From Akkermansia muciniphila (GTDB taxonomy: Bacteria; Verrucomicrobiota; Verrucomicrobiia; Verrucomicrobiales; DEV007): 64,000 nt of DNA. The stretch is from positions 1 to 64,000 of the forward strand of contig CAMCXS010000003.1 of the NCBI GenBank assembly GCA_945883495.1, written 5' to 3'. Of this stretch, positions 1 to 64,000 are shown piece by piece. Every line of letters begins with the position of its first letter. The first letter of the stretch is position 1. The notes under the pieces are model-generated. The model saw only the letters and a list, made by a program, of their open reading frames with translations, did not search any database and was not told where the DNA came from. The position numbers and the translations under genes are program-made.

Positions 1-269
1 CCCAAAAGAGTGACTGATTTGGCCCGCGCAGACTGTTGGCGCCCAAAAGAGTCACTGATTTGGCCCGCGCGGACTGTTGGCGCCCAAAAGAGTCACTGAT
101 TTGGCCCGCGCAGGCTGTTGGCGCCCAAAAGAGTGACTGATTTGGCCCGCGCAGACTGTTGGCGGCCAAAAGAGTGACTGATTTGGCCCGCGCAGACTGT
201 TGGCGCCCAAAAGAGTCACTGATTTGGCCCGCGCAGAGTGTTGGTGCCCAAAAGAGTCTCTGATTTGGC
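1..269. repeat. 41-bp direct tandem repeat array, about 6.5 copies
   Basis: Head-to-tail units start at 1, 42, 83, 124, 165, 206 and 247, giving an exact 41-bp period with only point differences between copies. There are no unique spacers, so it is not a CRISPR array. Each unit contains the imperfect dyad formed by GCCAAA or CCCAAA on the left and TTTGGC on the right. The first unit starts at base 1, so the array probably continues to the left of the window. It lies downstream of the cstA stop codon and no gene is visible in it. Confidence 0.93.
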
Positions 270-310
270 TCCCTTCGCCCTGCGCTTATTTATCCCCGCC
301 CGTTGGGCCT
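270..310. repeat. Partial REP-like element
   Basis: This stretch matches the 3' part of the two REP-like elements near 45.4 and 45.8 kb: a CTCCCT...CGCCCTG segment followed by CCCGTTGGGCCT. It can fold as nested hairpins (CCC-GTT-GGG inside CCCC...GGGG) and may act as the transcription terminator of cstA, which ends at 358. The upstream half of the element is missing, replaced by the 41-bp array. Confidence 0.6.
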
Positions 311-357
311 GCCGGGGACTGCGGCGCCTTTGGCAAACCCTTACCTAATTCGCCATT

Positions 358-2430
358 TCAAGCACCTTCGGCCAGCGGCACGTATGGGCTCTCCTTCAGC
401 ACCACCGGTTTGCTTCCGCGCAGCAGCTGGACCCATTCGAACACGCAACCCGCCACAATCACGGCCACCCCGGTCAAAAAGGCGGCGGTGACGGCGATAT
501 CGATCTGGTTGTTGAAGATGATCCGGTTCCATTCCGCGATTTGCTCCGGGCTGCCGCCAGCGGCGATCTTGGACCTGGTGGCTTCGATTAAACTGCCGAA
601 ACCGAGACGGGGATCCGCCGAAAAGATCTTCTGGAACCCGGCCGTAAACGTCACGATGACCAGCCAGGTGAGGGGCACCACCGTCACCGCGGCGAAGCGG
701 GCTCGCCCCATTTTGATAATGACCGTCGTGCCCAGGCAGAAGGCGATCACGGCGAGCAACTGGTTCGCGATTCCAAATAACGGCCAAAGCGTATTGATCC
801 CGCCCAACGGATCGATCACTCCTTGAATCAGGAAATATCCCCAGCCAGCGACCAAGAGAGCGCTTGCCAGGACGTTGGAAAACATCGACTGCGTTTGGCC
901 CAACGGCTTGTAGATCTGACCGAGGAAATCCTGGAGAATAAACCGCCCCACGCGCGTTCCGGCATCGATCGTCGTCAGAATAAACAACGCCTCAAACATA
1001 ATGGCGAAGTGGTACCAAAGCGCCATCATGCCATCGCCAAAGGCCCGGGCGAACATATGCGCCATGCCGACGGCAAAGGTCGGGGCCCCACCCGCGCGGC
1101 CGAACATGGTCTTTTCGTGGATCGTCTCCGCGAGGTGATTCATGCTGGCCTCGGTGACCGGAGGCTTATTCTTGAGAATCGGATCCGCCTGCATGGCCAC
1201 GTTCACCTTTTCGACGACTTGGGCGTTGGTGAGTCCCTTGTTCGCGGTGTTGATCGCGAAGTATTGGCCCGGCTCCAAGGCGCAGGCCGCGATCAGGGCC
1301 ATGAGAGCGACGAGCATTTCGGTGACCATCGCGCCGTAGCCGACGATGCGAATCGCCGATTCTCGTTCCAACATCTTCGGCGTGGTGCCGGAGGAAATCA
1401 GGGCGTGGAAGCCAGAGATCGCCCCGCAGGCGATGGTGATGAAGACGAAGGGAAAAACCGGTCCCGCGAAGACCAAGCCGGTGCCATCCACGAACTTGGT
1501 GACAGCAGGCATGTGCAACTGCGGCGCCACCAGGATCACCGCGACCGCCAAGACCACGACGGTGCCGAGCTTCATGAAGGTGCTCAAATAATCCCGAGGC
1601 GCGAGGAGCAACCACACGGGAAGCACGCTCGCGGCAAAACCGTAAATGATGATGCTCCAGGCCAGCCACTCTTTGCTGTGGAGGAAGAGGCCGTCGATCT
1701 TCCAATCGTCGAGGTATTGGCCCATCCAAACGCTGATGAGCAGCCCGGCCACTCCAAAGATGGTCACGGAGCGGACGTCAAATTTCCCGGACTTCAGCGC
1801 CAACCCCATGATGATCGCGAGCGGAATCGTCATCGCGATGGTGAACAAGCCCCACGGGCTGTCGGCTAAGGCGTTGACGACAACCAAGCCGAGGACCGCA
1901 AGAAGAATCGTCATGATCGCCAGCAGGCTGAGCATCGCCACCATGCCGATGATCGGGTTCACCTCTTCCCGCAGCATTTGCCCGATCGATTTCCCGCCGC
2001 GCCGGATCGAGGAAAACATGACCACGGCATCGTGCACCCCGCCGCCGAGCGTGGCGCCGATTAGAATCCAAAGCATCCCGGGCAAATAACCGAACTGCGC
2101 CGCGAGGACCGGCCCAACGAGCGGTCCCGGGCCCGCGATTGCGGCAAAGTGGTGGCCAAAAACCACCCATTTATGCGTCGGGACGTAATCCTTGCCGTCG
2201 TTCTCGGTGATCGCCGGGGTGGATCGCTTGTCGTCCAGCACCAGCACCTTGGCCACGAGCCAACTGCTGTAAAAGCGATACGCCACCGCAAACGTGCAGA
2301 AACCGGCGATCACCAGCCACAAGGCATTGATGTGTTCTCCCCGATGTAGGGCGGAGACGGCCACGGCGATGGCGCCCAAAGCGGAAATCGCCCCCCAAAC
2401 CAGGATGCGACGAAGGTTCAAACTCGGCAT
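358..2430 (-). CDS. cstA: Carbon starvation protein A (CstA family membrane transporter)
   Basis: A 690-aa polytopic inner-membrane protein of the CstA family. In enterobacteria members import pyruvate (BtsT, CstA) or peptides during starvation. The family signature is clear about 90 residues from the start: a PTHKWVVFGHHFAAIAGPGP stretch, then GPVLAAQFGYLPG and GGGVHDAVVMF. Length is close to the E. coli protein (about 700 aa). The frame is open up to 2499, but I chose the ATG at 2430 because the preceding 23 residues are not membrane-like and the first helix follows at once (RRILVWGAISALG). No convincing ribosome binding site is visible. It lies 99 bp downstream of ccoI on the same strand, so it may be cotranscribed with the oxidase operon or have its own promoter. 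The substrate cannot be told from sequence alone. Confidence 0.93.
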   Translation of the reverse strand: MPSLNLRRILVWGAISALGAIAVAVSALHRGEHINALWLVIAGFCTFAVAYRFYSSWLVAKVLVLDDKRSTPAITENDGKDYVPTHKWVVFGHHFAAIAGPGPLVGPVLAAQFGYLPGMLWILIGATLGGGVHDAVVMFSSIRRGGKSIGQMLREEVNPIIGMVAMLSLLAIMTILLAVLGLVVVNALADSPWGLFTIAMTIPLAIIMGLALKSGKFDVRSVTIFGVAGLLISVWMGQYLDDWKIDGLFLHSKEWLAWSIIIYGFAASVLPVWLLLAPRDYLSTFMKLGTVVVLAVAVILVAPQLHMPAVTKFVDGTGLVFAGPVFPFVFITIACGAISGFHALISSGTTPKMLERESAIRIVGYGAMVTEMLVALMALIAACALEPGQYFAINTANKGLTNAQVVEKVNVAMQADPILKNKPPVTEASMNHLAETIHEKTMFGRAGGAPTFAVGMAHMFARAFGDGMMALWYHFAIMFEALFILTTIDAGTRVGRFILQDFLGQIYKPLGQTQSMFSNVLASALLVAGWGYFLIQGVIDPLGGINTLWPLFGIANQLLAVIAFCLGTTVIIKMGRARFAAVTVVPLTWLVIVTFTAGFQKIFSADPRLGFGSLIEATRSKIAAGGSPEQIAEWNRIIFNNQIDIAVTAAFLTGVAVIVAGCVFEWVQLLRGSKPVVLKESPYVPLAEGA

Positions 2431-2529
2431 CCGGCGAGAGTAGAGGGGGCAGGTGGGGAGATCAAGCCGCGATTGATTCATCGCAGAGGCCAGATCCAAG
2501 GAACCGCTGGTGGGGACAACCGGACTGAT

Positions 2530-5004
<2,475 letters not shown>

Positions 5005-5008
5005 GATC

Positions 5009-5665
5009 TCAGGGGGCGGGGACGAAGCTGCAACACGCGCCGTGATCTCCGCTACCGGCGTGGACGCGCCAGAGCACCAAACCGACGGTCACCAACATCA
5101 AACTCGCGTGGAGAAACCGGCCGATCGGGCGATGCAGGGCGAAGCGTTGCAGCCGGCCCCATTGCTGTTGGGCAAAGTAGAGGAGGGGAACGGTGCCCAG
5201 GGCAAAAGAGAGAGCCAATGCCGCGCCGCGGACGGGACTTCCCGAGATCGCACAGACCGCGAACATGAGATAGAGGGCGCCGCACGGCAGACCCGCCGTG
5301 AGCAGGCCGATGAGCAGCGGTCCGTGCTGCCCCCCAAAGCGGCCCGGCAATGCGCGTTCTCCTCCACGGCTCAGAAGGAAGACGGCGGCGATGACAAGCG
5401 CGGCGCCGAGCCAGATGACCCAGGGCCCGCCGCGAAAGGAGAGCAAGGTGGCGCCAAAAGCTCCCGCGAGCCCACCCGTGACGGTGTAGGAAAGCATACG
5501 GCCCGCCTGATACCAAACCGCTGGCGCTTGGGAGGAGGCACAGCCGCCCCGGACCCGGCAAGCGGCGCAGGCCAAGGGACCGCACATGGCCGCGCAGTGG
5601 ACGCTGGCCAGCAGACCGGCGACAAAGGCACCAGCCAGCGTGGTGGGCAGTTCCGTGGTGATCAT
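5009..5665 (-). CDS. SafE/TauE-family membrane protein of the cbb3 assembly operon
   Basis: A 218-aa membrane protein of the sulfite exporter TauE/SafE and DsbD-like transmembrane family (UreH-like). The diagnostic N-terminal segment GLLASVHCAAMCGP is present, followed by roughly six hydrophobic helices and a second conserved GLLTAGLPCGALY motif. Members in cbb3 clusters (often called CcoH or SafE-like) are thought to help deliver copper or other cofactors to the oxidase; that role is inferred here from context. The ATG at 5665 sits 4 bp after the stop of the 51-aa gene, with AGGAA directly upstream. It ends 4 bp before ccoI, implying translational coupling. The Cys-rich loop after the first helix (two Cys near CAAC and one in GGC) could bind metal. 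Confidence 0.85.
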   Translation of the reverse strand: MITTELPTTLAGAFVAGLLASVHCAAMCGPLACAACRVRGGCASSQAPAVWYQAGRMLSYTVTGGLAGAFGATLLSFRGGPWVIWLGAALVIAAVFLLSRGGERALPGRFGGQHGPLLIGLLTAGLPCGALYLMFAVCAISGSPVRGAALALSFALGTVPLLYFAQQQWGRLQRFALHRPIGRFLHASLMLVTVGLVLWRVHAGSGDHGACCSFVPAP

Positions 5666-5669
5666 TTCC

Positions 5670-5825
5670 TCAGTGGGCGGGAGCAGAGTGCCCAGGAGCG
5701 CGGGGAACGGTTGGTGGGGCGTTATCGACCGCCATCCGAATAAACCAAACCCAGAGCAGGATGAAAAAGACGAAGAAGAGGACGATCCAGATCCAAGGGT
5801 GTTTGGCGAAGAAGCGATCGATCAT
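5670..5825 (-). CDS. Unrecognised 51-aa single-span membrane protein in the cco operon
   Basis: A short reading frame found by translating the gap between ccoG and the SafE/TauE gene. It begins MIDRFFAKHPW, has one strongly hydrophobic, Trp/Phe-rich helix (about residues 11-30), then a Pro/His-rich tail ending GHSAPAH. Its ATG overlaps the ccoG stop codon in an ATGA arrangement, and its TGA is followed after 4 bp by the next ATG. This packing is strong evidence of translation. It does not resemble CcoS, which carries a conserved acidic motif after its helix, and is too short for canonical FixH/CcoH (about 150 aa). Its His-containing tail could bind copper, but that is speculation. It may be a reduced CcoH analogue or an unnamed assembly factor. 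Confidence 0.8.
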   Translation of the reverse strand: MIDRFFAKHPWIWIVLFFVFFILLWVWFIRMAVDNAPPTVPRAPGHSAPAH

Positions 5826-7252
5826 GGCTTGCCGGTGGTTGCGGCTGAAGGTTGCATGAGGCGCGGGTGCGGACCAGCGAACGCCCCGGCGGTGCGGGTC
5901 AGTTCCTTGCCGTCCTCGCCTTCGATGATGACGCGAAAATCGAAGGTGCCACGGTAGTTGGCGATCGGCACTTCAATGGGGACGGTGAAGAGGTCCTCGC
6001 CCAACGGCGGAAGTTCTTGGATGGCTTCGGCAGCGGCGATCTGACTGCCTTCCGGGCCTCCGGCGAGACGCAGGTGGAACTTCGTAGGCTCGTTGCGCTT
6101 GCTGACCAGGCGGAGGCGGAAGTGATTGCGCACGGTGGTCTCGGTCAGGAAGAACGGTTGCCCCGGCATCCGCACCAGATTGGCTCGAACCGGCTTGACC
6201 GAGAGCAACGAGATCGTGAGCGCGATCATTCCGAGGGCCAACAGGCCAGAATAGAGAATCGTCCGGCCGCGAACCCAACGGGTGGACTTGCCCTCCAGCC
6301 CGCGGTTGGAGCTGTAACGGATCAAGCCCTTGGGACGCTTGAGCTTGGCCATGATGTCGTCACAGGCATCAATGCACGCGGCGCAACCGATGCACTCGAT
6401 TTGGAGTCCGTTGCGGATATCGATGCCGGTGGGACAAACCTGGATACAACGATGGCAATCGACGCAGGCACCGGCGGTGGGATCGTTGGCTTTGCCGCGA
6501 GGCTCTCCGCGCTTGGCGTCATAGCCAATCACGAGGGTGTCTTCGTCGGTCAAGACGCTTTGAAAGCGGCCATACGGGCACAGAATGATGCAGAACTGCT
6601 CCCGGAACCAACCGAATCCAAAATAGAGGACCGCCGTGATAAAGCTGACGACGCCGAAGGATTTTACGTGATCCAACGGGCTGTCGTGCATCATGCCGTA
6701 TAGCTGCTCCACGGAGACAAAATAGCTCAGGAAGATATGAGCGATGACGGCGGAGACAGCCAGGAACGCGGCGTGTTTGATGGCCCGGCGCGTGAACTTC
6801 GCGGGAGACATTGGCGCGGCATCGAGACGGCGGCGAGCGGCGGCGTCTCCCTCCAGCCATCGTTCAATCCGGCGGTAAACGTGCTCCAGGAACACAGTGT
6901 AGGGACAAGTCCAGCCGCACCAAATGCGCCCAAAAAGCGCCGTGACATAGAACAAGGAAAACGCCAAGCCGGTGATGACAAAGAAGAGCAGCCAGACCTC
7001 TTGAACGGCAAAGGTGACACCGAAGAAATGAAAACGCTGCTGCCCCAAATCGAGAAACACGGCGGGATGGCCGTTGATCGGGATCCACGGCAGGAGCGCG
7101 TAGACCGCCAAAAGGAGAATGCCGACGAGCCTCCGCAACAGAGTGAACTTGCCTCGCGCGTCCGCCGGGTGGAGGAAATAACGCGAGCCGTCCTCGTTGA
7201 TCGTGGTGACCGAATCAAGAGTGGGTTCTTTGAGTGGGGCAGGGCGGTTCAC
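5822..7252 (-). CDS. ccoG: cbb3 oxidase accessory protein CcoG (polyferredoxin)
   Basis: A 476-aa membrane iron-sulfur protein of the CcoG/RdxA/FixG family, reported to act as a cupric reductase in cbb3 maturation. The N-terminal half has membrane helices and the conserved GRIWCGWTCPYTVF segment at 108-121. Two 4Fe-4S motifs follow: C263-X2-C266-X2-C269-X3-C273 and C287-X2-C290-X2-C293-X3-C297. The C-terminal part is an Ig-like FixG domain. The ATG at 7252 overlaps the ccoP stop codon by 4 bp, and its own stop overlaps the 51-aa gene. Length and motif order are normal for the family. Confidence 0.96.
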   Translation of the reverse strand: MNRPAPLKEPTLDSVTTINEDGSRYFLHPADARGKFTLLRRLVGILLLAVYALLPWIPINGHPAVFLDLGQQRFHFFGVTFAVQEVWLLFFVITGLAFSLFYVTALFGRIWCGWTCPYTVFLEHVYRRIERWLEGDAAARRRLDAAPMSPAKFTRRAIKHAAFLAVSAVIAHIFLSYFVSVEQLYGMMHDSPLDHVKSFGVVSFITAVLYFGFGWFREQFCIILCPYGRFQSVLTDEDTLVIGYDAKRGEPRGKANDPTAGACVDCHRCIQVCPTGIDIRNGLQIECIGCAACIDACDDIMAKLKRPKGLIRYSSNRGLEGKSTRWVRGRTILYSGLLALGMIALTISLLSVKPVRANLVRMPGQPFFLTETTVRNHFRLRLVSKRNEPTKFHLRLAGGPEGSQIAAAEAIQELPPLGEDLFTVPIEVPIANYRGTFDFRVIIEGEDGKELTRTAGAFAGPHPRLMQPSAATTGKP

Positions 7253-7833
7253 TGTGGTTTGGCTTGGAGATGGTGGCTCAGGATGAACGCGGCGACGGAG
7301 GCGACTTTCTCGGGGCCGAGGACGGGGCCTTGGGCGGGCATGGGGATTTCCCCTTTGGCCGCCAAATCAGCGGGCGAGGGGGATCCGTCGAAAATCATCT
7401 TGTAGATATCCGTCGGCTTTGCGCCGTAGCGCCATTCGGCGTCGGCCAGAGAGGCTCCAATATAGAGTGGAGCTTCCGTTTTGCCGCCCCGATTGGGACC
7501 ATGACAAGGCAGGCAGGTTTGCTGGTAGATCTTCTGACCCTCCGCGACCACGGCTTGATCAGTGGCAAGTTTGCCCAACGTTGTGTCGTTGAGCATCGCC
7601 GTCATCGCCTTCATGCGGTCGTCGCGAATCTTAGCCACTACTGGATCCAATCGTTGCGCATCGCTCGGGACGACGCGGAACTGGAAATGGATGATCCAGT
7701 GCACCACGAAGAAGACGATGGCGATATAGAGGGTGAAGAGCCACCAGTTCGGCAGCTTTTGATCATACTCCTCGATCCCGTCAAAGACGTGGGGCCGCAA
7801 TTCCGGTTTGTGATCCTCTGGCTTTTTGCTCAT
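7249..7833 (-). CDS. ccoP: cbb3 oxidase subunit CcoP, mono-haem form
   Basis: A 194-aa membrane-anchored cytochrome c subunit that passes electrons to the CcoNO core. Residues 14-30 carry the FixP N-terminal signature (HVFDGIEEYDQKLPNWW), followed by one membrane helix at about 31-50. Only one haem c site is present, CLPCH at 107-111, with a likely distal Met165 in PMPAQGP. Classical CcoP has two such domains and about 300 aa, so this is a shortened subunit with a single cytochrome domain. It starts 4 bp after the CcoQ-like stop and overlaps ccoG by 4 bp. No frameshift or second CxxCH is visible nearby, so the short form appears genuine. Confidence 0.93.
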   Translation of the reverse strand: MSKKPEDHKPELRPHVFDGIEEYDQKLPNWWLFTLYIAIVFFVVHWIIHFQFRVVPSDAQRLDPVVAKIRDDRMKAMTAMLNDTTLGKLATDQAVVAEGQKIYQQTCLPCHGPNRGGKTEAPLYIGASLADAEWRYGAKPTDIYKMIFDGSPSPADLAAKGEIPMPAQGPVLGPEKVASVAAFILSHHLQAKPQ

Positions 7834-7837
7834 GGCG

Positions 7838-8017
7838 TTACGGGCGAGTTCTGGGCGTGTCGTCGTTCTCTAACGGGAGGTTGGACATGGCGTCGGCCTT
7901 CGTGCGTTGCATGCGCAGGGCGCGGACGAAGAAGTAGACAAAAACAGTGAAGGTGAGGGCGAACGCGACCATCGGAATGATCGTGTGCCAGTGTTCATAT
8001 TGGACTCGGGAGAACAT
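7838..8017 (-). CDS. ccoQ: Small CcoQ-like membrane protein
   Basis: A 59-aa frame in the gap between ccoNO and ccoP. It starts MFSRVQYEHWHTIIPMV, has one membrane helix (about residues 13-31) ending in YFFVRALRM, and a short polar tail. Size, topology and position between CcoO and CcoP are those of CcoQ (FixQ), the small subunit that stabilises the cbb3 complex. Sequence similarity of CcoQ proteins is weak, so the symbol rests mainly on position. The ATG lies 3 bp after the ccoNO stop, and its TAA is 4 bp before the ccoP ATG. Confidence 0.78.
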   Translation of the reverse strand: MFSRVQYEHWHTIIPMVAFALTFTVFVYFFVRALRMQRTKADAMSNLPLENDDTPRTRP

Positions 8018-8020
8018 GCG

Positions 8021-10330
8021 TCAGGGCGCGGTTGCTGAAGCGGTGGTCTTCGGGGTTTCGTAGCTGCCGAGCGATTGCAGATAGGCAATCAGCGCGATGA
8101 TCTTAGTGTCGGGCTGCACGTTCGGATCCGTGGACTTGAGTTCCGTGGCGATCTTGACGCCTTGCTCCAGGGCATGCTGCTCGATTTCGTCGCGCGTCAT
8201 CGTGGGGAACGGGACGCCGAGATTGACAAGGGTGCGGACCTTGGCGGGAAGCGCCTTGATATCCGTCTTTTGATCGAAAAGCCAAGGATAGGCCGGCATA
8301 TTGGAACCTGGGGACGTGACCCGTGGATCGAGCATATGCTGATAGTGCCACGAGCTGGGGCGTCGATTGTTGCCTTCACGAGCAAGATCGGGGCCCGTGC
8401 GCTTGGAACCCCATTGGAAGGGGTGATCGTAGATGGATTCTCCAAGGCGTGAATAGTCGCCATAGCGGAGAACGTCCGGCAGAATCATGCGGATCATTTG
8501 GGAGTGGCAATTGTAGCAGCCTTCGCTGACGTAGATATCACGCCCGGCGAGTTCCAGAGGGGTGTAGAGCTTCTGCAGTCGATCCTCGATATTCTCCGCG
8601 CGATTGACCGTAACCGTAGGGATGATCTGGATCGCGCCGCCGATAGCCACGGAGATCAGGGCGAGGAAGGTGAAGGAAACCCAATGCTCGCTGAGGTGGT
8701 CATACCAGGTGATCCAATGTTCCTTGTGTTGCTGGAAACGAACGATCGACATGACGGAGATGACTCCGACCATCGCGAAGGAGACCCAATCCGTGACGGG
8801 ACCGCCCATGAGCCACAGGCAAACGAAGAGGACCAGGCCGAGCATGGCCACGCTCGGTTCGGCGAAGACCATTTCTCCCACGGTGGAGCGCTTCGCGGGT
8901 TGATGGACGACCACTTCTTGGGTGACCGTTGCGGGAGAACCGGAGGCGATGGTTTTCCAGACGTTCACCACGAGGATGAGGAATCCGATGAGATACAGCG
9001 TGCCGCCAAAAGCGCGGAAGAGCATAAGGGCGCGGACGCCAGTCAAGGTTTCGACGAACTCTGGATAGCGAACTGCGGTGCCAGTATCGTCAAGCGCGTT
9101 GAGCATCAGACCTTGGCGAATGCCCGAGGCCCACATGGCGCCGACATAGAGAAGAATACCCACGAAACCGAGCCAGAAGTGGAGGTTCGCAAGCTTGACG
9201 GAAGCCAGCTTGGTGTTCCAGAGGCGGGGAACGAGCCAGTAGAACATCCCGGCGGCCATAAATCCGTTCCAGCCGAGCGTGCCGCTGTGCACGTGACCGA
9301 TGGTCCAGTCGGAATAGTGGGAGAGATAATTGACGGCGCGGATGGAAAGGAGCGGTCCCTCAAAGGTGGACATGCCGTAAAACGTCACACCGGCGGCGAA
9401 GAACTTGATCACGGGATCGGTGACGAGCTTGTTCCAGGCGCCACGCAAGGTGAGCAGGCCGTTGAGCATGCCACCCCAGGAAGGCGCCCAAAGCATCAAG
9501 CTGAAGCCCATGCCCAATGTTTGCAGCCAATGTGGAAGAGCGGTGTTGAGAAGATGGTGCGGGCCAGCCCAAATATAAATGAAGACGAGAGACCAGAAGT
9601 GAACCACGGAGAGCCGGTAAGAATAGACCGGTCGTCCGGCCGCCTTGGGCAGGAAGTAATACATGATCCCGAGGATCGGCGTGGTGAGGAAGAAGGCGAC
9701 GGCGTTGTGGCCGTACCACCACTGCACGAGCGCGTCTTGGACGCCACCGAAGAGCGTGTAGCTATGCGTCCAACTGGTGGGCAGCGAGAGGTGGTTGACG
9801 ATATACAACATCGCCACCGTGATGATCGTAGCGATATAGAACCAGATGGCCACGTAGAGTGAAGGCTCGTTCCGCTTGGCCAGGGTCCAGAAGAAGTTGA
9901 TGGCGAAGACCACCCAAATCGCGGCCACGGCGATGTTGATGGGCCAGATCAGTTCCGCGTATTCCTTGCCCCGGGTCAGTCCGAGCGGGAGAGTCACGGC
10001 GGCGGCGACGATGATCAACTGCCAGCCCCAGAAGTGAACCTTGGAAAGGAGATCCGACGCAGTGCGGCATTTGCAGAGACGCTGCGTAGAATAATAGATC
10101 CCCGCGAACATCATGTTCCCCACGAACGCGAAGATCGCCGCATTGGTGTGCAGCGGGCGCAAGCGGCCAAACGTGAGCCAGGGAAGATCAAAGTTGAGCT
10201 TCCAGTAGTTCAACTGGTATGCGATGAAAACCCCGGCGAGCATCCCAATCACGCCCCAGAAGATGGAGGCGATGGTGAACCAGCGGACCGTGCGGTCGTC
10301 GTAGGTGATGGTGGTCTTCGTTTCGTTCAT
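8021..10330 (-). CDS. ccoNO: cbb3 cytochrome c oxidase, fused catalytic (CcoN) and mono-haem (CcoO) subunits
   Basis: A 769-aa fusion. The first two thirds is CcoN, the haem-copper catalytic subunit reducing O2: PLHTNAAIFAF with a low-spin haem His, WWYGHNAVAFF, AGPHHLLNTALPHW with the CuB histidines, and GHVHSGTLGW. The last third is CcoO: a membrane anchor followed by the haem c motif CYNCH at 605-609 and RTGPDLAREG. Such N-O fusions are known in Bacteroidota and Verrucomicrobiota. The frame is open to 10660, but I chose the ATG at 10330 (MNETKTTITYDD) because CcoN homology begins there and it overlaps the stop of the upstream small gene as ATGA. It is the core gene of the operon. Confidence 0.97.
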   Translation of the reverse strand: MNETKTTITYDDRTVRWFTIASIFWGVIGMLAGVFIAYQLNYWKLNFDLPWLTFGRLRPLHTNAAIFAFVGNMMFAGIYYSTQRLCKCRTASDLLSKVHFWGWQLIIVAAAVTLPLGLTRGKEYAELIWPINIAVAAIWVVFAINFFWTLAKRNEPSLYVAIWFYIATIITVAMLYIVNHLSLPTSWTHSYTLFGGVQDALVQWWYGHNAVAFFLTTPILGIMYYFLPKAAGRPVYSYRLSVVHFWSLVFIYIWAGPHHLLNTALPHWLQTLGMGFSLMLWAPSWGGMLNGLLTLRGAWNKLVTDPVIKFFAAGVTFYGMSTFEGPLLSIRAVNYLSHYSDWTIGHVHSGTLGWNGFMAAGMFYWLVPRLWNTKLASVKLANLHFWLGFVGILLYVGAMWASGIRQGLMLNALDDTGTAVRYPEFVETLTGVRALMLFRAFGGTLYLIGFLILVVNVWKTIASGSPATVTQEVVVHQPAKRSTVGEMVFAEPSVAMLGLVLFVCLWLMGGPVTDWVSFAMVGVISVMSIVRFQQHKEHWITWYDHLSEHWVSFTFLALISVAIGGAIQIIPTVTVNRAENIEDRLQKLYTPLELAGRDIYVSEGCYNCHSQMIRMILPDVLRYGDYSRLGESIYDHPFQWGSKRTGPDLAREGNNRRPSSWHYQHMLDPRVTSPGSNMPAYPWLFDQKTDIKALPAKVRTLVNLGVPFPTMTRDEIEQHALEQGVKIATELKSTDPNVQPDTKIIALIAYLQSLGSYETPKTTASATAP

Positions 10331-10485
10331 TTCGTCGGCGTGTTGCAGGTGTCGTCCGCCAAAGGCAGCAAGCTTTGCTGCTCCATGCCGCGGGCCGGGG
10401 CCTTCACCAGCGTGTGGACGAAGGCGACCGTGAAGCCAGCGGCCAGGATGACGCTGAGGAAGATCGTGAGGACCAGAATTGCCAT
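10327..10485 (-). CDS. Small CcoS-like membrane protein preceding ccoNO
   Basis: A 52-aa frame starting MAILVLTIFLSVILAAG: one N-terminal helix (residues 2-25), then a short soluble tail containing LPLADD. It is the first gene of the cco operon, and its TGA overlaps the ccoNO ATG. CcoS proteins, needed for cofactor insertion into CcoN, are of this size and topology with an acidic motif after the helix. The LADD tail is only a loose match, so CcoS is a suggestion. The tight coupling argues that it is translated and made in proportion to the catalytic subunit. Confidence 0.72.
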   Translation of the reverse strand: MAILVLTIFLSVILAAGFTVAFVHTLVKAPARGMEQQSLLPLADDTCNTPTK

Positions 10486-10659
10486 GCACGGAAAGTGGAG
10501 GCTTCGGCGGATTCCACTCCGCGAGGGTTGCGCAACACCGCGCGGATGTTGGTGCCAGGGGAAAGAAGCGCAATTCGTGCATCGTGAATGGGGGTTCGTC
10601 CCGCACTGGACAATCCCCGGCCCTGGCGCGAGACTCCGCGCTCCGCCCCTGTCCTACCA
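10486..10659. promoter_or_regulatory. Divergent intergenic region between the cco operon and the ABC exporter gene
   Basis: A 174-bp gap that must hold promoters for both directions. The only structure I see is an inverted repeat AGTGGA/TCCACT at 10494-10499 and 10513-10518, just upstream of the first cco gene. No FNR-type TTGAT-N4-ATCAA site and no clear -35/-10 pair is visible. Confidence 0.35.
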
Positions 10660-12453
10660 ATGGCCCGATCCAGCAGCGCGAATTTTGACAATGCCCCCAA
10701 GGCCAAGCTCTCGAAGGAGTTGCTTCAGCGAAATCTTTGGATTTTCGGCTACCTGAGCCGCTACAAGATCATGTTCGTGCCGGCGATGATCGCGGTCTTG
10801 GCGACGAGCGCGATGTCGATGGCCTTTCCGGTGTTGATGGGGCAGCTCATCGGGGAATCGATGAGCGATGACGCAGTGCTGGAGCGCGCCAATCAGATCG
10901 CCATGACGCTGCTGGGGATTCTCTCGGTGCAGTCGTGCATCACCTTCGTCCGCATGCAATTGCTGGGCCGGGCAGGGGACCGGGCGGTGGCGGAGATCCG
11001 TCGTGATGCCTATGACCACTTGATCCGGTTACCGATGAATTTCTTCAGTGAGCGGCGGGTGGGAGAAGTTTCGTCGCGACTGGCTTCAGATTTGTCGATG
11101 ATCCGGGACACTCTGTGCTCGACGACCCCGCAGTTTTTGCGGCAGTGCGTTCTGCTCACGGTTGGCTTGGTGTACTTGTTCATCCTGTCGGCGAAACTGG
11201 CGTTGGTGCTGTTGGCCTGTTTGCCGGCTGTGCTCCTGTTCATCGCGGCGTTTGGATTTCGCATTCGAGGGACATCGCGGGAGGCGCAGGATCTATTGGC
11301 GGCGAGCAACGTGATCGTGGATGAGACCCTGCACGGGATTGCCGGAGTGAAGGCGTTCTCCAACGAGACCTACGAGACGGAGCGCTACCGGAGCGCGATT
11401 CAGCGGTATCTCGACGTGGCGTTCAAGCTGGTGAATGGCCGGGCGGTGTTGGTGGCGTTCATTATCTTCGCGTTGATGGGGGCGATCACCTTGGTGGTCT
11501 GGTTTGGGGCGCGGCTCTTGGTCTCTGGGGAAATCAGCCGGCCGGATTTCACGCAGTTTGCCTTCGTTTCGGCGTTTGTGGCGGGGGCATTCGGAGCGTT
11601 GCCGGAACTGGTGACGGAGATTCAAAAAGCGGTGGGTGCGACGGACCGGCTCCGGGAAATTCTCGACGAGGTGCCGGAGGGCGATGATTCCACTGAGGCC
11701 GCGCCATCCGCTCCAGCGGCGGGCAACGTGGAGTTTCAAGACGTGCTCTTCGCCTATCCGTCGCGACCGGATGTCCGGGTGCTCGACGGGGTGAATTTCC
11801 AGATCGCTTCCGGGCAACGGGTGGCGCTGGTGGGCCCGAGCGGCGCGGGGAAATCTACGGTAATTTCGCTCCTGCTGCGGTTTTTCGATCCAGTTTCCGG
11901 GGAGATCCGGATCGATGGCAAGGATACGCGCAAAGTGCCGTTGTCCTGGTTGCGCCGGCAGATGGCATTGGTGCCGCAGGAGGTGCTGCTGTTTGGCGGG
12001 ACAATCCGGGAGAATATCCTGTATGGCCGGCCGGACGCGACGGATCAGGAGGTGCGGGACGCCGCGCGGCGGGCGAACGCGGCACAATTTATTGAGGGTT
12101 TTCCTGAGGCCTATGAAACGGTGGTCGGCGAGCGGGGGATTAAACTCTCTGGCGGTCAACGGCAACGGATTGCCATCGCCCGAGCGATTTTGGCCAACCC
12201 GGCCGTGCTTCTTCTTGACGAAGCGACAAGTTCTTTGGATTCGGAGAGTGAACGACTCGTCCAAGAGGCACTCGATGACCTCATGCGGGACCGGACCTCC
12301 TTAATCATTGCTCATCGCCTTTCCACCGTGCGGGACGCGGACCTGATCCTTGTGTTGAACGAGGGCCGCATCGTGCAAATGGGGAAACATGAGGCGTTGA
12401 TCGAGGAGAAGGATGGGCTTTACCGCATGTTGGCTCAGCTGCAACTGACCTAA
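10660..12453 (+). CDS. ABC transporter, fused permease and ATPase (MsbA/LmrA-like exporter)
   Basis: A 597-aa half-transporter. The N-terminal membrane domain has about six helices and is followed by the ATPase with Walker A GPSGAGKST, the Q-loop in LVPQEVLLFGG, the signature LSGGQRQR, Walker B VLLLDEAT and the switch His in IAHRLSTVRDADLI. Such proteins work as homodimers exporting lipids, drugs or peptides; the closest functional guess is a lipid A or multidrug exporter. The frame extends upstream to 10588, but I took the ATG at 10660 (MARSSSANFD) because the extra 24 residues are Pro/Arg-rich and unlike the family. It is divergent from the cco operon and followed after 13 bp by the MetE-like gene, with which it may be cotranscribed. 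Confidence 0.92.
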   Translation: MARSSSANFDNAPKAKLSKELLQRNLWIFGYLSRYKIMFVPAMIAVLATSAMSMAFPVLMGQLIGESMSDDAVLERANQIAMTLLGILSVQSCITFVRMQLLGRAGDRAVAEIRRDAYDHLIRLPMNFFSERRVGEVSSRLASDLSMIRDTLCSTTPQFLRQCVLLTVGLVYLFILSAKLALVLLACLPAVLLFIAAFGFRIRGTSREAQDLLAASNVIVDETLHGIAGVKAFSNETYETERYRSAIQRYLDVAFKLVNGRAVLVAFIIFALMGAITLVVWFGARLLVSGEISRPDFTQFAFVSAFVAGAFGALPELVTEIQKAVGATDRLREILDEVPEGDDSTEAAPSAPAAGNVEFQDVLFAYPSRPDVRVLDGVNFQIASGQRVALVGPSGAGKSTVISLLLRFFDPVSGEIRIDGKDTRKVPLSWLRRQMALVPQEVLLFGGTIRENILYGRPDATDQEVRDAARRANAAQFIEGFPEAYETVVGERGIKLSGGQRQRIAIARAILANPAVLLLDEATSSLDSESERLVQEALDDLMRDRTSLIIAHRLSTVRDADLILVLNEGRIVQMGKHEALIEEKDGLYRMLAQLQLT

Positions 12454-12466
12454 CGCAAACCTCTCC

Positions 12467-13477
12467 ATGTCCTCTCGTCCCCGTATCCTCACCACGACCG
12501 TCGGGTCGTATCCGATTCCGACCTGGTTGCATGCTTTGCCCAGCGAGCAGGCGGTGATCGATGCCACCCGGGTGGTGTTCGACATTCAGCGGCAAGCTGG
12601 AATCGATCTCCCGACGGATGGGGAGCTTTACCGGTTCGACATCAATCACCCGGACACGAACGGGATGATCGACTACTTCGTTTCGCGATTGGGCGGGGTG
12701 AGCCGGCAGATCGGGCGTTCGCGATCCGCGGCGTTCCGGAACAAGCAAGAGATGCTTTGGCGGGGCAAACCGGCGGGGGCGGTGGTGGACGAGCTTTCTG
12801 AGGGCGGGCTGAACTTGTTTGAGGACTGCACGCGGGCAGCGAGGGTGGCTGGGGGCGTTTTCAAGTTCACCGTAACAAGTCCCTACATGCTGGCGCGGAC
12901 GCTGTTGGATGATCACTACGGAAACTTTGAGGCGCTGACGCTGGCGATCGCCGATTTGCTGGCGCTGCAAGTGCGGGGGTTGCCGTGTCACTGTTTGCAG
13001 ATCGACGAAGCGAACATCCCGGGGAACCCTGATGATGCGCCGTTGGCGGCCGAAGCGATTAACCGGGTGCTGGCCGGGTTCTCCGGCGCCGGCGCGGTGC
13101 ATTTTTGCTTCGGGAACTACGGTGGGCAAACGGTGCAGCGGGGAACTTGGAAGACGCTGATCAGCTTCTTGAACTCCGTGAAAGCGGATCACCTGGTGTT
13201 GGAGGTGGCGCACCGGCCAGTGTCTGACCTCGATGCGTTGGCGGAAATTGATCCGGCGATCGGGATCGGACTGGGCGTCATCGACATCAAGCGCAATCAC
13301 ATCGAGACGCGCGACGAGATTGCGCGGTCAATCGAGGTGGCGGAGGCGAAGCTGGGCGAGGGGCGGGTGCGCTACATCCACCCGGACTGCGGATTTTGGA
13401 TGCTGCAACGTTCCGTGGCGGACCGGAAGATTCAGGCGTTGGCGGCGGGACGGGATCTTTACTTGGGCCGGCCGTGA
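12467..13477 (+). CDS. MetE C-terminal-domain-like methyltransferase
   Basis: A 336-aa protein resembling only the catalytic C-terminal half of cobalamin-independent methionine synthase (MetE), a TIM barrel that uses a zinc-activated thiol acceptor. It opens with TTTVGSYPIP, typical of this family, and has TDGELYRFDINHP, the core QIDEANIPGNP and two metal-ligand candidates, HFCFGN and HPDCGF. Short MetE-like proteins of this kind are common and their methyl donor is often unknown. The adjoining downstream gene starts inside its stop codon (GTGA), implying coexpression with an enolase-superfamily enzyme. It could be a methionine synthase core or a methyltransferase for another thiol; I favour the general call. 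Confidence 0.82.
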   Translation: MSSRPRILTTTVGSYPIPTWLHALPSEQAVIDATRVVFDIQRQAGIDLPTDGELYRFDINHPDTNGMIDYFVSRLGGVSRQIGRSRSAAFRNKQEMLWRGKPAGAVVDELSEGGLNLFEDCTRAARVAGGVFKFTVTSPYMLARTLLDDHYGNFEALTLAIADLLALQVRGLPCHCLQIDEANIPGNPDDAPLAAEAINRVLAGFSGAGAVHFCFGNYGGQTVQRGTWKTLISFLNSVKADHLVLEVAHRPVSDLDALAEIDPAIGIGLGVIDIKRNHIETRDEIARSIEVAEAKLGEGRVRYIHPDCGFWMLQRSVADRKIQALAAGRDLYLGRP

Positions 13478-14913
13478 TTGTTCTCGAAGACGTCAGTTTC
13501 AGTCACCGGGAGACGCGGACGCGGTTTCCGTTTCGCTACGGCATCGCGAGCATGACCGAGCTTCCGCACGTGTTTGTGCGGGTGCGGTTGCGAGTGGGAG
13601 AGGAGTCGGGAGAAGGGCTGGCGTCGGAAGGCTTGGCGCCGAAATGGTTTACGAAGAATCCGGCGACGACCTTCGCGGAGGATCTTCCGGATTTGGTGCG
13701 GGTGCTGCGTGCGGCGGCGGATCATGGGCTGGCGATCGCGCCGCGGGCGGACTTGTTCACTTGGTGGCGGGAGCTTTACGACGTGCAAACCGCTTGGGCA
13801 CGAGCGGAGAGTTTGCCGTTGTTGCTGGCGCACCTGGGCACGAGTTTGATCGAGCGCGCGGCGTTGGACGCGTTTTGCCGGATTCGAGGAATGAGCTTCG
13901 CAGAGGCGTTGCGGCGTGATGTGCTTGGATTCCGGGTGAGTGCGATCCATCCGGAAGTGGCGGATTCGGCGGCTGATGAATTTCTTGGCAGGGGGCCGAC
14001 GCCGCAATTGATGGTTCGGCACACGGTGGGCTTGGGGGATCCGTTGACGGCGGCCGATCTGGAGAAGGAGGAACCGCTGGACGATGGATTGCCGTTGGCG
14101 CTGGAGGAAGTGATCCCTCGCTACGGGCTAACGCGGTTTAAGATCAAGCTTTCGGGGAAGCTGGACCAGGATTTGGAACGGCTCGGGGTGCTCGCGCGGA
14201 TTTTGCCGCGGCTGGCGCCGGATTACCGGGCGACGTTGGATGGGAACGAACAATTCGGCGACGTGGCGTCGTTTCGCGCCTCGTGGGAGGCGTTGCGCGC
14301 GGAGCCGGGATTGCGGGAATTGTTGGGCCCGGACCGGCTTGTGTTGGTGGAACAGCCGCTGCACCGGGATCGGGCGATGAGCGACGACGTTGGGGGGGCA
14401 TTGCGTGACTGGCCGGAGCGGCCGCCGTTGATCATTGATGAATCGGACTCGGAGGTGGGAACGGTGTCGAGGGCCCTTAAGCTGGGCTACGCCGGATCGA
14501 GTCACAAGAACTGCAAAGGCGTTTTCAAAGGCTTGGCGAATGCGCTTTTGCTCCATCAGCGCCGGGCTGAAGGGGCGGTGGCGGTGCAGACCGGCGAGGA
14601 CTTGGCGAACATCGGCCCCCTCGCGCTTTTGCAAGATTGCGCGGTCATGGCCGTCTTGCGCGTGGCGGACGTGGAACGGAACGGGCATCACTATTTTAAG
14701 GGGCTCTCGCCTTTCCCTCGGGAACTTGGTGAAGCGGTGCTCGCCGCGTGTCCGGATTTGTATGAGCGCTTGCCGGACGGGACGGCCACGCTGCGCATCC
14801 GGTCCAGCCGATTGGATCTCGGTTCCGTTCTCCGCGCGCCATTTGGCCAGCCGTTGGCGCCCCGGGAACTGTTGTCCTTGGCGGGTGTCACGGACGGATT
14901 GCCCGCTGTTTGA
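13474..14913 (+). CDS. Enolase-superfamily enzyme (mandelate racemase / muconate lactonising-like)
   Basis: A 479-aa protein with the residues of the muconate lactonising subgroup: KIK at the end of the second barrel strand (RFKIKLSG), then the three metal ligands in TLDGNE, LVEQPL and IIDESDSE, and a downstream Lys in SSHKNCKG. These enzymes abstract the alpha proton of a carboxylate substrate, giving epimerisation, dehydration or cycloisomerisation. The frame is open from 13396, but I chose the GTG at 13474 because it overlaps the previous stop as GTGA and the homologous part starts there (VLEDVSF). It is longer than the usual 350-400 aa. Neighbours are a MetE-like protein and a GHL10 glycosidase-like protein, so sugar acid or dipeptide metabolism is possible, but the substrate is unknown. 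Confidence 0.85.
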   Translation: MIVLEDVSFSHRETRTRFPFRYGIASMTELPHVFVRVRLRVGEESGEGLASEGLAPKWFTKNPATTFAEDLPDLVRVLRAAADHGLAIAPRADLFTWWRELYDVQTAWARAESLPLLLAHLGTSLIERAALDAFCRIRGMSFAEALRRDVLGFRVSAIHPEVADSAADEFLGRGPTPQLMVRHTVGLGDPLTAADLEKEEPLDDGLPLALEEVIPRYGLTRFKIKLSGKLDQDLERLGVLARILPRLAPDYRATLDGNEQFGDVASFRASWEALRAEPGLRELLGPDRLVLVEQPLHRDRAMSDDVGGALRDWPERPPLIIDESDSEVGTVSRALKLGYAGSSHKNCKGVFKGLANALLLHQRRAEGAVAVQTGEDLANIGPLALLQDCAVMAVLRVADVERNGHHYFKGLSPFPRELGEAVLAACPDLYERLPDGTATLRIRSSRLDLGSVLRAPFGQPLAPRELLSLAGVTDGLPAV

Positions 14914-14930
14914 ACCTCGCCCTTTTTCGT

Positions 14931-16433
14931 ATGCGACCCATCTTGATCCTGCTTTGTGCCTTCGCTAGCTCCGCGCTTGCGCAGTATCGCCCCGTGAAAT
15001 TGGACCCGCCGACACCGGCGCGAGAGTTTCGCGCGGCTTGGGTGGCCACGGTTTGGAACGTGGATTGGCCGTCGCAACCGGGGTTGTCTCCGGAGAAGCA
15101 GCGGCAGGAGATGATTCGCATCTTGGACGTGGCGGCGCAGACGCGGCTGAATGCGATCATTTTTCAGGTCCGGCCGGAAGCGGACGCCGTGTATTCGTCC
15201 AAACTGGAGCCCTGGTCCTATTGGTTGACCGGGAAGCAAGGGCAGGCGCCGTCGGACGGCTATGATCCGTTGGCTTTCGCGGTGAGGGAAGCTCATGCGC
15301 GGGGAATCGAGCTGCACGCGTGGTTCAACCCGTTCCGGGCGCGCTCGACCTCTCAAGTGAAACCGGCGGCTTCCCACGTCACTCGCAAGCAAACGTCCTG
15401 GTTGATGAACGCGGGGAGTCAGGTTTGGCTCAATCCGGCGTTGCCGCCGGTGCGGGAACGGGCCATCGCGGTGATTTCGGACGTGGCCAAGCGCTACGAC
15501 ATCGATGGAGTCCACATCGACGACTATTTCTATCCGTATCCGAAGGACGGCAAAGCGTTGTTCGACGATTCCAGCACCTACGCGGCCTATCGGGCGAAGG
15601 GCGGGAAGCTGGCGGTGGAGGATTGGCGGCGGGCGCAGGTCGATGGATTTGTGAAGGAGCTCAACGGCGTGGTGCACCGGGTCCGGCCGACGCTGAGATT
15701 CGGGGTGAGTCCGTTTGGTATTTGGAGGCCGGGAGTGCCGCCCTCGATCAAGGCGGGGATCGACAGTTATCGGGAACTGGCGGCGGATTCGCGGCTGTGG
15801 CTTCAAGAAGGGTGGGTGGACTACCTCTCCCCGCAGCTTTACTGGCGGATTGATCAAGAAGAACAGAGTTACGAGACCTTGGTGCGGTGGTGGAGCGAGC
15901 AGAACCGGGCCGGGCGGCATGTCTGGCCGGGGATTGCGTCGAGCCGGATTCGGGCGGAGGGGAGTGACCGGGCGCGTCGCTCATTGGAGACGATCAATCA
16001 GATTGCTTTGACGCGTCGGTATTCGGTGACGGGTGGAGGATCTGGGCATTCGCACTGGAGCATGAAATCGCTGCTGGAAGACCGGGATGGTGTTCGCGGG
16101 AAATTGACGGCGGGGCCGTATGCGGAGATCGCGATTTCTCCGGAGACACCCTGGCTGGGCGGACGAGGGGCTGTGGCGGTGCCGGTGGCGGGCGCGTCGG
16201 TGGTTGGGGACACGGTCCGGGTGGAGTGGCAGGGACCGGATAAGGAAGGGACGCCGGTGCGCTGGTGGGTGGTGCAGACGCGAGGAAAAACGGGGGGATG
16301 GACTACCGCGAAAGTGCTCCCGCGAGAGACCTTGGCGACCGTGGTGAAAGGGGTTCCAGAAGCGGTGGCGGTTAGAGCGGTGGACGGTGCTGGGCGGATC
16401 TCTGGGGCGGCCTGTTTGGGGAGAGGCAGGTAA
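14931..16433 (+). CDS. Secreted GHL10-family glycoside hydrolase-like protein (DUF187), copy 1
   Basis: A 500-aa protein with a signal peptide (MRPILILLCAFASSALA, then QYRP) and the GHL10 TIM-barrel domain: FRAAWVATVWNVDWP near the start, FQVRPEADAVY, ELHAWFNPFRA, GVHIDDYFYPYP with an acidic pair, and LSPQLYWRI. This family is related to glycosidases and is often found in outer membrane or periplasmic proteins acting on peptidoglycan or polysaccharide; the activity is inferred. A C-terminal beta-sandwich follows from about residue 410. An upstream TTG at 14910 overlaps the enolase stop (TTGA), but the ATG at 14931 puts the signal peptide at the N-terminus. A paralogue lies at 58575-60071. Confidence 0.9.
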   Translation: MRPILILLCAFASSALAQYRPVKLDPPTPAREFRAAWVATVWNVDWPSQPGLSPEKQRQEMIRILDVAAQTRLNAIIFQVRPEADAVYSSKLEPWSYWLTGKQGQAPSDGYDPLAFAVREAHARGIELHAWFNPFRARSTSQVKPAASHVTRKQTSWLMNAGSQVWLNPALPPVRERAIAVISDVAKRYDIDGVHIDDYFYPYPKDGKALFDDSSTYAAYRAKGGKLAVEDWRRAQVDGFVKELNGVVHRVRPTLRFGVSPFGIWRPGVPPSIKAGIDSYRELAADSRLWLQEGWVDYLSPQLYWRIDQEEQSYETLVRWWSEQNRAGRHVWPGIASSRIRAEGSDRARRSLETINQIALTRRYSVTGGGSGHSHWSMKSLLEDRDGVRGKLTAGPYAEIAISPETPWLGGRGAVAVPVAGASVVGDTVRVEWQGPDKEGTPVRWWVVQTRGKTGGWTTAKVLPRETLATVVKGVPEAVAVRAVDGAGRISGAACLGRGR

Positions 16434-16594
16434 GGGGACGAAGAGCGGCTCTGACTCTTTCACCAATCCCGAGGTTGTGTTTTGCCAGGTCTGGGGCACA
16501 GTGACGCCGAACCATGGCGCTGACCGCGCAACCCGTAAGGAAACAAAACGACAAGGGTTGGCCCGGAAGGTGCTGAACACCTGAAATTGAAGTT

Positions 16595-17599
16595 ATGAGC
16601 GAAAACGACACGCTGCCTCCCCCCGCGTTCGTTCCGCTTACCCCCACGGAATTGGATGCAAAGCTCGGCCCTCAGATTGAGGTGATTGAGCTGATCGGAC
16701 ATGGCGGGATGGGCGCGGTATACAAAGCGCGTCAAATCCGGTTGAATCGTTTGGTCGCCCTGAAAGTGCTGCCGCCCCTAGAAAAGCGGGATGGGTGGGA
16801 CTTTCATGAGCGGTTTCAAATGGAGGCGAAGGCCATGGCCAAGCTGGACCATCCTGGGATCGTGACGATTCACGATTTCGGCGAGACGGAAGACAACATG
16901 CTCTACTTCATCATGGAGTATGTGGACGGAGAGGATCTGCATCGGCTCATTCAAGACGGGCAGCTGTCCGTTGAGCACGTGCTGAGTTGGATTCCGCAGT
17001 TGGCCGACGCCTTGGAATACGCACACCAGAAGGGCATGGTGCATCGGGACGTCAAGCCTGCGAACCTCATGATTACCTACGAAGGACACGTGAAAATCAC
17101 GGACTTCGGGCTCGTCAAGATGAGGCCGGGCCGCGGCCGCGCCGGATTGACCGAGGCGAGCCTCTCGGTGGGTACGCCTTGTTACTTGGCGCCTGAAGCT
17201 TTCGAATCCGGCGCTGACGTCGATAACCGGGCGGACGTTTACAGCCTGGGCGTCGTCCTATACGAGATGCTGACTGGGATGGTGCCGCGTGGCGCTTGGT
17301 TGCCACCTTCGCAGTGCCGGATCGGGATCGATCCCCGGTTTGATCTGATTGTTTACCGGGCGTTGCAAACCAATCGGGATGCACGCTACCAGCGGATTGC
17401 CGAGCTAGGGGCCGAGGTGTTGGCGATCGCGACCGAGCCATATCCACGTCCGCGCCGGAAGCCCGCCTCAATGGCGAAGACCGAGCCAGTGATGGTGGGG
17501 CCATCGGTGGTGGCGGTGACCGCCGTGGCAACACCATCGCCGGTGCCAGTGGCCGGGGCTGGTCTGTATGCAGCGCCGACAGAGCTGCTGAAGCCCTGA
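16595..17599 (+). CDS. Hanks-type serine/threonine protein kinase
   Basis: A 334-aa soluble kinase. The glycine loop GHGGMGAVYKA (35-45), the ATP-binding Lys57 in ALKVL, the catalytic loop HRDVKPANLM, the DFG motif in ITDFGLVK and a GTPCYLAPE activation segment are all present, so it should be active. The C-terminal 60 residues are Pro/Val/Ala-rich with no membrane helix or sensor domain, which is unusual for this class. It is preceded by a 161-bp gap with a small AGGTG/CACCT hairpin just upstream of the ATG. The following DUF1501 gene is 144 bp away and is probably separate. Confidence 0.95.
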   Translation: MSENDTLPPPAFVPLTPTELDAKLGPQIEVIELIGHGGMGAVYKARQIRLNRLVALKVLPPLEKRDGWDFHERFQMEAKAMAKLDHPGIVTIHDFGETEDNMLYFIMEYVDGEDLHRLIQDGQLSVEHVLSWIPQLADALEYAHQKGMVHRDVKPANLMITYEGHVKITDFGLVKMRPGRGRAGLTEASLSVGTPCYLAPEAFESGADVDNRADVYSLGVVLYEMLTGMVPRGAWLPPSQCRIGIDPRFDLIVYRALQTNRDARYQRIAELGAEVLAIATEPYPRPRRKPASMAKTEPVMVGPSVVAVTAVATPSPVPVAGAGLYAAPTELLKP

Positions 17600-17743
17600 T
17601 CGCGCAAAGAATTCCGGCTTTCAGGGAGTATCGGACAACATTTTATCAGATTTCATGAAATAATCCGAGGGTGCGCAGGGTGTTTGGAATGGGTGGAGGT
17701 TGATCCGCCCTGCCTCAGACACCCACTCACGATTTCACAACCG

Positions 17744-19069
17744 ATGAACAATTCAAAGTCCTCATGCCGCAGTTTCATGGCTCGGCGCCAATTTATGTAT
17801 GTTGGCTTTGCCGGGGGCCTCGGACTCAGTCTGCCTGAGCTCCTCAAGACGGAAGCCAAGGCGGCCGCGAAGTTCTACCCGACCCGCGAGGGCGTGGCAA
17901 AGTCGCTCATTCACATCTACCTGCCCGGTGGAATGGCTCATCAGGAGTCTTTCGATCCCAAGCCATTCGCCCCAGCTGAGTATCGTGGGCCGTTCAAGGC
18001 GATCGACACCAAGTTGCCTGGCGTCCAATTTAGCGAGAACATGAAGGAAATGGCTGGGATCGCGGACAAGATCACCGTGATCCGGTCGATGACCCACCGG
18101 GAAGCCGCCCACGAGCGGGGCACCCACAACATGTTCACCGGCTACACGCCGAGCCCTGCGATCCAGTATCCGTGTTTTGGATCGGTGGTGGCCCATGAAT
18201 TGGGCTCACAGAACAATCTGCCACCGTACGTGTGTGTGCCGTCCCAGCCCAATGAATTCGCGGGCACGGGCTATTTGAGTTCTGCCTATGGCCCATTCAG
18301 CCTGGGCGCGGATCCGGCTGCGGCTGGTTTCACCGTGAAGGATCTCTCTTTGCCAAATGGTGTGGATGACGCGCGCTTCACACGCCGCCGGAACTTGTTG
18401 GAAGCGGTCGATAGCCACTTCCGGTCCATGGAAAAGGCGGACTCAATTGACGCGATGGACAGCTTCTACCACAGCGCCTACGGGTTGATCAGCTCGCAAA
18501 AGGCTCGTGAGGCGTTCAATATTGACAAGGAGGACGCAAAGCTTCGGGACCGTTACGGCCGCAACCAGGCTGGACAGCGGATGATCATGGCGCGCCGATT
18601 GGTGGAATCCGGGGTTCGGTTGGTCACTTTGACCTATGGGGGCTGGGACCATCACAACAACATCCAAAGCCAATTCAAGAATCAAGGCGCTGAGCTCGAC
18701 AAGGCTCTTGCCACTCTGATCCGTGACCTGGATGAGCGAGGCATGCTTGATAGCACCTTGGTGATGGTTTCCTCCGAGTTTGGGCGCACGCCGAAGATCA
18801 ACAACACCGACGGTCGCGACCACTGGCCACGGGTCTTCAGCACGGTCCTCGCCGGTGGCGGCGTGAAGCGTGGGTTTGTCTACGGTTCATCCGACTCGCT
18901 CGCGGCGGAACCCGATTCCGATCCGATGAGCGTGCAGGACTTCGCCACTACGATTTACAACCAACTTGGGATCACTGCGGACAAGGAACTGATCGCTCCT
19001 GGACCGCGCCCGATGGAGATCGTGGCGGATGGCAAGGTGATTAATGAGATCCTCGCCAAGGTTGCTTAA
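17744..19069 (+). CDS. DUF1501 family secreted protein, copy 1
   Basis: A 441-aa member of the DUF1501 family, abundant in Planctomycetota and Verrucomicrobiota and related in fold to sulfatases/alkaline phosphatases. A twin-arginine-like leader (ARRQFMYVGFAGGLGLS) suggests Tat export. Conserved segments include IHIYLPGGMAHQESFDPKP, the HREAAHERGTHNMFTGY block, VTLTYGGWDHHNN and VSSEFGRTPKIN. The function is not established. The frame opens at 17684, but the ATG at 17744 gives the normal short n-region. It is followed after 11 bp by the PPC-domain gene, an association seen repeatedly in these phyla. The usual PSD1 cytochrome partner is not adjacent; one lies at 46033. Confidence 0.93.
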   Translation: MNNSKSSCRSFMARRQFMYVGFAGGLGLSLPELLKTEAKAAAKFYPTREGVAKSLIHIYLPGGMAHQESFDPKPFAPAEYRGPFKAIDTKLPGVQFSENMKEMAGIADKITVIRSMTHREAAHERGTHNMFTGYTPSPAIQYPCFGSVVAHELGSQNNLPPYVCVPSQPNEFAGTGYLSSAYGPFSLGADPAAAGFTVKDLSLPNGVDDARFTRRRNLLEAVDSHFRSMEKADSIDAMDSFYHSAYGLISSQKAREAFNIDKEDAKLRDRYGRNQAGQRMIMARRLVESGVRLVTLTYGGWDHHNNIQSQFKNQGAELDKALATLIRDLDERGMLDSTLVMVSSEFGRTPKINNTDGRDHWPRVFSTVLAGGGVKRGFVYGSSDSLAAEPDSDPMSVQDFATTIYNQLGITADKELIAPGPRPMEIVADGKVINEILAKVA

Positions 19070-19080
19070 TCGACTGACTC

Positions 19081-21582
19081 ATGAAAACGCACAGCTGCTC
19101 TCCATCAGCGGCTGGAGCTGGATCTAACGTCAACGTGCTCACCGCGCTAGCGCTGTGGGCATGTTTGGCGAATGGCTCCCTGCTCCAGGCCGGAAGCCCC
19201 GATTTCGTTCATTTCGAGCCGCGCGGTGGACAGCGCGGGACCGAAGTCGAGGTGAGAATCGTCGGGAATCGGTTGTCGGACGCCGAAGAGATTGTCTTCT
19301 ACGAGGCTGGACTTTCCGGGAAAGATCTTACGTATGACGCAAAGAGTGCTGGACGCGTGGTCAATGGTAAGGTCGTGATCGCACCGGATGCTCGACTCGG
19401 GCTTCACATCGCTCGGATTCGGACGAAGAGCGGACTCTCTTATGCCCGGACCTTCTGGGTTTCCCAGTTCCCGAATGTGTTGGATACGGACAAGAACAGC
19501 TTGTTCGAGACCCCGCAAGAGATCTCGCTGAACGTCACGGTGGATGGCCAGACCAGGCCGGAGACGTCCGAATACTTTGCGGTACAAGCGAAGAAGGGGC
19601 AGCGCTTGAGCGTTGAGGTCGAGGGCGTAAGGGCAAACTCGGTTCGTGGCGTGTTGGGGATCGATCCCTACGTCGGCATCATGAACATGAATCGCTTTCT
19701 GCTGGCGTCCGCCGATGACACGGCGTTGCTGAAGCAGGATTGCTTCGTCTCGTGCTTGGTGCCGGAGGATGGGAAGTACATTGTCGAAGTCCGTGATTCC
19801 GCTTATCAAGGGAACGCTAGATTCCGGGCGCACATCGGCACCTTCCCACGGCCAACGGCGGCATATCCGGCCGGTGGCCAAGCAGGGACCGAGGTGGAGT
19901 TCACCATGCTCGGGGATCCGAAGGGTGAGTATCGATTCAAGACGAAGTTGCCAGACTCCGCCACTGAGCGGTTTGGCCTGTTCGCGCCGCAAGAAGGATT
20001 CACTCCGCCCTCGGCAAATATTGTGAGGGTGAGTGCGTTTCCGAACGTTTTGGAAGACGAGTCGAAGAACAACGATCTGAAATCGTTGGACAAGAGTGCG
20101 GGTACGCTTCCACTCGCCTTCAACGGCATTCTCCAGACACAAGGAGATACCGATCATTTCCGGTTTACTGCGAAGAAGGGGCAGCGTTTTTGGCTTCGTG
20201 TCCATGCCAAGCGGATTCATTCTCCGGTAGACCCGATCTTGCAGGTATTGAACGATAAAGGGGCGGTGCTCGGTGGCAACGATGATGCGGATAACCTGGC
20301 TGACTCGAAGTATGACTTTACGGCTCCAGCGGATGGCGATTATTTCGTCCGGGTGTTCGACCACCTGAAGCGAGGTGGCGCGGACTTTGTGTACCGGGTG
20401 GAGAGTGAGATCACGCCGCCAGCGCTGCTGGTGTCCAAACCGGAGTTTGAGCAGCAGAATGATCAGGCGCGCAAGACGATGGACGTACCGCGCGGCGGAC
20501 GTTACGCGACGTTGGTGAATGTGACTCGTCAAAGCTTCCGCGGCGATGCTAAGTTTGAGATCGAGGGGCTGCCATCCGGGGTCACGATGAGCGCCGATGT
20601 GTTGCCGGCGGCGGTTACTCAGTATCCGATTGTGTTTGAGGCTGCCAAAGATGCTCCGTTGTCGACCAAGTTGACCGGGCTGTATGCGGTCAGTGCCGAT
20701 CCAGCGACGGCACTCCGAGGTCGTTACGTGCAGGGCATCCAGTTTGTGCGGAGTAATCCGAACAATACGCCATATTTCACGGTCGATTCAGATCTCTTGC
20801 CGGTCACGGTTTGCGAAGAGGCTCCGTTTACGGTGGACCTGAAGCCGCTGTCGCAGCCGCTGGTGCGGGATGGGCAGGCGGAGATGAAAGTTGTAGCCAC
20901 CCGGAAGGAGGGCTTCACGAAGCCGATCACGCTGCGCTGGATGTGGCGTCCACCGGGCGTTAGCTGCAATGCCACGGCCACTATTCCGGAAGGGCAGAAC
21001 GAAACGTCATTTGCCCTCACGGCATCCGGCGCGGCCGAGCTACGGAACTGGAAGGTTTGTGTGCTGGCCGAATCCGACGCGGGGCAGGGACTCCTCTACA
21101 CCGCCTCCGCGCTGGTGGATATGCCAGTGGAAGACCACGTTCTCAAGATGACGATGAACCTCGGGACGGTGGTCCAGGGGGGATCTGGCGAGATCTTGGT
21201 CGATGTGGAACCGATTCGTGACTTTCAGGGCGAGGCCGCCATTTCGATTGTAGGTCTTCCCCCGAAGACAAAGATCGGTGAAGTAAAAATCAAGCCCGGC
21301 CTGGAGCAAATCAAAATCCCCGTGCAGACGGAAGAGAGCGCTCCGGTGGGGCAGCACAAAAATCTCTTCTGTGACATGACCCTGACGGTGAATGGGAAAC
21401 CCGTCGTACAACGCGCCGGAATGGGGGGCGTGCTCCGGATCGATCCCAAGCCGAAAGAAACTCCAAAGCCCGCTGCCGTCGTCGTCAAGAACGATGCGCC
21501 GAAAAAGCCCGAGGCAGCCAAACCATTGTCGCGCTTGGAGCAGTTACGGCTTGAGGCTCAGAAGGAAGCGTCCGCCAAGTAA
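19081..21582 (+). CDS. Secreted PPC-domain protein partnered with DUF1501
   Basis: An 833-aa exported protein. After a signal-like segment ending near LLQAGS it contains two or more bacterial pre-peptidase C-terminal (PPC) beta-sandwich domains, the clearest at about 345-455 (GDTDHFRFTAKKGQRFWLRV, then ADGDYFVRVFDH). The C-terminal third has Ig-like beta domains and ends in a Lys/Glu-rich tail. No catalytic motif is recognisable. Proteins like this regularly follow DUF1501 genes and may bind polysaccharide or serve as cell-surface scaffolds; that is inferred from context. The start ATG is 11 bp after the DUF1501 stop. A strong hairpin follows the stop codon. Confidence 0.85.
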   Translation: MKTHSCSPSAAGAGSNVNVLTALALWACLANGSLLQAGSPDFVHFEPRGGQRGTEVEVRIVGNRLSDAEEIVFYEAGLSGKDLTYDAKSAGRVVNGKVVIAPDARLGLHIARIRTKSGLSYARTFWVSQFPNVLDTDKNSLFETPQEISLNVTVDGQTRPETSEYFAVQAKKGQRLSVEVEGVRANSVRGVLGIDPYVGIMNMNRFLLASADDTALLKQDCFVSCLVPEDGKYIVEVRDSAYQGNARFRAHIGTFPRPTAAYPAGGQAGTEVEFTMLGDPKGEYRFKTKLPDSATERFGLFAPQEGFTPPSANIVRVSAFPNVLEDESKNNDLKSLDKSAGTLPLAFNGILQTQGDTDHFRFTAKKGQRFWLRVHAKRIHSPVDPILQVLNDKGAVLGGNDDADNLADSKYDFTAPADGDYFVRVFDHLKRGGADFVYRVESEITPPALLVSKPEFEQQNDQARKTMDVPRGGRYATLVNVTRQSFRGDAKFEIEGLPSGVTMSADVLPAAVTQYPIVFEAAKDAPLSTKLTGLYAVSADPATALRGRYVQGIQFVRSNPNNTPYFTVDSDLLPVTVCEEAPFTVDLKPLSQPLVRDGQAEMKVVATRKEGFTKPITLRWMWRPPGVSCNATATIPEGQNETSFALTASGAAELRNWKVCVLAESDAGQGLLYTASALVDMPVEDHVLKMTMNLGTVVQGGSGEILVDVEPIRDFQGEAAISIVGLPPKTKIGEVKIKPGLEQIKIPVQTEESAPVGQHKNLFCDMTLTVNGKPVVQRAGMGGVLRIDPKPKETPKPAAVVVKNDAPKKPEAAKPLSRLEQLRLEAQKEASAK

Positions 21583-21623
21583 GTCTCTATTTCCCCCTGG
21601 TCAGTTGGCTGACCGTCGTGGAA

Positions 21624-21657
21624 CCCGGCACAGAGAAAGCCCCTTCTCTGTGCTGGG
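21624..21657. terminator. Bidirectional hairpin terminator between convergent genes
   Basis: A perfect 10-bp stem, GCACAGAGAA at 21628-21637 with TTCTCTGTGC at 21644-21653, loop AGCCCC, extended by CCC/GGG outside. It lies between the PPC gene (plus) and the AcpH-like gene (minus). The plus side has only a short T-rich tract (TTCCTTT), so it is a moderate intrinsic terminator. Confidence 0.75.
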
Positions 21658-21664
21658 CGTTCCT

Positions 21665-22246
21665 TTACCAGTTCTTGGCGGCGAACTCCACGGCGGCTGG
21701 ATAGAATTCGAGAAAGTCACGATCCAGGGCCTCGTAGTGGAGGAGAAAATCGTCCATCGCCCGGGCGAGTCCAGAGAGTGCTCGAGAGCGCTCTTCCATT
21801 CTTTGGAAGGCGAGGGCGATGCCATCCCGTTCGCGGTAGGTGCTGAGCCAGCCCTGTTCTTTCATGCGACGAACACCCCGTCGGGCGGATTCGTCCATCC
21901 AACTGGTGCGGGAAAGGAGATTCCCGTAGCAGGATTCGGCAAAATCCTCGAGCGGAACTTCCGCAAATCGCGACCAGTGGCGACAGAGGTAATGATCGTA
22001 GAGCACATCAATGATGATGCCGCCGAGGCGCCTGCGCTCAGGTTGTAGGTATTGACAGCTGCGCCGCCAGACGGGATGGGCATCCGTGAACGCATCGATG
22101 GCGCGATGCAGGGTGATCCCCTTACGGATCATCGGCGGAAGATCGAGATGCTGATCGACAGGGCCGCGGACGAAATCACCGAGATACGCACCGGCCAAGG
22201 CATCGGGCCAGGGAGGGGAGAGGTGAAAGTGCGCGAGGAAGTTCAC
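21665..22246 (-). CDS. AcpH-like protein (acyl carrier protein phosphodiesterase family, DUF479)
   Basis: A 193-aa protein of the AcpH/DUF479 family, an HD-like helical fold whose E. coli member removes phosphopantetheine from ACP. The N-terminus NFLAHFHLS, then AGAYLGDFVRG, GITLHRAIDAFTDAHP and IIIDVLYDHYLCRHW, matches the family's His/Asp pattern. I start at the GTG at 22246 because homology begins exactly there; the upstream frame overlaps panD. The gap to panD is 10 bp, with GAGG upstream of the GTG. Being next to panD fits a link to coenzyme A or phosphopantetheine metabolism, although the true activity of many family members is untested. Confidence 0.87.
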   Translation of the reverse strand: MNFLAHFHLSPPWPDALAGAYLGDFVRGPVDQHLDLPPMIRKGITLHRAIDAFTDAHPVWRRSCQYLQPERRRLGGIIIDVLYDHYLCRHWSRFAEVPLEDFAESCYGNLLSRTSWMDESARRGVRRMKEQGWLSTYRERDGIALAFQRMEERSRALSGLARAMDDFLLHYEALDRDFLEFYPAAVEFAAKNW

Positions 22247-22256
22247 TGAAGCGGCC

Positions 22257-22616
22257 TCACTCGCGGGCCTCGTGCAGTTCCCGGACGAAGCGATTCGCTG
22301 GATCGACGAGAATGACGCGTGGTTCGACGGGGGCCTGGGACAGGGTGAAGCCAATGATGATAATCTGCTCGCCCTTCTTGATGATATGGGCGGCGGCTCC
22401 GTTCATACCGATGATTCCTGAGCCCCTTGGGCCTTCGATTACATAGGTTTCAAGCCGGGCGCCGGTGGTGTTGCTGACGACGAGAACCTTTTGTCCGATC
22501 CAAAAGCCAGCGAGATCGATCAAATCGCGGTCGATGGTGATGCTTCCGACGTAGCTGACGTCGGCCTCTGTGACCGTCGCGTGGTGGATTTTCCCCTGGA
22601 GGACTTCGCGAAACAT
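22257..22616 (-). CDS. panD: Aspartate 1-decarboxylase
   Basis: A 119-aa proenzyme converting L-aspartate to beta-alanine for pantothenate and CoA synthesis. The autocleavage site Gly24-Ser25 (YVGSIT) is present, giving the pyruvoyl group, and so are the conserved GKIHHATVTEA and GMNGAAAHIIKKGE segments. Length is normal for the family. The reading frame is open far upstream, but the ATG at 22616 (MFREVLQGKIH) is where homology begins. It lies 67 bp downstream of the PPIase stop on the same strand and 10 bp upstream of the AcpH-like gene. Confidence 0.96.
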   Translation of the reverse strand: MFREVLQGKIHHATVTEADVSYVGSITIDRDLIDLAGFWIGQKVLVVSNTTGARLETYVIEGPRGSGIIGMNGAAAHIIKKGEQIIIIGFTLSQAPVEPRVILVDPANRFVRELHEARE

Positions 22617-22683
22617 GGAGTGGCAACGTAGACGAAAAGGAGCGGGGCGCCAGTGCCGACGACAGTTTTGCGTCGTACAGGCT

Positions 22684-23676
22684 TCATTTCCGGACTTCTG
22701 ATCGAGAAAAACCTTCCCACCAAGTGTCCAGGCGATGGTGTTTTGCTTCGTTGCGGAGGTGAAGTTCCACTTCGTTGCGAACAGCTGGCCAATGCGGGGG
22801 CCGAGTGGCCAAGCGTTCAGTGACCTCCACGATGTGCCAGCCGATGCGGGTGCGGAACGGCTCGGAGAGTTGACCGGGCGACAAGCGGAAGACCCGTGCC
22901 GCAAAGTCGGCGGGGATTCGCTGGCGGCTGAAGTAGCCGAGATCGCCACCGGATCTTTTGGTTCGTTCGTCTTCGGAAAATTCCGCGGCCAAGTTCGCGA
23001 AGGTGGCGACCGGCATAGTGAGCTTCCGGTGGATTTCCCGGATCAAGGCCCCGCGTTCGGGGGTGTCACTCTCGATGGTGCTGAGGAAAATGTGCCGGGC
23101 GCGGATCACTTCCGGATCAAATACCGCAGCTTGATGCGTGAGGAGCCAGGACTCCCCGCTTAAGGAGCGAGCCTCCTCGGCCAGTTGATCGAGCCAGTGA
23201 ACCTGGCTGAGGTGGGCCTTGAGGATTTCCCGGTAGGCTCCGGGGCTGAGCTCTTCCGCCTGGAGGAGGGCGGGAAGTTTACCCGGAGGGAAGCCTGATT
23301 CAAACGTATCAATTGCGCGCTCCACCCAATCCGCCGGTGGCGCGGCTCCGGCGCTGATGGCGGCTTGACGAATGACCTCGGTCCGCACCAAGGAATCGGT
23401 TACGGTGGTCTCGGCGGCAGAGGCACCGGCAGCGAGGAGAAGATCGTCGGCCAACTCGACTTCTGATTGGGTGATAAAGCTCCCGTTGACGGTGGCGGCC
23501 ACATGGGAAGGGAGGAATACGTTCTCCCGGAGCCATTCCCAAAAGGGCCCGTGCCTCGCGATATCGAGCCCGGCGTAGACCGTCCCGATCACCGCAAGAA
23601 GGAGGGCTGGGGGTAGCGAGGTGAGGCGCTCAACGCTGAGCGAGCGCTTCCGAGTCACGGATCCCGAGGTTGGCAT
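22684..23676 (-). CDS. Membrane-anchored parvulin-type peptidyl-prolyl isomerase
   Basis: A 330-aa protein with an N-terminal membrane anchor (about residues 20-38, LPPALLLAVIGTVYAG), a SurA/PpiD-like chaperone region, and a rotamase domain at about 185-300 (RARHIFLSTIE, SGGDLGYFSR, GWHIVEVTER). It should act in the periplasm on outer membrane protein folding. The ATG at 23676 overlaps the metF 3' end by 47 bp. No better start is visible: the Val codon next to the metF stop is GTT. GTG at 23658 is an alternative. Tandem arrangement with metF and panD looks positional rather than functional. Confidence 0.86.
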   Translation of the reverse strand: MPTSGSVTRKRSLSVERLTSLPPALLLAVIGTVYAGLDIARHGPFWEWLRENVFLPSHVAATVNGSFITQSEVELADDLLLAAGASAAETTVTDSLVRTEVIRQAAISAGAAPPADWVERAIDTFESGFPPGKLPALLQAEELSPGAYREILKAHLSQVHWLDQLAEEARSLSGESWLLTHQAAVFDPEVIRARHIFLSTIESDTPERGALIREIHRKLTMPVATFANLAAEFSEDERTKRSGGDLGYFSRQRIPADFAARVFRLSPGQLSEPFRTRIGWHIVEVTERLATRPPHWPAVRNEVELHLRNEAKHHRLDTWWEGFSRSEVRK

Positions 23677-24550
23677 AGATCTGCCGGGTGGCGCCGGATT
23701 TGTTCAGGGTGTAGAAGTGAATCCCGGCGACATCGTGATCGAGGAGGTCACGGCATTGCTCGGTGGCATAGTGGATGCCGATGCGTTCAACGGCGTCCTC
23801 GTCACCATTGGCGCGGGCGATGGCTTTGAGGAGCTTGGCGGGGAAGCGGGCACCGGCGGCAAGATCGGCCATGCGAGACATTCCTTTGGCGCTGCTGATG
23901 GGCATGAGGCCAGCGATGATGGGGACGCGGATGCCGGCGAGTTCGCAGCGCTCGCGGAAATCGAGGAAGTCGTGGTTGTCAAAGAAAAGCTGGGTGCAGA
24001 TATAGTCCGCCCCGGCATCGACTTTGGCTTTGAGGTAATCCATCTCGAGCAAGCGGTTTGGGGTATTCGGATGGCCTTCGGGGAAACCGGCGACGCCGAT
24101 GCCGAACCCGCGACGATCTGGGTGAAAGCCGCGATCGTTGAAACGGCGGATGAAGGCGACGAGATCGGCAGCATGCTGGAACGCGTCGTTCGCTCGATTG
24201 TAGCCCGCGAGATTGCGTGGAGGATCGCCGCCCAGGGCGAGGATGTTGCCGACGCCAGCGGTCGCATAGCGTTCGAGGATGGCTTGGATGTCCTCCTCTT
24301 GATGGCAGACGCAGGTGAGGTGGGGGATGGGACGGAGATTGGTGGTGTTCTTGATGCGGACGACGAGATCGTGGGTGAGATCGCGAGTGGTGCCTCCGGC
24401 GCCGTAGGTGACGCTGACGAAGGAGGGCTTGTAGGGGGCAAGTTCGGCGATGGTGTCGTAGAGGGCCGCCGACGCCTCGGTGGTCTTTGGCGGGAAGAAC
24501 TCGAAGGAAAGAGAGGGGCGGTGCTGGCGGAGGATGTCGGAGATGTGCAT
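23630..24550 (-). CDS. metF: 5,10-methylenetetrahydrofolate reductase
   Basis: A 306-aa flavoprotein producing 5-methyl-THF for methionine synthesis. FEFFPPKTTEA near the N-terminus with the catalytic Glu, VSVTYGAGG, LTCVCHQ, LALGGDPP and TQLFFDN are typical MetF motifs. The frame is open to 24805, but homology starts at the ATG at 24550 (MHISDILRQHRPSLSFEFFP). Length matches bacterial MetF. A MetE-like protein is encoded at 12467 but is not adjacent. I looked for a SAM or SAH riboswitch in the 5' region and found none that I could support. Confidence 0.96.
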   Translation of the reverse strand: MHISDILRQHRPSLSFEFFPPKTTEASAALYDTIAELAPYKPSFVSVTYGAGGTTRDLTHDLVVRIKNTTNLRPIPHLTCVCHQEEDIQAILERYATAGVGNILALGGDPPRNLAGYNRANDAFQHAADLVAFIRRFNDRGFHPDRRGFGIGVAGFPEGHPNTPNRLLEMDYLKAKVDAGADYICTQLFFDNHDFLDFRERCELAGIRVPIIAGLMPISSAKGMSRMADLAAGARFPAKLLKAIARANGDEDAVERIGIHYATEQCRDLLDHDVAGIHFYTLNKSGATRQIYANLGIRDSEALAQR

Positions 24551-24635
24551 GGGTGAAGAGAGAGGGGACGGCTCGCGAACTTGTGCCAGACGCGTAGAGG
24601 GGTGGCAACCGATTCTCCAATGGTGAAGTCCCTTT

Positions 24636-24663
24636 TTGACAGTGTGGCGGATCTCGATAGGCT
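24636..24663 (+). promoter_or_regulatory. Putative promoter of the PilZ-like gene
   Basis: TTGACA at 24636-24641 and TAGGCT at 24658-24663, 16 bp apart, 36 bp before the ATG at 24699. The -35 is perfect and the -10 weak. The same TTGAC...TAGG arrangement occurs upstream of the prepilin gene at 25825. Confidence 0.45.
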
Positions 24664-24698
24664 GGAATGAGCCATCCTTCAACCCCCTGATCGCAGGT

Positions 24699-25097
24699 AT
24701 GGATAAGGCTCGCATCTGCAAGGTATCCGTCGCTGATTTTTCATCAGAGGTTCGTTCTCCAGTGCTGTCGATTTGTGAAGTTTCGGACCGTGGGCTGGTG
24801 TTCACCTCGGCCGCGATCTTTGAAATCGGTCACAGCATTGAGCTTGGATTGCATGTGCGCTATCAGGAAGGACCGGCGCCTTCGCTTTGCGATCCGGTGC
24901 GCAGTGAGTTCCTCACTTGCGAAGGGCAAGTGGTTGGATGCATGCTGTGTGCAGGTGCCGACGGTTTGCCGATGTTTGAGGTGACATTACTGTTCACCGG
25001 TTTTCAGAAAGGCGACAACGAGGCGTTTGTCCGCTTTACGCGGATGGCATGTCCCATGGATTCTTTGTTGCGTGAGGAGGCAGTGGGGCTGAATTGA
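24699..25097 (+). CDS. Small PilZ-like hypothetical protein
   Basis: A 132-aa soluble protein. The layout of short beta strands with a central CEVSDRGLVF, a later GHSIELGLHVRY and a C-terminal MFEVTLLFTGF is reminiscent of PilZ domains, but the RxxxR and (D/N)xSxxG c-di-GMP motifs are not convincingly present, so it may be a non-binding relative. The ATG at 24699 was chosen over the upstream ATG-less extension because a promoter-like TTGACA lies between. It is followed after 24 bp by gph. Confidence 0.5.
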   Translation: MDKARICKVSVADFSSEVRSPVLSICEVSDRGLVFTSAAIFEIGHSIELGLHVRYQEGPAPSLCDPVRSEFLTCEGQVVGCMLCAGADGLPMFEVTLLFTGFQKGDNEAFVRFTRMACPMDSLLREEAVGLN

Positions 25098-25121
25098 GCA
25101 GCTCACCGCCACGCGCGACGC

Positions 25122-25784
25122 ATGAGCCACGTCAATCTTGCCATTTTCGATCTCGACGGGACCCTTCTGGACTCACTGGAGGATCTAGCCAACTCGGCAA
25201 ACCAAATGCTGATGGAAGCGGGCTATCTCCCTCACGAGGTGCGGTGCTACCGGCAGTTCGTTGGGGACGGGGCCAGGACGTTGGTTGAGCGGATTCTTCC
25301 TGAGTCAGCCCGGCGATCAGAGGTCATTGAGTCGTGCTTGCGGAGCTATCTAGCGATCTACGCGAAGCGATGGGACGAAAAGAGCAGAGCCTACGAGGGG
25401 ATTCTCGATCTGCTTGATGCCTTGGAGGCCAGGGGGATCCGTGTGGCGGTATTGTCCAACAAACCGCATGAAGCGACCGTTCGCTGCGTCCATCGCTTCT
25501 TCGGAGATCGGCGCTGGGTGCAGGTGCTTGGGCACCGCGAAGGGCATCCTCGCAAGCCAGATCCGGGCGGCGTCCATGAAATTCTGGCGACTGCTGGGGT
25601 TGGGCCCGATCGCGCGGTGTATCTCGGGGACACCGATACGGACATGCAGACGGCGGTCGCCGCCGGAGTCTGGCCTGTTGGGGTGCTTTGGGGATTCCGG
25701 GACCGGGAGGAACTGGAGGCGCATGGCGCGAGGGCTGTGGTGGCGCGGCCGCTTCAATTGCTAGACCTTTTGGATCGTGCTTGA
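25122..25784 (+). CDS. gph: HAD-family phosphatase, phosphoglycolate phosphatase-like
   Basis: A 220-aa HAD hydrolase of the Gph/PGP type, hydrolysing 2-phosphoglycolate or similar phosphate esters. Motif I is FDLDGTLLDS with Asp10 and Asp12, motif II VLSNKP, motif III RKPDPGG and motif IV GDTDTDMQTA. The helical cap between motifs I and II has normal length. The substrate assignment is by family resemblance. It may be cotranscribed with the PilZ-like gene 24 bp upstream; a separate promoter for the next gene overlaps its 3' end. Confidence 0.88.
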   Translation: MSHVNLAIFDLDGTLLDSLEDLANSANQMLMEAGYLPHEVRCYRQFVGDGARTLVERILPESARRSEVIESCLRSYLAIYAKRWDEKSRAYEGILDLLDALEARGIRVAVLSNKPHEATVRCVHRFFGDRRWVQVLGHREGHPRKPDPGGVHEILATAGVGPDRAVYLGDTDTDMQTAVAAGVWPVGVLWGFRDREELEAHGARAVVARPLQLLDLLDRA

Positions 25785-25809
25785 CCCCCGGGGAGCGTTT
25801 CCCTAGGGT
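25781..25809 (+). promoter_or_regulatory. Putative promoter of the prepilin gene
   Basis: TTGACC at 25781-25786, a 17-bp spacer, and TAGGGT at 25804-25809, 15 bp before the ATG at 25825. The spacer contains a CCCCGGGG palindrome. The -10 is non-canonical but resembles the TAGGCT of the 24636 promoter. Confidence 0.45.
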
Positions 25810-25824
25810 GACGTAAGCTTGCCC

Positions 25825-26637
25825 ATGAAACGCTTGTCATCGCTTCGCCCTCTGAACGCCGCCTTCAATCTGATCGAGATCATGATTGTGGTCGTGATCC
25901 TTGCACTTTTGATTTCCATCGGACTGCCAGCGTTCTTGGGGGCCATCAAGCGTGCGGAATGGTCGAAGGTGCAATCGCAGTTGAAGTCAATCGTTTCTTC
26001 ATTCCATACCTATTCGTCCGAGAACGATGGCTACATTCCGCCGGCCTGGTTTCCGGGGGGGGAGAAGCCAGGAAGTTGGCTGGACACCACGATTTTTCCC
26101 TATGTGTATCCAGAATCGGGAGTTACGAGCAAAGATGACGAGGGGAACGAGTTGAAGTATGATCCTGCGAAGGGGAATCACCTGCGCGATACGGTCTTCG
26201 TCGTGAAAGCCAGCGTCGACGCTTTTCCCAAGGAAGATAACTTCTACAATCACTCGTTTCTGCTCAACCGGAGCTTGGTGGCGGAAGCAACCGCGACAAA
26301 TCCGGAGTTCGCTCCCCGCAAGGTGGCGATGTATGAGGACTGGACGTCCGTCATGCTGCTGACGGAGGGGGATATGGGCGATCACAACAGCATTTCCCAG
26401 ACAAACCTTGATCAGCTAAAGGAAGGGATGAAGAGATACGAAGACAAATTCGTTCACTTCGCCTTTTTGGATGGGCATGTGGAACAAATCAAAGCCTCCG
26501 CGATCAAAGCCATGGGCAAGGTGACGCCAGGAACAGGCGGGACGATGGAAGCCGACGGCTGGCACACGGCCTGGTTCGGATTTCCCCCAGACCGCATGCC
26601 CTCTGCCGCAAACCGCGCAAAACCGCCCAATTATTGA
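25825..26637 (+). CDS. Type IV prepilin-like / pseudopilin protein with C-terminal DG motif
   Basis: A 270-aa protein with an N-terminal prepilin segment (FNLIEIMIVVVILALLISI), where Phe-Asn-Leu-Ile-Glu replaces the usual Phe-Thr-Leu-Ile-Glu after the processing site, followed by an alpha-helical stem (KVQSQLKSIVSSFHTY). The C-terminal VHFAFLDGHVEQI is the DG-type ending found in the large prepilin family of Planctomycetota and Verrucomicrobiota. It is probably exported by a type II or type IV pilus machine encoded elsewhere. A TTG at 25819 also opens the frame, but the ATG at 25825 gives MKRLSSLRPLN, a typical leader. Confidence 0.9.
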   Translation: MKRLSSLRPLNAAFNLIEIMIVVVILALLISIGLPAFLGAIKRAEWSKVQSQLKSIVSSFHTYSSENDGYIPPAWFPGGEKPGSWLDTTIFPYVYPESGVTSKDDEGNELKYDPAKGNHLRDTVFVVKASVDAFPKEDNFYNHSFLLNRSLVAEATATNPEFAPRKVAMYEDWTSVMLLTEGDMGDHNSISQTNLDQLKEGMKRYEDKFVHFAFLDGHVEQIKASAIKAMGKVTPGTGGTMEADGWHTAWFGFPPDRMPSAANRAKPPNY

Positions 26638-26643
26638 CGGCAT

Positions 26644-27192
26644 TTATCTACTGAGGCCGTCCTTGATCGCAGCTGCTAGTTCATCGCCGTCAGGTTCCAC
26701 CCCGCTCTGAAAGCGGCCGATGACCTTGCCGTTCTTGTCTACGAGGAATTTCTCGAAGTTCCAGTTGATCGGCCCCGACAACTCGGGATTCGAGCTGGTG
26801 AGGAAAACGAACAGAGGCGCTTGATCCGCGCCTGCCGCAGACAACTTGGAAAGCATCGGGAAGGTGACGCCGTAGTCGCCGGTGCAGAACGCTTTGATCT
26901 CTGCCTCGGTGCCGGGCTCTTGGCCGCCAAAGTTGTTTGCCGGGATGCCGACGACGACAAGGCCTTGGTCCTTAAACTGTTCGTGGAGGCGTTGCAGGCC
27001 GACGTATTGGCCGGTGTATCCGCATTGAGATGCGACGTTTACCAAGAGGACGGTCTTGCCCTTGAATGCCGAGAGCTTGAGGTCCTTGCCGTCGATGTCT
27101 TTGACGGTGAATTCATGAAGCGAGTCAGCCGCCATGAGAGAGTTGGGAAGAGTCAGGGCGCAAAGGGCCGCGATGCCGAAAAGCGATTTCAT
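26644..27192 (-). CDS. Secreted glutathione peroxidase family protein
   Basis: A 182-aa thiol peroxidase of the GPx fold, reducing peroxides with glutathione or thioredoxin. A signal peptide (MKSLFGIAALCALTLPNSLMAA) points to the periplasm. The peroxidatic residue is Cys57 in VNVASQCGYT, so it is a Cys and not a selenocysteine enzyme. The Gln-containing NNFGGQEPG and the Trp motif NWNFEKFLVD complete the catalytic triad. The ATG at 27192 was taken because the signal peptide starts there. It converges on the prepilin gene with a 6-bp gap, and the NHL gene lies 79 bp upstream on the same strand. Confidence 0.94.
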   Translation of the reverse strand: MKSLFGIAALCALTLPNSLMAADSLHEFTVKDIDGKDLKLSAFKGKTVLLVNVASQCGYTGQYVGLQRLHEQFKDQGLVVVGIPANNFGGQEPGTEAEIKAFCTGDYGVTFPMLSKLSAAGADQAPLFVFLTSSNPELSGPINWNFEKFLVDKNGKVIGRFQSGVEPDGDELAAAIKDGLSR

Positions 27193-27271
27193 GTGAGGTG
27201 AGTCTGGCCCAGGGCCGCGAATGTTCAAAGGGACCGGCCGGGCCGAAGCCTCTCCTCACGAGATCGATCCG

Positions 27272-28345
27272 TCAGCGTTTCAAAACGCGGACGCGGTGCG
27301 ACTCGCTGTCCCCAATGTAAACGGCGCCGTCGGCATCCACGAAGACGCCGTGGGGACGGGCCATTTGGCACTGGATTGGATCGCCGTCCGGTCCGTTGCC
27401 CTTGACTCCGTTCCCGGCGATGAGTTCAAGTTTGCCGGTGCGGGCGTCGACCATGCGGATGCTGTGGCTTTCGCAATCCGCCAGCCAGACGTTCCCCACC
27501 GAGTCGATCGCGATGCCTTTGGGGCCGGAAAGGGTGGCGTCCTTGGCCGGACCGCCGTTCCCGGTGAAACCGCTTTTTCCGGTGCCGGCGATGTGCTCGA
27601 TCTTTTTGCGCTTGATGTCGAGCTTAAAGACTTGGTTGCCTTCACGTGTGGCGAGCCAAAGATTGCCGTCCTTGTCGACGTCGAGAGAGCGGGGGCCTTT
27701 AAGCGGAGTGCCTTCGATGGGGGCGCCGTCGGGCGTTGGGCCTGGTTTGCCGGTACCGGCGAAGGTGGAGATCTGGCCGGAGCGGAGATCGACGCGACGG
27801 ATCACGTGGTTGCCGATATCACAGATGAAGAGGTCTCCGTCTTTGCCGAACTGGATGCTGTGCGGCTGGTTCAACTGGGCGGCGGAGGCCGGACCGCCAT
27901 CACCGGAGTAGCCCGCCGTGCCGTTGCCCGCCAGGGTGGAGATCGTTCCCGTTCTGGCGTCGATTCGGCGGATCGCGTGGTTTTTCATGTCGGCGATGTA
28001 GGCATTGCCTTCCCGGTCGAAGCGCAATTCGTGGGGCAGGTTGAACGTGGCTTCCAGGGCGGGGCCGCCGTCCCCGGAGTAGCCCGTTTCTCCGGTGCCG
28101 GCCACGGTTTGGATCGTGCCGTCTGGGTTGACTTTGCGGATCTTCTGGCCGGTGTATTCGCAGAAATAGATGGCGTCTCCAGGGCCGCGGACCACTCCAA
28201 AGGGGTTGTCGATTTGGGCGGCGGTCGCGGGTCCGCCATCCCCGCTAAATCCTTTGGAGCCGTTTCCGGCGAAGGTGGCAATCTTCCATTCCGCGGCGGC
28301 GGCGGGGATGGTGAGCAGGGAGAGGAAAAGCCAGAAGGGGCGCAT
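27272..28345 (-). CDS. Secreted NHL-repeat beta-propeller protein
   Basis: A 357-aa protein with a signal peptide (MRPFWLFLSLLTIPAAAA) and about six NHL repeats. The repeats alternate FAGNGS..GFSGDGGPAT-type loops with conserved NAYIADMKNHAIRRID-like strands. NHL propellers usually bind proteins or ligands and are abundant among secreted Verrucomicrobiota proteins; no catalytic residues are recognisable. Glutathione peroxidase follows 79 bp downstream on the same strand. It is transcribed divergently from the RluA gene, 64 bp away. Confidence 0.92.
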   Translation of the reverse strand: MRPFWLFLSLLTIPAAAAEWKIATFAGNGSKGFSGDGGPATAAQIDNPFGVVRGPGDAIYFCEYTGQKIRKVNPDGTIQTVAGTGETGYSGDGGPALEATFNLPHELRFDREGNAYIADMKNHAIRRIDARTGTISTLAGNGTAGYSGDGGPASAAQLNQPHSIQFGKDGDLFICDIGNHVIRRVDLRSGQISTFAGTGKPGPTPDGAPIEGTPLKGPRSLDVDKDGNLWLATREGNQVFKLDIKRKKIEHIAGTGKSGFTGNGGPAKDATLSGPKGIAIDSVGNVWLADCESHSIRMVDARTGKLELIAGNGVKGNGPDGDPIQCQMARPHGVFVDADGAVYIGDSESHRVRVLKR

Positions 28346-28409
28346 GGCTGCATTTCAACGGCAAAAACCGGAGCTGGCAAGCGCGGGATTTCGTGGCAAG
28401 AGGTAAACG

Positions 28410-29291
28410 ATGAGCCAACGGCATACCGTCACGGAGCCCTGCGGGTTGTTGCCGTTTCTGTTCGAGCATTGGCCCGATCAGAAGCGGACCCGAATCAAGC
28501 AATGCCTCAAGTACGGGAGCGTGCGGGTCAACGGGCTCCCGGTGACCCGGCATGATCACCCGTTGCGGCCGGGCGATACCGTCGCGATCCAGGTGGAAGG
28601 GGACTCACGCAAGGTGGCTCCGCCGCTGCCGGCCGGGATCCGCATCGTTCACGAGGACGCTGACGTGATCGTGATCGACAAAGGAGCGGGCTGGCTCAGC
28701 GTGGCCCGGGATTCGGGCAAAGGGAAGACGGTTTACGAGGAGCTGACCAAGCACGTTCGCTTCGCGGATGGCCGGAACCGGATTTGGATCGTGCATCGCT
28801 TGGACCGGGAGACGTCTGGGCTCATGGTGTTCGCCAAGACCGAGGATGCGAAGCGTGAGCTGCAAGAGAGCTGGGCGGATTTCGAAAAGACGTATCAATC
28901 GATCGTCGAAGGCGTCATGAAGCGGGATGCCGGGACGCTGCGCAGCTATTTGGACGAGTCCAATCCGATGCGGGTGCGCACCGTCCCGAAGGGAGTCGAG
29001 GGGCGGGAAGCGATCACGCACTTTCGGGTGGTGCGCCGTGGAGCGAGCCGGACCTGGGTCGAGCTGCAGTTGGAAACGGGGCGCCGCCACCAGATCCGGG
29101 TGCAACTGGCGGATCTCGGTTATCCGTTGGTGGGGGATGAGCGCTACGGAGCCAAGACGGACCCGGCCCGGCGTCTCGGGTTGCATGCGAGCGGATTGTC
29201 GTTCGTGCATCCCACGACGGGAGAGGAACTCGTGTTCACGCTGCCGATGCCGGCGGAGTTGGCGAAGCTGGCGTCCAGTCCTGACAAGTGA
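28410..29291 (+). CDS. RluA-family pseudouridine synthase
   Basis: A 293-aa enzyme that isomerises uridine to pseudouridine in rRNA or tRNA. An N-terminal S4 RNA-binding domain (RIKQCLKYGSVRVNG) precedes the catalytic domain with IVHRLDRETSGLMVFAK, where the Asp of HRLDRETSG is catalytic. The GRRHQIRVQLADLGYPLVGDERYG block is also conserved. Which of RluA, RluC or RluD it replaces cannot be decided. The stop overlaps a GTG (GTGA) that begins the decayed frame downstream. Confidence 0.94.
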   Translation: MSQRHTVTEPCGLLPFLFEHWPDQKRTRIKQCLKYGSVRVNGLPVTRHDHPLRPGDTVAIQVEGDSRKVAPPLPAGIRIVHEDADVIVIDKGAGWLSVARDSGKGKTVYEELTKHVRFADGRNRIWIVHRLDRETSGLMVFAKTEDAKRELQESWADFEKTYQSIVEGVMKRDAGTLRSYLDESNPMRVRTVPKGVEGREAITHFRVVRRGASRTWVELQLETGRRHQIRVQLADLGYPLVGDERYGAKTDPARRLGLHASGLSFVHPTTGEELVFTLPMPAELAKLASSPDK

Positions 29292-29836
29292 GCCAAGCGA
29301 AGAAGAACCAACGAGATTGCCCCGTCGCCGGAAAGGTCATGTCATCGGCCGAATGGCGAGTGCCGAGGAGCGTGCGCGGATGGCGAAGGAGCTTCGAGAA
29401 GCCGAGGGCTCGCGAGATGAGCATATGATCAATCACGCGCGATTCGTTTGGCGGCATCACATCCGGCGAGACGACGATGGCCGGAGGACCGGCTTGGCGG
29501 GCTGAGCAATGACGAAAAGGTGCTGCTCCGCGGGGTCAACCGGACGCGGCCGGTGCTTTTGGAGATCTAGCGGATCATCGACCGCGCCAGTGTCTCGCAG
29601 GTGCCGCGCTACTCCGTCATCGTGAGCTGGTGTTACCCGATGCCTCATTACGAGTGATCCAGTGGAAGAGCTGTTTTCCGCCCGGAGCTCAACTTTATGG
29701 AGGCGGTAGCTGCGCTCCGTGAGATCATCCGGCACCTGGTCGGGCCTCAGGAGTCGGAGCAGGAGCGTCTGAGGCTGGCGGAGCACTGCGTGGACGTTGC
29801 CGAGTCGATCTTTGCGGTGGAGGCGGGTGCTTGATC
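29288..29836 (+). pseudogene. Decayed coding region downstream of rluA
   Basis: Fragments of coding-like sequence in different frames follow the RluA stop. A GTG overlapping that stop opens a 47-residue frame with the Cys-containing CPVAGKVMSSAE. A second frame reads ASAEERARMAKELREAEGSR. A third reads LSNDEKVLLRGVNRTRPVLL, is cut by one in-frame TAG at about 29568, and continues to PRYSVIVSWCYPMPHYE. A fourth, from the ATG at 29698, gives a 45-aa helical C-terminus (MEAVAALREIIRHLV). Codon usage looks coding in each piece, but no single frame spans them, so I read this as a gene or genes broken by frameshifts and a nonsense mutation. The original family is not recognised. Confidence 0.5.
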
Positions 29837-30282
29837 GGGAGAGCGACGGCCGGTATGCAAAGAGGAGGAGGCGGTTTGTCAAGTTGAAGAGGCGGTTTGC
29901 CAAGTTGGAGAGGCGGTTTGCCAAGTTGAAGGGGCGGTTTGCCAAGTTGAGGAGGCGGATTGCCAAGTTGAGGAGGCGGATTGCCAAGTTGAGGAGGCGG
30001 TTTGCCAAGTTGAGGAGGCGGTTTGCCAAGTTGAGGAGGCGGTTTGCCAAGTTGAGGAGGCGGTTTGCCAAGTTGGAGAGGCAGTTTGCCAAGTTGGAGA
30101 GGCAGTTTGCCAAGTCGGAGGGGCAGTTTGCCAAGTTGGAGGGGCAGTTTGCCAAGTTGGAGGGGCAGTTTGCCAAGCTGGAGGGGCGACTTGCCAAGTT
30201 GGAGAGGCGATTTGCCGAGTTGGAGGGGCGATTTGGCAAGTTGGAGGGGCGATTTGGCAAGTTGGAGGGGCGATTTGGCAAG
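29829..30282. repeat. 46-bp leader plus 21-bp tandem repeat, about 19.4 units (left copy)
   Basis: The leader at 29829-29874 is followed by 21-bp units starting at 29875 (pattern TTTGCCAAGTTGGAGAGGCGG with variants) up to a partial unit ending at 30282. The plus-strand frame reads heptads such as RRFAKLE, which would form a charged coiled coil. The frame is also open on the minus strand, so this alone does not prove translation. The same leader and 2.5 units recur at 45552-45650 in the same orientation. Confidence 0.92.
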
Positions 30283-30290
30283 CCCACCCC

Positions 30291-30797
30291 TCACTCCACG
30301 GGACGAGCCGGCCTCGGCACGGTGAGTCGTTTTCGGGTGGATGCGGCGGCATCATTGGACGGTGGGGCTTCCCTGGATGGGGGAGCTGATGCCGGGACCG
30401 GCAGCGGTTGCGCCCGGAATTGTGGTGCGGGCAAGCCAGTGAGCGCCGCCGAGTTTGTGGCGCCGCCAGCGAGCGTCGAGACGCAGAGGAGCGGGCCGAA
30501 GGGACGGACTTCTTTGCCGTTGAGCAACACCAACGGGGCGCCTTGGAGGTGGTGGGCTTGGGCGGAGGCGATATCGCTTTCCAGCTTCTCCTGGGTCCGG
30601 GGATCGGAAAGACCGGCGGCCAGGCTTTCCCGGCTGGCGATCGGTGAGAGGAGTTCCCAAAGCTTGTCCGTGGTCAGGCCCCGGGCGTTTTCGTAGATGA
30701 GCTTTTGAGCCAGGTGAAACTTGCGCGGATCCGGTTCCAGGCAGAGCAACGCTTTGGTGGCCGCGCACCGGACGTCGTCCCCCGGGTCACAGAGAGG
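30291..30797 (-). pseudogene. 5'-truncated DsbA/thioredoxin-like gene fragment
   Basis: An open frame of 168 codons without a credible start: a TAG lies immediately upstream at 30798-30800, only 7 bp past the stop of the RHS gene. The sequence resembles the C-terminal part of DsbA-like thioredoxin-fold proteins, often fused to VKOR: CAATKALLCLE, KLIYENARGLTTDKLWELL, and a cis-Pro-like QGAPLVLLNGKEV. The N-terminal half with the CxxC active site is absent. The C-terminus is Pro/Ala-rich. I infer that the gene lost its 5' part when the RHS locus was inserted or rearranged. A short translated product from the TTG at 30749 cannot be excluded. Confidence 0.65.
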
Positions 30798-30806
30798 CTA
30801 TGAACT

Positions 30807-33800
30807 TCAATCTTCGAAGACAGCCTCGAGCGTGATGCCCTCCTCCATCAAAAATGAAATGGTTCGCGCGGGGGATTCGATACTTCCTTTCCAACCGGAA
30901 AAGCGTTTTCCTCTGGCAGGTGTCGATGTGATCGTGACGAGTTGACCGATCTGGCGATCTGTGCTTCCCAAGAATCCATGAGACACCACTCCTGGACCGG
31001 TTGTCGTAACGTGCAGTGGCTTCTTGCTTGAGACCAGAAAGCTGCGAGTCGTGAGAACTGACTCATTACCGGCTCCATCGATCGCCTTCGCGATCACTGA
31101 GTAGCGTCCGCCTCCGTCCTCGGGAATGGTGACTGGAAACTTCCAAAGGGTAGTCCCCTCGGCGAGAGCCGGAGCCTCCATCACGCCATCGTGGAGCACC
31201 TGATACCACACTGAAGCAATTCCTTGGGCGTCTTTGGCGGAGCCCGAGATTTCGAGCACGCCATTCACTGGAGTTACGATTGATTCAGCCCTCGGGGAGG
31301 AAATGCGGAGGACGGGAAGCGGCGTCAGGCCAATGGGCAGTTGATCATTTCCGTCTGGCATCCTATCGGGGTGAGGCTCAATCATGATGCGCCCCCCTGC
31401 GGGTCCCGCCAAGTATCTGCCCAACGCGAAATTCTGCTTTTGGAAGACGACGCCGTTTGCCCGTGTGCGACCGCCAGTTCGTGGATGGACAAAAGACCCG
31501 CTGAACGAGCCGGTTCTGGGGCTGAAGCTGAGTACAAGGCGCTCTCCGCCTTGAGGAGGAAAGACCGTTGATCCGCCAGCATTCATTGTCCCAATGCGCT
31601 CCATTGCGGATGGCAGGCTGAAATCATTCAGAGCGGCCAGCACGTTCCCTCCCAGATTCGAAAGTACCAGCGGTCTGGTGTTTGCCTGCGGTATCTGGTA
31701 TTTCGCCAGCAGGATCCGTGTTTCGGTCTTGATCTCACCCGGATAGGCCAGCGAAGTCGGGTTCGCCCGCTTCCACCAGTGGAGGGTGCCATCGCCATCG
31801 CTGACATTCACGACGTTTCTCAAAGCGGGCTTGCCGATGACAAAGCCGTTGTTTCTGTAGAGCGGCAGATAGAGCGGCCACTCGGCATCTTTGGACAGAT
31901 AGGTCGCGGCGGATACCCTTGCGCCCTCTGCCAATTGGCCAGTGAATTTCACGCCGCCACCGGTGGTGATGGAGATCGCACCGTGACCTGGTCCGTAGGG
32001 AAGGTCCGCCGTTGGAGGGCCATCAGGTCCATGAAGCAAGATGGCGGTGTAGGCCCCGGCATGGGCGGTGGCGGGGTTGCGCTTCGCGTGCCACACCTGC
32101 CGATCGACTACGAAATCCGTCGCGAAGGTCTGTCCAGAGATGGCAGGACCGTTGTAACTACCATCTGTCAGGCGGCCGACAATTCGGTCCACATCAGGCA
32201 CGGAGGAATGCACCAGCTGAAGCCGGAGTGGGGTGTTGCCTCTACGGGGGATCGAGACCTCCGCGATCCCTTGCGGATTGAAGCCGCCTCTGCCGGACAA
32301 CGTTCTGCCTCCCATCAGAATCTTGAACGTAAAGGCCCCGGTGGCGGTGCTGGTCATTGACATGGAGCCGGAGGTCAGCCAATCCGGCGCCGCTTCCCGG
32401 ATCAGGCCGAGATAACTTCCCTTCAGTGCCCCAGCGTAAGTTCCGACATGAGAAACATCGACTTCCACCTCACCGGCGGCGGACTCCTTATCATCTGGAC
32501 CGTAGGCGACCGCCCGTAACCGGTGGTGTCCGGAAGATGCTGGAAACCAGCGCAGATTAAAGTTGGTTCCCACGCCTTCACCCAGCAGGACGCCGTTGCC
32601 AAAGTAGGCGACACGAGCGATGTCCACTCCGGTTGGTAACGATGCCAGCGCCAAATCGACACCCAGCCGACCGTTTACGTCCGCGCCGTCCGAGAGATTG
32701 GCTAGAGACAGACCGGGGACAACATTGGTGCTCGCTTGAGCGAAGGGGGCCTCCGAAGACGTTTGGCCGACGAAATCCCTGGCTCGGACGTAGAATGCGT
32801 GGAGCCCAGCCGTGGTGGCCGTGTAGGTCCCATGCGTTTCCGGCGTTCCTTCAAGCCAAGGGACGAAGGCCCCGCCGGCGACCGAGACAAACACATCGTA
32901 GCTCTCCACGCCGGAACCGCCCTGATCGTCACCAGTCCAGGAAACCTGGATCTCACCCAAGCCGCTCACGGATGGCAGTGCCGTGATTCCCCCTAGCGGT
33001 GCTGTGCTGTCCAAGGTGACCAGAGCCTCCTTGGCTGGATTCGTGCCCTTGGAGGCGTCCTGCGGATCGACTTGGTTGGTGGCGATGACCTCGTTGGTGT
33101 CAAAGCGGATCTCCGCGACGTTGCGGAAAGGCGTGCCATTCGCCAGGCCAGCCTTCGGACGGATGAGGAAGGAAACGTGACCCATTCCGCGGCCGCTCTC
33201 GTCTTCAGGAGGCAGGAAGCCGATCCCCGCACCGGGTGGCAGCCCGGTCTCCCGGTCAATCGATTGGAACACGACGGTGACCAGACCCGTGTTGAAGTCG
33301 ATCCCGGCCTCCATTTCGACATCGAAGGAATGGCCATCGATCGTGACAAACACGGAGCCCGAATAGTGGGTCGAATCTCCGGGGACCTGAACGACCGTGT
33401 CACCAAAGCCGAGTTCGGTGATGCGGAAGGTGCTCCAGTCGAAATTCGCCGGCAGTGCATCCGTGACCGTCACCCGCTGTGCTGGGGCCGTGGCGAACGT
33501 CGGATACGGATTGCCATTCTCGTCCTTTGAGCCGGGTCCGAGGTTTTCGAAATTGATGCGATACGGGAAAAGGTCTCCGGAGCGCACCCAATTCGCCGGA
33601 CCATATCCGCCAGGCCCGAGCTTCTCATTCGGGTCGCGGGCCACGATGATCGGTGTGGGGGGCGGAGGCGTGGGTTGGGGTTGTGGCGGTGGAGGCGGGG
33701 TGGGCGGCTTAGGGGGCGGTGGAGGCGGAGTACAAGCAGTCGCACCCGTGGTGATTGAACCACCCCACTTCCCTGCATCTCCATTTCCGACACCTCCCGA

Positions 33801-36800
33801 AACGGAAAAGCCGTCATCTGGGTGCCAGGTAATGGATGCTTCGCCAACACCATAGCCAATTGAAGCGGTAATGCCATCCCATCCAGTCGACGGCATTCCT
33901 CCGATAGATTTAGACACCGCTAGGCCAGGAGCCCCAAAGCTTATTCCACCGAAGCCGCTTGCACACGCTCCACCGGTGCCCGCAGACCATCCACCACCAC
34001 CACCGACATTCACGAATGGAATGCTAGTGGGAAAAAAATAGCCTACGCTGGTCGAGGCTGCAATGCCCTGTAGGCCTCTTGGGTCAATCAGATCTGTTGG
34101 GCGATTATAAACGTAACGATAAAAATTAGGGTCACCGCCAGTTAGGCCCAGTGGATCAGCCTGAATGAAAGTGCCTAAGGTGCTAGAATAGAATCTTGCC
34201 CGCATAAAATGCACGCCATTCTGCTCGGACGTCACGCCCAGCTGGCCAACATAATGCGCACGGCCTGGTGGGAGCGTCCCGGAAATCAATTCTTCTCCAA
34301 ATGGGCCGTAAGATGCAACGTGCTGGCCAACGCCTTGGGTATTGCTAATCGCGATGGTCGAGCCAATCGAGTCGAAGTCGAACCAGTTGACTTCGTTTCC
34401 GAGCTTGCTTGAAACAAGTCCATGGCCGTAAGTGAATTGAAGTGTTTGCTGCGAGGGTGTAATTTCTTCACTCAGAACACTGATTATTCCGGTCGGATCC
34501 AATAAGAAATTTTTCCGCTCTCCGTTAATTATGCTGGCAATACGGTTCCCTTGAGGGTCGTACTCGTATTCTGTCACTCCTGCGGGTCCGCTTACTTGGG
34601 TTAGTCGGTTTAGGGAGTCGTAGGCATAGAATTGGTGGTCTAGAGTCTTGATGTTTCCGTCCGTATCGTGTTGGATCTCCTCACTGCCGACGTTTATATA
34701 TTGGTTCAAGTTGTTTGTGGTGAATGGCGTTGCTTTGCCGTTTACTACGCTTTGAGTGCGACATCCAAGAGAGTCGTAATAGTATTGGTGGTGCTGGTTC
34801 GGCAGCTCGGTCGACTGTGACGCGAAAATCGCTTGCACCAGTTGATTTGTGGCATCGTATGTGTAGCTCCACACTCCAATTTGAGTTTCCATCCGCGTGC
34901 GTCGTCCGCGGACATCGTAAGTATAGGCGAAACTGGAGGTTGGAGTGCCGTCTGGTGCGTGGTTGACGAGCATGAGAATCTGACCCGCCGTGTCGTATTG
35001 GTAGGTTGTGTAAGTTCCGTTGCCTTTGTTGATCCTCGACAGGCGACCGGCTTCATCATAGAGGTATTCGACGATTGCCACCTCGGTCGAATCGCGCAGT
35101 TTCCACAGTTGTCCTGTGGGATTGTATTCGTAGCGGGTATCGCCTCCGGCACTGTCCACCATGCGGCTACGGCGGCCGTGGGTGTCGTAGAAGTATTCGA
35201 CCCACCCACCATTGGGGTAGCTGACCTTGCGGAGACGGTCTCCGTCGGTGGGTGTCGTGTAATCGTAGGTGGTGATCTTTTGTGGTCCGGACGCCGGTTG
35301 TTCTGTCACGCGGATCAGGTTGCCACGGGCGTCGTAATCGAAGTCCGCGATGTCGCCTTCGTAGAGTGTGCGGCGGGCGATTTGCCCTTGAGGTGTGTAG
35401 GTGAAGGTCGAGGTTTGGCCTCGGCGGTTCGTCCGTGATGCGGGCAGACCGGCGGCGTCGTATCCGGCTAGCGATTCGACAGATTGATCGGCGTAGGTGG
35501 TGGCGAGCAGATTGCCCTTGGTGTCGTAAGAATATTCGGTGCGGTTCCCCTTGGCGTCGATGAAGGCGGTCATCTTCTTCAGCGGGTGCTCGTAGCTGAA
35601 ACGCGTGGTGTGGCCGAGTTCATCGGTGATCGTTGCCGGGCTGCCGCAACTGCACCAGGTGAAGCTGCGGCTGTCGCCGGATGGCAGCAGCAGGCGTTTG
35701 AGCCGCAGATCCTTGTCATACTCGGAGGTGGTGATGTTTCCGAGCGGATCGACCATCTTGGCCAACAGCCCGCGGTGATCGAAGGAGAACGCGGTAGCTC
35801 CAAAGGCATCGGCGATCGACACGCCGCCGGCGCTGTCGTAACCGAAGGTGATGACCTGTTGATCTCCGGCCACGGCCGAGGAAGCGAGGCGGCCTCGCTC
35901 ATCCCAGGAGAAGCTGCGGGTGACTCCAGCCCGGGTGATGGAGCTCAAGGCGTGGAGCCGTGCCGGAATTCCTTGTGTCAGATACGTATAGCTGGTGACT
36001 TTGCCGTCTCCTGTCGTGGCGGAAACGAGGTAGTCGCCTTGATAGCCATAGGTCACGCTGCGGCCGGTGGATTCCGTCGCCTGGGTGATTCTCCCGGAGC
36101 CGTCATAATCTAGGGTGATGGTCGCTCCGGAGCTGTGAGTCAGGGTCGCGAGCCGGTTGGAGCTGTAAGTGGCGCTGACGCGGTTTCCATTGGCGTCATC
36201 GACCACGCCAATGCGGCCTTGGGAATTGAAGCGGGTAACGCTGCCGTCGGGAGAGCGGAGTTCGAAGGCGTTCCCGCTGATCGCGGTGAGCTTGGCGCTG
36301 TCCCCCGCGCCTGAGAAGTAGCGGCCATTGCGGGTATCCCGGACAAAGACGCGGGCGGACCCTCCCTCACCGATGATGCGCACAACCGCGTCACCGTTTT
36401 CGCTCACAAGGTGGGTTTGCCAGCTCGTGAACCAGCCGCGACCAAACGGGCCGCTCTCCCAGCGGGAGCGTAGGTTTGAGGAAAAGCGCCGGTCGATTGA
36501 CAGGGAGACCCCGGGGCTAGCGACGGCGGCGTCGGTCACTGAGTCGAGGACGGGCAGTGGGGAATAACCGTAGGCTTGCTGAAGTTCGAAGTTCCAGAGC
36601 TCAGCCACGTCGATGACCCTCTGACCGAGACGTCCAAGGAACGCGGCATTGTCATTGAGCATGGCCACGTAATCGGCAGTGGTCTTGAGTTCGCCTGTGA
36701 GATTGTTGAAGATGACATCCCAGACAGCTGCATTCAGAGTCGGCGGGCGGAGCTGAGACTTTAGAGGCGCCCAATCGATTGAGTCTGGATTGTCGGAGGT

Positions 36801-39800
36801 CCAGTAGCGGATTTCCAGGGCGAGGGATGTGGCGCTCCAAGGCTGAAGCAGACCGGTGAAATAGACTGGGACTTGAAAGCTCTCGCCGGGTTGAAGCAAG
36901 CCGGGCTGGTTGCCGCTGGCGAGAATAAAGATTTCCGTGGAGCCACCTGGTGGCAGGGACTCGGTTCCCGCCCAGAAGTTCTGGACGGTGAGATTGGGAT
37001 CCAATGTAAGGATTGGGCGGTTGGGGGAACCCTCAGGTGCCCGGACCTGGAGCAACGGCGCGGGCATCGACGCGTTGCCCGTATTGGAATACTCGACGTA
37101 AATCGTTGCGGGGGCTCCGGGCTGAATCGCGCCGGGCATGACCAGTTTGGTTTCCAGTTTCGGCTCCCCTGCGTCCAGCGACTCAAAGGCGGCGGGCAGG
37201 GTGGCGGAGAAACCTCCGGGGCGGCTGACCCTCACGGCGTAGCTGCCCGGTGGGACAGCGTTGGCCGAAAAGGTTGCGGTGAGGCGGGTGATTGAATCCA
37301 CCGAAAGGCTGGAGGCGCCAATGGTCCGGCCATCGCCCACGAGTTGGACCGTGGTGCCGGGCTGGAAGCCCGCACCGCTGAGGGCCAGGGTGATCGGAGC
37401 GTTCGATGCATGGCTCCCTGGCGACACGCTGGTGAGGGCGACGCCCTGGGGAGCGGCTTCCAAGGTGAAGGTGCCTGGCACAAGAACCGCATCGGCGTAA
37501 ACGAGAACGTACCACGTGCCGGCCGAGGCCCAGGGGATCAGAATACTGCGATCCGATCCCGGACCGGAGGAATCTCCGTGCTCGTGCGAGCCACGCGACG
37601 GCAGAGTGCCGCGAGAGGCGAAAAGTTCGATGCGGTTGCCCGCAACTCCGTTTGCCAACGAGAGCAGGAGCGGGCCGGCGGAGTCCAGATTCAGGACATA
37701 ATACTGCGGCTCGCCAGGGCTGGAGATGTCGTTGCGGACGGGAACACCAGCGGAAAGCTCGCCGCGAACTATGGAAGTGATCTCGATGTCATCCACGTAC
37801 CACCCAGGCCCAGTGGAGCCATCGCCATCGGCGGTGTGGAGGAAACCGAGGCGCACGGTTTTGCCTCGATAGGCTCCGAGATCGAGAATGGCCTGCTTCC
37901 AGCCGCCGCTTGAGGCGGTGACGCTCAGCAAAGGCACCCAGTCCGACCAGATCTCGCGGTCTTGGACGGAGATCTCCAGCGATCCTCCGTCGCCCGCACC
38001 GTACTGGTGCCAGTGCCAGAAGCGCAGAGTGACCAGCCGGTTCGGGCCGGGATCTCCGACGACAAAGGCTGGGCTTTCGAGGCGAGCGACGGAGTTTGCG
38101 GGATAGTTGCCGGACAGGTTGGTGGCGGCCAGATTGTTCCCACTGCGGGCGCCTCCGGGGCCGGAGAAAGGCCGGCCGATCTGCCAGATGCCACCGGCGT
38201 CCGCCCTCCAATCTCCCGTGTCCGCTTCGAACGTTTCCGGGTTGTTCAGGACATCCGCTCCGGTGACAATTTCCGCCAAGTCGATGTACCAACCGGACCG
38301 CTGATCGAAGGCGTCAGTGACTTGGCGGAAGGCCACTTGGACCCATTCGCCAGCGAAGGCGGAAAGATTCACGGAGGGTTTGCCCCACGAGTTGCCCCCG
38401 GCACCGGTCCAGGTGGCGAGTGGTAGCCACGGTCCGCCAATGCGTCGGACTTCCACCGTCCCTCGATCGCCGGAGCCGAAGTCATACCACTGCCAGAAAC
38501 GGAGCCGCGGAGTCAGATGCGAGCTGGGGACCTGGAACAGTGGACTGACGAGACGTCCATCAAAGTTGGCAGGATAATTCCCGGCGAGCACGGTTGCGGC
38601 GCAGGTGTCCCCTTCGAAGGCGGCGCCAGGGCCCGATGCAGGTGTGCCGCAGTCCCATGCCGTGCCGACGGCGGTCCAATCGCGCCAGAACGCTTCCGGC
38701 TGAAACGTTTGGGAGGTGTCGGCGATCCAACCCGCCGGAGCGCCTGTGACCAATCCCACATTGTCGAGATCCCAGCCAGTGCCGGCGTTTGCAGTGGCAC
38801 CGGAACGGAACCGGAACGCAACCTGGATGCGCCGCCCGGAAAAGGCGGAGAGATCAAGTTCCTTGTCGATCCACCCCGGGGATTGCCCGACGATGGTGGC
38901 GGCTATCTGCCAGACTCCTGTGGTGCCTTCCCGGATTTCGATCGTCCCGGAGTCGCCGCTGCCAAAAGCCCAGCGATGGTCAAATCCGAGCCGGGGAAAC
39001 TGCGCCAACGCGGGAACCTCGAACAGCGGACTGATGAATCGGCTCTCGGCATTCGCGGGATAATCGGCGCCCGTGCCGACGCCGGTTCCACCGGTGAATG
39101 CGGACCCAGACCTTGCCGCCCAGACGCCGCCGGTAATCTGCCAGCGGGCCAATGCGCCCGAGTCTTCAAAGCCCTCGCCTTCCGACGTATTCCACAGCGT
39201 GCTGAAGGTCACGCCGGCTGTGGTGGTCACTCCCCGCGCGTTCTCCGCGACGACGCGGAAATGATAAACGGTGGCGGGCTGGAGCCCGGTCAGCAAGGTG
39301 GAGGCAGCGACGGCGCCGCTGGTGCCAGTGAGTGTCTGGACCTGGCTGGTGAACCCGTAGGCCGGAGTGGGACCGTACTCGAAAAACACCGTGGCAGGAA
39401 GACCCGCCGGGTTGACTAGGGCATTGAGCCGGGCGCTGGTGGAGGCGACTTCTGTCGCTCCGTTGATGGTCAGGTAAGGCGGTGCGTTAAGCTGCACCGT
39501 GTTGACCCCTAGCGACTGCGATCGCCGCCGCGAGAGCCCGCCCGCTTCGATCCTGTCTCGCACCAATGGGGAATAGCCGCGGAAGATCTCACCGCTGAGC
39601 GTGAGACCATCGCGATCTCCGTCATCCGCTGCCGTGCGGTTCGTGTTGCCGAAATGTGCCAGCTCATACCCGTCGAGGATCCCGTCAAAGTCATCGTCAA
39701 GGGTGCTATCAAAATAGCGGGCGGTCGCTACCACTGGTTGGTTCACGAGAATCGACACGAGGCTGCGCGAGTAGCCTCCGGGATCCGTTTGGCGGACGCC

Positions 39801-41804
39801 ATTCACCTCCCAAAAGGTAAACTTCACATTGCCGACCGCGCTGGTGGCCAGATCAGGTGTCGTAATTGTCGATCCCGGCACGGCCAGACCTTGGTCATTC
39901 ACCATGCCAGCTGGCAGGCTGGTCATTCGCCAGGGGAGGCGCCGCGCGGAGGGATCGACCAGGACCGCGGCGGACCGGCGTCGACTCACGCCGCCGGCCT
40001 GAAGATGGTCCGCGGCTAGCGTCGAGTAGCCACGAAACTGTTCGATCTCCCACGCAAGCGAATCCCCGTCCGGGTCCGAAGTCAGGTTGTGATCCAGCGT
40101 GTCGTGGAAGAGCCACTCGATCCAATCCGCGATGCCGTCGGCGTCGGTGTCGGCCGTCTCCGCGATATAACGGGCCACGGCGTGAGTGTCCTGATGGAGG
40201 TTCAGCGTCACCGGTTGGTGAAGCGGCGGCCGATCCACCCGGACTCCGTCGATGAACCAGCCGGTGAAGCGATAGCCGTTGCTGGTGAGCGGTGCCTCCG
40301 TCAGCTCTACGGTGCTGTCTCGCGAGACGATGCGTTCATTGACCAGGACACCTTGTGGGCTGGAGGTTTCCCGGAGCCTCACGAAGTTGGCGCTAGGCAC
40401 GGCCCACAGCGGCAGGGAACGCCGCCGGCTGCTGCCGCCTGGCTCGAGCCGGTCAATGACATCGTCACGGTAGCCCCGCAGGTCTTCCACCTGCCGGATG
40501 AAGCCGTCGCGATCGTTGTCCAGCAGGGTGGGATCGGCGATCTGCAAGGAGATGGTGCCGCTGCGCCGCCGGCTCACGCCGCCTGCCGAGAGGGTATCGA
40601 AGGCCGCCAGGTCGTAGCCTCGATCCACTTCGACCCGATTGGACAAGCCGTCGCCATCTGAGTCGTCGTCAGCGGCGCTGGATACGCTTCCCAGGTAATG
40701 CACCTCCATCCAATCCAGCAGTCCGTCGCTGTCGCTGTCTTGCGTGGCGGGCAAATAGTGCGCGATGGCATGGATCGGGTCGATGACCGTGAAGCTCACC
40801 GGATTCTTCGCCCTTCCGGAGGGATGGCTGTGCCGAATGCCGTTGAGTGTCCAATGGGTGAAGCGGTAACCGGAGGGATTCTCCGGGGCCGTGACGGTGG
40901 TCGCTCGGCTGCCGAGCAACGGAAAGGAGGTCTGATTGACCACTCCAGCGGGTGAAGACGTTTCCCGGAAATCGACCCGATCGCCGCTTGCCTCGCCGCT
41001 GTTGAGGGTGCCCAAGAAATGGATTTCCATCCAATCGGCCACTCCATCGCTGTCCGAATCTTGATTCTCGGGAAGGTAGTGGGCGATCGCATTGACGGGC
41101 TCGCTGATGGTAAAGCCGACGGGGTTCTGGGCCCGGCCGGTGGAGTCGTCGAAGCGGACCCCATTGAGCGTCCAGTGGGTGAAGCGGTTCCCCGAAGGAT
41201 TCTCTGGGGCCGTGACGGTGCTAGTTTGGCTGCCAACTTGGGGAAAGTTTGTTTGATTGACAACACCGGCGGGTGAAGACGTTTCCCGGAAATCGACCCG
41301 ACCGCCACTTGCCGCGCCGCTGTTGAGGGTGCCCAAGAAGTGGATTTCCATCCAATCGGCTACTCCATCGCTGTCCGAATCTTGATTCTCAGGAAGGTAG
41401 TGGGCGATCGCATTGACGGGCTCGCTGATGGTGAAGGCAACGGGGTTCTGGGCCCGGCCGGTGGAGTCGTCGAAGCGCACCCCATTGAGCGTCCAGTGGG
41501 TGAAGCGGTTCCCCGACGGATTCTCTGGGGCTGTGAAGGTGCTGGCTTGGCTGCCAACTTGGGGAAAGGTAGTTTGATTGACGACACCGGCGGGCAGCGA
41601 GGACTGGCGGAATTCCACGTTCTGCGCCCAGGCATCGGAGCAAAGGACCAAGAGGGCAGGGATGATCTGAACCAAGGGACTGCGTAGCACTCCCAAGATC
41701 CCCTTCACTGGCTTCCTGGTTGATCTCAGCCGCAATCGCCCCTGGATCGGCGCAAGGCGCACTTCGGGATGGTGCTTCCAGGGGAATGGAGGGAGGGTGC
41801 TCAT
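30807..41804 (-). CDS. Giant secreted RHS/YD-repeat protein, 3665 aa
   Basis: Signal peptide with a long n-region, cleavage expected after DAWA at residue 60. Then: three 107-aa repeats ending in DSDSDG calcium-type loops (about 62-382); further DxDxDG modules each ending in a GGxSRRRS motif (to about 770); an Fn3-like domain; three MAM-like beta-sandwiches with YPAN repeats (about 870-1350); PPC, IPT and CARDB-like domains; and a YD/RHS barrel at about 1750-2575 ending in the core motif RARFYSSTLGTFIQADPLGL and NRPTDLIDPRG. Unlike polymorphic RHS toxins, about 1090 residues follow the core: a Gly-rich stretch, a Pro-rich linker near 2692-2718, DUF11-like, Fn3 and Ig-like domains, two beta-barrel repeats typical of Verrucomicrobiota, and a C-terminal InlB B-repeat-like domain. 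I see no toxin domain. The frame opens at 41972; the ATG at 41804 is chosen for the signal peptide. It is 26 bp downstream of the RCC1 gene. A surface adhesin or shell-forming role is inferred. Confidence 0.88.
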   Translation of the reverse strand: MSTLPPFPWKHHPEVRLAPIQGRLRLRSTRKPVKGILGVLRSPLVQIIPALLVLCSDAWAQNVEFRQSSLPAGVVNQTTFPQVGSQASTFTAPENPSGNRFTHWTLNGVRFDDSTGRAQNPVAFTISEPVNAIAHYLPENQDSDSDGVADWMEIHFLGTLNSGAASGGRVDFRETSSPAGVVNQTNFPQVGSQTSTVTAPENPSGNRFTHWTLNGVRFDDSTGRAQNPVGFTISEPVNAIAHYLPENQDSDSDGVADWMEIHFLGTLNSGEASGDRVDFRETSSPAGVVNQTSFPLLGSRATTVTAPENPSGYRFTHWTLNGIRHSHPSGRAKNPVSFTVIDPIHAIAHYLPATQDSDSDGLLDWMEVHYLGSVSSAADDDSDGDGLSNRVEVDRGYDLAAFDTLSAGGVSRRRSGTISLQIADPTLLDNDRDGFIRQVEDLRGYRDDVIDRLEPGGSSRRRSLPLWAVPSANFVRLRETSSPQGVLVNERIVSRDSTVELTEAPLTSNGYRFTGWFIDGVRVDRPPLHQPVTLNLHQDTHAVARYIAETADTDADGIADWIEWLFHDTLDHNLTSDPDGDSLAWEIEQFRGYSTLAADHLQAGGVSRRRSAAVLVDPSARRLPWRMTSLPAGMVNDQGLAVPGSTITTPDLATSAVGNVKFTFWEVNGVRQTDPGGYSRSLVSILVNQPVVATARYFDSTLDDDFDGILDGYELAHFGNTNRTAADDGDRDGLTLSGEIFRGYSPLVRDRIEAGGLSRRRSQSLGVNTVQLNAPPYLTINGATEVASTSARLNALVNPAGLPATVFFEYGPTPAYGFTSQVQTLTGTSGAVAASTLLTGLQPATVYHFRVVAENARGVTTTAGVTFSTLWNTSEGEGFEDSGALARWQITGGVWAARSGSAFTGGTGVGTGADYPANAESRFISPLFEVPALAQFPRLGFDHRWAFGSGDSGTIEIREGTTGVWQIAATIVGQSPGWIDKELDLSAFSGRRIQVAFRFRSGATANAGTGWDLDNVGLVTGAPAGWIADTSQTFQPEAFWRDWTAVGTAWDCGTPASGPGAAFEGDTCAATVLAGNYPANFDGRLVSPLFQVPSSHLTPRLRFWQWYDFGSGDRGTVEVRRIGGPWLPLATWTGAGGNSWGKPSVNLSAFAGEWVQVAFRQVTDAFDQRSGWYIDLAEIVTGADVLNNPETFEADTGDWRADAGGIWQIGRPFSGPGGARSGNNLAATNLSGNYPANSVARLESPAFVVGDPGPNRLVTLRFWHWHQYGAGDGGSLEISVQDREIWSDWVPLLSVTASSGGWKQAILDLGAYRGKTVRLGFLHTADGDGSTGPGWYVDDIEITSIVRGELSAGVPVRNDISSPGEPQYYVLNLDSAGPLLLSLANGVAGNRIELFASRGTLPSRGSHEHGDSSGPGSDRSILIPWASAGTWYVLVYADAVLVPGTFTLEAAPQGVALTSVSPGSHASNAPITLALSGAGFQPGTTVQLVGDGRTIGASSLSVDSITRLTATFSANAVPPGSYAVRVSRPGGFSATLPAAFESLDAGEPKLETKLVMPGAIQPGAPATIYVEYSNTGNASMPAPLLQVRAPEGSPNRPILTLDPNLTVQNFWAGTESLPPGGSTEIFILASGNQPGLLQPGESFQVPVYFTGLLQPWSATSLALEIRYWTSDNPDSIDWAPLKSQLRPPTLNAAVWDVIFNNLTGELKTTADYVAMLNDNAAFLGRLGQRVIDVAELWNFELQQAYGYSPLPVLDSVTDAAVASPGVSLSIDRRFSSNLRSRWESGPFGRGWFTSWQTHLVSENGDAVVRIIGEGGSARVFVRDTRNGRYFSGAGDSAKLTAISGNAFELRSPDGSVTRFNSQGRIGVVDDANGNRVSATYSSNRLATLTHSSGATITLDYDGSGRITQATESTGRSVTYGYQGDYLVSATTGDGKVTSYTYLTQGIPARLHALSSITRAGVTRSFSWDERGRLASSAVAGDQQVITFGYDSAGGVSIADAFGATAFSFDHRGLLAKMVDPLGNITTSEYDKDLRLKRLLLPSGDSRSFTWCSCGSPATITDELGHTTRFSYEHPLKKMTAFIDAKGNRTEYSYDTKGNLLATTYADQSVESLAGYDAAGLPASRTNRRGQTSTFTYTPQGQIARRTLYEGDIADFDYDARGNLIRVTEQPASGPQKITTYDYTTPTDGDRLRKVSYPNGGWVEYFYDTHGRRSRMVDSAGGDTRYEYNPTGQLWKLRDSTEVAIVEYLYDEAGRLSRINKGNGTYTTYQYDTAGQILMLVNHAPDGTPTSSFAYTYDVRGRRTRMETQIGVWSYTYDATNQLVQAIFASQSTELPNQHHQYYYDSLGCRTQSVVNGKATPFTTNNLNQYINVGSEEIQHDTDGNIKTLDHQFYAYDSLNRLTQVSGPAGVTEYEYDPQGNRIASIINGERKNFLLDPTGIISVLSEEITPSQQTLQFTYGHGLVSSKLGNEVNWFDFDSIGSTIAISNTQGVGQHVASYGPFGEELISGTLPPGRAHYVGQLGVTSEQNGVHFMRARFYSSTLGTFIQADPLGLTGGDPNFYRYVYNRPTDLIDPRGLQGIAASTSVGYFFPTSIPFVNVGGGGGWSAGTGGACASGFGGISFGAPGLAVSKSIGGMPSTGWDGITASIGYGVGEASITWHPDDGFSVSGGVGNGDAGKWGGSITTGATACTPPPPPPKPPTPPPPPQPQPTPPPPTPIIVARDPNEKLGPGGYGPANWVRSGDLFPYRINFENLGPGSKDENGNPYPTFATAPAQRVTVTDALPANFDWSTFRITELGFGDTVVQVPGDSTHYSGSVFVTIDGHSFDVEMEAGIDFNTGLVTVVFQSIDRETGLPPGAGIGFLPPEDESGRGMGHVSFLIRPKAGLANGTPFRNVAEIRFDTNEVIATNQVDPQDASKGTNPAKEALVTLDSTAPLGGITALPSVSGLGEIQVSWTGDDQGGSGVESYDVFVSVAGGAFVPWLEGTPETHGTYTATTAGLHAFYVRARDFVGQTSSEAPFAQASTNVVPGLSLANLSDGADVNGRLGVDLALASLPTGVDIARVAYFGNGVLLGEGVGTNFNLRWFPASSGHHRLRAVAYGPDDKESAAGEVEVDVSHVGTYAGALKGSYLGLIREAAPDWLTSGSMSMTSTATGAFTFKILMGGRTLSGRGGFNPQGIAEVSIPRRGNTPLRLQLVHSSVPDVDRIVGRLTDGSYNGPAISGQTFATDFVVDRQVWHAKRNPATAHAGAYTAILLHGPDGPPTADLPYGPGHGAISITTGGGVKFTGQLAEGARVSAATYLSKDAEWPLYLPLYRNNGFVIGKPALRNVVNVSDGDGTLHWWKRANPTSLAYPGEIKTETRILLAKYQIPQANTRPLVLSNLGGNVLAALNDFSLPSAMERIGTMNAGGSTVFPPQGGERLVLSFSPRTGSFSGSFVHPRTGGRTRANGVVFQKQNFALGRYLAGPAGGRIMIEPHPDRMPDGNDQLPIGLTPLPVLRISSPRAESIVTPVNGVLEISGSAKDAQGIASVWYQVLHDGVMEAPALAEGTTLWKFPVTIPEDGGGRYSVIAKAIDGAGNESVLTTRSFLVSSKKPLHVTTTGPGVVSHGFLGSTDRQIGQLVTITSTPARGKRFSGWKGSIESPARTISFLMEEGITLEAVFED
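40658..41621. repeat. Three in-frame 321-bp repeats at the 5' end of the RHS gene
   Basis: Anchor segments (TCCATCCAATC) recur at about 40704, 41026 and 41347, a 321-bp (107-aa) period. The two upstream copies (41300-41621 and 40979-41300) are nearly identical at the DNA level, while the third is diverged. Each encodes an ETSSPAGVVNQT-type strand, FTHWTLNG and a DSDSDGVADWMEIHFLG calcium-loop segment. Confidence 0.88.
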
Positions 41805-41830
41805 AGCCACCGGGGAGAAAGGTGGTGGAT

Positions 41831-44398
41831 TCAAGGAGCACCGAAGACCGCGAGAGTGTGATTCACGCCCGCAGCTACCTTTCTCGCCCCCATACCGATC
41901 TGCACTGGGAGGTTCCGTTGGGTTGTGGTGCCGTCTCCCAATTGCCCGTTCCTGTTGGAACCCATGGCCCACAGAGTGCCGTCGGTCTTGATGAACAGGC
42001 TGTGGTCACTTCCGGCGGTCACTTCGGAAACACCCGTGGCGATTTGGAGCGGCGTGCTTCGCCGGGTGGTCGTGCCATCACCGAGTTGGCCGCTGCCGTT
42101 GTTCCCCATAGCCCACAACGTACCGTCAGTCTTCACAAAGAAAGTGTGATAGCTGCCGGCGGTAACCTTAGAGACCCCTGTGGCGATTTGGACCGGCGTG
42201 CTTCGCCGAGTAGTCGTGCCATCGCCGAGTTGACCGTAATCGTTGTAGCCCATCGCCCACAAGGTTCCGTCGGTCTTGAGAAAAAGGGTGTGAAGATCAC
42301 CCGCAGCAACCCTGGAGACGCCTGAGGTTACCTGCACCGGCGTGCCTCGGTTCGTGGTCGTGCCATCGCCGAGTTGGCCGTATCCGTTGGAGCCCATCGC
42401 CCACAGGGTGCCGTCGGTCTTAACGAACAGACTGTAGGTGTCTCCCGCCGTCACTTCGGAAACACCGGTGACGATCTGGGCTGGCGTGCTTCGCCGAGTG
42501 GTGGTGCCATCACCAAGCTGGCCGTAATCGTTATTCCCCATCGCCCACAGGCTGCCGTCGGTTTTTAGAAACAAACTATGGTAAGATCTGGCAGAGATCT
42601 GTGTAACCCCCGTGGCCACCTGTACTGGCACGTTGCGCGACGTCGTCGTCCCATCGCCAAGCTGACCGTTTCCATTGTAGCCCAAGCCTAATAGCGCTCC
42701 GTTGGATGTCACAAAGAGGCTATAAGAACTGCCCGCAGCGAGGGCAACGATCTCTGACGATGCCAGGCCGGGAGAGAGAGTAGTTTCACCCCATCCGTTG
42801 CTTCCCCAAGCTGAAAGAACCGAAGAAGGAGCCAAGGCCTGGCGCACGACGGAATTCGATGTCACTGAGGAAAACCCGTAATTGCCTGCCAACGTCCGGG
42901 ATATCTCGCCTGCCGTGATCCCGCGAAAGCCGAGCTTCTGGTAGGCAAAGATCCGTCCTGTATTTGTCGTCGACGTCCCGCTGGCGAGCATGCTGTTTCC
43001 ATAAGCCCCGCCAGCTGCCCGCACCTGCCCGTTCGAAAAATTGAGACCGGACTCTCCATTGGCCACAAACCAGTACCACACCGAAAGCAATTGGGCATCG
43101 GTCAGCGGAGCGCGGCTCACTTCCAGGGCCGGCTGATCGCCTTCTGCCGGAACCGTGATCCAATGAATTCCGAGGGGATTGCGGTCATCCTTGGCCAAGA
43201 CCTCCACTTCGATCTGCGCGAAGTCGACCGACCAGTCCGCCGCCATGTCCCAGGTGATGCGCTTCTCGACTCCGGCCGTTTGATTGGCCCCGATGTTGGC
43301 CGAGGTGCCTTCCACAAACGTTTTCATCGGGATGACGTCGGAGAGGGTGTTGTTCCCGTTGAGAAAGGCTAAGGCTGCCGTGGAAACCGTAGAGCTGTCG
43401 GCATCCGTGACCTTGTAATCGATATCCAGCAGCGGCATTCCGGCACGCTGGGCCACACGCGTCACGGCGGGCTGGGGGATCGCGGATGGGAGGAGCGTGT
43501 TGTGGACGTTTGAATATTCGCGCTCCAAGACTCTTACCCTGCGCATGTCTGACCGGAGAAAGTAAATGTCGCCGCGCCGGTTGGTGGCGAGGCCGTAAAT
43601 GGTGCTCGAGCTAAATGTTCCAATCGCCGCGAACTTCGGATCGAGGACGTAAAAGGTGGAATTCCCTCCCACCAACAAACCGTCCGGAGTGATGGCGACT
43701 CGACCAAGCTTTCCGTAGTTGGGGGTGCTGCTGAGGAACTGCCCTTGAGGATCAAAAACACGGATCTGGGGACTTCCGTTGCAGCTCAGAATGACCCGGC
43801 CATCTGGCGCGATCGTCAGGCCGCTGGGGTCGTTGGCGGCAAACTGTCCGGGCAGGCTGCCGGGATCTCCCCACTTGCGCAGGAAGTTTCCACTGGTGTC
43901 AAACACTTGAACGCGCCGGTTTCCGGGATCGCAGACGTACACTTGGTCGGCCGGATCCAGCGCGATCATATTGTATTCGTCCGGCGTGCCGAAGCTGAAC
44001 TGGCCGTTGGCATTGCCGGATCCGCCCCAGTCACGCAGGAACGTGCCATCGGACGTGAATGCTTTGACCTTCGCGTCTTCACGGTCCAGGACGTACACAT
44101 TCCCTGCCGTGTCGCAGGCGATTCCAAGGATGAAGCCGAACACTGCATCGAATCGGCGGACGAAGGCCCCGCCTTCCGTGAACTGGAGAATCCGTGTCGC
44201 CGTTGTCGAAATATTCGTCCCTTCACCGGCGTAAACCCCACCGCTGCCAATCCCGATGCAGCGGAGATATTTGTCTGGCTCCGGACTGGCGAACTCGACC
44301 CCATCGTACCGCCACGAATCCTGAGGCATGACAACCTGAGCGGAAACCGTCTGAAGCAGGCCGCAGAAAACGAGTGGGAGGCAACTCCGGAGATTCAT
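41831..44398 (-). CDS. Secreted NHL plus seven-repeat RCC1 propeller protein
   Basis: An 855-aa exported protein (signal MNLRSCLPLVFCGLLQTVSA). Residues about 30-320 form an NHL-type propeller (NVYVLDREDAKVKAF, QVYVCDPGNRRVQVF). The middle has an Ig-like/cadherin-like segment (MPLLDIDYKVTDADSS, ITWDMAADW) and a formylglycine-enzyme-like segment (LEVSRAPLTDAQ..WYWFVANG, AYQKLGFRGIT). The last 330 residues carry seven RCC1 units with GxNxxGQLGDGTTT, enough for a closed seven-bladed propeller. DNA of the units repeats every 144 bp. No catalytic site is evident, so it is probably a binding protein. The ATG at 44398 gives the signal peptide. It precedes the giant RHS gene by 26 bp in the same direction, implying one operon. 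Confidence 0.9.
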   Translation of the reverse strand: MNLRSCLPLVFCGLLQTVSAQVVMPQDSWRYDGVEFASPEPDKYLRCIGIGSGGVYAGEGTNISTTATRILQFTEGGAFVRRFDAVFGFILGIACDTAGNVYVLDREDAKVKAFTSDGTFLRDWGGSGNANGQFSFGTPDEYNMIALDPADQVYVCDPGNRRVQVFDTSGNFLRKWGDPGSLPGQFAANDPSGLTIAPDGRVILSCNGSPQIRVFDPQGQFLSSTPNYGKLGRVAITPDGLLVGGNSTFYVLDPKFAAIGTFSSSTIYGLATNRRGDIYFLRSDMRRVRVLEREYSNVHNTLLPSAIPQPAVTRVAQRAGMPLLDIDYKVTDADSSTVSTAALAFLNGNNTLSDVIPMKTFVEGTSANIGANQTAGVEKRITWDMAADWSVDFAQIEVEVLAKDDRNPLGIHWITVPAEGDQPALEVSRAPLTDAQLLSVWYWFVANGESGLNFSNGQVRAAGGAYGNSMLASGTSTTNTGRIFAYQKLGFRGITAGEISRTLAGNYGFSSVTSNSVVRQALAPSSVLSAWGSNGWGETTLSPGLASSEIVALAAGSSYSLFVTSNGALLGLGYNGNGQLGDGTTTSRNVPVQVATGVTQISARSYHSLFLKTDGSLWAMGNNDYGQLGDGTTTRRSTPAQIVTGVSEVTAGDTYSLFVKTDGTLWAMGSNGYGQLGDGTTTNRGTPVQVTSGVSRVAAGDLHTLFLKTDGTLWAMGYNDYGQLGDGTTTRRSTPVQIATGVSKVTAGSYHTFFVKTDGTLWAMGNNGSGQLGDGTTTRRSTPLQIATGVSEVTAGSDHSLFIKTDGTLWAMGSNRNGQLGDGTTTQRNLPVQIGMGARKVAAGVNHTLAVFGAP
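41840..42830. repeat. 144-bp RCC1-encoding DNA repeats
   Basis: Anchors (GTCGGTCTT and variants) lie at 41981, 42125, 42269, 42413 and 42557, exactly 144 bp apart, equal to 48 aa per RCC1 blade. Neighbouring units share long identical stretches, which suggests recent duplication or gene conversion. The outermost units are more diverged. Confidence 0.9.
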
Positions 44399-44420
44399 GG
44401 GTGTTGGGCAAGTTGATGTC

Positions 44421-44449
44421 GTGCTAAGATCGGAGCGTGGCGATGTCAA
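44421..44449 (-). promoter_or_regulatory. Putative promoter of the RCC1-RHS operon
   Basis: On the minus strand TTGACA (plus 44444-44449) is followed after 17 bp by TAGCAC (plus 44421-44426), 22 bp before the ATG at 44398. The -35 is perfect, the -10 poor. Confidence 0.45.
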
Positions 44450-44460
44450 ATGGAACATTG

Positions 44461-44928
44461 TTAATTGCGGGTAACGTGAGTTTGCCAGGCGGATCTCCAT
44501 CCGAAGTCTGGTTGTGAGAAGGCTTGACGATAACGCGAATCTTCCAATGCTCGGTACATCGATACCCCGAGGACCTGGCGGATGCCGTCCATGCTGGTGG
44601 TGTATTCCTCGATGAGGCCGGGACGGAGCCAAGCTTCTGCGTTCGCTTCCTTCCCCGTTGACCGGACCCAGAGCCTCTCGGTCGTGGCCTCGCCTTCCAA
44701 GCGTTGGAAGAGGGCTTTGAGCCGGGCGCCGTTCGCCGTCGGGGTAATCCCGATGCCGTCCCCGGAATACTGCTTCTGCGCCGCGGCGCCGAGTTGGTCC
44801 ACCGGGATCGAGGCGGAGCCAGTTGGACCGGTCCCGGGAGCCGGAGCTGGGGAGTCCGCCATCGCCGGCGTGGTCAGAAATGCGGCGAGGAGGCAGAGAA
44901 TGGGGGCAAAGGCCAGCGGAGTTTTCAT
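44461..44928 (-). CDS. Small secreted protein of unknown function
   Basis: A 155-aa protein with a clear signal peptide (MKTPLAFAPILCLLAAFLTTPAMA) and a mature part of mixed helix and loop: GAAAQKQYSGDGIGI, ARLKALFQRLEGEATTERLWVR, AEAWLRPGLIEEY and a C-terminal EDSRYRQAFSQPDFGWRS. I do not recognise the family. The ATG at 44928 was chosen for the signal; the open frame continues upstream without one. It is 62 bp upstream of the RCC1 gene on the same strand, but a separate promoter lies between. The intergenic region before it contains GGAGGAGG on the plus strand only, so no Shine-Dalgarno site is evident on its own strand. Confidence 0.7.
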   Translation of the reverse strand: MKTPLAFAPILCLLAAFLTTPAMADSPAPAPGTGPTGSASIPVDQLGAAAQKQYSGDGIGITPTANGARLKALFQRLEGEATTERLWVRSTGKEANAEAWLRPGLIEEYTTSMDGIRQVLGVSMYRALEDSRYRQAFSQPDFGWRSAWQTHVTRN

Positions 44929-45373
44929 GCGCTGGATAGCCGTTAAAAGGAGGAGGCGAAGATGTCTAGGAAAATACTTACAGATTGTGCGAGTTTTCTC
45001 AAGAATGAGTCGACTGCTCGACCGTGGGTCGGGGGCAGGCGGGGCGTGATTGGGTGATTTTGACGAAATCGTCACAGAGACAGGGGCGGCGGTGCCCGGG
45101 AGCGTGACGATCCCGGGAGGGGGGATGTGCTGGAATTCGGCGAACAGGCGAGGGCTTGTCGATGCTCCTGCAATCCGAAATGGAACGCCTGGCGCACAAC
45201 GCCACAAAGCACAAAGCGAATGCGGGGGCGCCGATGTTGGAGGTAGGCCGGATGCGCCATTCAGGTGAAAGAGCGGCCATGTCCAGAACACATGTTTGGT
45301 CTGATCGTTGGAGCCTTCGCGTCTTCATGCGAGCCCATTCCATCCCTCTTTGGGATGAATGCCCGAGGCTGGC

Positions 45374-45498
45374 GACAATTGGCGGATCCCGCGATTGTCC
45401 CGCACCTTTCAGGGCGGGGCGCATTCATCGGTTCCCCAGGGCTGCGGTCGCTGCAGCTCCCTGCGCCCTGGGCTGGCCTGTCCCGGCCCGTTGGGCCT
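45374..45498. repeat. REP-like palindromic element, copy 1
   Basis: A 125-bp element with several potential hairpins: GACAAT/ATTGTC, CCGCACC-type arm with GGGCGG, CCAGGGC/GCCCTGG, and GGCCC-GTT-GGGCC. It matches the element at 45714 along its whole length (offset 340 to 344 bp). Such elements are often mobilised by REP-associated tyrosine transposases; none is in this window. Confidence 0.85.
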
Positions 45499-45551
45499 GG
45501 AGGAGTCGTGATGACCTCGGTTCACTGTGTTTCATTTGGCAGGGAAGAGTT

Positions 45552-45650
45552 GCTGGATCGGGAGAGCGACGGCCGACGTGCAAAGAGGAGGCGGCGACTT
45601 GGCAAGTTGGAGAGGCAGTTTGCCAAGTTGAAGAGGCAGTTTGCCATGTT
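45552..45650. repeat. 46-bp leader plus 21-bp repeat, 2.5 units (right copy)
   Basis: The leader at 45552-45597 matches 29829-29874 over its full 46 bp with few differences, followed by units at 45598, 45619 and a partial one at 45640. Orientation is the same as the left copy, 15723 bp away. Confidence 0.9.
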
Positions 45651-45713
45651 CTCTAGAGGATTAGGCGGGGTGGCGGGCAGCCTGTTCCTCAAATCAAAGC
45701 GCTGTAAGCGCGG

Positions 45714-45842
45714 GACAACGGGTGGAACCTCCGATTGTCCCGCACCTTTCAGGGCGGAACGCGTGTCCTTGGGGTTCCCCAGGGCTGCGGTCGCTACAAG
45801 CTCCCTACGCCCTGGGCTTTCCTTTCCCGGCCCGTTGGGCCT
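45714..45842. repeat. REP-like palindromic element, copy 2
   Basis: The second full copy of the element at 45374-45498, with the same hairpins and a 4-bp length difference in its second half. It ends about 190 bp before the PSD1 gene. Confidence 0.85.
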
Positions 45843-46032
45843 ATCGGAATCGCTTCTGACTTGTGAGTAAGAGCCAGAGGGGGGGGCTGCCTCGCCTCAG
45901 GAGAGCGGCTATGCTCGTGCGGATGTCAATTGGGGATGCGGCCTTGGTGGCGGCTCCAAAACTCGCACAGAACGCGGAGTCCTTGGTGAAAGTTGCAAGA
46001 TGCAACGGGTGTGATCTAAGTGCCCAGACGAT

Positions 46033-49000
46033 ATGAAGAACCTCCTACCGTTGATCCTTGTCGTGGAGCTGCTTGGCGCGGCTGCCCAAGCCGCTTCCAC
46101 CGGCAAGGTTGAGTTCAACCGTGATGTGCGGCCGATCCTGGCGGACGCTTGCTTCCACTGTCATGGTCCAGATCCAGGCACTCGCGAGGCTGGGTTGCGG
46201 CTCGATACGGAGGCCGGTTTCTTCACGGCGGAGGAAGGGGAAACGCCCACGGTGGTCAAGGGCGATCCGGATCTCAGCGAGCTCTATTTGCGCTTGGTCT
46301 CCGATGACGAGGACGAGATCATGCCGCCGCCCAAGGCGCACAAGGAGCTGAAGCCGGAGCAGATCGCCACGATCCGGCAGTGGATCGTGGAAGGGGCCCC
46401 GTGGGAGGCGCATTGGTCGTTGATCCCTCCGTCCCGGCCCGCGTTGCCGCCGGTGCGCAATCCCAAGTGGGCGCGCAATGACATCGATCACTTTGTCCTC
46501 AACCGGTTGGAAGCCGCCGGGCTGCAACCCGCTCCCGAGGCTCCCGCGCCCGGTTTGATCCGGAGGGTGGCGCTTGATTTGACCGGCCTGCCCCCGGCCC
46601 CGGAACTCCTGGATCGCTATGTGGCCAAGGCCAGAGGCGGGCTGTTGCCGGACCCGGCTTACCGGGAGCTCGTGGAGGAATTGCTGGCTTCTCCGGCTTA
46701 TGGAGAACACCGGGCTCGATACTGGCTGGACGCGGCTCGCTATGCGGACACGCACGGTCTGCATTTTGATAAATACCGGGAGATGTGGCCTTACCGGGAC
46801 TGGGTTGTCCGGGCGTTCAATCGCAACCAGCCCTTTGACCTCTTTACGATCGAGCAAATCGCCGGGGACTTGCTGCCCAATCCGACGGAGGATCAACGGA
46901 TCGCCACGGGCTTCCAGCGTTGCAACATCACGACGAACGAAGGGGGAACGATTGACGAGGAGAACTTGGCGAACTACGCCTCGGACCGTGTCCAGACCTT
47001 GGGCTGGGTTTACTTTGGGCTTACGACGAACTGCGCGCAGTGTCACGATCACAAGTTCGATCCGATCACGACGCGGGATTATTACTCGATGGCCGCGTTC
47101 TTCCGGAACACGACGCAGAAGGCGAAGGACGGGAACGTAAAGGATGGGTTGGGCCCGGTGCTGGTACTCCCCGAGGAGAAGGACCGGCCGCGGTGGAATG
47201 CGCTGCCGGCGGAGATTGCCTCCGCCAAGACGAAAGTGGACGAAGCCCGGCGTCTCGCACGGCCGGAATTCGAGACGTGGTTGGCGGCGGCGAAGCCGGA
47301 GGATCTCGATCGCGATCTTCCGGCGACCGGCCTCATCACGCATTTGGCGCTCAACGAAGGGGAAGGCAGTGAAGTAGGCGCAACGTGTGGGCCGGCCGCG
47401 AAATTCTCCGCGACGGGGCCCGTGGTTTGGAAGAGCGATGGGAAGATCGGCCCGGCGCCGGTGCTTTCGGCGGCGAGCACGTTTGAGATCGGGGAGACCG
47501 GGAATTTCGAGAAGAATCAGCCGTTCAGCTACGGGGCCTGGGTCCGCGCCGGGAGCGTCGGCGTGAGCGGAGGGATCCTCGCGCGGATGGATCAGCAGGA
47601 GGGACACCGGGGCTGGGATCTTTGGCAAAACGGAAACAGCTTCGCGGTCCACATCATCAGTTCCTGGCCCAAAGATGCGTTGCGGGTATCGACTCGCCGC
47701 CCCGTGGTGCGGCAGGGCCAGTGGCAGCATGTCTTTGTGACCTATGACGGCAGTGGCCGAGCAGCCGGGATCAAGTTGTATCTCAACGGAGAGGCGCAGG
47801 AATTGAAGGTGGATACGGATGTCCTCAAGGGATCCATCAAGACCACCACGCCCACGAGGATCGGGCGTCGCAGCCACTCTCAGGTCTTCGAAGGCGGCTC
47901 GGTCCAGGATGTCCGGGTCTATGACCGCAAGTTGGAGGCGGGCGAAGTCAAGTCATTGGCGGACGTCGTGCCGTTGCGAGGCATTCTGGCGGCGGGAAAT
48001 CTGAAGGCGCCGCAGAAGAATCAACTCTTCGAGCACTACATCGCGAGCCGCTACGAGCCTTTTCAGTCCGCCAGCGCCTTGAGCGCCAAATTGGAGGCGG
48101 AGCAAACCGCGATTCGCGACCGGAGCCCGATGACGCACATCCAAGAGGAGCGCCAGGATGCGATGCCGATGGCGAACATTCTGATGCGCGGGCAATACGA
48201 CAAGCCCGGCGAGCAAGTGACGGCGGCGATCCCGGCGGCGCTTGGCAAGTTACCGGACGGGGCTCCGAAGAACCGGCTGGGTTTGGCGGAATGGCTGGTG
48301 AGCGAGCAAAATCCCCTGACCGCGCGAGTCACGGTGAACCGGATGTGGCAGGAGTTGTTCGGGCGGGGGCTGGTGCTGACGTCGGAGGATTTTGGCATCA
48401 TGGGCACGCCAGCGTCTCATCCGGAGCTGCTCGATTGGCTCGCGGTGGAATTCATGGACAAGGGGTGGAACGTGAAACACTTCTACCGGATCTTAGTGAC
48501 CTCTTCGACCTATCGGCAAGCGGCGTTGATCACGCCGGAAAAGCTGGAGAAGGATCGAGACAACGCGCTGCTCAGCCGGGGGCCGCGGTTCCGGATGGAT
48601 GGCGAGATGTTGCGTGACTACGCCCTTGCCGCGAGCGGGACGTTGTCCGCCCGAAGCGGTGGACCGGGAACCAAACCCTACCAGCCGGAGAACGTGTGGG
48701 AGGTGGTCGGCATGGGCACGGAGCGTTATCAGCAGGACAAAGGGGAGAATCTCTACCGGCGCACGCTCTACAGCTTCTGGAAGCGGATGGCGCCGCCGAC
48801 AAACATGGAAATCTTTAACGCTCCAAGCCGCGAGGTTTGCACCGTGCGCCGGGACCGGACGAATACGCCGCTCCAAGCCTTGGTGACCATGAACGATCCG
48901 CAATTCGTGGAAGCAGCGCGGAATCTTGCGCAACTGGCGGTGCGCTCCGCGGAGCCGGATGAAGGGCGGTTGGCCAGCATCGGCCAGCGGTTGCTTTGCC

Positions 49001-49206
49001 GGACTTGGCGGGCCGAGGAAGTGAAGATTCTCGAAGCGAGCTTGGCGGAGTTGCGAGCGCATTATGCCGCCCAACCGGCGGATGCCCAAGCTTTGCTCAA
49101 GGTCGGGGAATCGCCCGCAGATCCGGCCTTGCCCGCTCCGGAGTTGGCGGCCTGGACCATGCTTTGCAACCAGGTCATGAACTTGGATGAAGTGCTGAAC
49201 AAATAA
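46033..49206 (+). CDS. PSD1-type cytochrome protein with LamG-like domain (DUF1549/DUF1553)
   Basis: A 1057-aa exported protein (signal MKNLLPLILVVELLGAAAQA). In order: a planctomycete-type cytochrome c domain with CFHCH (about 40-44), DUF1549 with RRVALDLTGLPP and CAQCHDHKFDP (a second CxxCH), a concanavalin/LamG-like domain at about 445-640 (FSYGAWVRAG, WQHVFVTYDGSG), and the C-terminal DUF1553/PSD1 domain (NPLTARVTVNRMWQELFGRG, DRTNTPLQALVTMNDPQFVEAA). These proteins are thought to handle polysaccharides, with the haem domain possibly giving oxidative activity; no substrate is proven. The DUF1501 partner begins 11 bp downstream, a fixed arrangement in these phyla. The REP-containing region precedes it. 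Confidence 0.93.
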   Translation: MKNLLPLILVVELLGAAAQAASTGKVEFNRDVRPILADACFHCHGPDPGTREAGLRLDTEAGFFTAEEGETPTVVKGDPDLSELYLRLVSDDEDEIMPPPKAHKELKPEQIATIRQWIVEGAPWEAHWSLIPPSRPALPPVRNPKWARNDIDHFVLNRLEAAGLQPAPEAPAPGLIRRVALDLTGLPPAPELLDRYVAKARGGLLPDPAYRELVEELLASPAYGEHRARYWLDAARYADTHGLHFDKYREMWPYRDWVVRAFNRNQPFDLFTIEQIAGDLLPNPTEDQRIATGFQRCNITTNEGGTIDEENLANYASDRVQTLGWVYFGLTTNCAQCHDHKFDPITTRDYYSMAAFFRNTTQKAKDGNVKDGLGPVLVLPEEKDRPRWNALPAEIASAKTKVDEARRLARPEFETWLAAAKPEDLDRDLPATGLITHLALNEGEGSEVGATCGPAAKFSATGPVVWKSDGKIGPAPVLSAASTFEIGETGNFEKNQPFSYGAWVRAGSVGVSGGILARMDQQEGHRGWDLWQNGNSFAVHIISSWPKDALRVSTRRPVVRQGQWQHVFVTYDGSGRAAGIKLYLNGEAQELKVDTDVLKGSIKTTTPTRIGRRSHSQVFEGGSVQDVRVYDRKLEAGEVKSLADVVPLRGILAAGNLKAPQKNQLFEHYIASRYEPFQSASALSAKLEAEQTAIRDRSPMTHIQEERQDAMPMANILMRGQYDKPGEQVTAAIPAALGKLPDGAPKNRLGLAEWLVSEQNPLTARVTVNRMWQELFGRGLVLTSEDFGIMGTPASHPELLDWLAVEFMDKGWNVKHFYRILVTSSTYRQAALITPEKLEKDRDNALLSRGPRFRMDGEMLRDYALAASGTLSARSGGPGTKPYQPENVWEVVGMGTERYQQDKGENLYRRTLYSFWKRMAPPTNMEIFNAPSREVCTVRRDRTNTPLQALVTMNDPQFVEAARNLAQLAVRSAEPDEGRLASIGQRLLCRTWRAEEVKILEASLAELRAHYAAQPADAQALLKVGESPADPALPAPELAAWTMLCNQVMNLDEVLNK

Positions 49207-49217
49207 CGCGAACCATC

Positions 49218-50657
49218 ATGAATCCATTGCCAGACTGGACCAATTTCGAGAACCGCCGCCGTTTCCTGGGGCGTGGCCGGGACGTGATTGGCTTTGCCGC
49301 GCTTCAAGCCTTGCTCAGCCAAGCCCAGGCTCGTCCGGGGGCGGTGGCGACCCACTTTCCGGCCAAAGCCAAGCGGGTGATCTACCTGCACATGGTCGGG
49401 GGGCCATCCCAGATGGATCTGTTCGATTACAAGCCGAAGATGGCGGAGTATTACGATAAGGATCTTCCGGACAGCATCCGCCAAGGGCAGCGCTTGACCA
49501 CGATGACCAGCGGCCAGGCCCGCTTCCCGATCGCGCCTTCGAAATACCGGTTCGCCCAAAAAGGCGAATGCGGGATGTGGATGAACGATGAGCTGCTGCC
49601 TTACCTTGGGCAAGCGGCGGATAACATTTGCTGGATGCGTTCCTTGCATACGGAGGCGATCAACCACGAACCTGCGATTTGCGCGATGCAGACGGGAAAT
49701 CAGATCACCGGCCGGCCTTGTCTCGGTTCTTGGGCCTCCTATGGTTTGGGTTCGGTGAACGACAACTTGCCGTCGTTCGTGGTCTTGATCGCGACACCGA
49801 CGAACCGGGAGCAGGAGCAAGCCATTTCGCCCCGGCTTTGGTCGAGCGGTTATTTGCCGAGCGAATACGCGGGCGTCTCCTTCCGAAGTAAAGGGGATCC
49901 GATCCTCTTCATCAACAATCCTCCCGGGGTGCCCTCCCAGGTGCGGAAGCACACGATTCAAACTCTCAATCAGCTCAATGAGTTGACCTATCGGGAAGTC
50001 GGTGATCCGGAGACCAATGCCCGGATTCAGCAATATGAAATGGCGTTCCGGATGCAGGCCAGCGTGCCGGAATTGACCGACTTAAGCCAGGAACCGGATC
50101 ATGTCTTTACGTTGTATGGCGATGAGGCTCGTAAGCCGGGCTCCTTCGCGAACAGCGTCCTGATGGCGCGGCGCTTGGCAGAACGGGGCGTGCGGTTTGT
50201 GCAGATCTATCACAACAATTGGGATCACCACAGCAACGTCAACGGCCGCATGCCGAGCCAGTGCAAGGACGTGGATCAACCGTGCCACGCCTTGATTCGC
50301 GATCTTCAGGAACGGGGAATGTTCGACGATACCTTGGTCATCTGGGGTGGGGAATTTGGCCGGACGATCTATAGCCAAGGTGGATTGTCCAAGGAGAACT
50401 ATGGGCGCGATCACCATCCGCGTTGTTTTACCATGTGGATGGCGGGCGGCGGAGTCAAAGGCGGAACGATCTACGGAGAAACCGATGACTTCAGTTACAA
50501 CATCGTGAAAGACCCTCTACATATTAGCGACTTCCACGCCACGGTGTTGCACCTCTTGGGCTACAATCACGAGCGTTTTACCTACAAGTTCCAGGGGTTG
50601 GATCAACGACTCACCGGCGTGGAGCCCCGGCGCGTGGTCAAGGAGTTGCTCGCCTGA
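49218..50657 (+). CDS. DUF1501 family protein, copy 2
   Basis: A 479-aa partner of the PSD1 protein. A Tat-like leader is present (RRRFLGRGRDVIGFAALQALL) and the DUF1501 segments are clear: VIYLHMVGGPSQMDLFDYKP, SLHTEAINHEPAICAMQTG, VQIYHNNWDHHSNV, WGGEFGRT and DHHPRCFTMWMAGGG. The sulfatase/phosphatase-like fold is family knowledge; a catalytic role is not shown. The gene is 11 bp after the PSD1 stop and is almost certainly cotranscribed. Its last 20 bp overlap the convergent cysteine desulfurase gene. Confidence 0.94.
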   Translation: MNPLPDWTNFENRRRFLGRGRDVIGFAALQALLSQAQARPGAVATHFPAKAKRVIYLHMVGGPSQMDLFDYKPKMAEYYDKDLPDSIRQGQRLTTMTSGQARFPIAPSKYRFAQKGECGMWMNDELLPYLGQAADNICWMRSLHTEAINHEPAICAMQTGNQITGRPCLGSWASYGLGSVNDNLPSFVVLIATPTNREQEQAISPRLWSSGYLPSEYAGVSFRSKGDPILFINNPPGVPSQVRKHTIQTLNQLNELTYREVGDPETNARIQQYEMAFRMQASVPELTDLSQEPDHVFTLYGDEARKPGSFANSVLMARRLAERGVRFVQIYHNNWDHHSNVNGRMPSQCKDVDQPCHALIRDLQERGMFDDTLVIWGGEFGRTIYSQGGLSKENYGRDHHPRCFTMWMAGGGVKGGTIYGETDDFSYNIVKDPLHISDFHATVLHLLGYNHERFTYKFQGLDQRLTGVEPRRVVKELLA

Positions 50658-51804
50658 CGACGGGCCCGCCGCCCGACGGCTGGAGAGAGGCGATCCGGGC
50701 CAACGCTTGGTCGAGACGGACCAATGTCTCCTCGATTTCGGCGTCCGTGGTGTCCCGGGAGAGAGAGAAGCGGATGCTGCTCTTCACCAATTCGGGAGGA
50801 ATCCCCATGGCGGTGAGGACGGGCGATGGATTTCGAGCCGCGCTCCCGCAAGCGGAACCGGGGGAAGCGCAAATCCCCGCTTGATCGAGTAGAATGAGGA
50901 TCGCTTCCGCATCCACGCCTGGGAACGCGATGTTTGTGGTATTCGGCAGTCTCGGTGCTCCGGCTCCGTGGACAATCGCTTGAGGAGAACGGCGTTGAAT
51001 CCCGGTCTCCAAGCGGTCGCGCAGCTCGGCAATTCGGAAATCCGGCAAGCTCACGAGGAGACTGGCGGCGCAGCCGAGTCCCACGATCCCGGTAACGTTC
51101 TCGGTGCCGGAGCGTCTCCCTTGCTCCTGGCCTCCGCCCTGCAAAAGCGGTTCAAATCGCAAACGGCGATTGATGTAGAGCGCGCCCGTTCCCTTGGGCC
51201 CATGAAATTTGTGGCCAGAGAGGGCCAGCATGGAAATGGGCAGAGCAGAGACGTTGACGGGAATCTTCCCGACTGCTTGCACGGCATCGGTGATCAGCAG
51301 AGCCTTGTGTGCGTGGGCGAGCTCGGCGATTTCAGGGATGGGGTTGATCACCCCGGTCTCGTTGTTTGCCCAGATGACGCTCGCGATGGAGGGGCGGTCT
51401 GCGATGGCGGCAGAGAAGGCTTCGAGATCGGGCAGTCCGTGCTGATCGACGGGAATGCGGACAACTTCGAGCCCGCGTTGTTCCCAGAAGCGGCAGGGCG
51501 CCGTCGTGGCGCTATGTTCGGTCGCGGTCAAGACGATGCGGCGCCGTTCCGGAAACGAGAGAATGGCCGAATGCAACGCGGTATTCAGAGACTCCGTGCC
51601 TCCACTGGTGAACACAATCTCTTCGGGTAAGGCACCGATCAGGGCCGCAACTTCTGCCCGCGCCGTTTCGATGGCGTGGTGGGCGTGCTTGCCTGCCGTA
51701 TGGCGAGACGAGGGATTGCCCCAGAGCTCGTCGGCACATTCCGCCGACCGCTGCACCACCTGGGGCGCGGTTTTCGTGGTGGCATTGTTGTCGAGGTAAA
51801 TCAC
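50638..51804 (-). CDS. Cysteine desulfurase (IscS/NifS family)
   Basis: A 388-aa PLP enzyme that moves sulfur from cysteine to scaffold proteins for Fe-S clusters and tRNA thiolation. YLDNNATT at the N-terminus, SGGTESLN, TATEHSA, the PLP Lys199 in LSGHKFHGPKG, RSGTENV, and the persulfide Cys319 in GSACGS are present. No IscU or other isc/suf gene is adjacent. The ATG at 51804 is 6 bp downstream of the GIY-YIG stop. Its 3' end overlaps the convergent DUF1501 gene by 20 bp. Confidence 0.95.
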   Translation of the reverse strand: MIYLDNNATTKTAPQVVQRSAECADELWGNPSSRHTAGKHAHHAIETARAEVAALIGALPEEIVFTSGGTESLNTALHSAILSFPERRRIVLTATEHSATTAPCRFWEQRGLEVVRIPVDQHGLPDLEAFSAAIADRPSIASVIWANNETGVINPIPEIAELAHAHKALLITDAVQAVGKIPVNVSALPISMLALSGHKFHGPKGTGALYINRRLRFEPLLQGGGQEQGRRSGTENVTGIVGLGCAASLLVSLPDFRIAELRDRLETGIQRRSPQAIVHGAGAPRLPNTTNIAFPGVDAEAILILLDQAGICASPGSACGSAARNPSPVLTAMGIPPELVKSSIRFSLSRDTTDAEIEETLVRLDQALARIASLQPSGGGPVVRRATP

Positions 51805-51810
51805 GCTAGA

Positions 51811-52101
51811 TCAGGCGGGGAGCCACGAGAACGGTTCGACGGACGCGATTGCTTGTTCCTTTTCGGGGCGCGCAAGGGCCTTGAAAGCAGCCTCCGCTTT
51901 GAGTGCCGCCGAGCGGGAACCAACTTCCCAACTCGCCATGACGGTGAGAGGGCCGCGTCCCCGAGTGTAGCGGGCGCCCGTCCCCGCGGCGTGCTGGGTG
52001 AGGCGTCGCTCTACGTCGGTCGTGATTCCGCAATACAAGGTCCCGTCGCCGCAGCGGAGGACATAGAGAAACCAAGCGGGAGCAGGGGCTGGTGCGGACA
52101 T
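51811..52101 (-). CDS. GIY-YIG domain protein (UPF0213/YhbQ type)
   Basis: A 96-aa stand-alone GIY-YIG nuclease-fold protein. The motif reads FLYVLRCGDGTLYCGIT, where YVL and YCG are the two halves; RRLTQHAAGTGARYTRGRGP carries the conserved Arg and His region; and the Glu in AALKAEAAFKAL is the metal ligand. The cellular role of this subfamily is unclear, perhaps DNA repair. It is 6 bp upstream of the cysteine desulfurase gene, probably in one transcript. Confidence 0.92.
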   Translation of the reverse strand: MSAPAPAPAWFLYVLRCGDGTLYCGITTDVERRLTQHAAGTGARYTRGRGPLTVMASWEVGSRSAALKAEAAFKALARPEKEQAIASVEPFSWLPA

Positions 52102-52162
52102 TCCGAGTCACGGTATCCTCAAACCACGGACCTGCCAAAGAGAGACGGCGAGGTGCACAGAA

Positions 52163-52191
52163 TTGATTCTCAAAAATAGATTTGCTATAAA
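52163..52191 (+). promoter_or_regulatory. Strong sigma70-type promoter for the first mini-pseudopilin
   Basis: TTGATT at 52163-52168, a 17-bp AT-rich spacer and TATAAA at 52186-52191. The ATG at 52218 is 26 bp downstream. This is the best canonical promoter in the window. Confidence 0.7.
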
Positions 52192-52217
52192 TATCGGAAC
52201 TGCGATAATAAAGAAAC

Positions 52218-52604
52218 ATGAGAATCTCTTGTGCGATTCGTGGAGAGAAGGGCGGCTTTACGCTGGTCGAACTCCTTGTAGTGATCCTGCTCATTACCTT
52301 TCTCACGGCGGTGGCCCTCCCCGCGCTGGGACGCTGTCACGAAACCGCTGAATTCGTCCGGGATGTTGAGAACGCCCGCAACATTGCATCGATCGCTCAC
52401 AGCGCTGAGGCGGCGGGAGCTCTCGTTGTTGATCCGAACGGCAGCGTGGTGGCGACGATCCGGACTCTTTCCGCGGGCGTCACGGTGAGCCGCGGAGCCC
52501 TTCAGGGCCAGACCTACCGGGTGAGCATCGCGGAAGCGGAGATTCCAGGGGCCGCGCGGTTCCTGCGCGTGGAGAACGGATTACTGGTCTATCGTGCGCA
52601 ATGA
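52218..52604 (+). CDS. Short pseudopilin-like protein, tandem copy 1
   Basis: A 128-aa protein with a prepilin peptidase site and hydrophobic stem (GGFTLVELLVVILLITFLTAV) after a positively charged leader. The remainder is a small globular part: ENARNIASIAHSAEAAGALVV, then VATIRTLSAGV and a C-terminal FLRVENGLLVY. It is homologous to the gene 193 bp downstream. Such very short pilin-like proteins occur as multi-copy families in Verrucomicrobiota; their role is not known. A canonical promoter lies upstream and a set of hairpins lies between the two copies. Confidence 0.88.
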   Translation: MRISCAIRGEKGGFTLVELLVVILLITFLTAVALPALGRCHETAEFVRDVENARNIASIAHSAEAAGALVVDPNGSVVATIRTLSAGVTVSRGALQGQTYRVSIAEAEIPGAARFLRVENGLLVYRAQ

Positions 52605-52654
52605 GGCTGGGAAATCAGGAAGATGGGTGTTAATGGAACTGATGGTCAGAAAGG

Positions 52655-52719
52655 GCGGAATGCGTGGGCGATTCCGCTACGAGAATGAATTCTGAGTAGC
52701 GGAATTCCCAAGAATTCCG
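52655..52719. promoter_or_regulatory. Alternating inverted repeats between the two pseudopilin genes
   Basis: GCGGAAT (52655-52661), ATTCCGCTAC (52671-52680), GTAGCGGAAT (52696-52705) and GAATTCCG (52712-52719) can pair in mutually exclusive ways. The strongest are the 10-bp stem 52671-52680/52696-52705 and the 8-bp stem CGGAATTC (52700-52707)/GAATTCCG with a CCAA loop. No T-run follows. It could be an attenuator, a termination or RNA-processing site, or a protein-binding array. Confidence 0.6.
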
Positions 52720-52796
52720 TTCCAGCGTCCATCACAATCATTCACATCCCAGGAAGATTGACGATTAGGCAGAATTGAATAAACTCGTATTTATTC

Positions 52797-53186
52797 ATGA
52801 AGGCCCTGGAACCCCCGAGCCGCGTACGAATCGTCGGCTTGAGTTTGGTCGAGATGCTCACCGTCATTGCCGTGATCGGTATCTTGGTCGCGGTTGCCAC
52901 CGGGGCGTTAGGACGGGTCAACCGTTCGGCGGCCGACAGCAAGGATCTGCAGAATGCACGTCAACTGGCGACGGTTTGCCAGAGCGCGCAATCCGCTGGT
53001 GTCGACTTCGTGGATTCGGGCGGAGATTTGCAGGTTACGATTCGCAACATTCAGGCTGGGGCGATGGGCACAAAGCGAGAGTTTGCGGGTCAGGTCTTCT
53101 GCGTTCCGATCGCGGATCAAGATATTCCGGGTGCATCGCGGCATCTTTATCTCCGCTCAGGATTACTGATTTTTGATCCGCAGTAG
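52797..53186 (+). CDS. Short pseudopilin-like protein, tandem copy 2
   Basis: A 129-aa paralogue of the protein at 52218, with the stem VGLSLVEMLTVIAVIGILVAV, then NARQLATVCQSAQSAG, VTIRNIQAG and the C-terminal LYLRSGLLIFDPQ. The stem replaces Phe with Leu before VEM. The two copies align along their full length despite diverged sequence. The upstream region is AT-rich with TTGACG at 52758, but no well-spaced -10. The next gene starts 67 bp downstream. Confidence 0.86.
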   Translation: MKALEPPSRVRIVGLSLVEMLTVIAVIGILVAVATGALGRVNRSAADSKDLQNARQLATVCQSAQSAGVDFVDSGGDLQVTIRNIQAGAMGTKREFAGQVFCVPIADQDIPGASRHLYLRSGLLIFDPQ

Positions 53187-53253
53187 CGAGGTTTTCGCCG
53201 CGAGGTGGTCTGCCGTCTTGACCGGTGCGGCCTCTGCCGGTAGGGACAGGACC

Positions 53254-53682
53254 ATGGCATTTCCTATCCGTTCCCCTCGGGATCAAGTTGGCGGTATTTT
53301 CGTTTTCGGCCGGATTCTAGATAAAATCCGGATTCAAGCCCGCGAAGGGAAACTGCCGGACGGCTATCACCTTGGACTCGTGCCGGGCGGTCGCTCCTTC
53401 GATGATCGGGTCTGTCGTTTGCTCGGGGTTGAGTTCGAGGCCTTGCAGGCACGGGTGATCGCTGGTGGGACGGACGAAGAAATCTTGGAGTGGTGTTTCC
53501 AAACTGGCCGGCGACCGGACGCCGAGCAGATTGAGATCTGGAACGGATTTATGTTCAAGCGCGGTTGGCGGGATAGTGCTTCCGCTGGGCTAGCGCAGCA
53601 GAAGGCCGAGGCTGGTTTCGGGTACCGAGACGACATTGTGACGTTCTTCGACCTGATGGACCTTGAGGAAGGCCGCGCCTGA
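53254..53682 (+). CDS. DUF5069 domain protein
   Basis: A 142-aa soluble protein matching the DUF5069 family common in Verrucomicrobiota and Planctomycetota. Typical elements are the N-terminal PIRSPRDQVGGIFVFGRILDKIR, GYHLGLVPGGRSFDDRVCRLLGV, and a central TDEEILEWCFQTGRRP, then IEIWNGFMFKRGWRD. Its function is unknown. The frame is open from 53173, but the ATG at 53254 is where the family begins. It precedes the SnoaL-like gene by 20 bp. Confidence 0.87.
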   Translation: MAFPIRSPRDQVGGIFVFGRILDKIRIQAREGKLPDGYHLGLVPGGRSFDDRVCRLLGVEFEALQARVIAGGTDEEILEWCFQTGRRPDAEQIEIWNGFMFKRGWRDSASAGLAQQKAEAGFGYRDDIVTFFDLMDLEEGRA

Positions 53683-53702
53683 ACAAACGGGAGGTAATGC
53701 GT

Positions 53703-54110
53703 ATGGACTCGCGATCTTTGATTTTGGCCTACTACGATGCGTTCAATCGAGCCGATTGGGAGGGGATGCTGGCGTTGTTGTCTGAAGAGGTGATTCACGA
53801 GATCAACCAAGGAGGGACAGAGTCCGGGAAGGAGAAGTTCCGTGTCTTCCTGAAGCACATGGAGCGTTGCTACGAGGAGCGGCTGGAAGACATGGTCATC
53901 ATGGGCGACCCGGAGCAACGCCGGTACGCGGTCGAGTTCGTGGTAGTAGGCAGATATTTAGAGACCGACGGCTCGTTTCCTGCGGCGCGTGGACAAGGCT
54001 ACCGATTGCCCGCGGGGGCGTTTCTCCGAGTGACAAACGGGAAAATCGATCGCGTGGCAACGGTTTACAACGTGAAGAATTGGATCCGGCAGGTGGAGGA
54101 AGTGGCGTGA
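53703..54110 (+). CDS. SnoaL/NTF2-like fold protein
   Basis: A 135-aa alpha+beta barrel protein of the SnoaL/ketosteroid-isomerase-like superfamily: LILAYYDAFNRADWEGMLALL, HEINQGGT, YAVEFVVVGRYLETD and FLRVTNGKIDRVATVYNV. The fold serves many functions; no substrate can be named. A strong GGGAGG ends at 53694, which gives an 8-bp spacing to the ATG at 53703 but only 2 bp to the in-frame ATG at 53697, so I chose 53703. Its TGA overlaps the GTG start of the GNAT gene. Confidence 0.88.
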   Translation: MDSRSLILAYYDAFNRADWEGMLALLSEEVIHEINQGGTESGKEKFRVFLKHMERCYEERLEDMVIMGDPEQRRYAVEFVVVGRYLETDGSFPAARGQGYRLPAGAFLRVTNGKIDRVATVYNVKNWIRQVEEVA

Positions 54111-54697
54111 GCTTGCGTTTGGAACGGCTGACGGGCGGCCGTGTCGCCGAGTGGTTCGACGAGTTGGCGTATCTGCGCATCACTGTGTTCCGGGAGTTTC
54201 CCTATTTGTATGAGGGCACGATGGAATATGAGAGGAAGTACCTGCGGAACTATGCCGAGACCGAAGGCAGCCTGATCGTCGGAGCCTTTGATGGTTGGCG
54301 TCTGGTTGGGGCATCGACGGGGGTACCAATGGCGGCGGAGCCAGATTATCTCCGAGGAGCCTTTGAGAAGCGTGGGGAGGACGTGCGCCGGATTTTCTAT
54401 TTTGGAGAATCGTTGTTGCTTCCGGAGTATCGAGGCCAGGGGACTGGGGCGTTGTTTTTTGATGAGCGGGAAGCCCATGCCCGTGCGCTTGGGGGATTTG
54501 AGCGGACTTGCTTCTGTGCGGTGATCCGGTCCGAAACGCATCCGCGGCGTCCGGCCGGATATCAGCCGTTGGATGCGTTTTGGCGCCGGCGGGGCTATGA
54601 AAAGCTGCCCGGTTTTACCGTGGATTTCAGCTGGCGGGACTTGGATGAAGTATCGGAAAGTCCCAAGGCGATGACCGTGTGGATGCGCGATCTTTGA
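54107..54697 (+). CDS. GNAT-family N-acetyltransferase
   Basis: A 196-aa acetyl-CoA-dependent transferase. The GNAT motif A is LLPEYRGQGTGALFFDERE, with strand 4 in YFGESLLL and a C-terminal DAFWRRRGYEKLPG. The start is the GTG at 54107 that overlaps the SnoaL stop (GTGA); the upstream open frame is antisense-type filler. The close coupling of DUF5069, SnoaL and GNAT suggests an operon. The acceptor substrate is unknown. Confidence 0.9.
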   Translation: MSLRLERLTGGRVAEWFDELAYLRITVFREFPYLYEGTMEYERKYLRNYAETEGSLIVGAFDGWRLVGASTGVPMAAEPDYLRGAFEKRGEDVRRIFYFGESLLLPEYRGQGTGALFFDEREAHARALGGFERTCFCAVIRSETHPRRPAGYQPLDAFWRRRGYEKLPGFTVDFSWRDLDEVSESPKAMTVWMRDL

Positions 54698-54735
54698 GTG
54701 TTTGTCAGGAGGTTGTTTTGAAGGGAACAGCATTG

Positions 54736-54755
54736 TTGCAAATATAAGTTTGCAA
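54736..54755 (+). promoter_or_regulatory. Operator-like dyad around a -10 sequence
   Basis: A perfect 7-bp inverted repeat, TTGCAAA at 54736-54742 and TTTGCAA at 54749-54755, flanks TATAAG, which fits a -10 box. A possible -35 is TTGAAG at 54718 with a long 19-bp spacer. A repressor bound here would block the gene at 54784. Confidence 0.55.
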
Positions 54756-54783
54756 TCCCTTAGTTTCCGCATACCGGAGCTAT

Positions 54784-55011
54784 GTGACCAGGATGCGCCT
54801 TCACTCCGCTTTGGTGCGTGGCGTCCCGTTCGGCCTCCGAACGCGGGATGGACGTGACTTCAGCGTAGGCGGTCCCGATAGCGCGCTGCTGCCGGAAGGG
54901 GAGGATTACGTGCTATTGTTTGACCACGCCGGCCACCTCACCGTGCTGCCGCTCACGGCCGTTACGGGTTTGATCGAGCAAGACCCGGATTTGCATCCGA
55001 TGACGGTTTGA
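54784..55011 (+). CDS. Small conserved hypothetical protein
   Basis: A 75-aa protein of the pattern PFGLRTRDGRDF, then LLPEGEDYVLLFDHAGHLTVLPL, seen in small Planctomycetota/Verrucomicrobiota proteins that combine a short beta-rich fold with no known function. The GTG at 54784 follows GGAG by 4 bp; the in-frame ATG at 54793 is a close alternative. It is separated from FabF by 106 bp containing a palindrome. Confidence 0.62.
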   Translation: MTRMRLHSALVRGVPFGLRTRDGRDFSVGGPDSALLPEGEDYVLLFDHAGHLTVLPLTAVTGLIEQDPDLHPMTV

Positions 55012-55020
55012 GAGCGGTAG

Positions 55021-55034
55021 CAGGCAATTGCCTG
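55021..55034. promoter_or_regulatory. 14-bp perfect palindrome upstream of fabF
   Basis: CAGGCAATTGCCTG reads the same on both strands and lies 84 bp before the fabF ATG. It could bind a dimeric regulator; no promoter elements are clear next to it. Confidence 0.4.
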
Positions 55035-55117
55035 TGCATTCGAGCTTGAACCGGGGGAATCTGGCCTTATGAAATTCGTTCCCCTTGGCAGTCCGCCCGG
55101 GGGCAACCAAGTATTTC

Positions 55118-56359
55118 ATGGAACGCAGAGTAGTCGTGACTGGACTCGGCGTGGTCACGTCGATGGGCCATGACCTCGCCACCCTTTGGGAGAACCTGAA
55201 AACCGGGAGAAGCGGTGTCCGCCAGATCACCACGTTCGATACATCGCCGATTCGTTGCAAGATCGGCGCGGAGGTGCTCGATTTTGACGGCGACAAGTGG
55301 TTCAACAACCACCGCGACGCCAAGCGGGCGGACCGGTTCATTCAATTTGCCATGGCGGCGTCGAAAATGGCGGTGGCGCAAGCTGGGCTCGACTGTTCGG
55401 CATATGATCCGCGGCGCATTGGCGTTTACATGGGGAGTGGGATCGGTGGGTTGCAAGCCATCGAGACGAATCACCTCGTCGCTCTGAATGAGGGCTACAA
55501 CAAGGTGTCGGCGTTCGGCATCCCGATGATGATCGGCAACGCCGCAGGCGGTTTGGTTGCCATGGATTTGGGAGTGACCGGGCCGAACTTTTGTATTGTT
55601 TCCGCCTGTGCCACGGGCAGCCACAACATTGGAGAAGCATGGCGCACCATTAAATTTGGCGACGCAGACGTCATGGTGGCTGGCGGATCGGAGTCTCCGA
55701 TGACCTTGCTGGCGATGTCTGGTTTCGCCAAGATGCGGGCGCTGAGCCTGCGAAACGAGGAGCCGGAGAAGGCATCGAGGCCCTATGACAAGGACCGTGA
55801 CGGGTTCGTCATGGGGGAAGGAGCTGGAGTCGTTTTGCTCGAGGAATACGAGTTTGCCCGGAAGCGGGGCGCGGACATCATTTGTGAGCTGGCCGGCTAC
55901 GGGACGACGGCGGATGCGTTTCACCCGACGCTGCCCCATCCGGAAGGCCGCGGCGCGAGCGAGTGCATGGAGCGGGCGATGGCGCACGCCAGGGTGAACC
56001 CAGAAGACGTGGGATACATCAACGCGCACGGCACCTCGACGCCTCCTGGGGATATCGTCGAGACCCGCGCCATCAAACGGAGCTTCGGTGATTATGCTCG
56101 CAATGGCCTCCAAGTCAGTTCCACGAAATCGATGACCGGGCACTTGCTCGGTGCCGCTGGTGGCGTCGAACTGGCGGCGACGGCCATGGCGCTGCGGCAC
56201 GGTGTGTTGCCACCGACCATCAATCTGGACACTCCGGATCCGGAATGCGACCTCGACTACGTTCCCCATACCGCCCGGGAATGCAAGATCAAGGTGGCCC
56301 TGAGCAACTCGTTTGGTTTCGGCGGGAACAACGCGTCACTCGTGCTCCGTGCGATCTGA
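55118..56359 (+). CDS. fabF: Beta-ketoacyl-ACP synthase II (KAS II)
   Basis: A 413-aa condensing enzyme elongating acyl-ACP in fatty acid synthesis. The catalytic triad is Cys164 (VSACATGSHN), His304 (NAHGTSTPPGD) and His342 (TGHLLGAAGG), with the Lys in STKSMTG. Length and motifs are those of FabF. The upstream open frame adds 11 residues; the ATG at 55118 gives MERRVVVTGLGVVT. No acpP or fabG is adjacent. The peptidase-like gene overlaps its 3' end by about 11 bp. Confidence 0.95.
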   Translation: MERRVVVTGLGVVTSMGHDLATLWENLKTGRSGVRQITTFDTSPIRCKIGAEVLDFDGDKWFNNHRDAKRADRFIQFAMAASKMAVAQAGLDCSAYDPRRIGVYMGSGIGGLQAIETNHLVALNEGYNKVSAFGIPMMIGNAAGGLVAMDLGVTGPNFCIVSACATGSHNIGEAWRTIKFGDADVMVAGGSESPMTLLAMSGFAKMRALSLRNEEPEKASRPYDKDRDGFVMGEGAGVVLLEEYEFARKRGADIICELAGYGTTADAFHPTLPHPEGRGASECMERAMAHARVNPEDVGYINAHGTSTPPGDIVETRAIKRSFGDYARNGLQVSSTKSMTGHLLGAAGGVELAATAMALRHGVLPPTINLDTPDPECDLDYVPHTARECKIKVALSNSFGFGGNNASLVLRAI

Positions 56360-57494
56360 CCAGGACGAAGCCGCTCCCGTGTTGCCGCATCACAGCCAAG
56401 TCGACCGGCATGACTTCCTGGATCTGCTCAAGCAGCTGATCCGGCAGCCCGCTGTGGTGGGAGCGGAACATTCGTTTTATCAGGTCCTCAAGCGAGAGCT
56501 CGATGAAGTGGGCGTACGCGTTTCCATGTTCGAGGGGTTACTCGTGGCGGAAGGACGCGACCCGGCCTCGTTGCGGATTTCCGCGCACGTCGATCGGCAT
56601 GGTTTGGTCTGCACGGGGCCCAATGAGTTTCAATATGCCGCTTACGTGGCGCGGAACCGAGGCGATCTCACGGGCAATTCGATTTCGGAGCAGACCTATC
56701 AAACGATGGCGGGGCGTTTTGGCGGAAATCCGCTGCACGCTTACGAACCTTGGTCTGGCGTGTACCTGGGCACAGGCACAATCCGCGGCTCATTTCTGTG
56801 CGAGCGGCGGGGCAACATCATTTTTGAGACGGAGGGGCTAGGGCATTTGCTGCCGGGAACGCCGGTGGCGTATCTCGACCGGATGGTGCACTCCGGAGAT
56901 CGCATCTCCGCGCAGCTAGACAATGTGCTTTCTGTCGCGGTGCTCATCCATCTTTTCCGGCATGGGTTTCAAGGAACGGCATTCTTCACCTCCCAAGAAG
57001 AGGCGGGCCGGAGCTGGCGATTTCTGCTGGAATGGTTCCAGCGATACGACCTCTCCACGGAGCGGCTGCTGGTGCTCGACACCAGTCCGTTTCCGGACGA
57101 CGCCCAGGCCAATTCCCAGGACCTCGTTTTGCGCCGCCGGGATACGCACGCGCCGTTCTCCCCGGCCTTGGTGGCCGAGTTGGAGGCGATTTGCAATCGT
57201 TTGGGGTTCTCCTACCTCTTCAAGGATGAGTGGATGGAACGGACCAATGAGGAGCGTGCCAAGCAAGGATTGCCGGTCCGGTCCGTCGGAAGCACGGAAC
57301 TGGGAAGGCTTATCGTGGCCTCGGGGGGCAAGATCCAGGGGGCGACTTTGCAGATTCCGACGACAGGGTATCACACGCCTCGCGAGAGCGCGCGCCTGAC
57401 GTCCGTCTTTGGCTGTATCGACACCATCTGGGCATTGGCCGGAATGAAGAAACCGATCCGGCGTCAACGCAGAGCGGCCAAAGTGGAGCCGTAA
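56349..57494 (+). CDS. M42/M20-like metallopeptidase family protein
   Basis: A 381-aa protein related to dizinc aminopeptidases of clan MH: ISAHVDRHGLVCT holds the first metal-ligand His-X-Asp, QLDNVLSVAVLIHLF has the bridging Asp, TSQEEAGR supplies the catalytic Glu pair, VLDTSPF gives another Asp, and the late PTTGYHTPRE has the final His. These suggest an active enzyme, although a deblocking or dipeptidase role cannot be separated. The start is uncertain: the GTG at 56349 overlaps fabF, and the GTG at 56379 is an alternative. Its end overlaps the convergent CrtC/AttH-like gene by 31 bp. Confidence 0.8.
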   Translation: MRSDQDEAAPVLPHHSQVDRHDFLDLLKQLIRQPAVVGAEHSFYQVLKRELDEVGVRVSMFEGLLVAEGRDPASLRISAHVDRHGLVCTGPNEFQYAAYVARNRGDLTGNSISEQTYQTMAGRFGGNPLHAYEPWSGVYLGTGTIRGSFLCERRGNIIFETEGLGHLLPGTPVAYLDRMVHSGDRISAQLDNVLSVAVLIHLFRHGFQGTAFFTSQEEAGRSWRFLLEWFQRYDLSTERLLVLDTSPFPDDAQANSQDLVLRRRDTHAPFSPALVAELEAICNRLGFSYLFKDEWMERTNEERAKQGLPVRSVGSTELGRLIVASGGKIQGATLQIPTTGYHTPRESARLTSVFGCIDTIWALAGMKKPIRRQRRAAKVEP

Positions 57495-58564
57495 CCGGTC
57501 ATTTCAAGGTAGCCGAAACCGCTGGTGGGGTGTCCGTTCCGGGTACCCTCAACGATTGTCGATCCTTCCCAGTAGGACACCGAGGAGAGCTGCAATTCCT
57601 GGTTCGGGATCGCGGCTTTGACGCGAAGCGACAGCCCCATGGACGGGATCTCCGCTCGCCAATCGATGGGATAGCTGACACCAGTCTGGGCATTCTTCCA
57701 GATTTTACCAGCGGTGAAACGGATCTCCCCATGCTTGAGCCGGCGCGTGGTTCCATCGGATTCGATCAGGGTGCCGGAGGTGAAGGCGCTTGAACCGTCA
57801 GTGCGCCGCAGTTGGAAGAGCATGACTTCAACATTTTGGTCCAAATGAATCGAAAACCAGTCCCAGCCGCTTACTCCTTGGCCGAGGACGCTGGTGCTCC
57901 ACTCGCGGTCAAACCAACTGGTGCCTTGCACCGTGAAACTCCGTGAGCCCAAACGCAGGCTTCCTTTCGAGTCCAGTCGCGTGTGGCTGAAATAATGCGA
58001 GGCATTGCCTGCGTCCGGTGACTTGGCGCTGATGCCATCTTCTCCATGGAAAACGGGAGGCTTCTTGGACGTGAGACCGAGTTGAATCGCCATGTCTTGG
58101 TTTGTGGCGGACAATGCGTAACTGCCTGGCTTCGGTTGACGCAGCGTCCAATCGCCGATCCAGACTAGACGATCGTCCCCGCCGCCGCTGCCTGCTTCGC
58201 CGAAGACTCCCCGGGAAATGGTCTCCGTCGCGTGAAACTTTCTTGCTTCCAGATCGCTAATGGCGAAGTGGGCGAACCAAAAGTGATCGGTTACGAACGC
58301 GGACTTGGCGGGGGGGCGTTGCCCCGGTGGCCGGATGCCCTGGCGGAAAAAGGTCAGTTGGTAGCCGAAGCGCCTTCCGGTGGAATCCTCGCGAAGGTTC
58401 CCGGTGAAATACCACCACTCGGTCTTGAAATCGGGATGCGCGGATTCGTCGCGTGGGAAGACGTATTCCCAACCCGGGGCGGATTTTTGCCATTGGGCGG
58501 GGAGTGACGGCGCCAGCGGGAACGCGAACGCAACCGCGAATAGAAGCCAGGGGATTTCACGCAT
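57464..58564 (-). CDS. Secreted AttH/CrtC-like (carotenoid hydratase-like) protein
   Basis: A 366-aa exported protein (signal MREIPWLLFAVAFAFPLAPSL) with the lipocalin-like double-barrel fold of the CrtC/AttH family: HPDFKTEWWYFTGNL, FGYQLTFFRQG, TSWFDREWSTSVLG and GWDWFSIHLDQNVEVMLFQL. Family members include carotenoid 1,2-hydratases, but many are lipoproteins with no assigned reaction and no carotenoid gene is nearby, so I do not assign it. It lies 10 bp downstream of the second GHL10 gene, suggesting one operon. Confidence 0.88.
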   Translation of the reverse strand: MREIPWLLFAVAFAFPLAPSLPAQWQKSAPGWEYVFPRDESAHPDFKTEWWYFTGNLREDSTGRRFGYQLTFFRQGIRPPGQRPPAKSAFVTDHFWFAHFAISDLEARKFHATETISRGVFGEAGSGGGDDRLVWIGDWTLRQPKPGSYALSATNQDMAIQLGLTSKKPPVFHGEDGISAKSPDAGNASHYFSHTRLDSKGSLRLGSRSFTVQGTSWFDREWSTSVLGQGVSGWDWFSIHLDQNVEVMLFQLRRTDGSSAFTSGTLIESDGTTRRLKHGEIRFTAGKIWKNAQTGVSYPIDWRAEIPSMGLSLRVKAAIPNQELQLSSVSYWEGSTIVEGTRNGHPTSGFGYLEMTGYGSTLAALR

Positions 58565-58574
58565 TCTCTCACTG

Positions 58575-60071
58575 TTACGGCTTGGATGCGGAAGCAGCCG
58601 CCGTGGAAAGAGCGATCGTGTTCACGGCTCCGAGGAGGCCGGTGTGGCCGACTGCCCGGATGGCGATATGGTCCGGGTTTCCGGGGATCCGGAGGGTCGC
58701 GACGTCGCCAGGGACCGGGCGCAGCGTTTTCCAGGAAGCGCCGGAGAGGGTTTGGATCAGCCACCAACGCACCTTCGATGAGTTGGAACGGGAACTCTCC
58801 CAGCTGACTTCGATGGCATTTTTCTCGCGATTCGCCACTTGGAGGCTTGCCAGTGGGAGTTTGCCGGCGTCTTCGCGGAGCCAGGGACTGGAGGGAGGAA
58901 GGGCGACCTCCGTGTATGCTTTGGATTTGAGGAGCTTCGTCACGTTCGAGTAATTCGCCATGAGGCTTTCCATGCTGAAGAGCACATGGCCGGACTTGGC
59001 GAGGTTGATTTGCTTGAGGGCATCGTAAGCCGTTCGGCCCTCGGTGTTGATCCGGTAGATGGCGATTCCTGGCCACACATGACGGTGCTGGACGTTCTCC
59101 TGGTTCCACCAAGTATGGAGGCCGGCGAAGCCGTATTGCTTGCTGGATGTCTCCCAGTAGAGTTGCGGAGCGATGTAATCCAGCCATCCTTCGCGGAGCC
59201 ACAGGCGCGTATCGGCATAGAGTTGGTCGTAAGAATCCAGGCTGGCTTTGACTTGGGCTGGTTGGCCGGGCCGGTAGATGCCGAACGGGCTGATGCCGAA
59301 TTCACAGGATGGATTCTCTTTGCGCACGAGCCGGTGCACTTGATTGACGAACGCGTTGACGTGGCTGCGGCGCCAGTCCGCGCGGGACAAGTCGCCTCCG
59401 GTTTTTCGGTAAGCGGTCCAGGACTTGTCATCGTTGAAGTCCTGGTAGCTGCCATCGACCTTGACCGGGTAGGGATAGAAGTAGTCATCGAGATGCACGG
59501 CATCAATGTCGTAACGCCGGAGAACATCGCGGACGGATTCGAGAGCCCGGGTGCGAACTTCGGGAATGGCTGGGTCGAGCCAGACCTTGGGGCCGTAGCG
59601 GACCGTGTATTGGGGATGGGTGCGAGAGATGTGGGACTTGGAAATCCGCCCGTGATCCGAGTTGATGGCGCGGAACGGATTGAACCAGGCGTGCAACTCT
59701 AATCCGCGCTGGTGGGCCGCATCGATGGCGAACTGGAGCGGATCGTAGCCAGGGGATTCTCCCATGGTGCCGGTCAGCCAAGGGCTCCATGGGTCCGTTT
59801 TGGAGGGATAAAGCGCGTCGCACTCGGACCGTACTTGCAAGATGACCGCGTTGAGGCCGAGATCCGCGCAACGGTCGAGCATCTTGACGAGCTGTTGCTG
59901 CTGTTCCTGCATGGGGAGCCCTTCGCGGGTGGGCCAATCGACGTTGTGAATGGTCGTGATCCAGACTCCGCGGAATTCGCGGCGTGGTTCCGGCGGCGCG
60001 GAAGGGAGCTGGCCGGCCATCCCAAAAACGGGCAGGAGCGCAAGGAGGGGGAAGAGGATGGACTTGAACAC
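58575..60071 (-). CDS. Secreted GHL10-family glycoside hydrolase-like protein (DUF187), copy 2
   Basis: A 498-aa paralogue of the protein at 14931 with the same motif order: FRGVWITTIHNVDWP, LQVRSECDALYPS, ELHAWFNPFRA, AVHLDDYFYPYP and IAPQLYWE. The frame opens at 60188 and an ATG lies at 60146, but that is only 14 bp from the divergent ATG at 60161. I prefer the GTG at 60071, which places a signal-like segment (FKSILFPLLALLPVFGMAG) at the start and leaves 89 bp for promoters. It is followed by the AttH/CrtC-like gene. Substrate unknown; peptidoglycan or polysaccharide is a guess. Confidence 0.87.
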   Translation of the reverse strand: MFKSILFPLLALLPVFGMAGQLPSAPPEPRREFRGVWITTIHNVDWPTREGLPMQEQQQQLVKMLDRCADLGLNAVILQVRSECDALYPSKTDPWSPWLTGTMGESPGYDPLQFAIDAAHQRGLELHAWFNPFRAINSDHGRISKSHISRTHPQYTVRYGPKVWLDPAIPEVRTRALESVRDVLRRYDIDAVHLDDYFYPYPVKVDGSYQDFNDDKSWTAYRKTGGDLSRADWRRSHVNAFVNQVHRLVRKENPSCEFGISPFGIYRPGQPAQVKASLDSYDQLYADTRLWLREGWLDYIAPQLYWETSSKQYGFAGLHTWWNQENVQHRHVWPGIAIYRINTEGRTAYDALKQINLAKSGHVLFSMESLMANYSNVTKLLKSKAYTEVALPPSSPWLREDAGKLPLASLQVANREKNAIEVSWESSRSNSSKVRWWLIQTLSGASWKTLRPVPGDVATLRIPGNPDHIAIRAVGHTGLLGAVNTIALSTAAASASKP

Positions 60072-60160
60072 GAGGCGGGTGGAATTCTTGGCAGGAATTG
60101 TAATGACGATGCCGAAGACTTCGACGTCATAATTCAAAGCATCCATTTGGACTTCATCAT

Positions 60161-60937
60161 ATGACAACACCACCCGCGGCCCAACCACCGTTCCGTCCGG
60201 CCTCCATTTCGCCTGAACCCGCGGAGTCCGCTATTCCCACGCCAGCGGCTCCCCGGCGCTCGCTCATGCCGCTCTGGATCAGCTTGGGGGCGCTGACCGC
60301 GTTGGCGATCGCTGGCGTCTTCACGTATAACTACTATTTCCACGCGAGTATTCGGCCCACGAAGTTGAACGACCGGGAGATGCTGGTCTTGAACGAGAAA
60401 ATCAAGACCATCGAAGAGAGCAGTGAGGCCTCCCCGGACGGCACTCTCCGCGAGGATGTGCTCCGGGAATCCGGCCGTGTCACTGTTCTGCCGCCAGTCG
60501 CTCCCGCAGCTCCAATCGAGCAACCTCGTGATGAGAGGACCTTAGTGCTTTCGCAACGGGAACTGAACGGGATTTTGAATCACAACACTGAGTTCGGGCA
60601 GTACGTGAAGATTGATCTCAAGCCCGGCTACTTCGATGTGACCACCATCGTCCCGGTGCCCGAGGACGCGCCGTTCCTCGGTGGCAAAACGCTCCGCCTT
60701 AGCATTGACGTGAATCTGAAGAAGGCGGAGGGCGGGAACATGGTTTTGGCGGTGCGCGACGTCAGCATTCTCGGTGTGCCGCTCCCGGCAGCGTGGCTGG
60801 AGGCGCTGGGCATCAACAAGGGAGACAACCTCCTCAAGGAATTGGAAGCGCAGTCGCCCTTCTTTGAACGCCTCTTTGCGGGCATCGAGAAAGTGGAGCT
60901 GGCTGGTGGCGAAATGAAAGTCCGCCTCGCGGAGTAA
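60161..60937 (+). CDS. Single-span membrane-anchored protein (YpmS/DUF2140-like)
   Basis: A 258-aa protein with a Pro-rich N-terminal cytoplasmic tail, one helix at about 38-58 (LWISLGALTALAIAGVF), a linker rich in Glu and Pro, and a C-terminal beta-rich domain (LSQRELNGILNHN, VKIDLKPGYFDVTTIVPVP). The LSQRELN segment resembles YpmS/DUF2140-like proteins; I am not sure of the family. It is divergent from the GHL10 gene and convergent with the SMP-30 gene, 9 bp away. Confidence 0.72.
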   Translation: MTTPPAAQPPFRPASISPEPAESAIPTPAAPRRSLMPLWISLGALTALAIAGVFTYNYYFHASIRPTKLNDREMLVLNEKIKTIEESSEASPDGTLREDVLRESGRVTVLPPVAPAAPIEQPRDERTLVLSQRELNGILNHNTEFGQYVKIDLKPGYFDVTTIVPVPEDAPFLGGKTLRLSIDVNLKKAEGGNMVLAVRDVSILGVPLPAAWLEALGINKGDNLLKELEAQSPFFERLFAGIEKVELAGGEMKVRLAE

Positions 60938-60946
60938 CACGACCGG

Positions 60947-61822
60947 TCAGAGTGGAAGCGGATTCGATTCGCGGCCTCCGACTCCCAGCGTGAGGGCAAA
61001 GATGGCGCCGGTTTGGGGATACTCGTCCAGGTCCGTCCAGCCTCCGTCGGGGGAGCCGATCGCGGTCGTGATATACAGAGTGCGGAAGTCCTCCCCGCCA
61101 AAGCAGCAACTCGTCACTCGCGGCGTGGGGAGATCGATCTTCGCCACCGTTTCCCCGGTGATGGGATCGTAACACGCCACGCATCCGCCCATCCAGTGTG
61201 CTACCCAGAGGCGATCTTGGCTATCGATCGTCATTCCATCCGGATAGCCCCGGTCCGGGGGAATCGCCACCGCGACGCGACGCCCGCTGATGGCGCCGGA
61301 GCCTGGATCGAAGTCGAAGGCGTGGACTTCGCGCGTGGCGCTGTCGATGAAGTAAAACGTTTGATCGTCGCGGCTCCAGCAAAGTCCGTTGGAGACCGTC
61401 ACGCTGGGTACTCGGCTTTCCAGGCTGCGGCCGGGCGTGAGGCAGTAGAGGGTTCCGGCGCCGTGGTTTCCCTCGCGGCTCATCGTTCCCACCCAGAAGC
61501 GTCCGGCTGAGTCGCACTTGCCATCGTTGAAACGAGTTGCCGGTGACTCGGGATAGGCGGCGATGCGATGAATCAGGCCGGTGTCAGTTTGGTAGGTGTG
61601 GATCCCGTTGTCGAGCGCCAGAGCCACCGCCGCCGGATCGCTGGTCAGCACCACGGTTCCGGGCGTTCCTGGAAGATCGCGGATCGTGGTGATCCCATCA
61701 CGATCCAGCCAAGCGAGCTTCCGTTCGTTGATATCGATCCAGTAAAGCCGTTGGAGGCGATGGTCCCAGAGGCAGCCTTCGCCCAGAGAAAACGGGCCGG
61801 GTGATACGATGTGCGGGATCAT
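60947..61822 (-). CDS. SMP-30/gluconolactonase family protein
   Basis: A 291-aa six-bladed propeller enzyme. Typical segments are GPFSLGEGCLWD with the metal Glu, ATRFNDGKCDSAGRFWVGTMS with the Asn/Asp metal ligands, VSNGLCWSRDDQTFYFIDSATR and GYPDGMTIDSQDRLWVAHW with the later Asp. This matches SMP-30 proteins that hydrolyse aldonolactones. The ATG at 61822 (MIPHIVSPGPFSLGEG) was chosen since the longer frame has no homology. It follows queC after 64 bp on the same strand. Confidence 0.92.
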   Translation of the reverse strand: MIPHIVSPGPFSLGEGCLWDHRLQRLYWIDINERKLAWLDRDGITTIRDLPGTPGTVVLTSDPAAVALALDNGIHTYQTDTGLIHRIAAYPESPATRFNDGKCDSAGRFWVGTMSREGNHGAGTLYCLTPGRSLESRVPSVTVSNGLCWSRDDQTFYFIDSATREVHAFDFDPGSGAISGRRVAVAIPPDRGYPDGMTIDSQDRLWVAHWMGGCVACYDPITGETVAKIDLPTPRVTSCCFGGEDFRTLYITTAIGSPDGGWTDLDEYPQTGAIFALTLGVGGRESNPLPL

Positions 61823-61886
61823 GGTGCGGACGGGCTGTTTTTTTGTCGGAGCCGGCGGAAGGAAACAAGGGAAAAACGAGGTTTGC

Positions 61887-62567
61887 TCAGGGCTTGGGAG
61901 GCAGCGGGCCATTGTCCTCGTACAGGGTCGGATCGGGAAGGCCAGCAATCCAGAAGGCTTCCCGCCGCTCGACGCAGGTCCCGCAACGGCCACAATGAAT
62001 CTCGCCGCCTTGGTAGCAGGACCATGTCTGGGCGAAATCGACCTTCAGTTGGAGCCCTCGTGCGACGATTTCCTCTTTGCGCCAGTCAATGAACGGGCGC
62101 AGCACCTGAATCCCGGCGTAAGTTCCTTGCGCAATCGCCGCAGCCATTGGGGCCATGAACGTTTCCCGGCAATCGGGATAAATGGCATGATCTCCGGCAT
62201 GGGCGGCGATCACCAAGCCTTGGGCGCCGACGCTTTCCGCGTAACCGGCGGCGATAGCCAGAAAGATCCCGTTGCGGAAGGGGACTACCGTCGATTTCAT
62301 GGTCACTTCCTCGTAGTGGCCCTCGGGGATTGCGCCACCAGATTTCAAGAGGTCTGAGTCGAAGAGATGGCCGATGAAGCCAAGGTCGATGACTTGATGT
62401 GGCACGGTGGTCAGTGCGGTCTGCCACCGGGCGAACGGAATCTCCCGGTGATTGTGCTTGGAGCCGTAGTCGAAACTCAGTGCGCCCACCACCTCATGGG
62501 TGCGCAAGGCGTCGTGGAAGGCGACCACGGAATCCATCCCGCCGCTGATGAGGCAAACCACTTTCAT
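61887..62567 (-). CDS. queC: 7-cyano-7-deazaguanine synthase
   Basis: A 226-aa ATP-dependent amide and nitrile-forming enzyme in queuosine synthesis, converting CDG to preQ0. The PP-loop CLISGGMDSVVA is at the N-terminus, and the zinc Cys cluster C-X7-C-X2-C-X2-C is in SCYQGGEIHCGRCGTC near the C-terminus. The ATG at 62567 matches the family start. No other que gene is present in the window, and I saw no preQ1 riboswitch upstream. Confidence 0.95.
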   Translation of the reverse strand: MKVVCLISGGMDSVVAFHDALRTHEVVGALSFDYGSKHNHREIPFARWQTALTTVPHQVIDLGFIGHLFDSDLLKSGGAIPEGHYEEVTMKSTVVPFRNGIFLAIAAGYAESVGAQGLVIAAHAGDHAIYPDCRETFMAPMAAAIAQGTYAGIQVLRPFIDWRKEEIVARGLQLKVDFAQTWSCYQGGEIHCGRCGTCVERREAFWIAGLPDPTLYEDNGPLPPKP

Positions 62568-62627
62568 AGAGGAGTGATGGTCCGGGATCGGGGGGGCGTC
62601 GATCAGAAAGATTCCCTCGAAATTTTG

Positions 62628-62657
62628 TTGAGACAAATGATCAAGAGCTGCTAATCT
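62628..62657 (+). promoter_or_regulatory. Weak candidate promoter for the DUF457-like gene
   Basis: TTGAGA at 62628-62633 and TAATCT at 62652-62657 with an 18-bp spacer, 30 bp before the ATG at 62688. Confidence 0.35.
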
Positions 62658-62687
62658 CCTTCAGAACCTAACATTACGCTCAATAGG

Positions 62688-63470
62688 ATGCCCGGATTCA
62701 CCACACATGTCACCGCAAGCGCCACTCTCGGAGTCGGCGCAGGAATCGCCGGTTACTCCGCCGGATTGCCACTCACTACCTGCGCCGTTGGGGCGGGGCT
62801 CTGCACGATTGGCGGAATGCTTCCGGACTTGGATGGGGACACTGGCGTGCCCGTCCGCGAGACGGTGCACCTAATCGCTGCGGTCGTTCCTGCTCTTATG
62901 CTCGGGTCCTTGCAGGCGGCGGGATTCGACCGGGAGTCGGTGGTGCTAGCGATGGCCGGGATGTATGTGTTGATCCGTTTTGGTCTGGGAGAGTGGTTCA
63001 AGCGGATCACGGTGCATCGCGGGATGTGGCACAGCATCCCCGCTGCGCTAAACATGGGTTTGATCGCGCTGCTCATCTGTTCCGGGGAAGATATCGTCCC
63101 GCGTGCGTTCAAGGCTGCGGCCGTGGTGGTCGGCTTCCTGTCCCACCTGGTTCTTGACGAAATTGCCTCGCTCGACGTTTTTCGCCTACGGGTGAAGGAG
63201 TCGAGCGGAACGGCCCTGAAGCTTTGGACGACGCACCACTGGTGGCCAAACGTTTTGACCTACAGCTTGCTCCTCGGACTCTTGGTTTGCGCGTATCAAC
63301 ACCCTGTGATTCGGGATGGCTATACGGCTTGGCGCGTCCAGGCGGATCAGAGGGCAGCCATGGAACTCGCGGAGCCAGCGGAGGTGGGGATTGAGCCGGC
63401 CAGTCCCTTGATTCCCGTCACCGGCAAGAGCCTGGAGTTTGGAGCAACGACTGGCGCGCCGTCTCGCTGA
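62688..63470 (+). CDS. Metal-dependent hydrolase-like membrane protein (YdjM/DUF457 family)
   Basis: A 260-aa polytopic protein of the DUF457 (LexA-regulated YdjM-like) family: N-terminal FTTHVTASATLGVG with the conserved His, GGMLPDLDGDTG with the Asp cluster, TVHRGMWHSIPAAL and GFLSHLVLDEIASLD. The His/Asp motifs look like a membrane metal site; members are called metal-dependent hydrolases, without a proven reaction. About four to five helices are visible. Its 3' end overlaps the convergent MidA-like gene by 53 bp. Confidence 0.88.
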   Translation: MPGFTTHVTASATLGVGAGIAGYSAGLPLTTCAVGAGLCTIGGMLPDLDGDTGVPVRETVHLIAAVVPALMLGSLQAAGFDRESVVLAMAGMYVLIRFGLGEWFKRITVHRGMWHSIPAALNMGLIALLICSGEDIVPRAFKAAAVVVGFLSHLVLDEIASLDVFRLRVKESSGTALKLWTTHHWWPNVLTYSLLLGLLVCAYQHPVIRDGYTAWRVQADQRAAMELAEPAEVGIEPASPLIPVTGKSLEFGATTGAPSR

Positions 63471-64000
63471 ACTGGAAGCCATCGAGCTTGAGGTCTTCCG
63501 GAAAGCCTCGTCCCAATGCCATGACCCGGAACCTCCTCCCCATGAAGCCCGGGTGGATCAGCGTGTGGAATTGGCGACGGAGGGACGCGGGAAATTGCTC
63601 GGGATCGGGAAAACCGGCGGCGATTCCAGTCAAGAATTGGGCTTGATCGGCGAATCCGATGAGATTCCAACCCCGATCCTTGGCCTCAAGCCAGACGTGA
63701 GTGAAATTCACGTCCGCCGTGAGATCGACTTGGCCGGGGCTTTCTAGTGGATCCTGGACTCGGCGGTGTTCCCGATATCCCCGGACGCTTCCGTCGGCGC
63801 GTTCGGGAAGCAGGCTTTCAGCTGCGGTGCCGCCATAATCGATCATCAGGGCGACTCCCCGGGGCATGGCGGCGGTGAGTTCATCAAGCCACGGACCGAT
63901 CTCTTCGCAAACTTCGGTCTCAAAACCGGGTGTTGCCTCGATGGGAAGCCAGGTCCAGCGACCGGTTGCCGGGAACGGGAGATCGAACGTGGCTTCGGAG
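63418..64000 (-). CDS. MidA-like SAM-dependent methyltransferase, C-terminal part (partial)
   Basis: The frame runs from the right edge of the window to 63418; the N-terminal SAM-binding half is outside. What remains matches the C-terminal region of the MidA/NDUFAF7 (DUF185) family: FETEVCEEIGPWLDEL, RGVALMIDYG, a GSVRGYREHRRVQDPL segment and DLTADVNFTHV. In mitochondria the homologue dimethylates an arginine of complex I; bacterial substrates are little known. The frame contains no stop up to base 64000. Confidence 0.88.
   Translation of the reverse strand, partial: SEATFDLPFPATGRWTWLPIEATPGFETEVCEEIGPWLDELTAAMPRGVALMIDYGGTAAESLLPERADGSVRGYREHRRVQDPLESPGQVDLTADVNFTHVWLEAKDRGWNLIGFADQAQFLTGIAAGFPDPEQFPASLRRQFHTLIHPGFMGRRFRVMALGRGFPEDLKLDGFQFSETARQSLLQTPGSCR

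Follow-up and report, generated by a model that had tools for sequence, protein, structure and literature searches.

A dispersed leader-array repeat flanking a species-specific secreted-protein operon at a rearranged locus

STAR elements of Staphylococcus are built from a 14-bp GC-rich unit with the consensus T(G/A/T)TGTTG(G/T)GGCCC(C/A), separated by spacers of at least 40 bp (PMC3532100). REP/BIME sequences are dispersed extragenic hairpins arranged in clusters of alternating orientation, which together with a hairpin-flanked Y1/IS200-like transposase gene, TnpA_REP (RAYT), have been termed 'REPtron' (PMC2817692, PMC3733652, PMC8266576). In 2010, the Acido-Lenti-1 family (RF01687) was listed as a likely RNA found in Acidobacteria and Lentisphaerae (PMC2864571). 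The draft genome analyzed here comprises 6.46 Mb in 206 contigs. In a 64-kb window at the beginning of its contig C3, a leader followed by an array of 21-bp units is present on either side of a block of secreted-protein genes. We put a probability of roughly 0.7 on the reading that this leader-array is one part of a non-coding repeat dispersed in intergenic DNA, i.e. a VNTR mostly located beside REP-like hairpins, which flanks a species-specific operon at a rearranged locus by chance and does not represent the ends of a cassette.

The leader-array pair and the enclosed genes

Both copies are located on the plus strand and thus are in direct orientation. The leader 20-mer GATCGGGAGAGCGACGGCCG has two exact occurrences in the window, as compared to a mean of 0.03 in shuffled sequences with up to three mismatches allowed, and the 21-bp unit, TTTGCCAAGTTGGAGAGGCGG, is found 21 times versus none expected. 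The first-pass annotation had described the same 46-bp leader at both sites. The pair, its shared strand and its excess over chance are real, but the leaders are close relatives rather than identical, as they match at 40 of 46 bases. Over 100 bp the two copies share 87% identity. The first-pass estimate of about 19 versus 2.5 units was borne out by our counts. The features of the locus are as follows:

28410-29291, plus strand: rluB-type pseudouridine synthase gene, left flank; synteny with both sister species stops here
29829-29874, plus strand: leader of the left array
29875-30290, plus strand: left array, 19 units of 21 bp (29875-30273) plus a partial unit
30291-30790, minus strand: thioredoxin-like gene of which only the 3' part remains (Thioredoxin_4/DSBA, weak match, E 0.002-0.004)
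30807-41972, minus strand: gene for a giant secreted RHS-repeat protein of 3,721 aa (RHS_repeat, E 3.9e-39; Rhs_assc_core; choice-of-anchor J; InlB-type domain)
41831-44632, minus strand: gene for an RCC1/NHL beta-propeller protein (RCC1, E 6.5e-61; NHL, E 1.8e-10)
44461-44933, minus strand: gene for a small secreted protein with a signal-peptide-like start (paralogue at C180:638-916, 80% DNA identity over 280 bp)
45168-45350, no strand assigned: terminal segment of a different dispersed element, present as a diverged copy about 77% identical to the ends of six contigs
45374-45498, plus strand: REP-like hairpin, Acido-Lenti-1-like (RF01687, E 9.5e-4, under the gathering score)
45507-45551, plus strand: conserved stretch that extends the right element upstream, shared with the copy from C7:124698 onward (79% over 131 bp) and missing from the left copy
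45552-45597, plus strand: leader of the right array
45598-45650, plus strand: right array, 2 units plus a partial unit
45697-45851, plus strand: second REP-like hairpin, Acido-Lenti-1-like (RF01687, E 2.6e-5, under the gathering score; fold z-score -2.9)
46033-49206, plus strand: gene for a PSCyt1/PSCyt2/PSD1 protein, right flank; synteny with both sisters resumes here

As noted before, the genes between the copies are restricted to the truncated gene and the RHS, RCC1 and small secreted-protein genes, all of which are encoded on the minus strand. The operon runs leftward from the small secreted protein through the RCC1/NHL protein, whose true start probably lies inside the listed open reading frame, to the RHS protein. 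It is followed by the thioredoxin-like remnant, which separates the RHS gene from the left array. In-frame stop codons lie immediately upstream of this remnant, here taken as 30291-30749, and the 5' part of the gene could not be located. Tandem repeats are also present inside the genes, namely 321-bp repeats in the RHS gene (40843-41594) and 144-bp repeats in the RCC1 gene (42026-42562), the latter probably corresponding to RCC1 repeats. Elsewhere in the window, a 41-bp unit is repeated 6.6 times at positions 1-269 and a 9-bp unit 19 times within an open reading frame at 3117-3287. Contigs C17, C61, C115, C140, C163 and C175 end within near-identical copies of the sequence related to 45168-45350, with one sharp common boundary, CCATCCCTGGATTTAGG; this sequence probably is the end of an abundant and recently active mobile element that was lost from the assembly.

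The units of the left array vary stepwise, and this variation reads as non-coding as it shows no synonymous-site bias in any frame. A coding array composed of FAKLERR heptads was considered and rejected: the open frame has 69 non-synonymous versus 8 synonymous changes and another frame gains stop codons. An ATG/GTG-started open frame passes through leader and array at 45511-45870 and at C7:124701, with similar leader peptides; the substitutions in the units argue against coding. When the array-frame peptide was searched against GTDB proteins, none of the 86 pattern matches could be confirmed.

Dispersal of the array and its association with hairpins

Genome-wide, arrays are found at six sites: the two in the window, C3:166443, C7:124730, C71 and C106. 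The array at C3:166443 is a degenerate pair of units, the one on C71 comprises 12 units at the contig end, and the one on C106 is located at the contig start. The search for further leader copies proposed in the first-pass annotation yielded four additional sites, mostly beside other genes. Counted from GGAGAGCGA, the left leader agrees with the right leader in 32 of 37 positions and with the C7 leader in 33 of 37; the longest exact runs shared by the left copy measure 28 bp with the right copy, 33 bp with C7 and 28 bp with C71. Since the left leader is as near to C7 as to the right copy, the bracketing pair is not special. BLAST detected no array in 56 related genomes, sisters included, the exact two-unit DNA pattern had no match in GTDB species genomes, and a search of plasmids likewise found no match.

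Scattering of the leader without relation to accessory genes had been named as an outcome that would speak against a cassette. The element is indeed scattered, but its neighbors are mixed: the C7 array is located between gatA and a DUF1353 gene, whereas the C71 array adjoins the gene for a 3,212-aa MBG/YDG protein and the C106 array that for a 1,999-aa cadherin/PKD protein. The vicinity of these two arrays to giant secreted-protein genes counts against the reading as an ordinary dispersed repeat. The MBG/YDG protein has a relative in the sister genome G002, which lacks arrays.

A REP-like hairpin adjoins five of the six arrays (C3-right, C3:166 kb, C7, C71 and C106). Two further observations count against the same reading: the left array has no adjoining hairpin, and the one next to the C7 array matches only in part. 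The REP-like elements reported for the right border are real and belong to a dispersed family with 74 BLAST matches in the genome, about 60 of which are hairpins, and a few copies in G002. With RF01687 covariance scores of 31.6 and 25.9 bits, the hairpins in the window stay below the gathering score of 37, and no Rfam family reached its gathering score across the block; among the other genomic copies sampled, three exceeded it (38.3 to 41.2 bits).

At C7:94154, a gene encoding a 153-aa Y1/IS200-like transposase (PF01797, E 1e-22) is flanked on both sides by hairpins of the same family in both orientations. Transposase gene and Acido-Lenti-1-matching hairpins are contained in C7:92654-95995, at positions 1072-2824 of that stretch. 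Palindromes of REP/BIME systems bear a GTAG (or CGTC) tag at their foot. The GTAG/CTAC tag is absent from the transposase-side hairpins and from 45374-45500, and is present only within the loop of the copy at 45690. The arrangement suggests that Acido-Lenti-1, filed as an RNA family, may be a DNA element of the REP type; we found no paper joining Acido-Lenti-1 with Y1/IS200-like transposases. A bolder and rather doubtful extension is that a REP-like family classified as Acido-Lenti-1 RNA would be a transposase-associated DNA hairpin with a variable tandem array, and that these composites would mark or cause chromosomal breakpoints where giant secreted-protein operons are gained.

Gene order at the locus and explanations for it

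For comparison of gene order, two sister species of the genus were used, including G002; one of the sisters is covered by 1.3 Mb only. A more distant genome, G041, was also inspected. Species-specific DNA extends from about 29292 to 46032, i.e. about 540 bp beyond the left and about 380 bp beyond the right copy. Apart from the REP hairpins in G002, neither sister has a DNA match to this block, whose GC content (0.607) matches that of the flanks (0.603-0.604). Both sisters have a pyridine-nucleotide oxidoreductase gene next after rluB, and in both lysC-hisI precede the PSD1 gene. The reciprocal junction between hisI and the oxidoreductase gene is found on C7 (116918/116959) in unique sequence, in agreement with the rearranged locus postulated earlier: synteny breaks with respect to both sisters and the partners of rluB and PSD1 are adjacent on C7. 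In G041, the left-flank MTHFR gene lies about 1.2 kb from PSD1, which weakly suggests an ancient association between the left flank and PSD1, with the change having occurred in the sisters. When outgroups were searched for the lysC and oxidoreductase junctions, neither adjacency was among the matches listed. Taken together, the data support both the accessory nature of the operon block and the rearrangement of its locus between species.

According to the cassette proposal, the repeats are borders at which homologous recombination would bring in, remove or exchange the 15.7-kb surface-protein block. In its favor are the direct orientation of the copies, the exclusive set of genes between them and the absence of the block from both sisters. 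An exact match of up to 28 bp could even support low-level recombination. However, the copies are only 87% identical and not each other's closest relatives, the element is dispersed in the genome, and species-specific DNA passes both copies. An empty site with one leader copy was anticipated in relatives; the two sisters provided none, as they lack the element and have another gene order at both flanks. We therefore regard a cassette as quite improbable. Alternatively, arrays or hairpins could promote chromosomal breakage and ectopic recombination, with the block trapped between two events. Synteny of G002 halts after gatA, just ahead of the C7 array, and each of the three arrays comparable with a sister (C3-left, C3-right and C7:124730) coincides with a break in synteny, a pattern that may point to a causal role. 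In addition, the array folded as single-stranded DNA is more stable than shuffles (z -3.5). Yet the comparison covers three sites only, neither the reciprocal hisI/oxidoreductase junction on C7 nor the corresponding junctions of the sisters carry an element, and the gene order of G041 hints at a change in the sister lineage, which has no arrays. Such a hotspot thus appears unlikely.

Bracketing and breakpoint would both be false if assembly had produced a misjoin at the array or the repeated hairpins. This is a draft in which C71 and C106 terminate beside arrays and six other contigs within the repeat found at 45168-45350, but the stepwise differences between the left-array units do not fit an exact collapsed repeat, the reciprocal C7 junction lies in unique sequence, and the distant relative G041 keeps a left-flank gene near PSD1. 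We consider a misjoin very improbable.

The dispersed intergenic repeat remains our preferred explanation. A TnpA_REP-like transposase of the Y1/IS200 type would spread the hairpins, as the hairpin-flanked gene on C7 suggests, and arrays may have been copied along with them or inserted beside them. Array length, ranging from 2 to 19 units, would shift locally by slippage or unequal exchange. The secreted-protein operon may have been gained, or retained in this species alone, at a gene-order breakpoint tolerant to insertions, where the repeats would be passengers. What we observed directly is that the repeat is dispersed and mostly adjoins hairpins, that the sisters lack the block and that the reciprocal junction is present on C7. 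In a single window, a dispersed intergenic repeat can mimic cassette borders; genome-wide search and synteny with sister species correct this reading.

Comparison with described repeat systems

Like STAR elements (PMC3532100), the arrays are intergenic, species-restricted and interspersed direct repeats whose unit number varies by locus and whose flanking genes differ between species. In contrast to STAR, the 21-bp units are arranged head to tail without spacers, at six sites and usually beside REP-like hairpins, and the unit TTTGCCAAGTTGGAGAGGCGG does not conform to the 14-bp STAR consensus. The resemblance to REP/BIME and TnpA_REP systems lies in the many-copy dispersed extragenic palindromes, their clusters of alternating orientation and the Y1 transposase gene between inverted palindromes. 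The hairpins described here differ in that they lack the GTAG tag at the foot, are longer (two-stem, Acido-Lenti-1 type) and at some sites are accompanied by a 21-bp tandem array. As for the Acido-Lenti-1 RNA (PMC2864571), the hairpins match its covariance model, with both window copies under the gathering score, but in this genome they are dispersed as a repeat and also occur on both sides of a transposase gene. Through this link to a TnpA_REP-like gene, an orphan RNA family may turn out to be a mobile DNA repeat.
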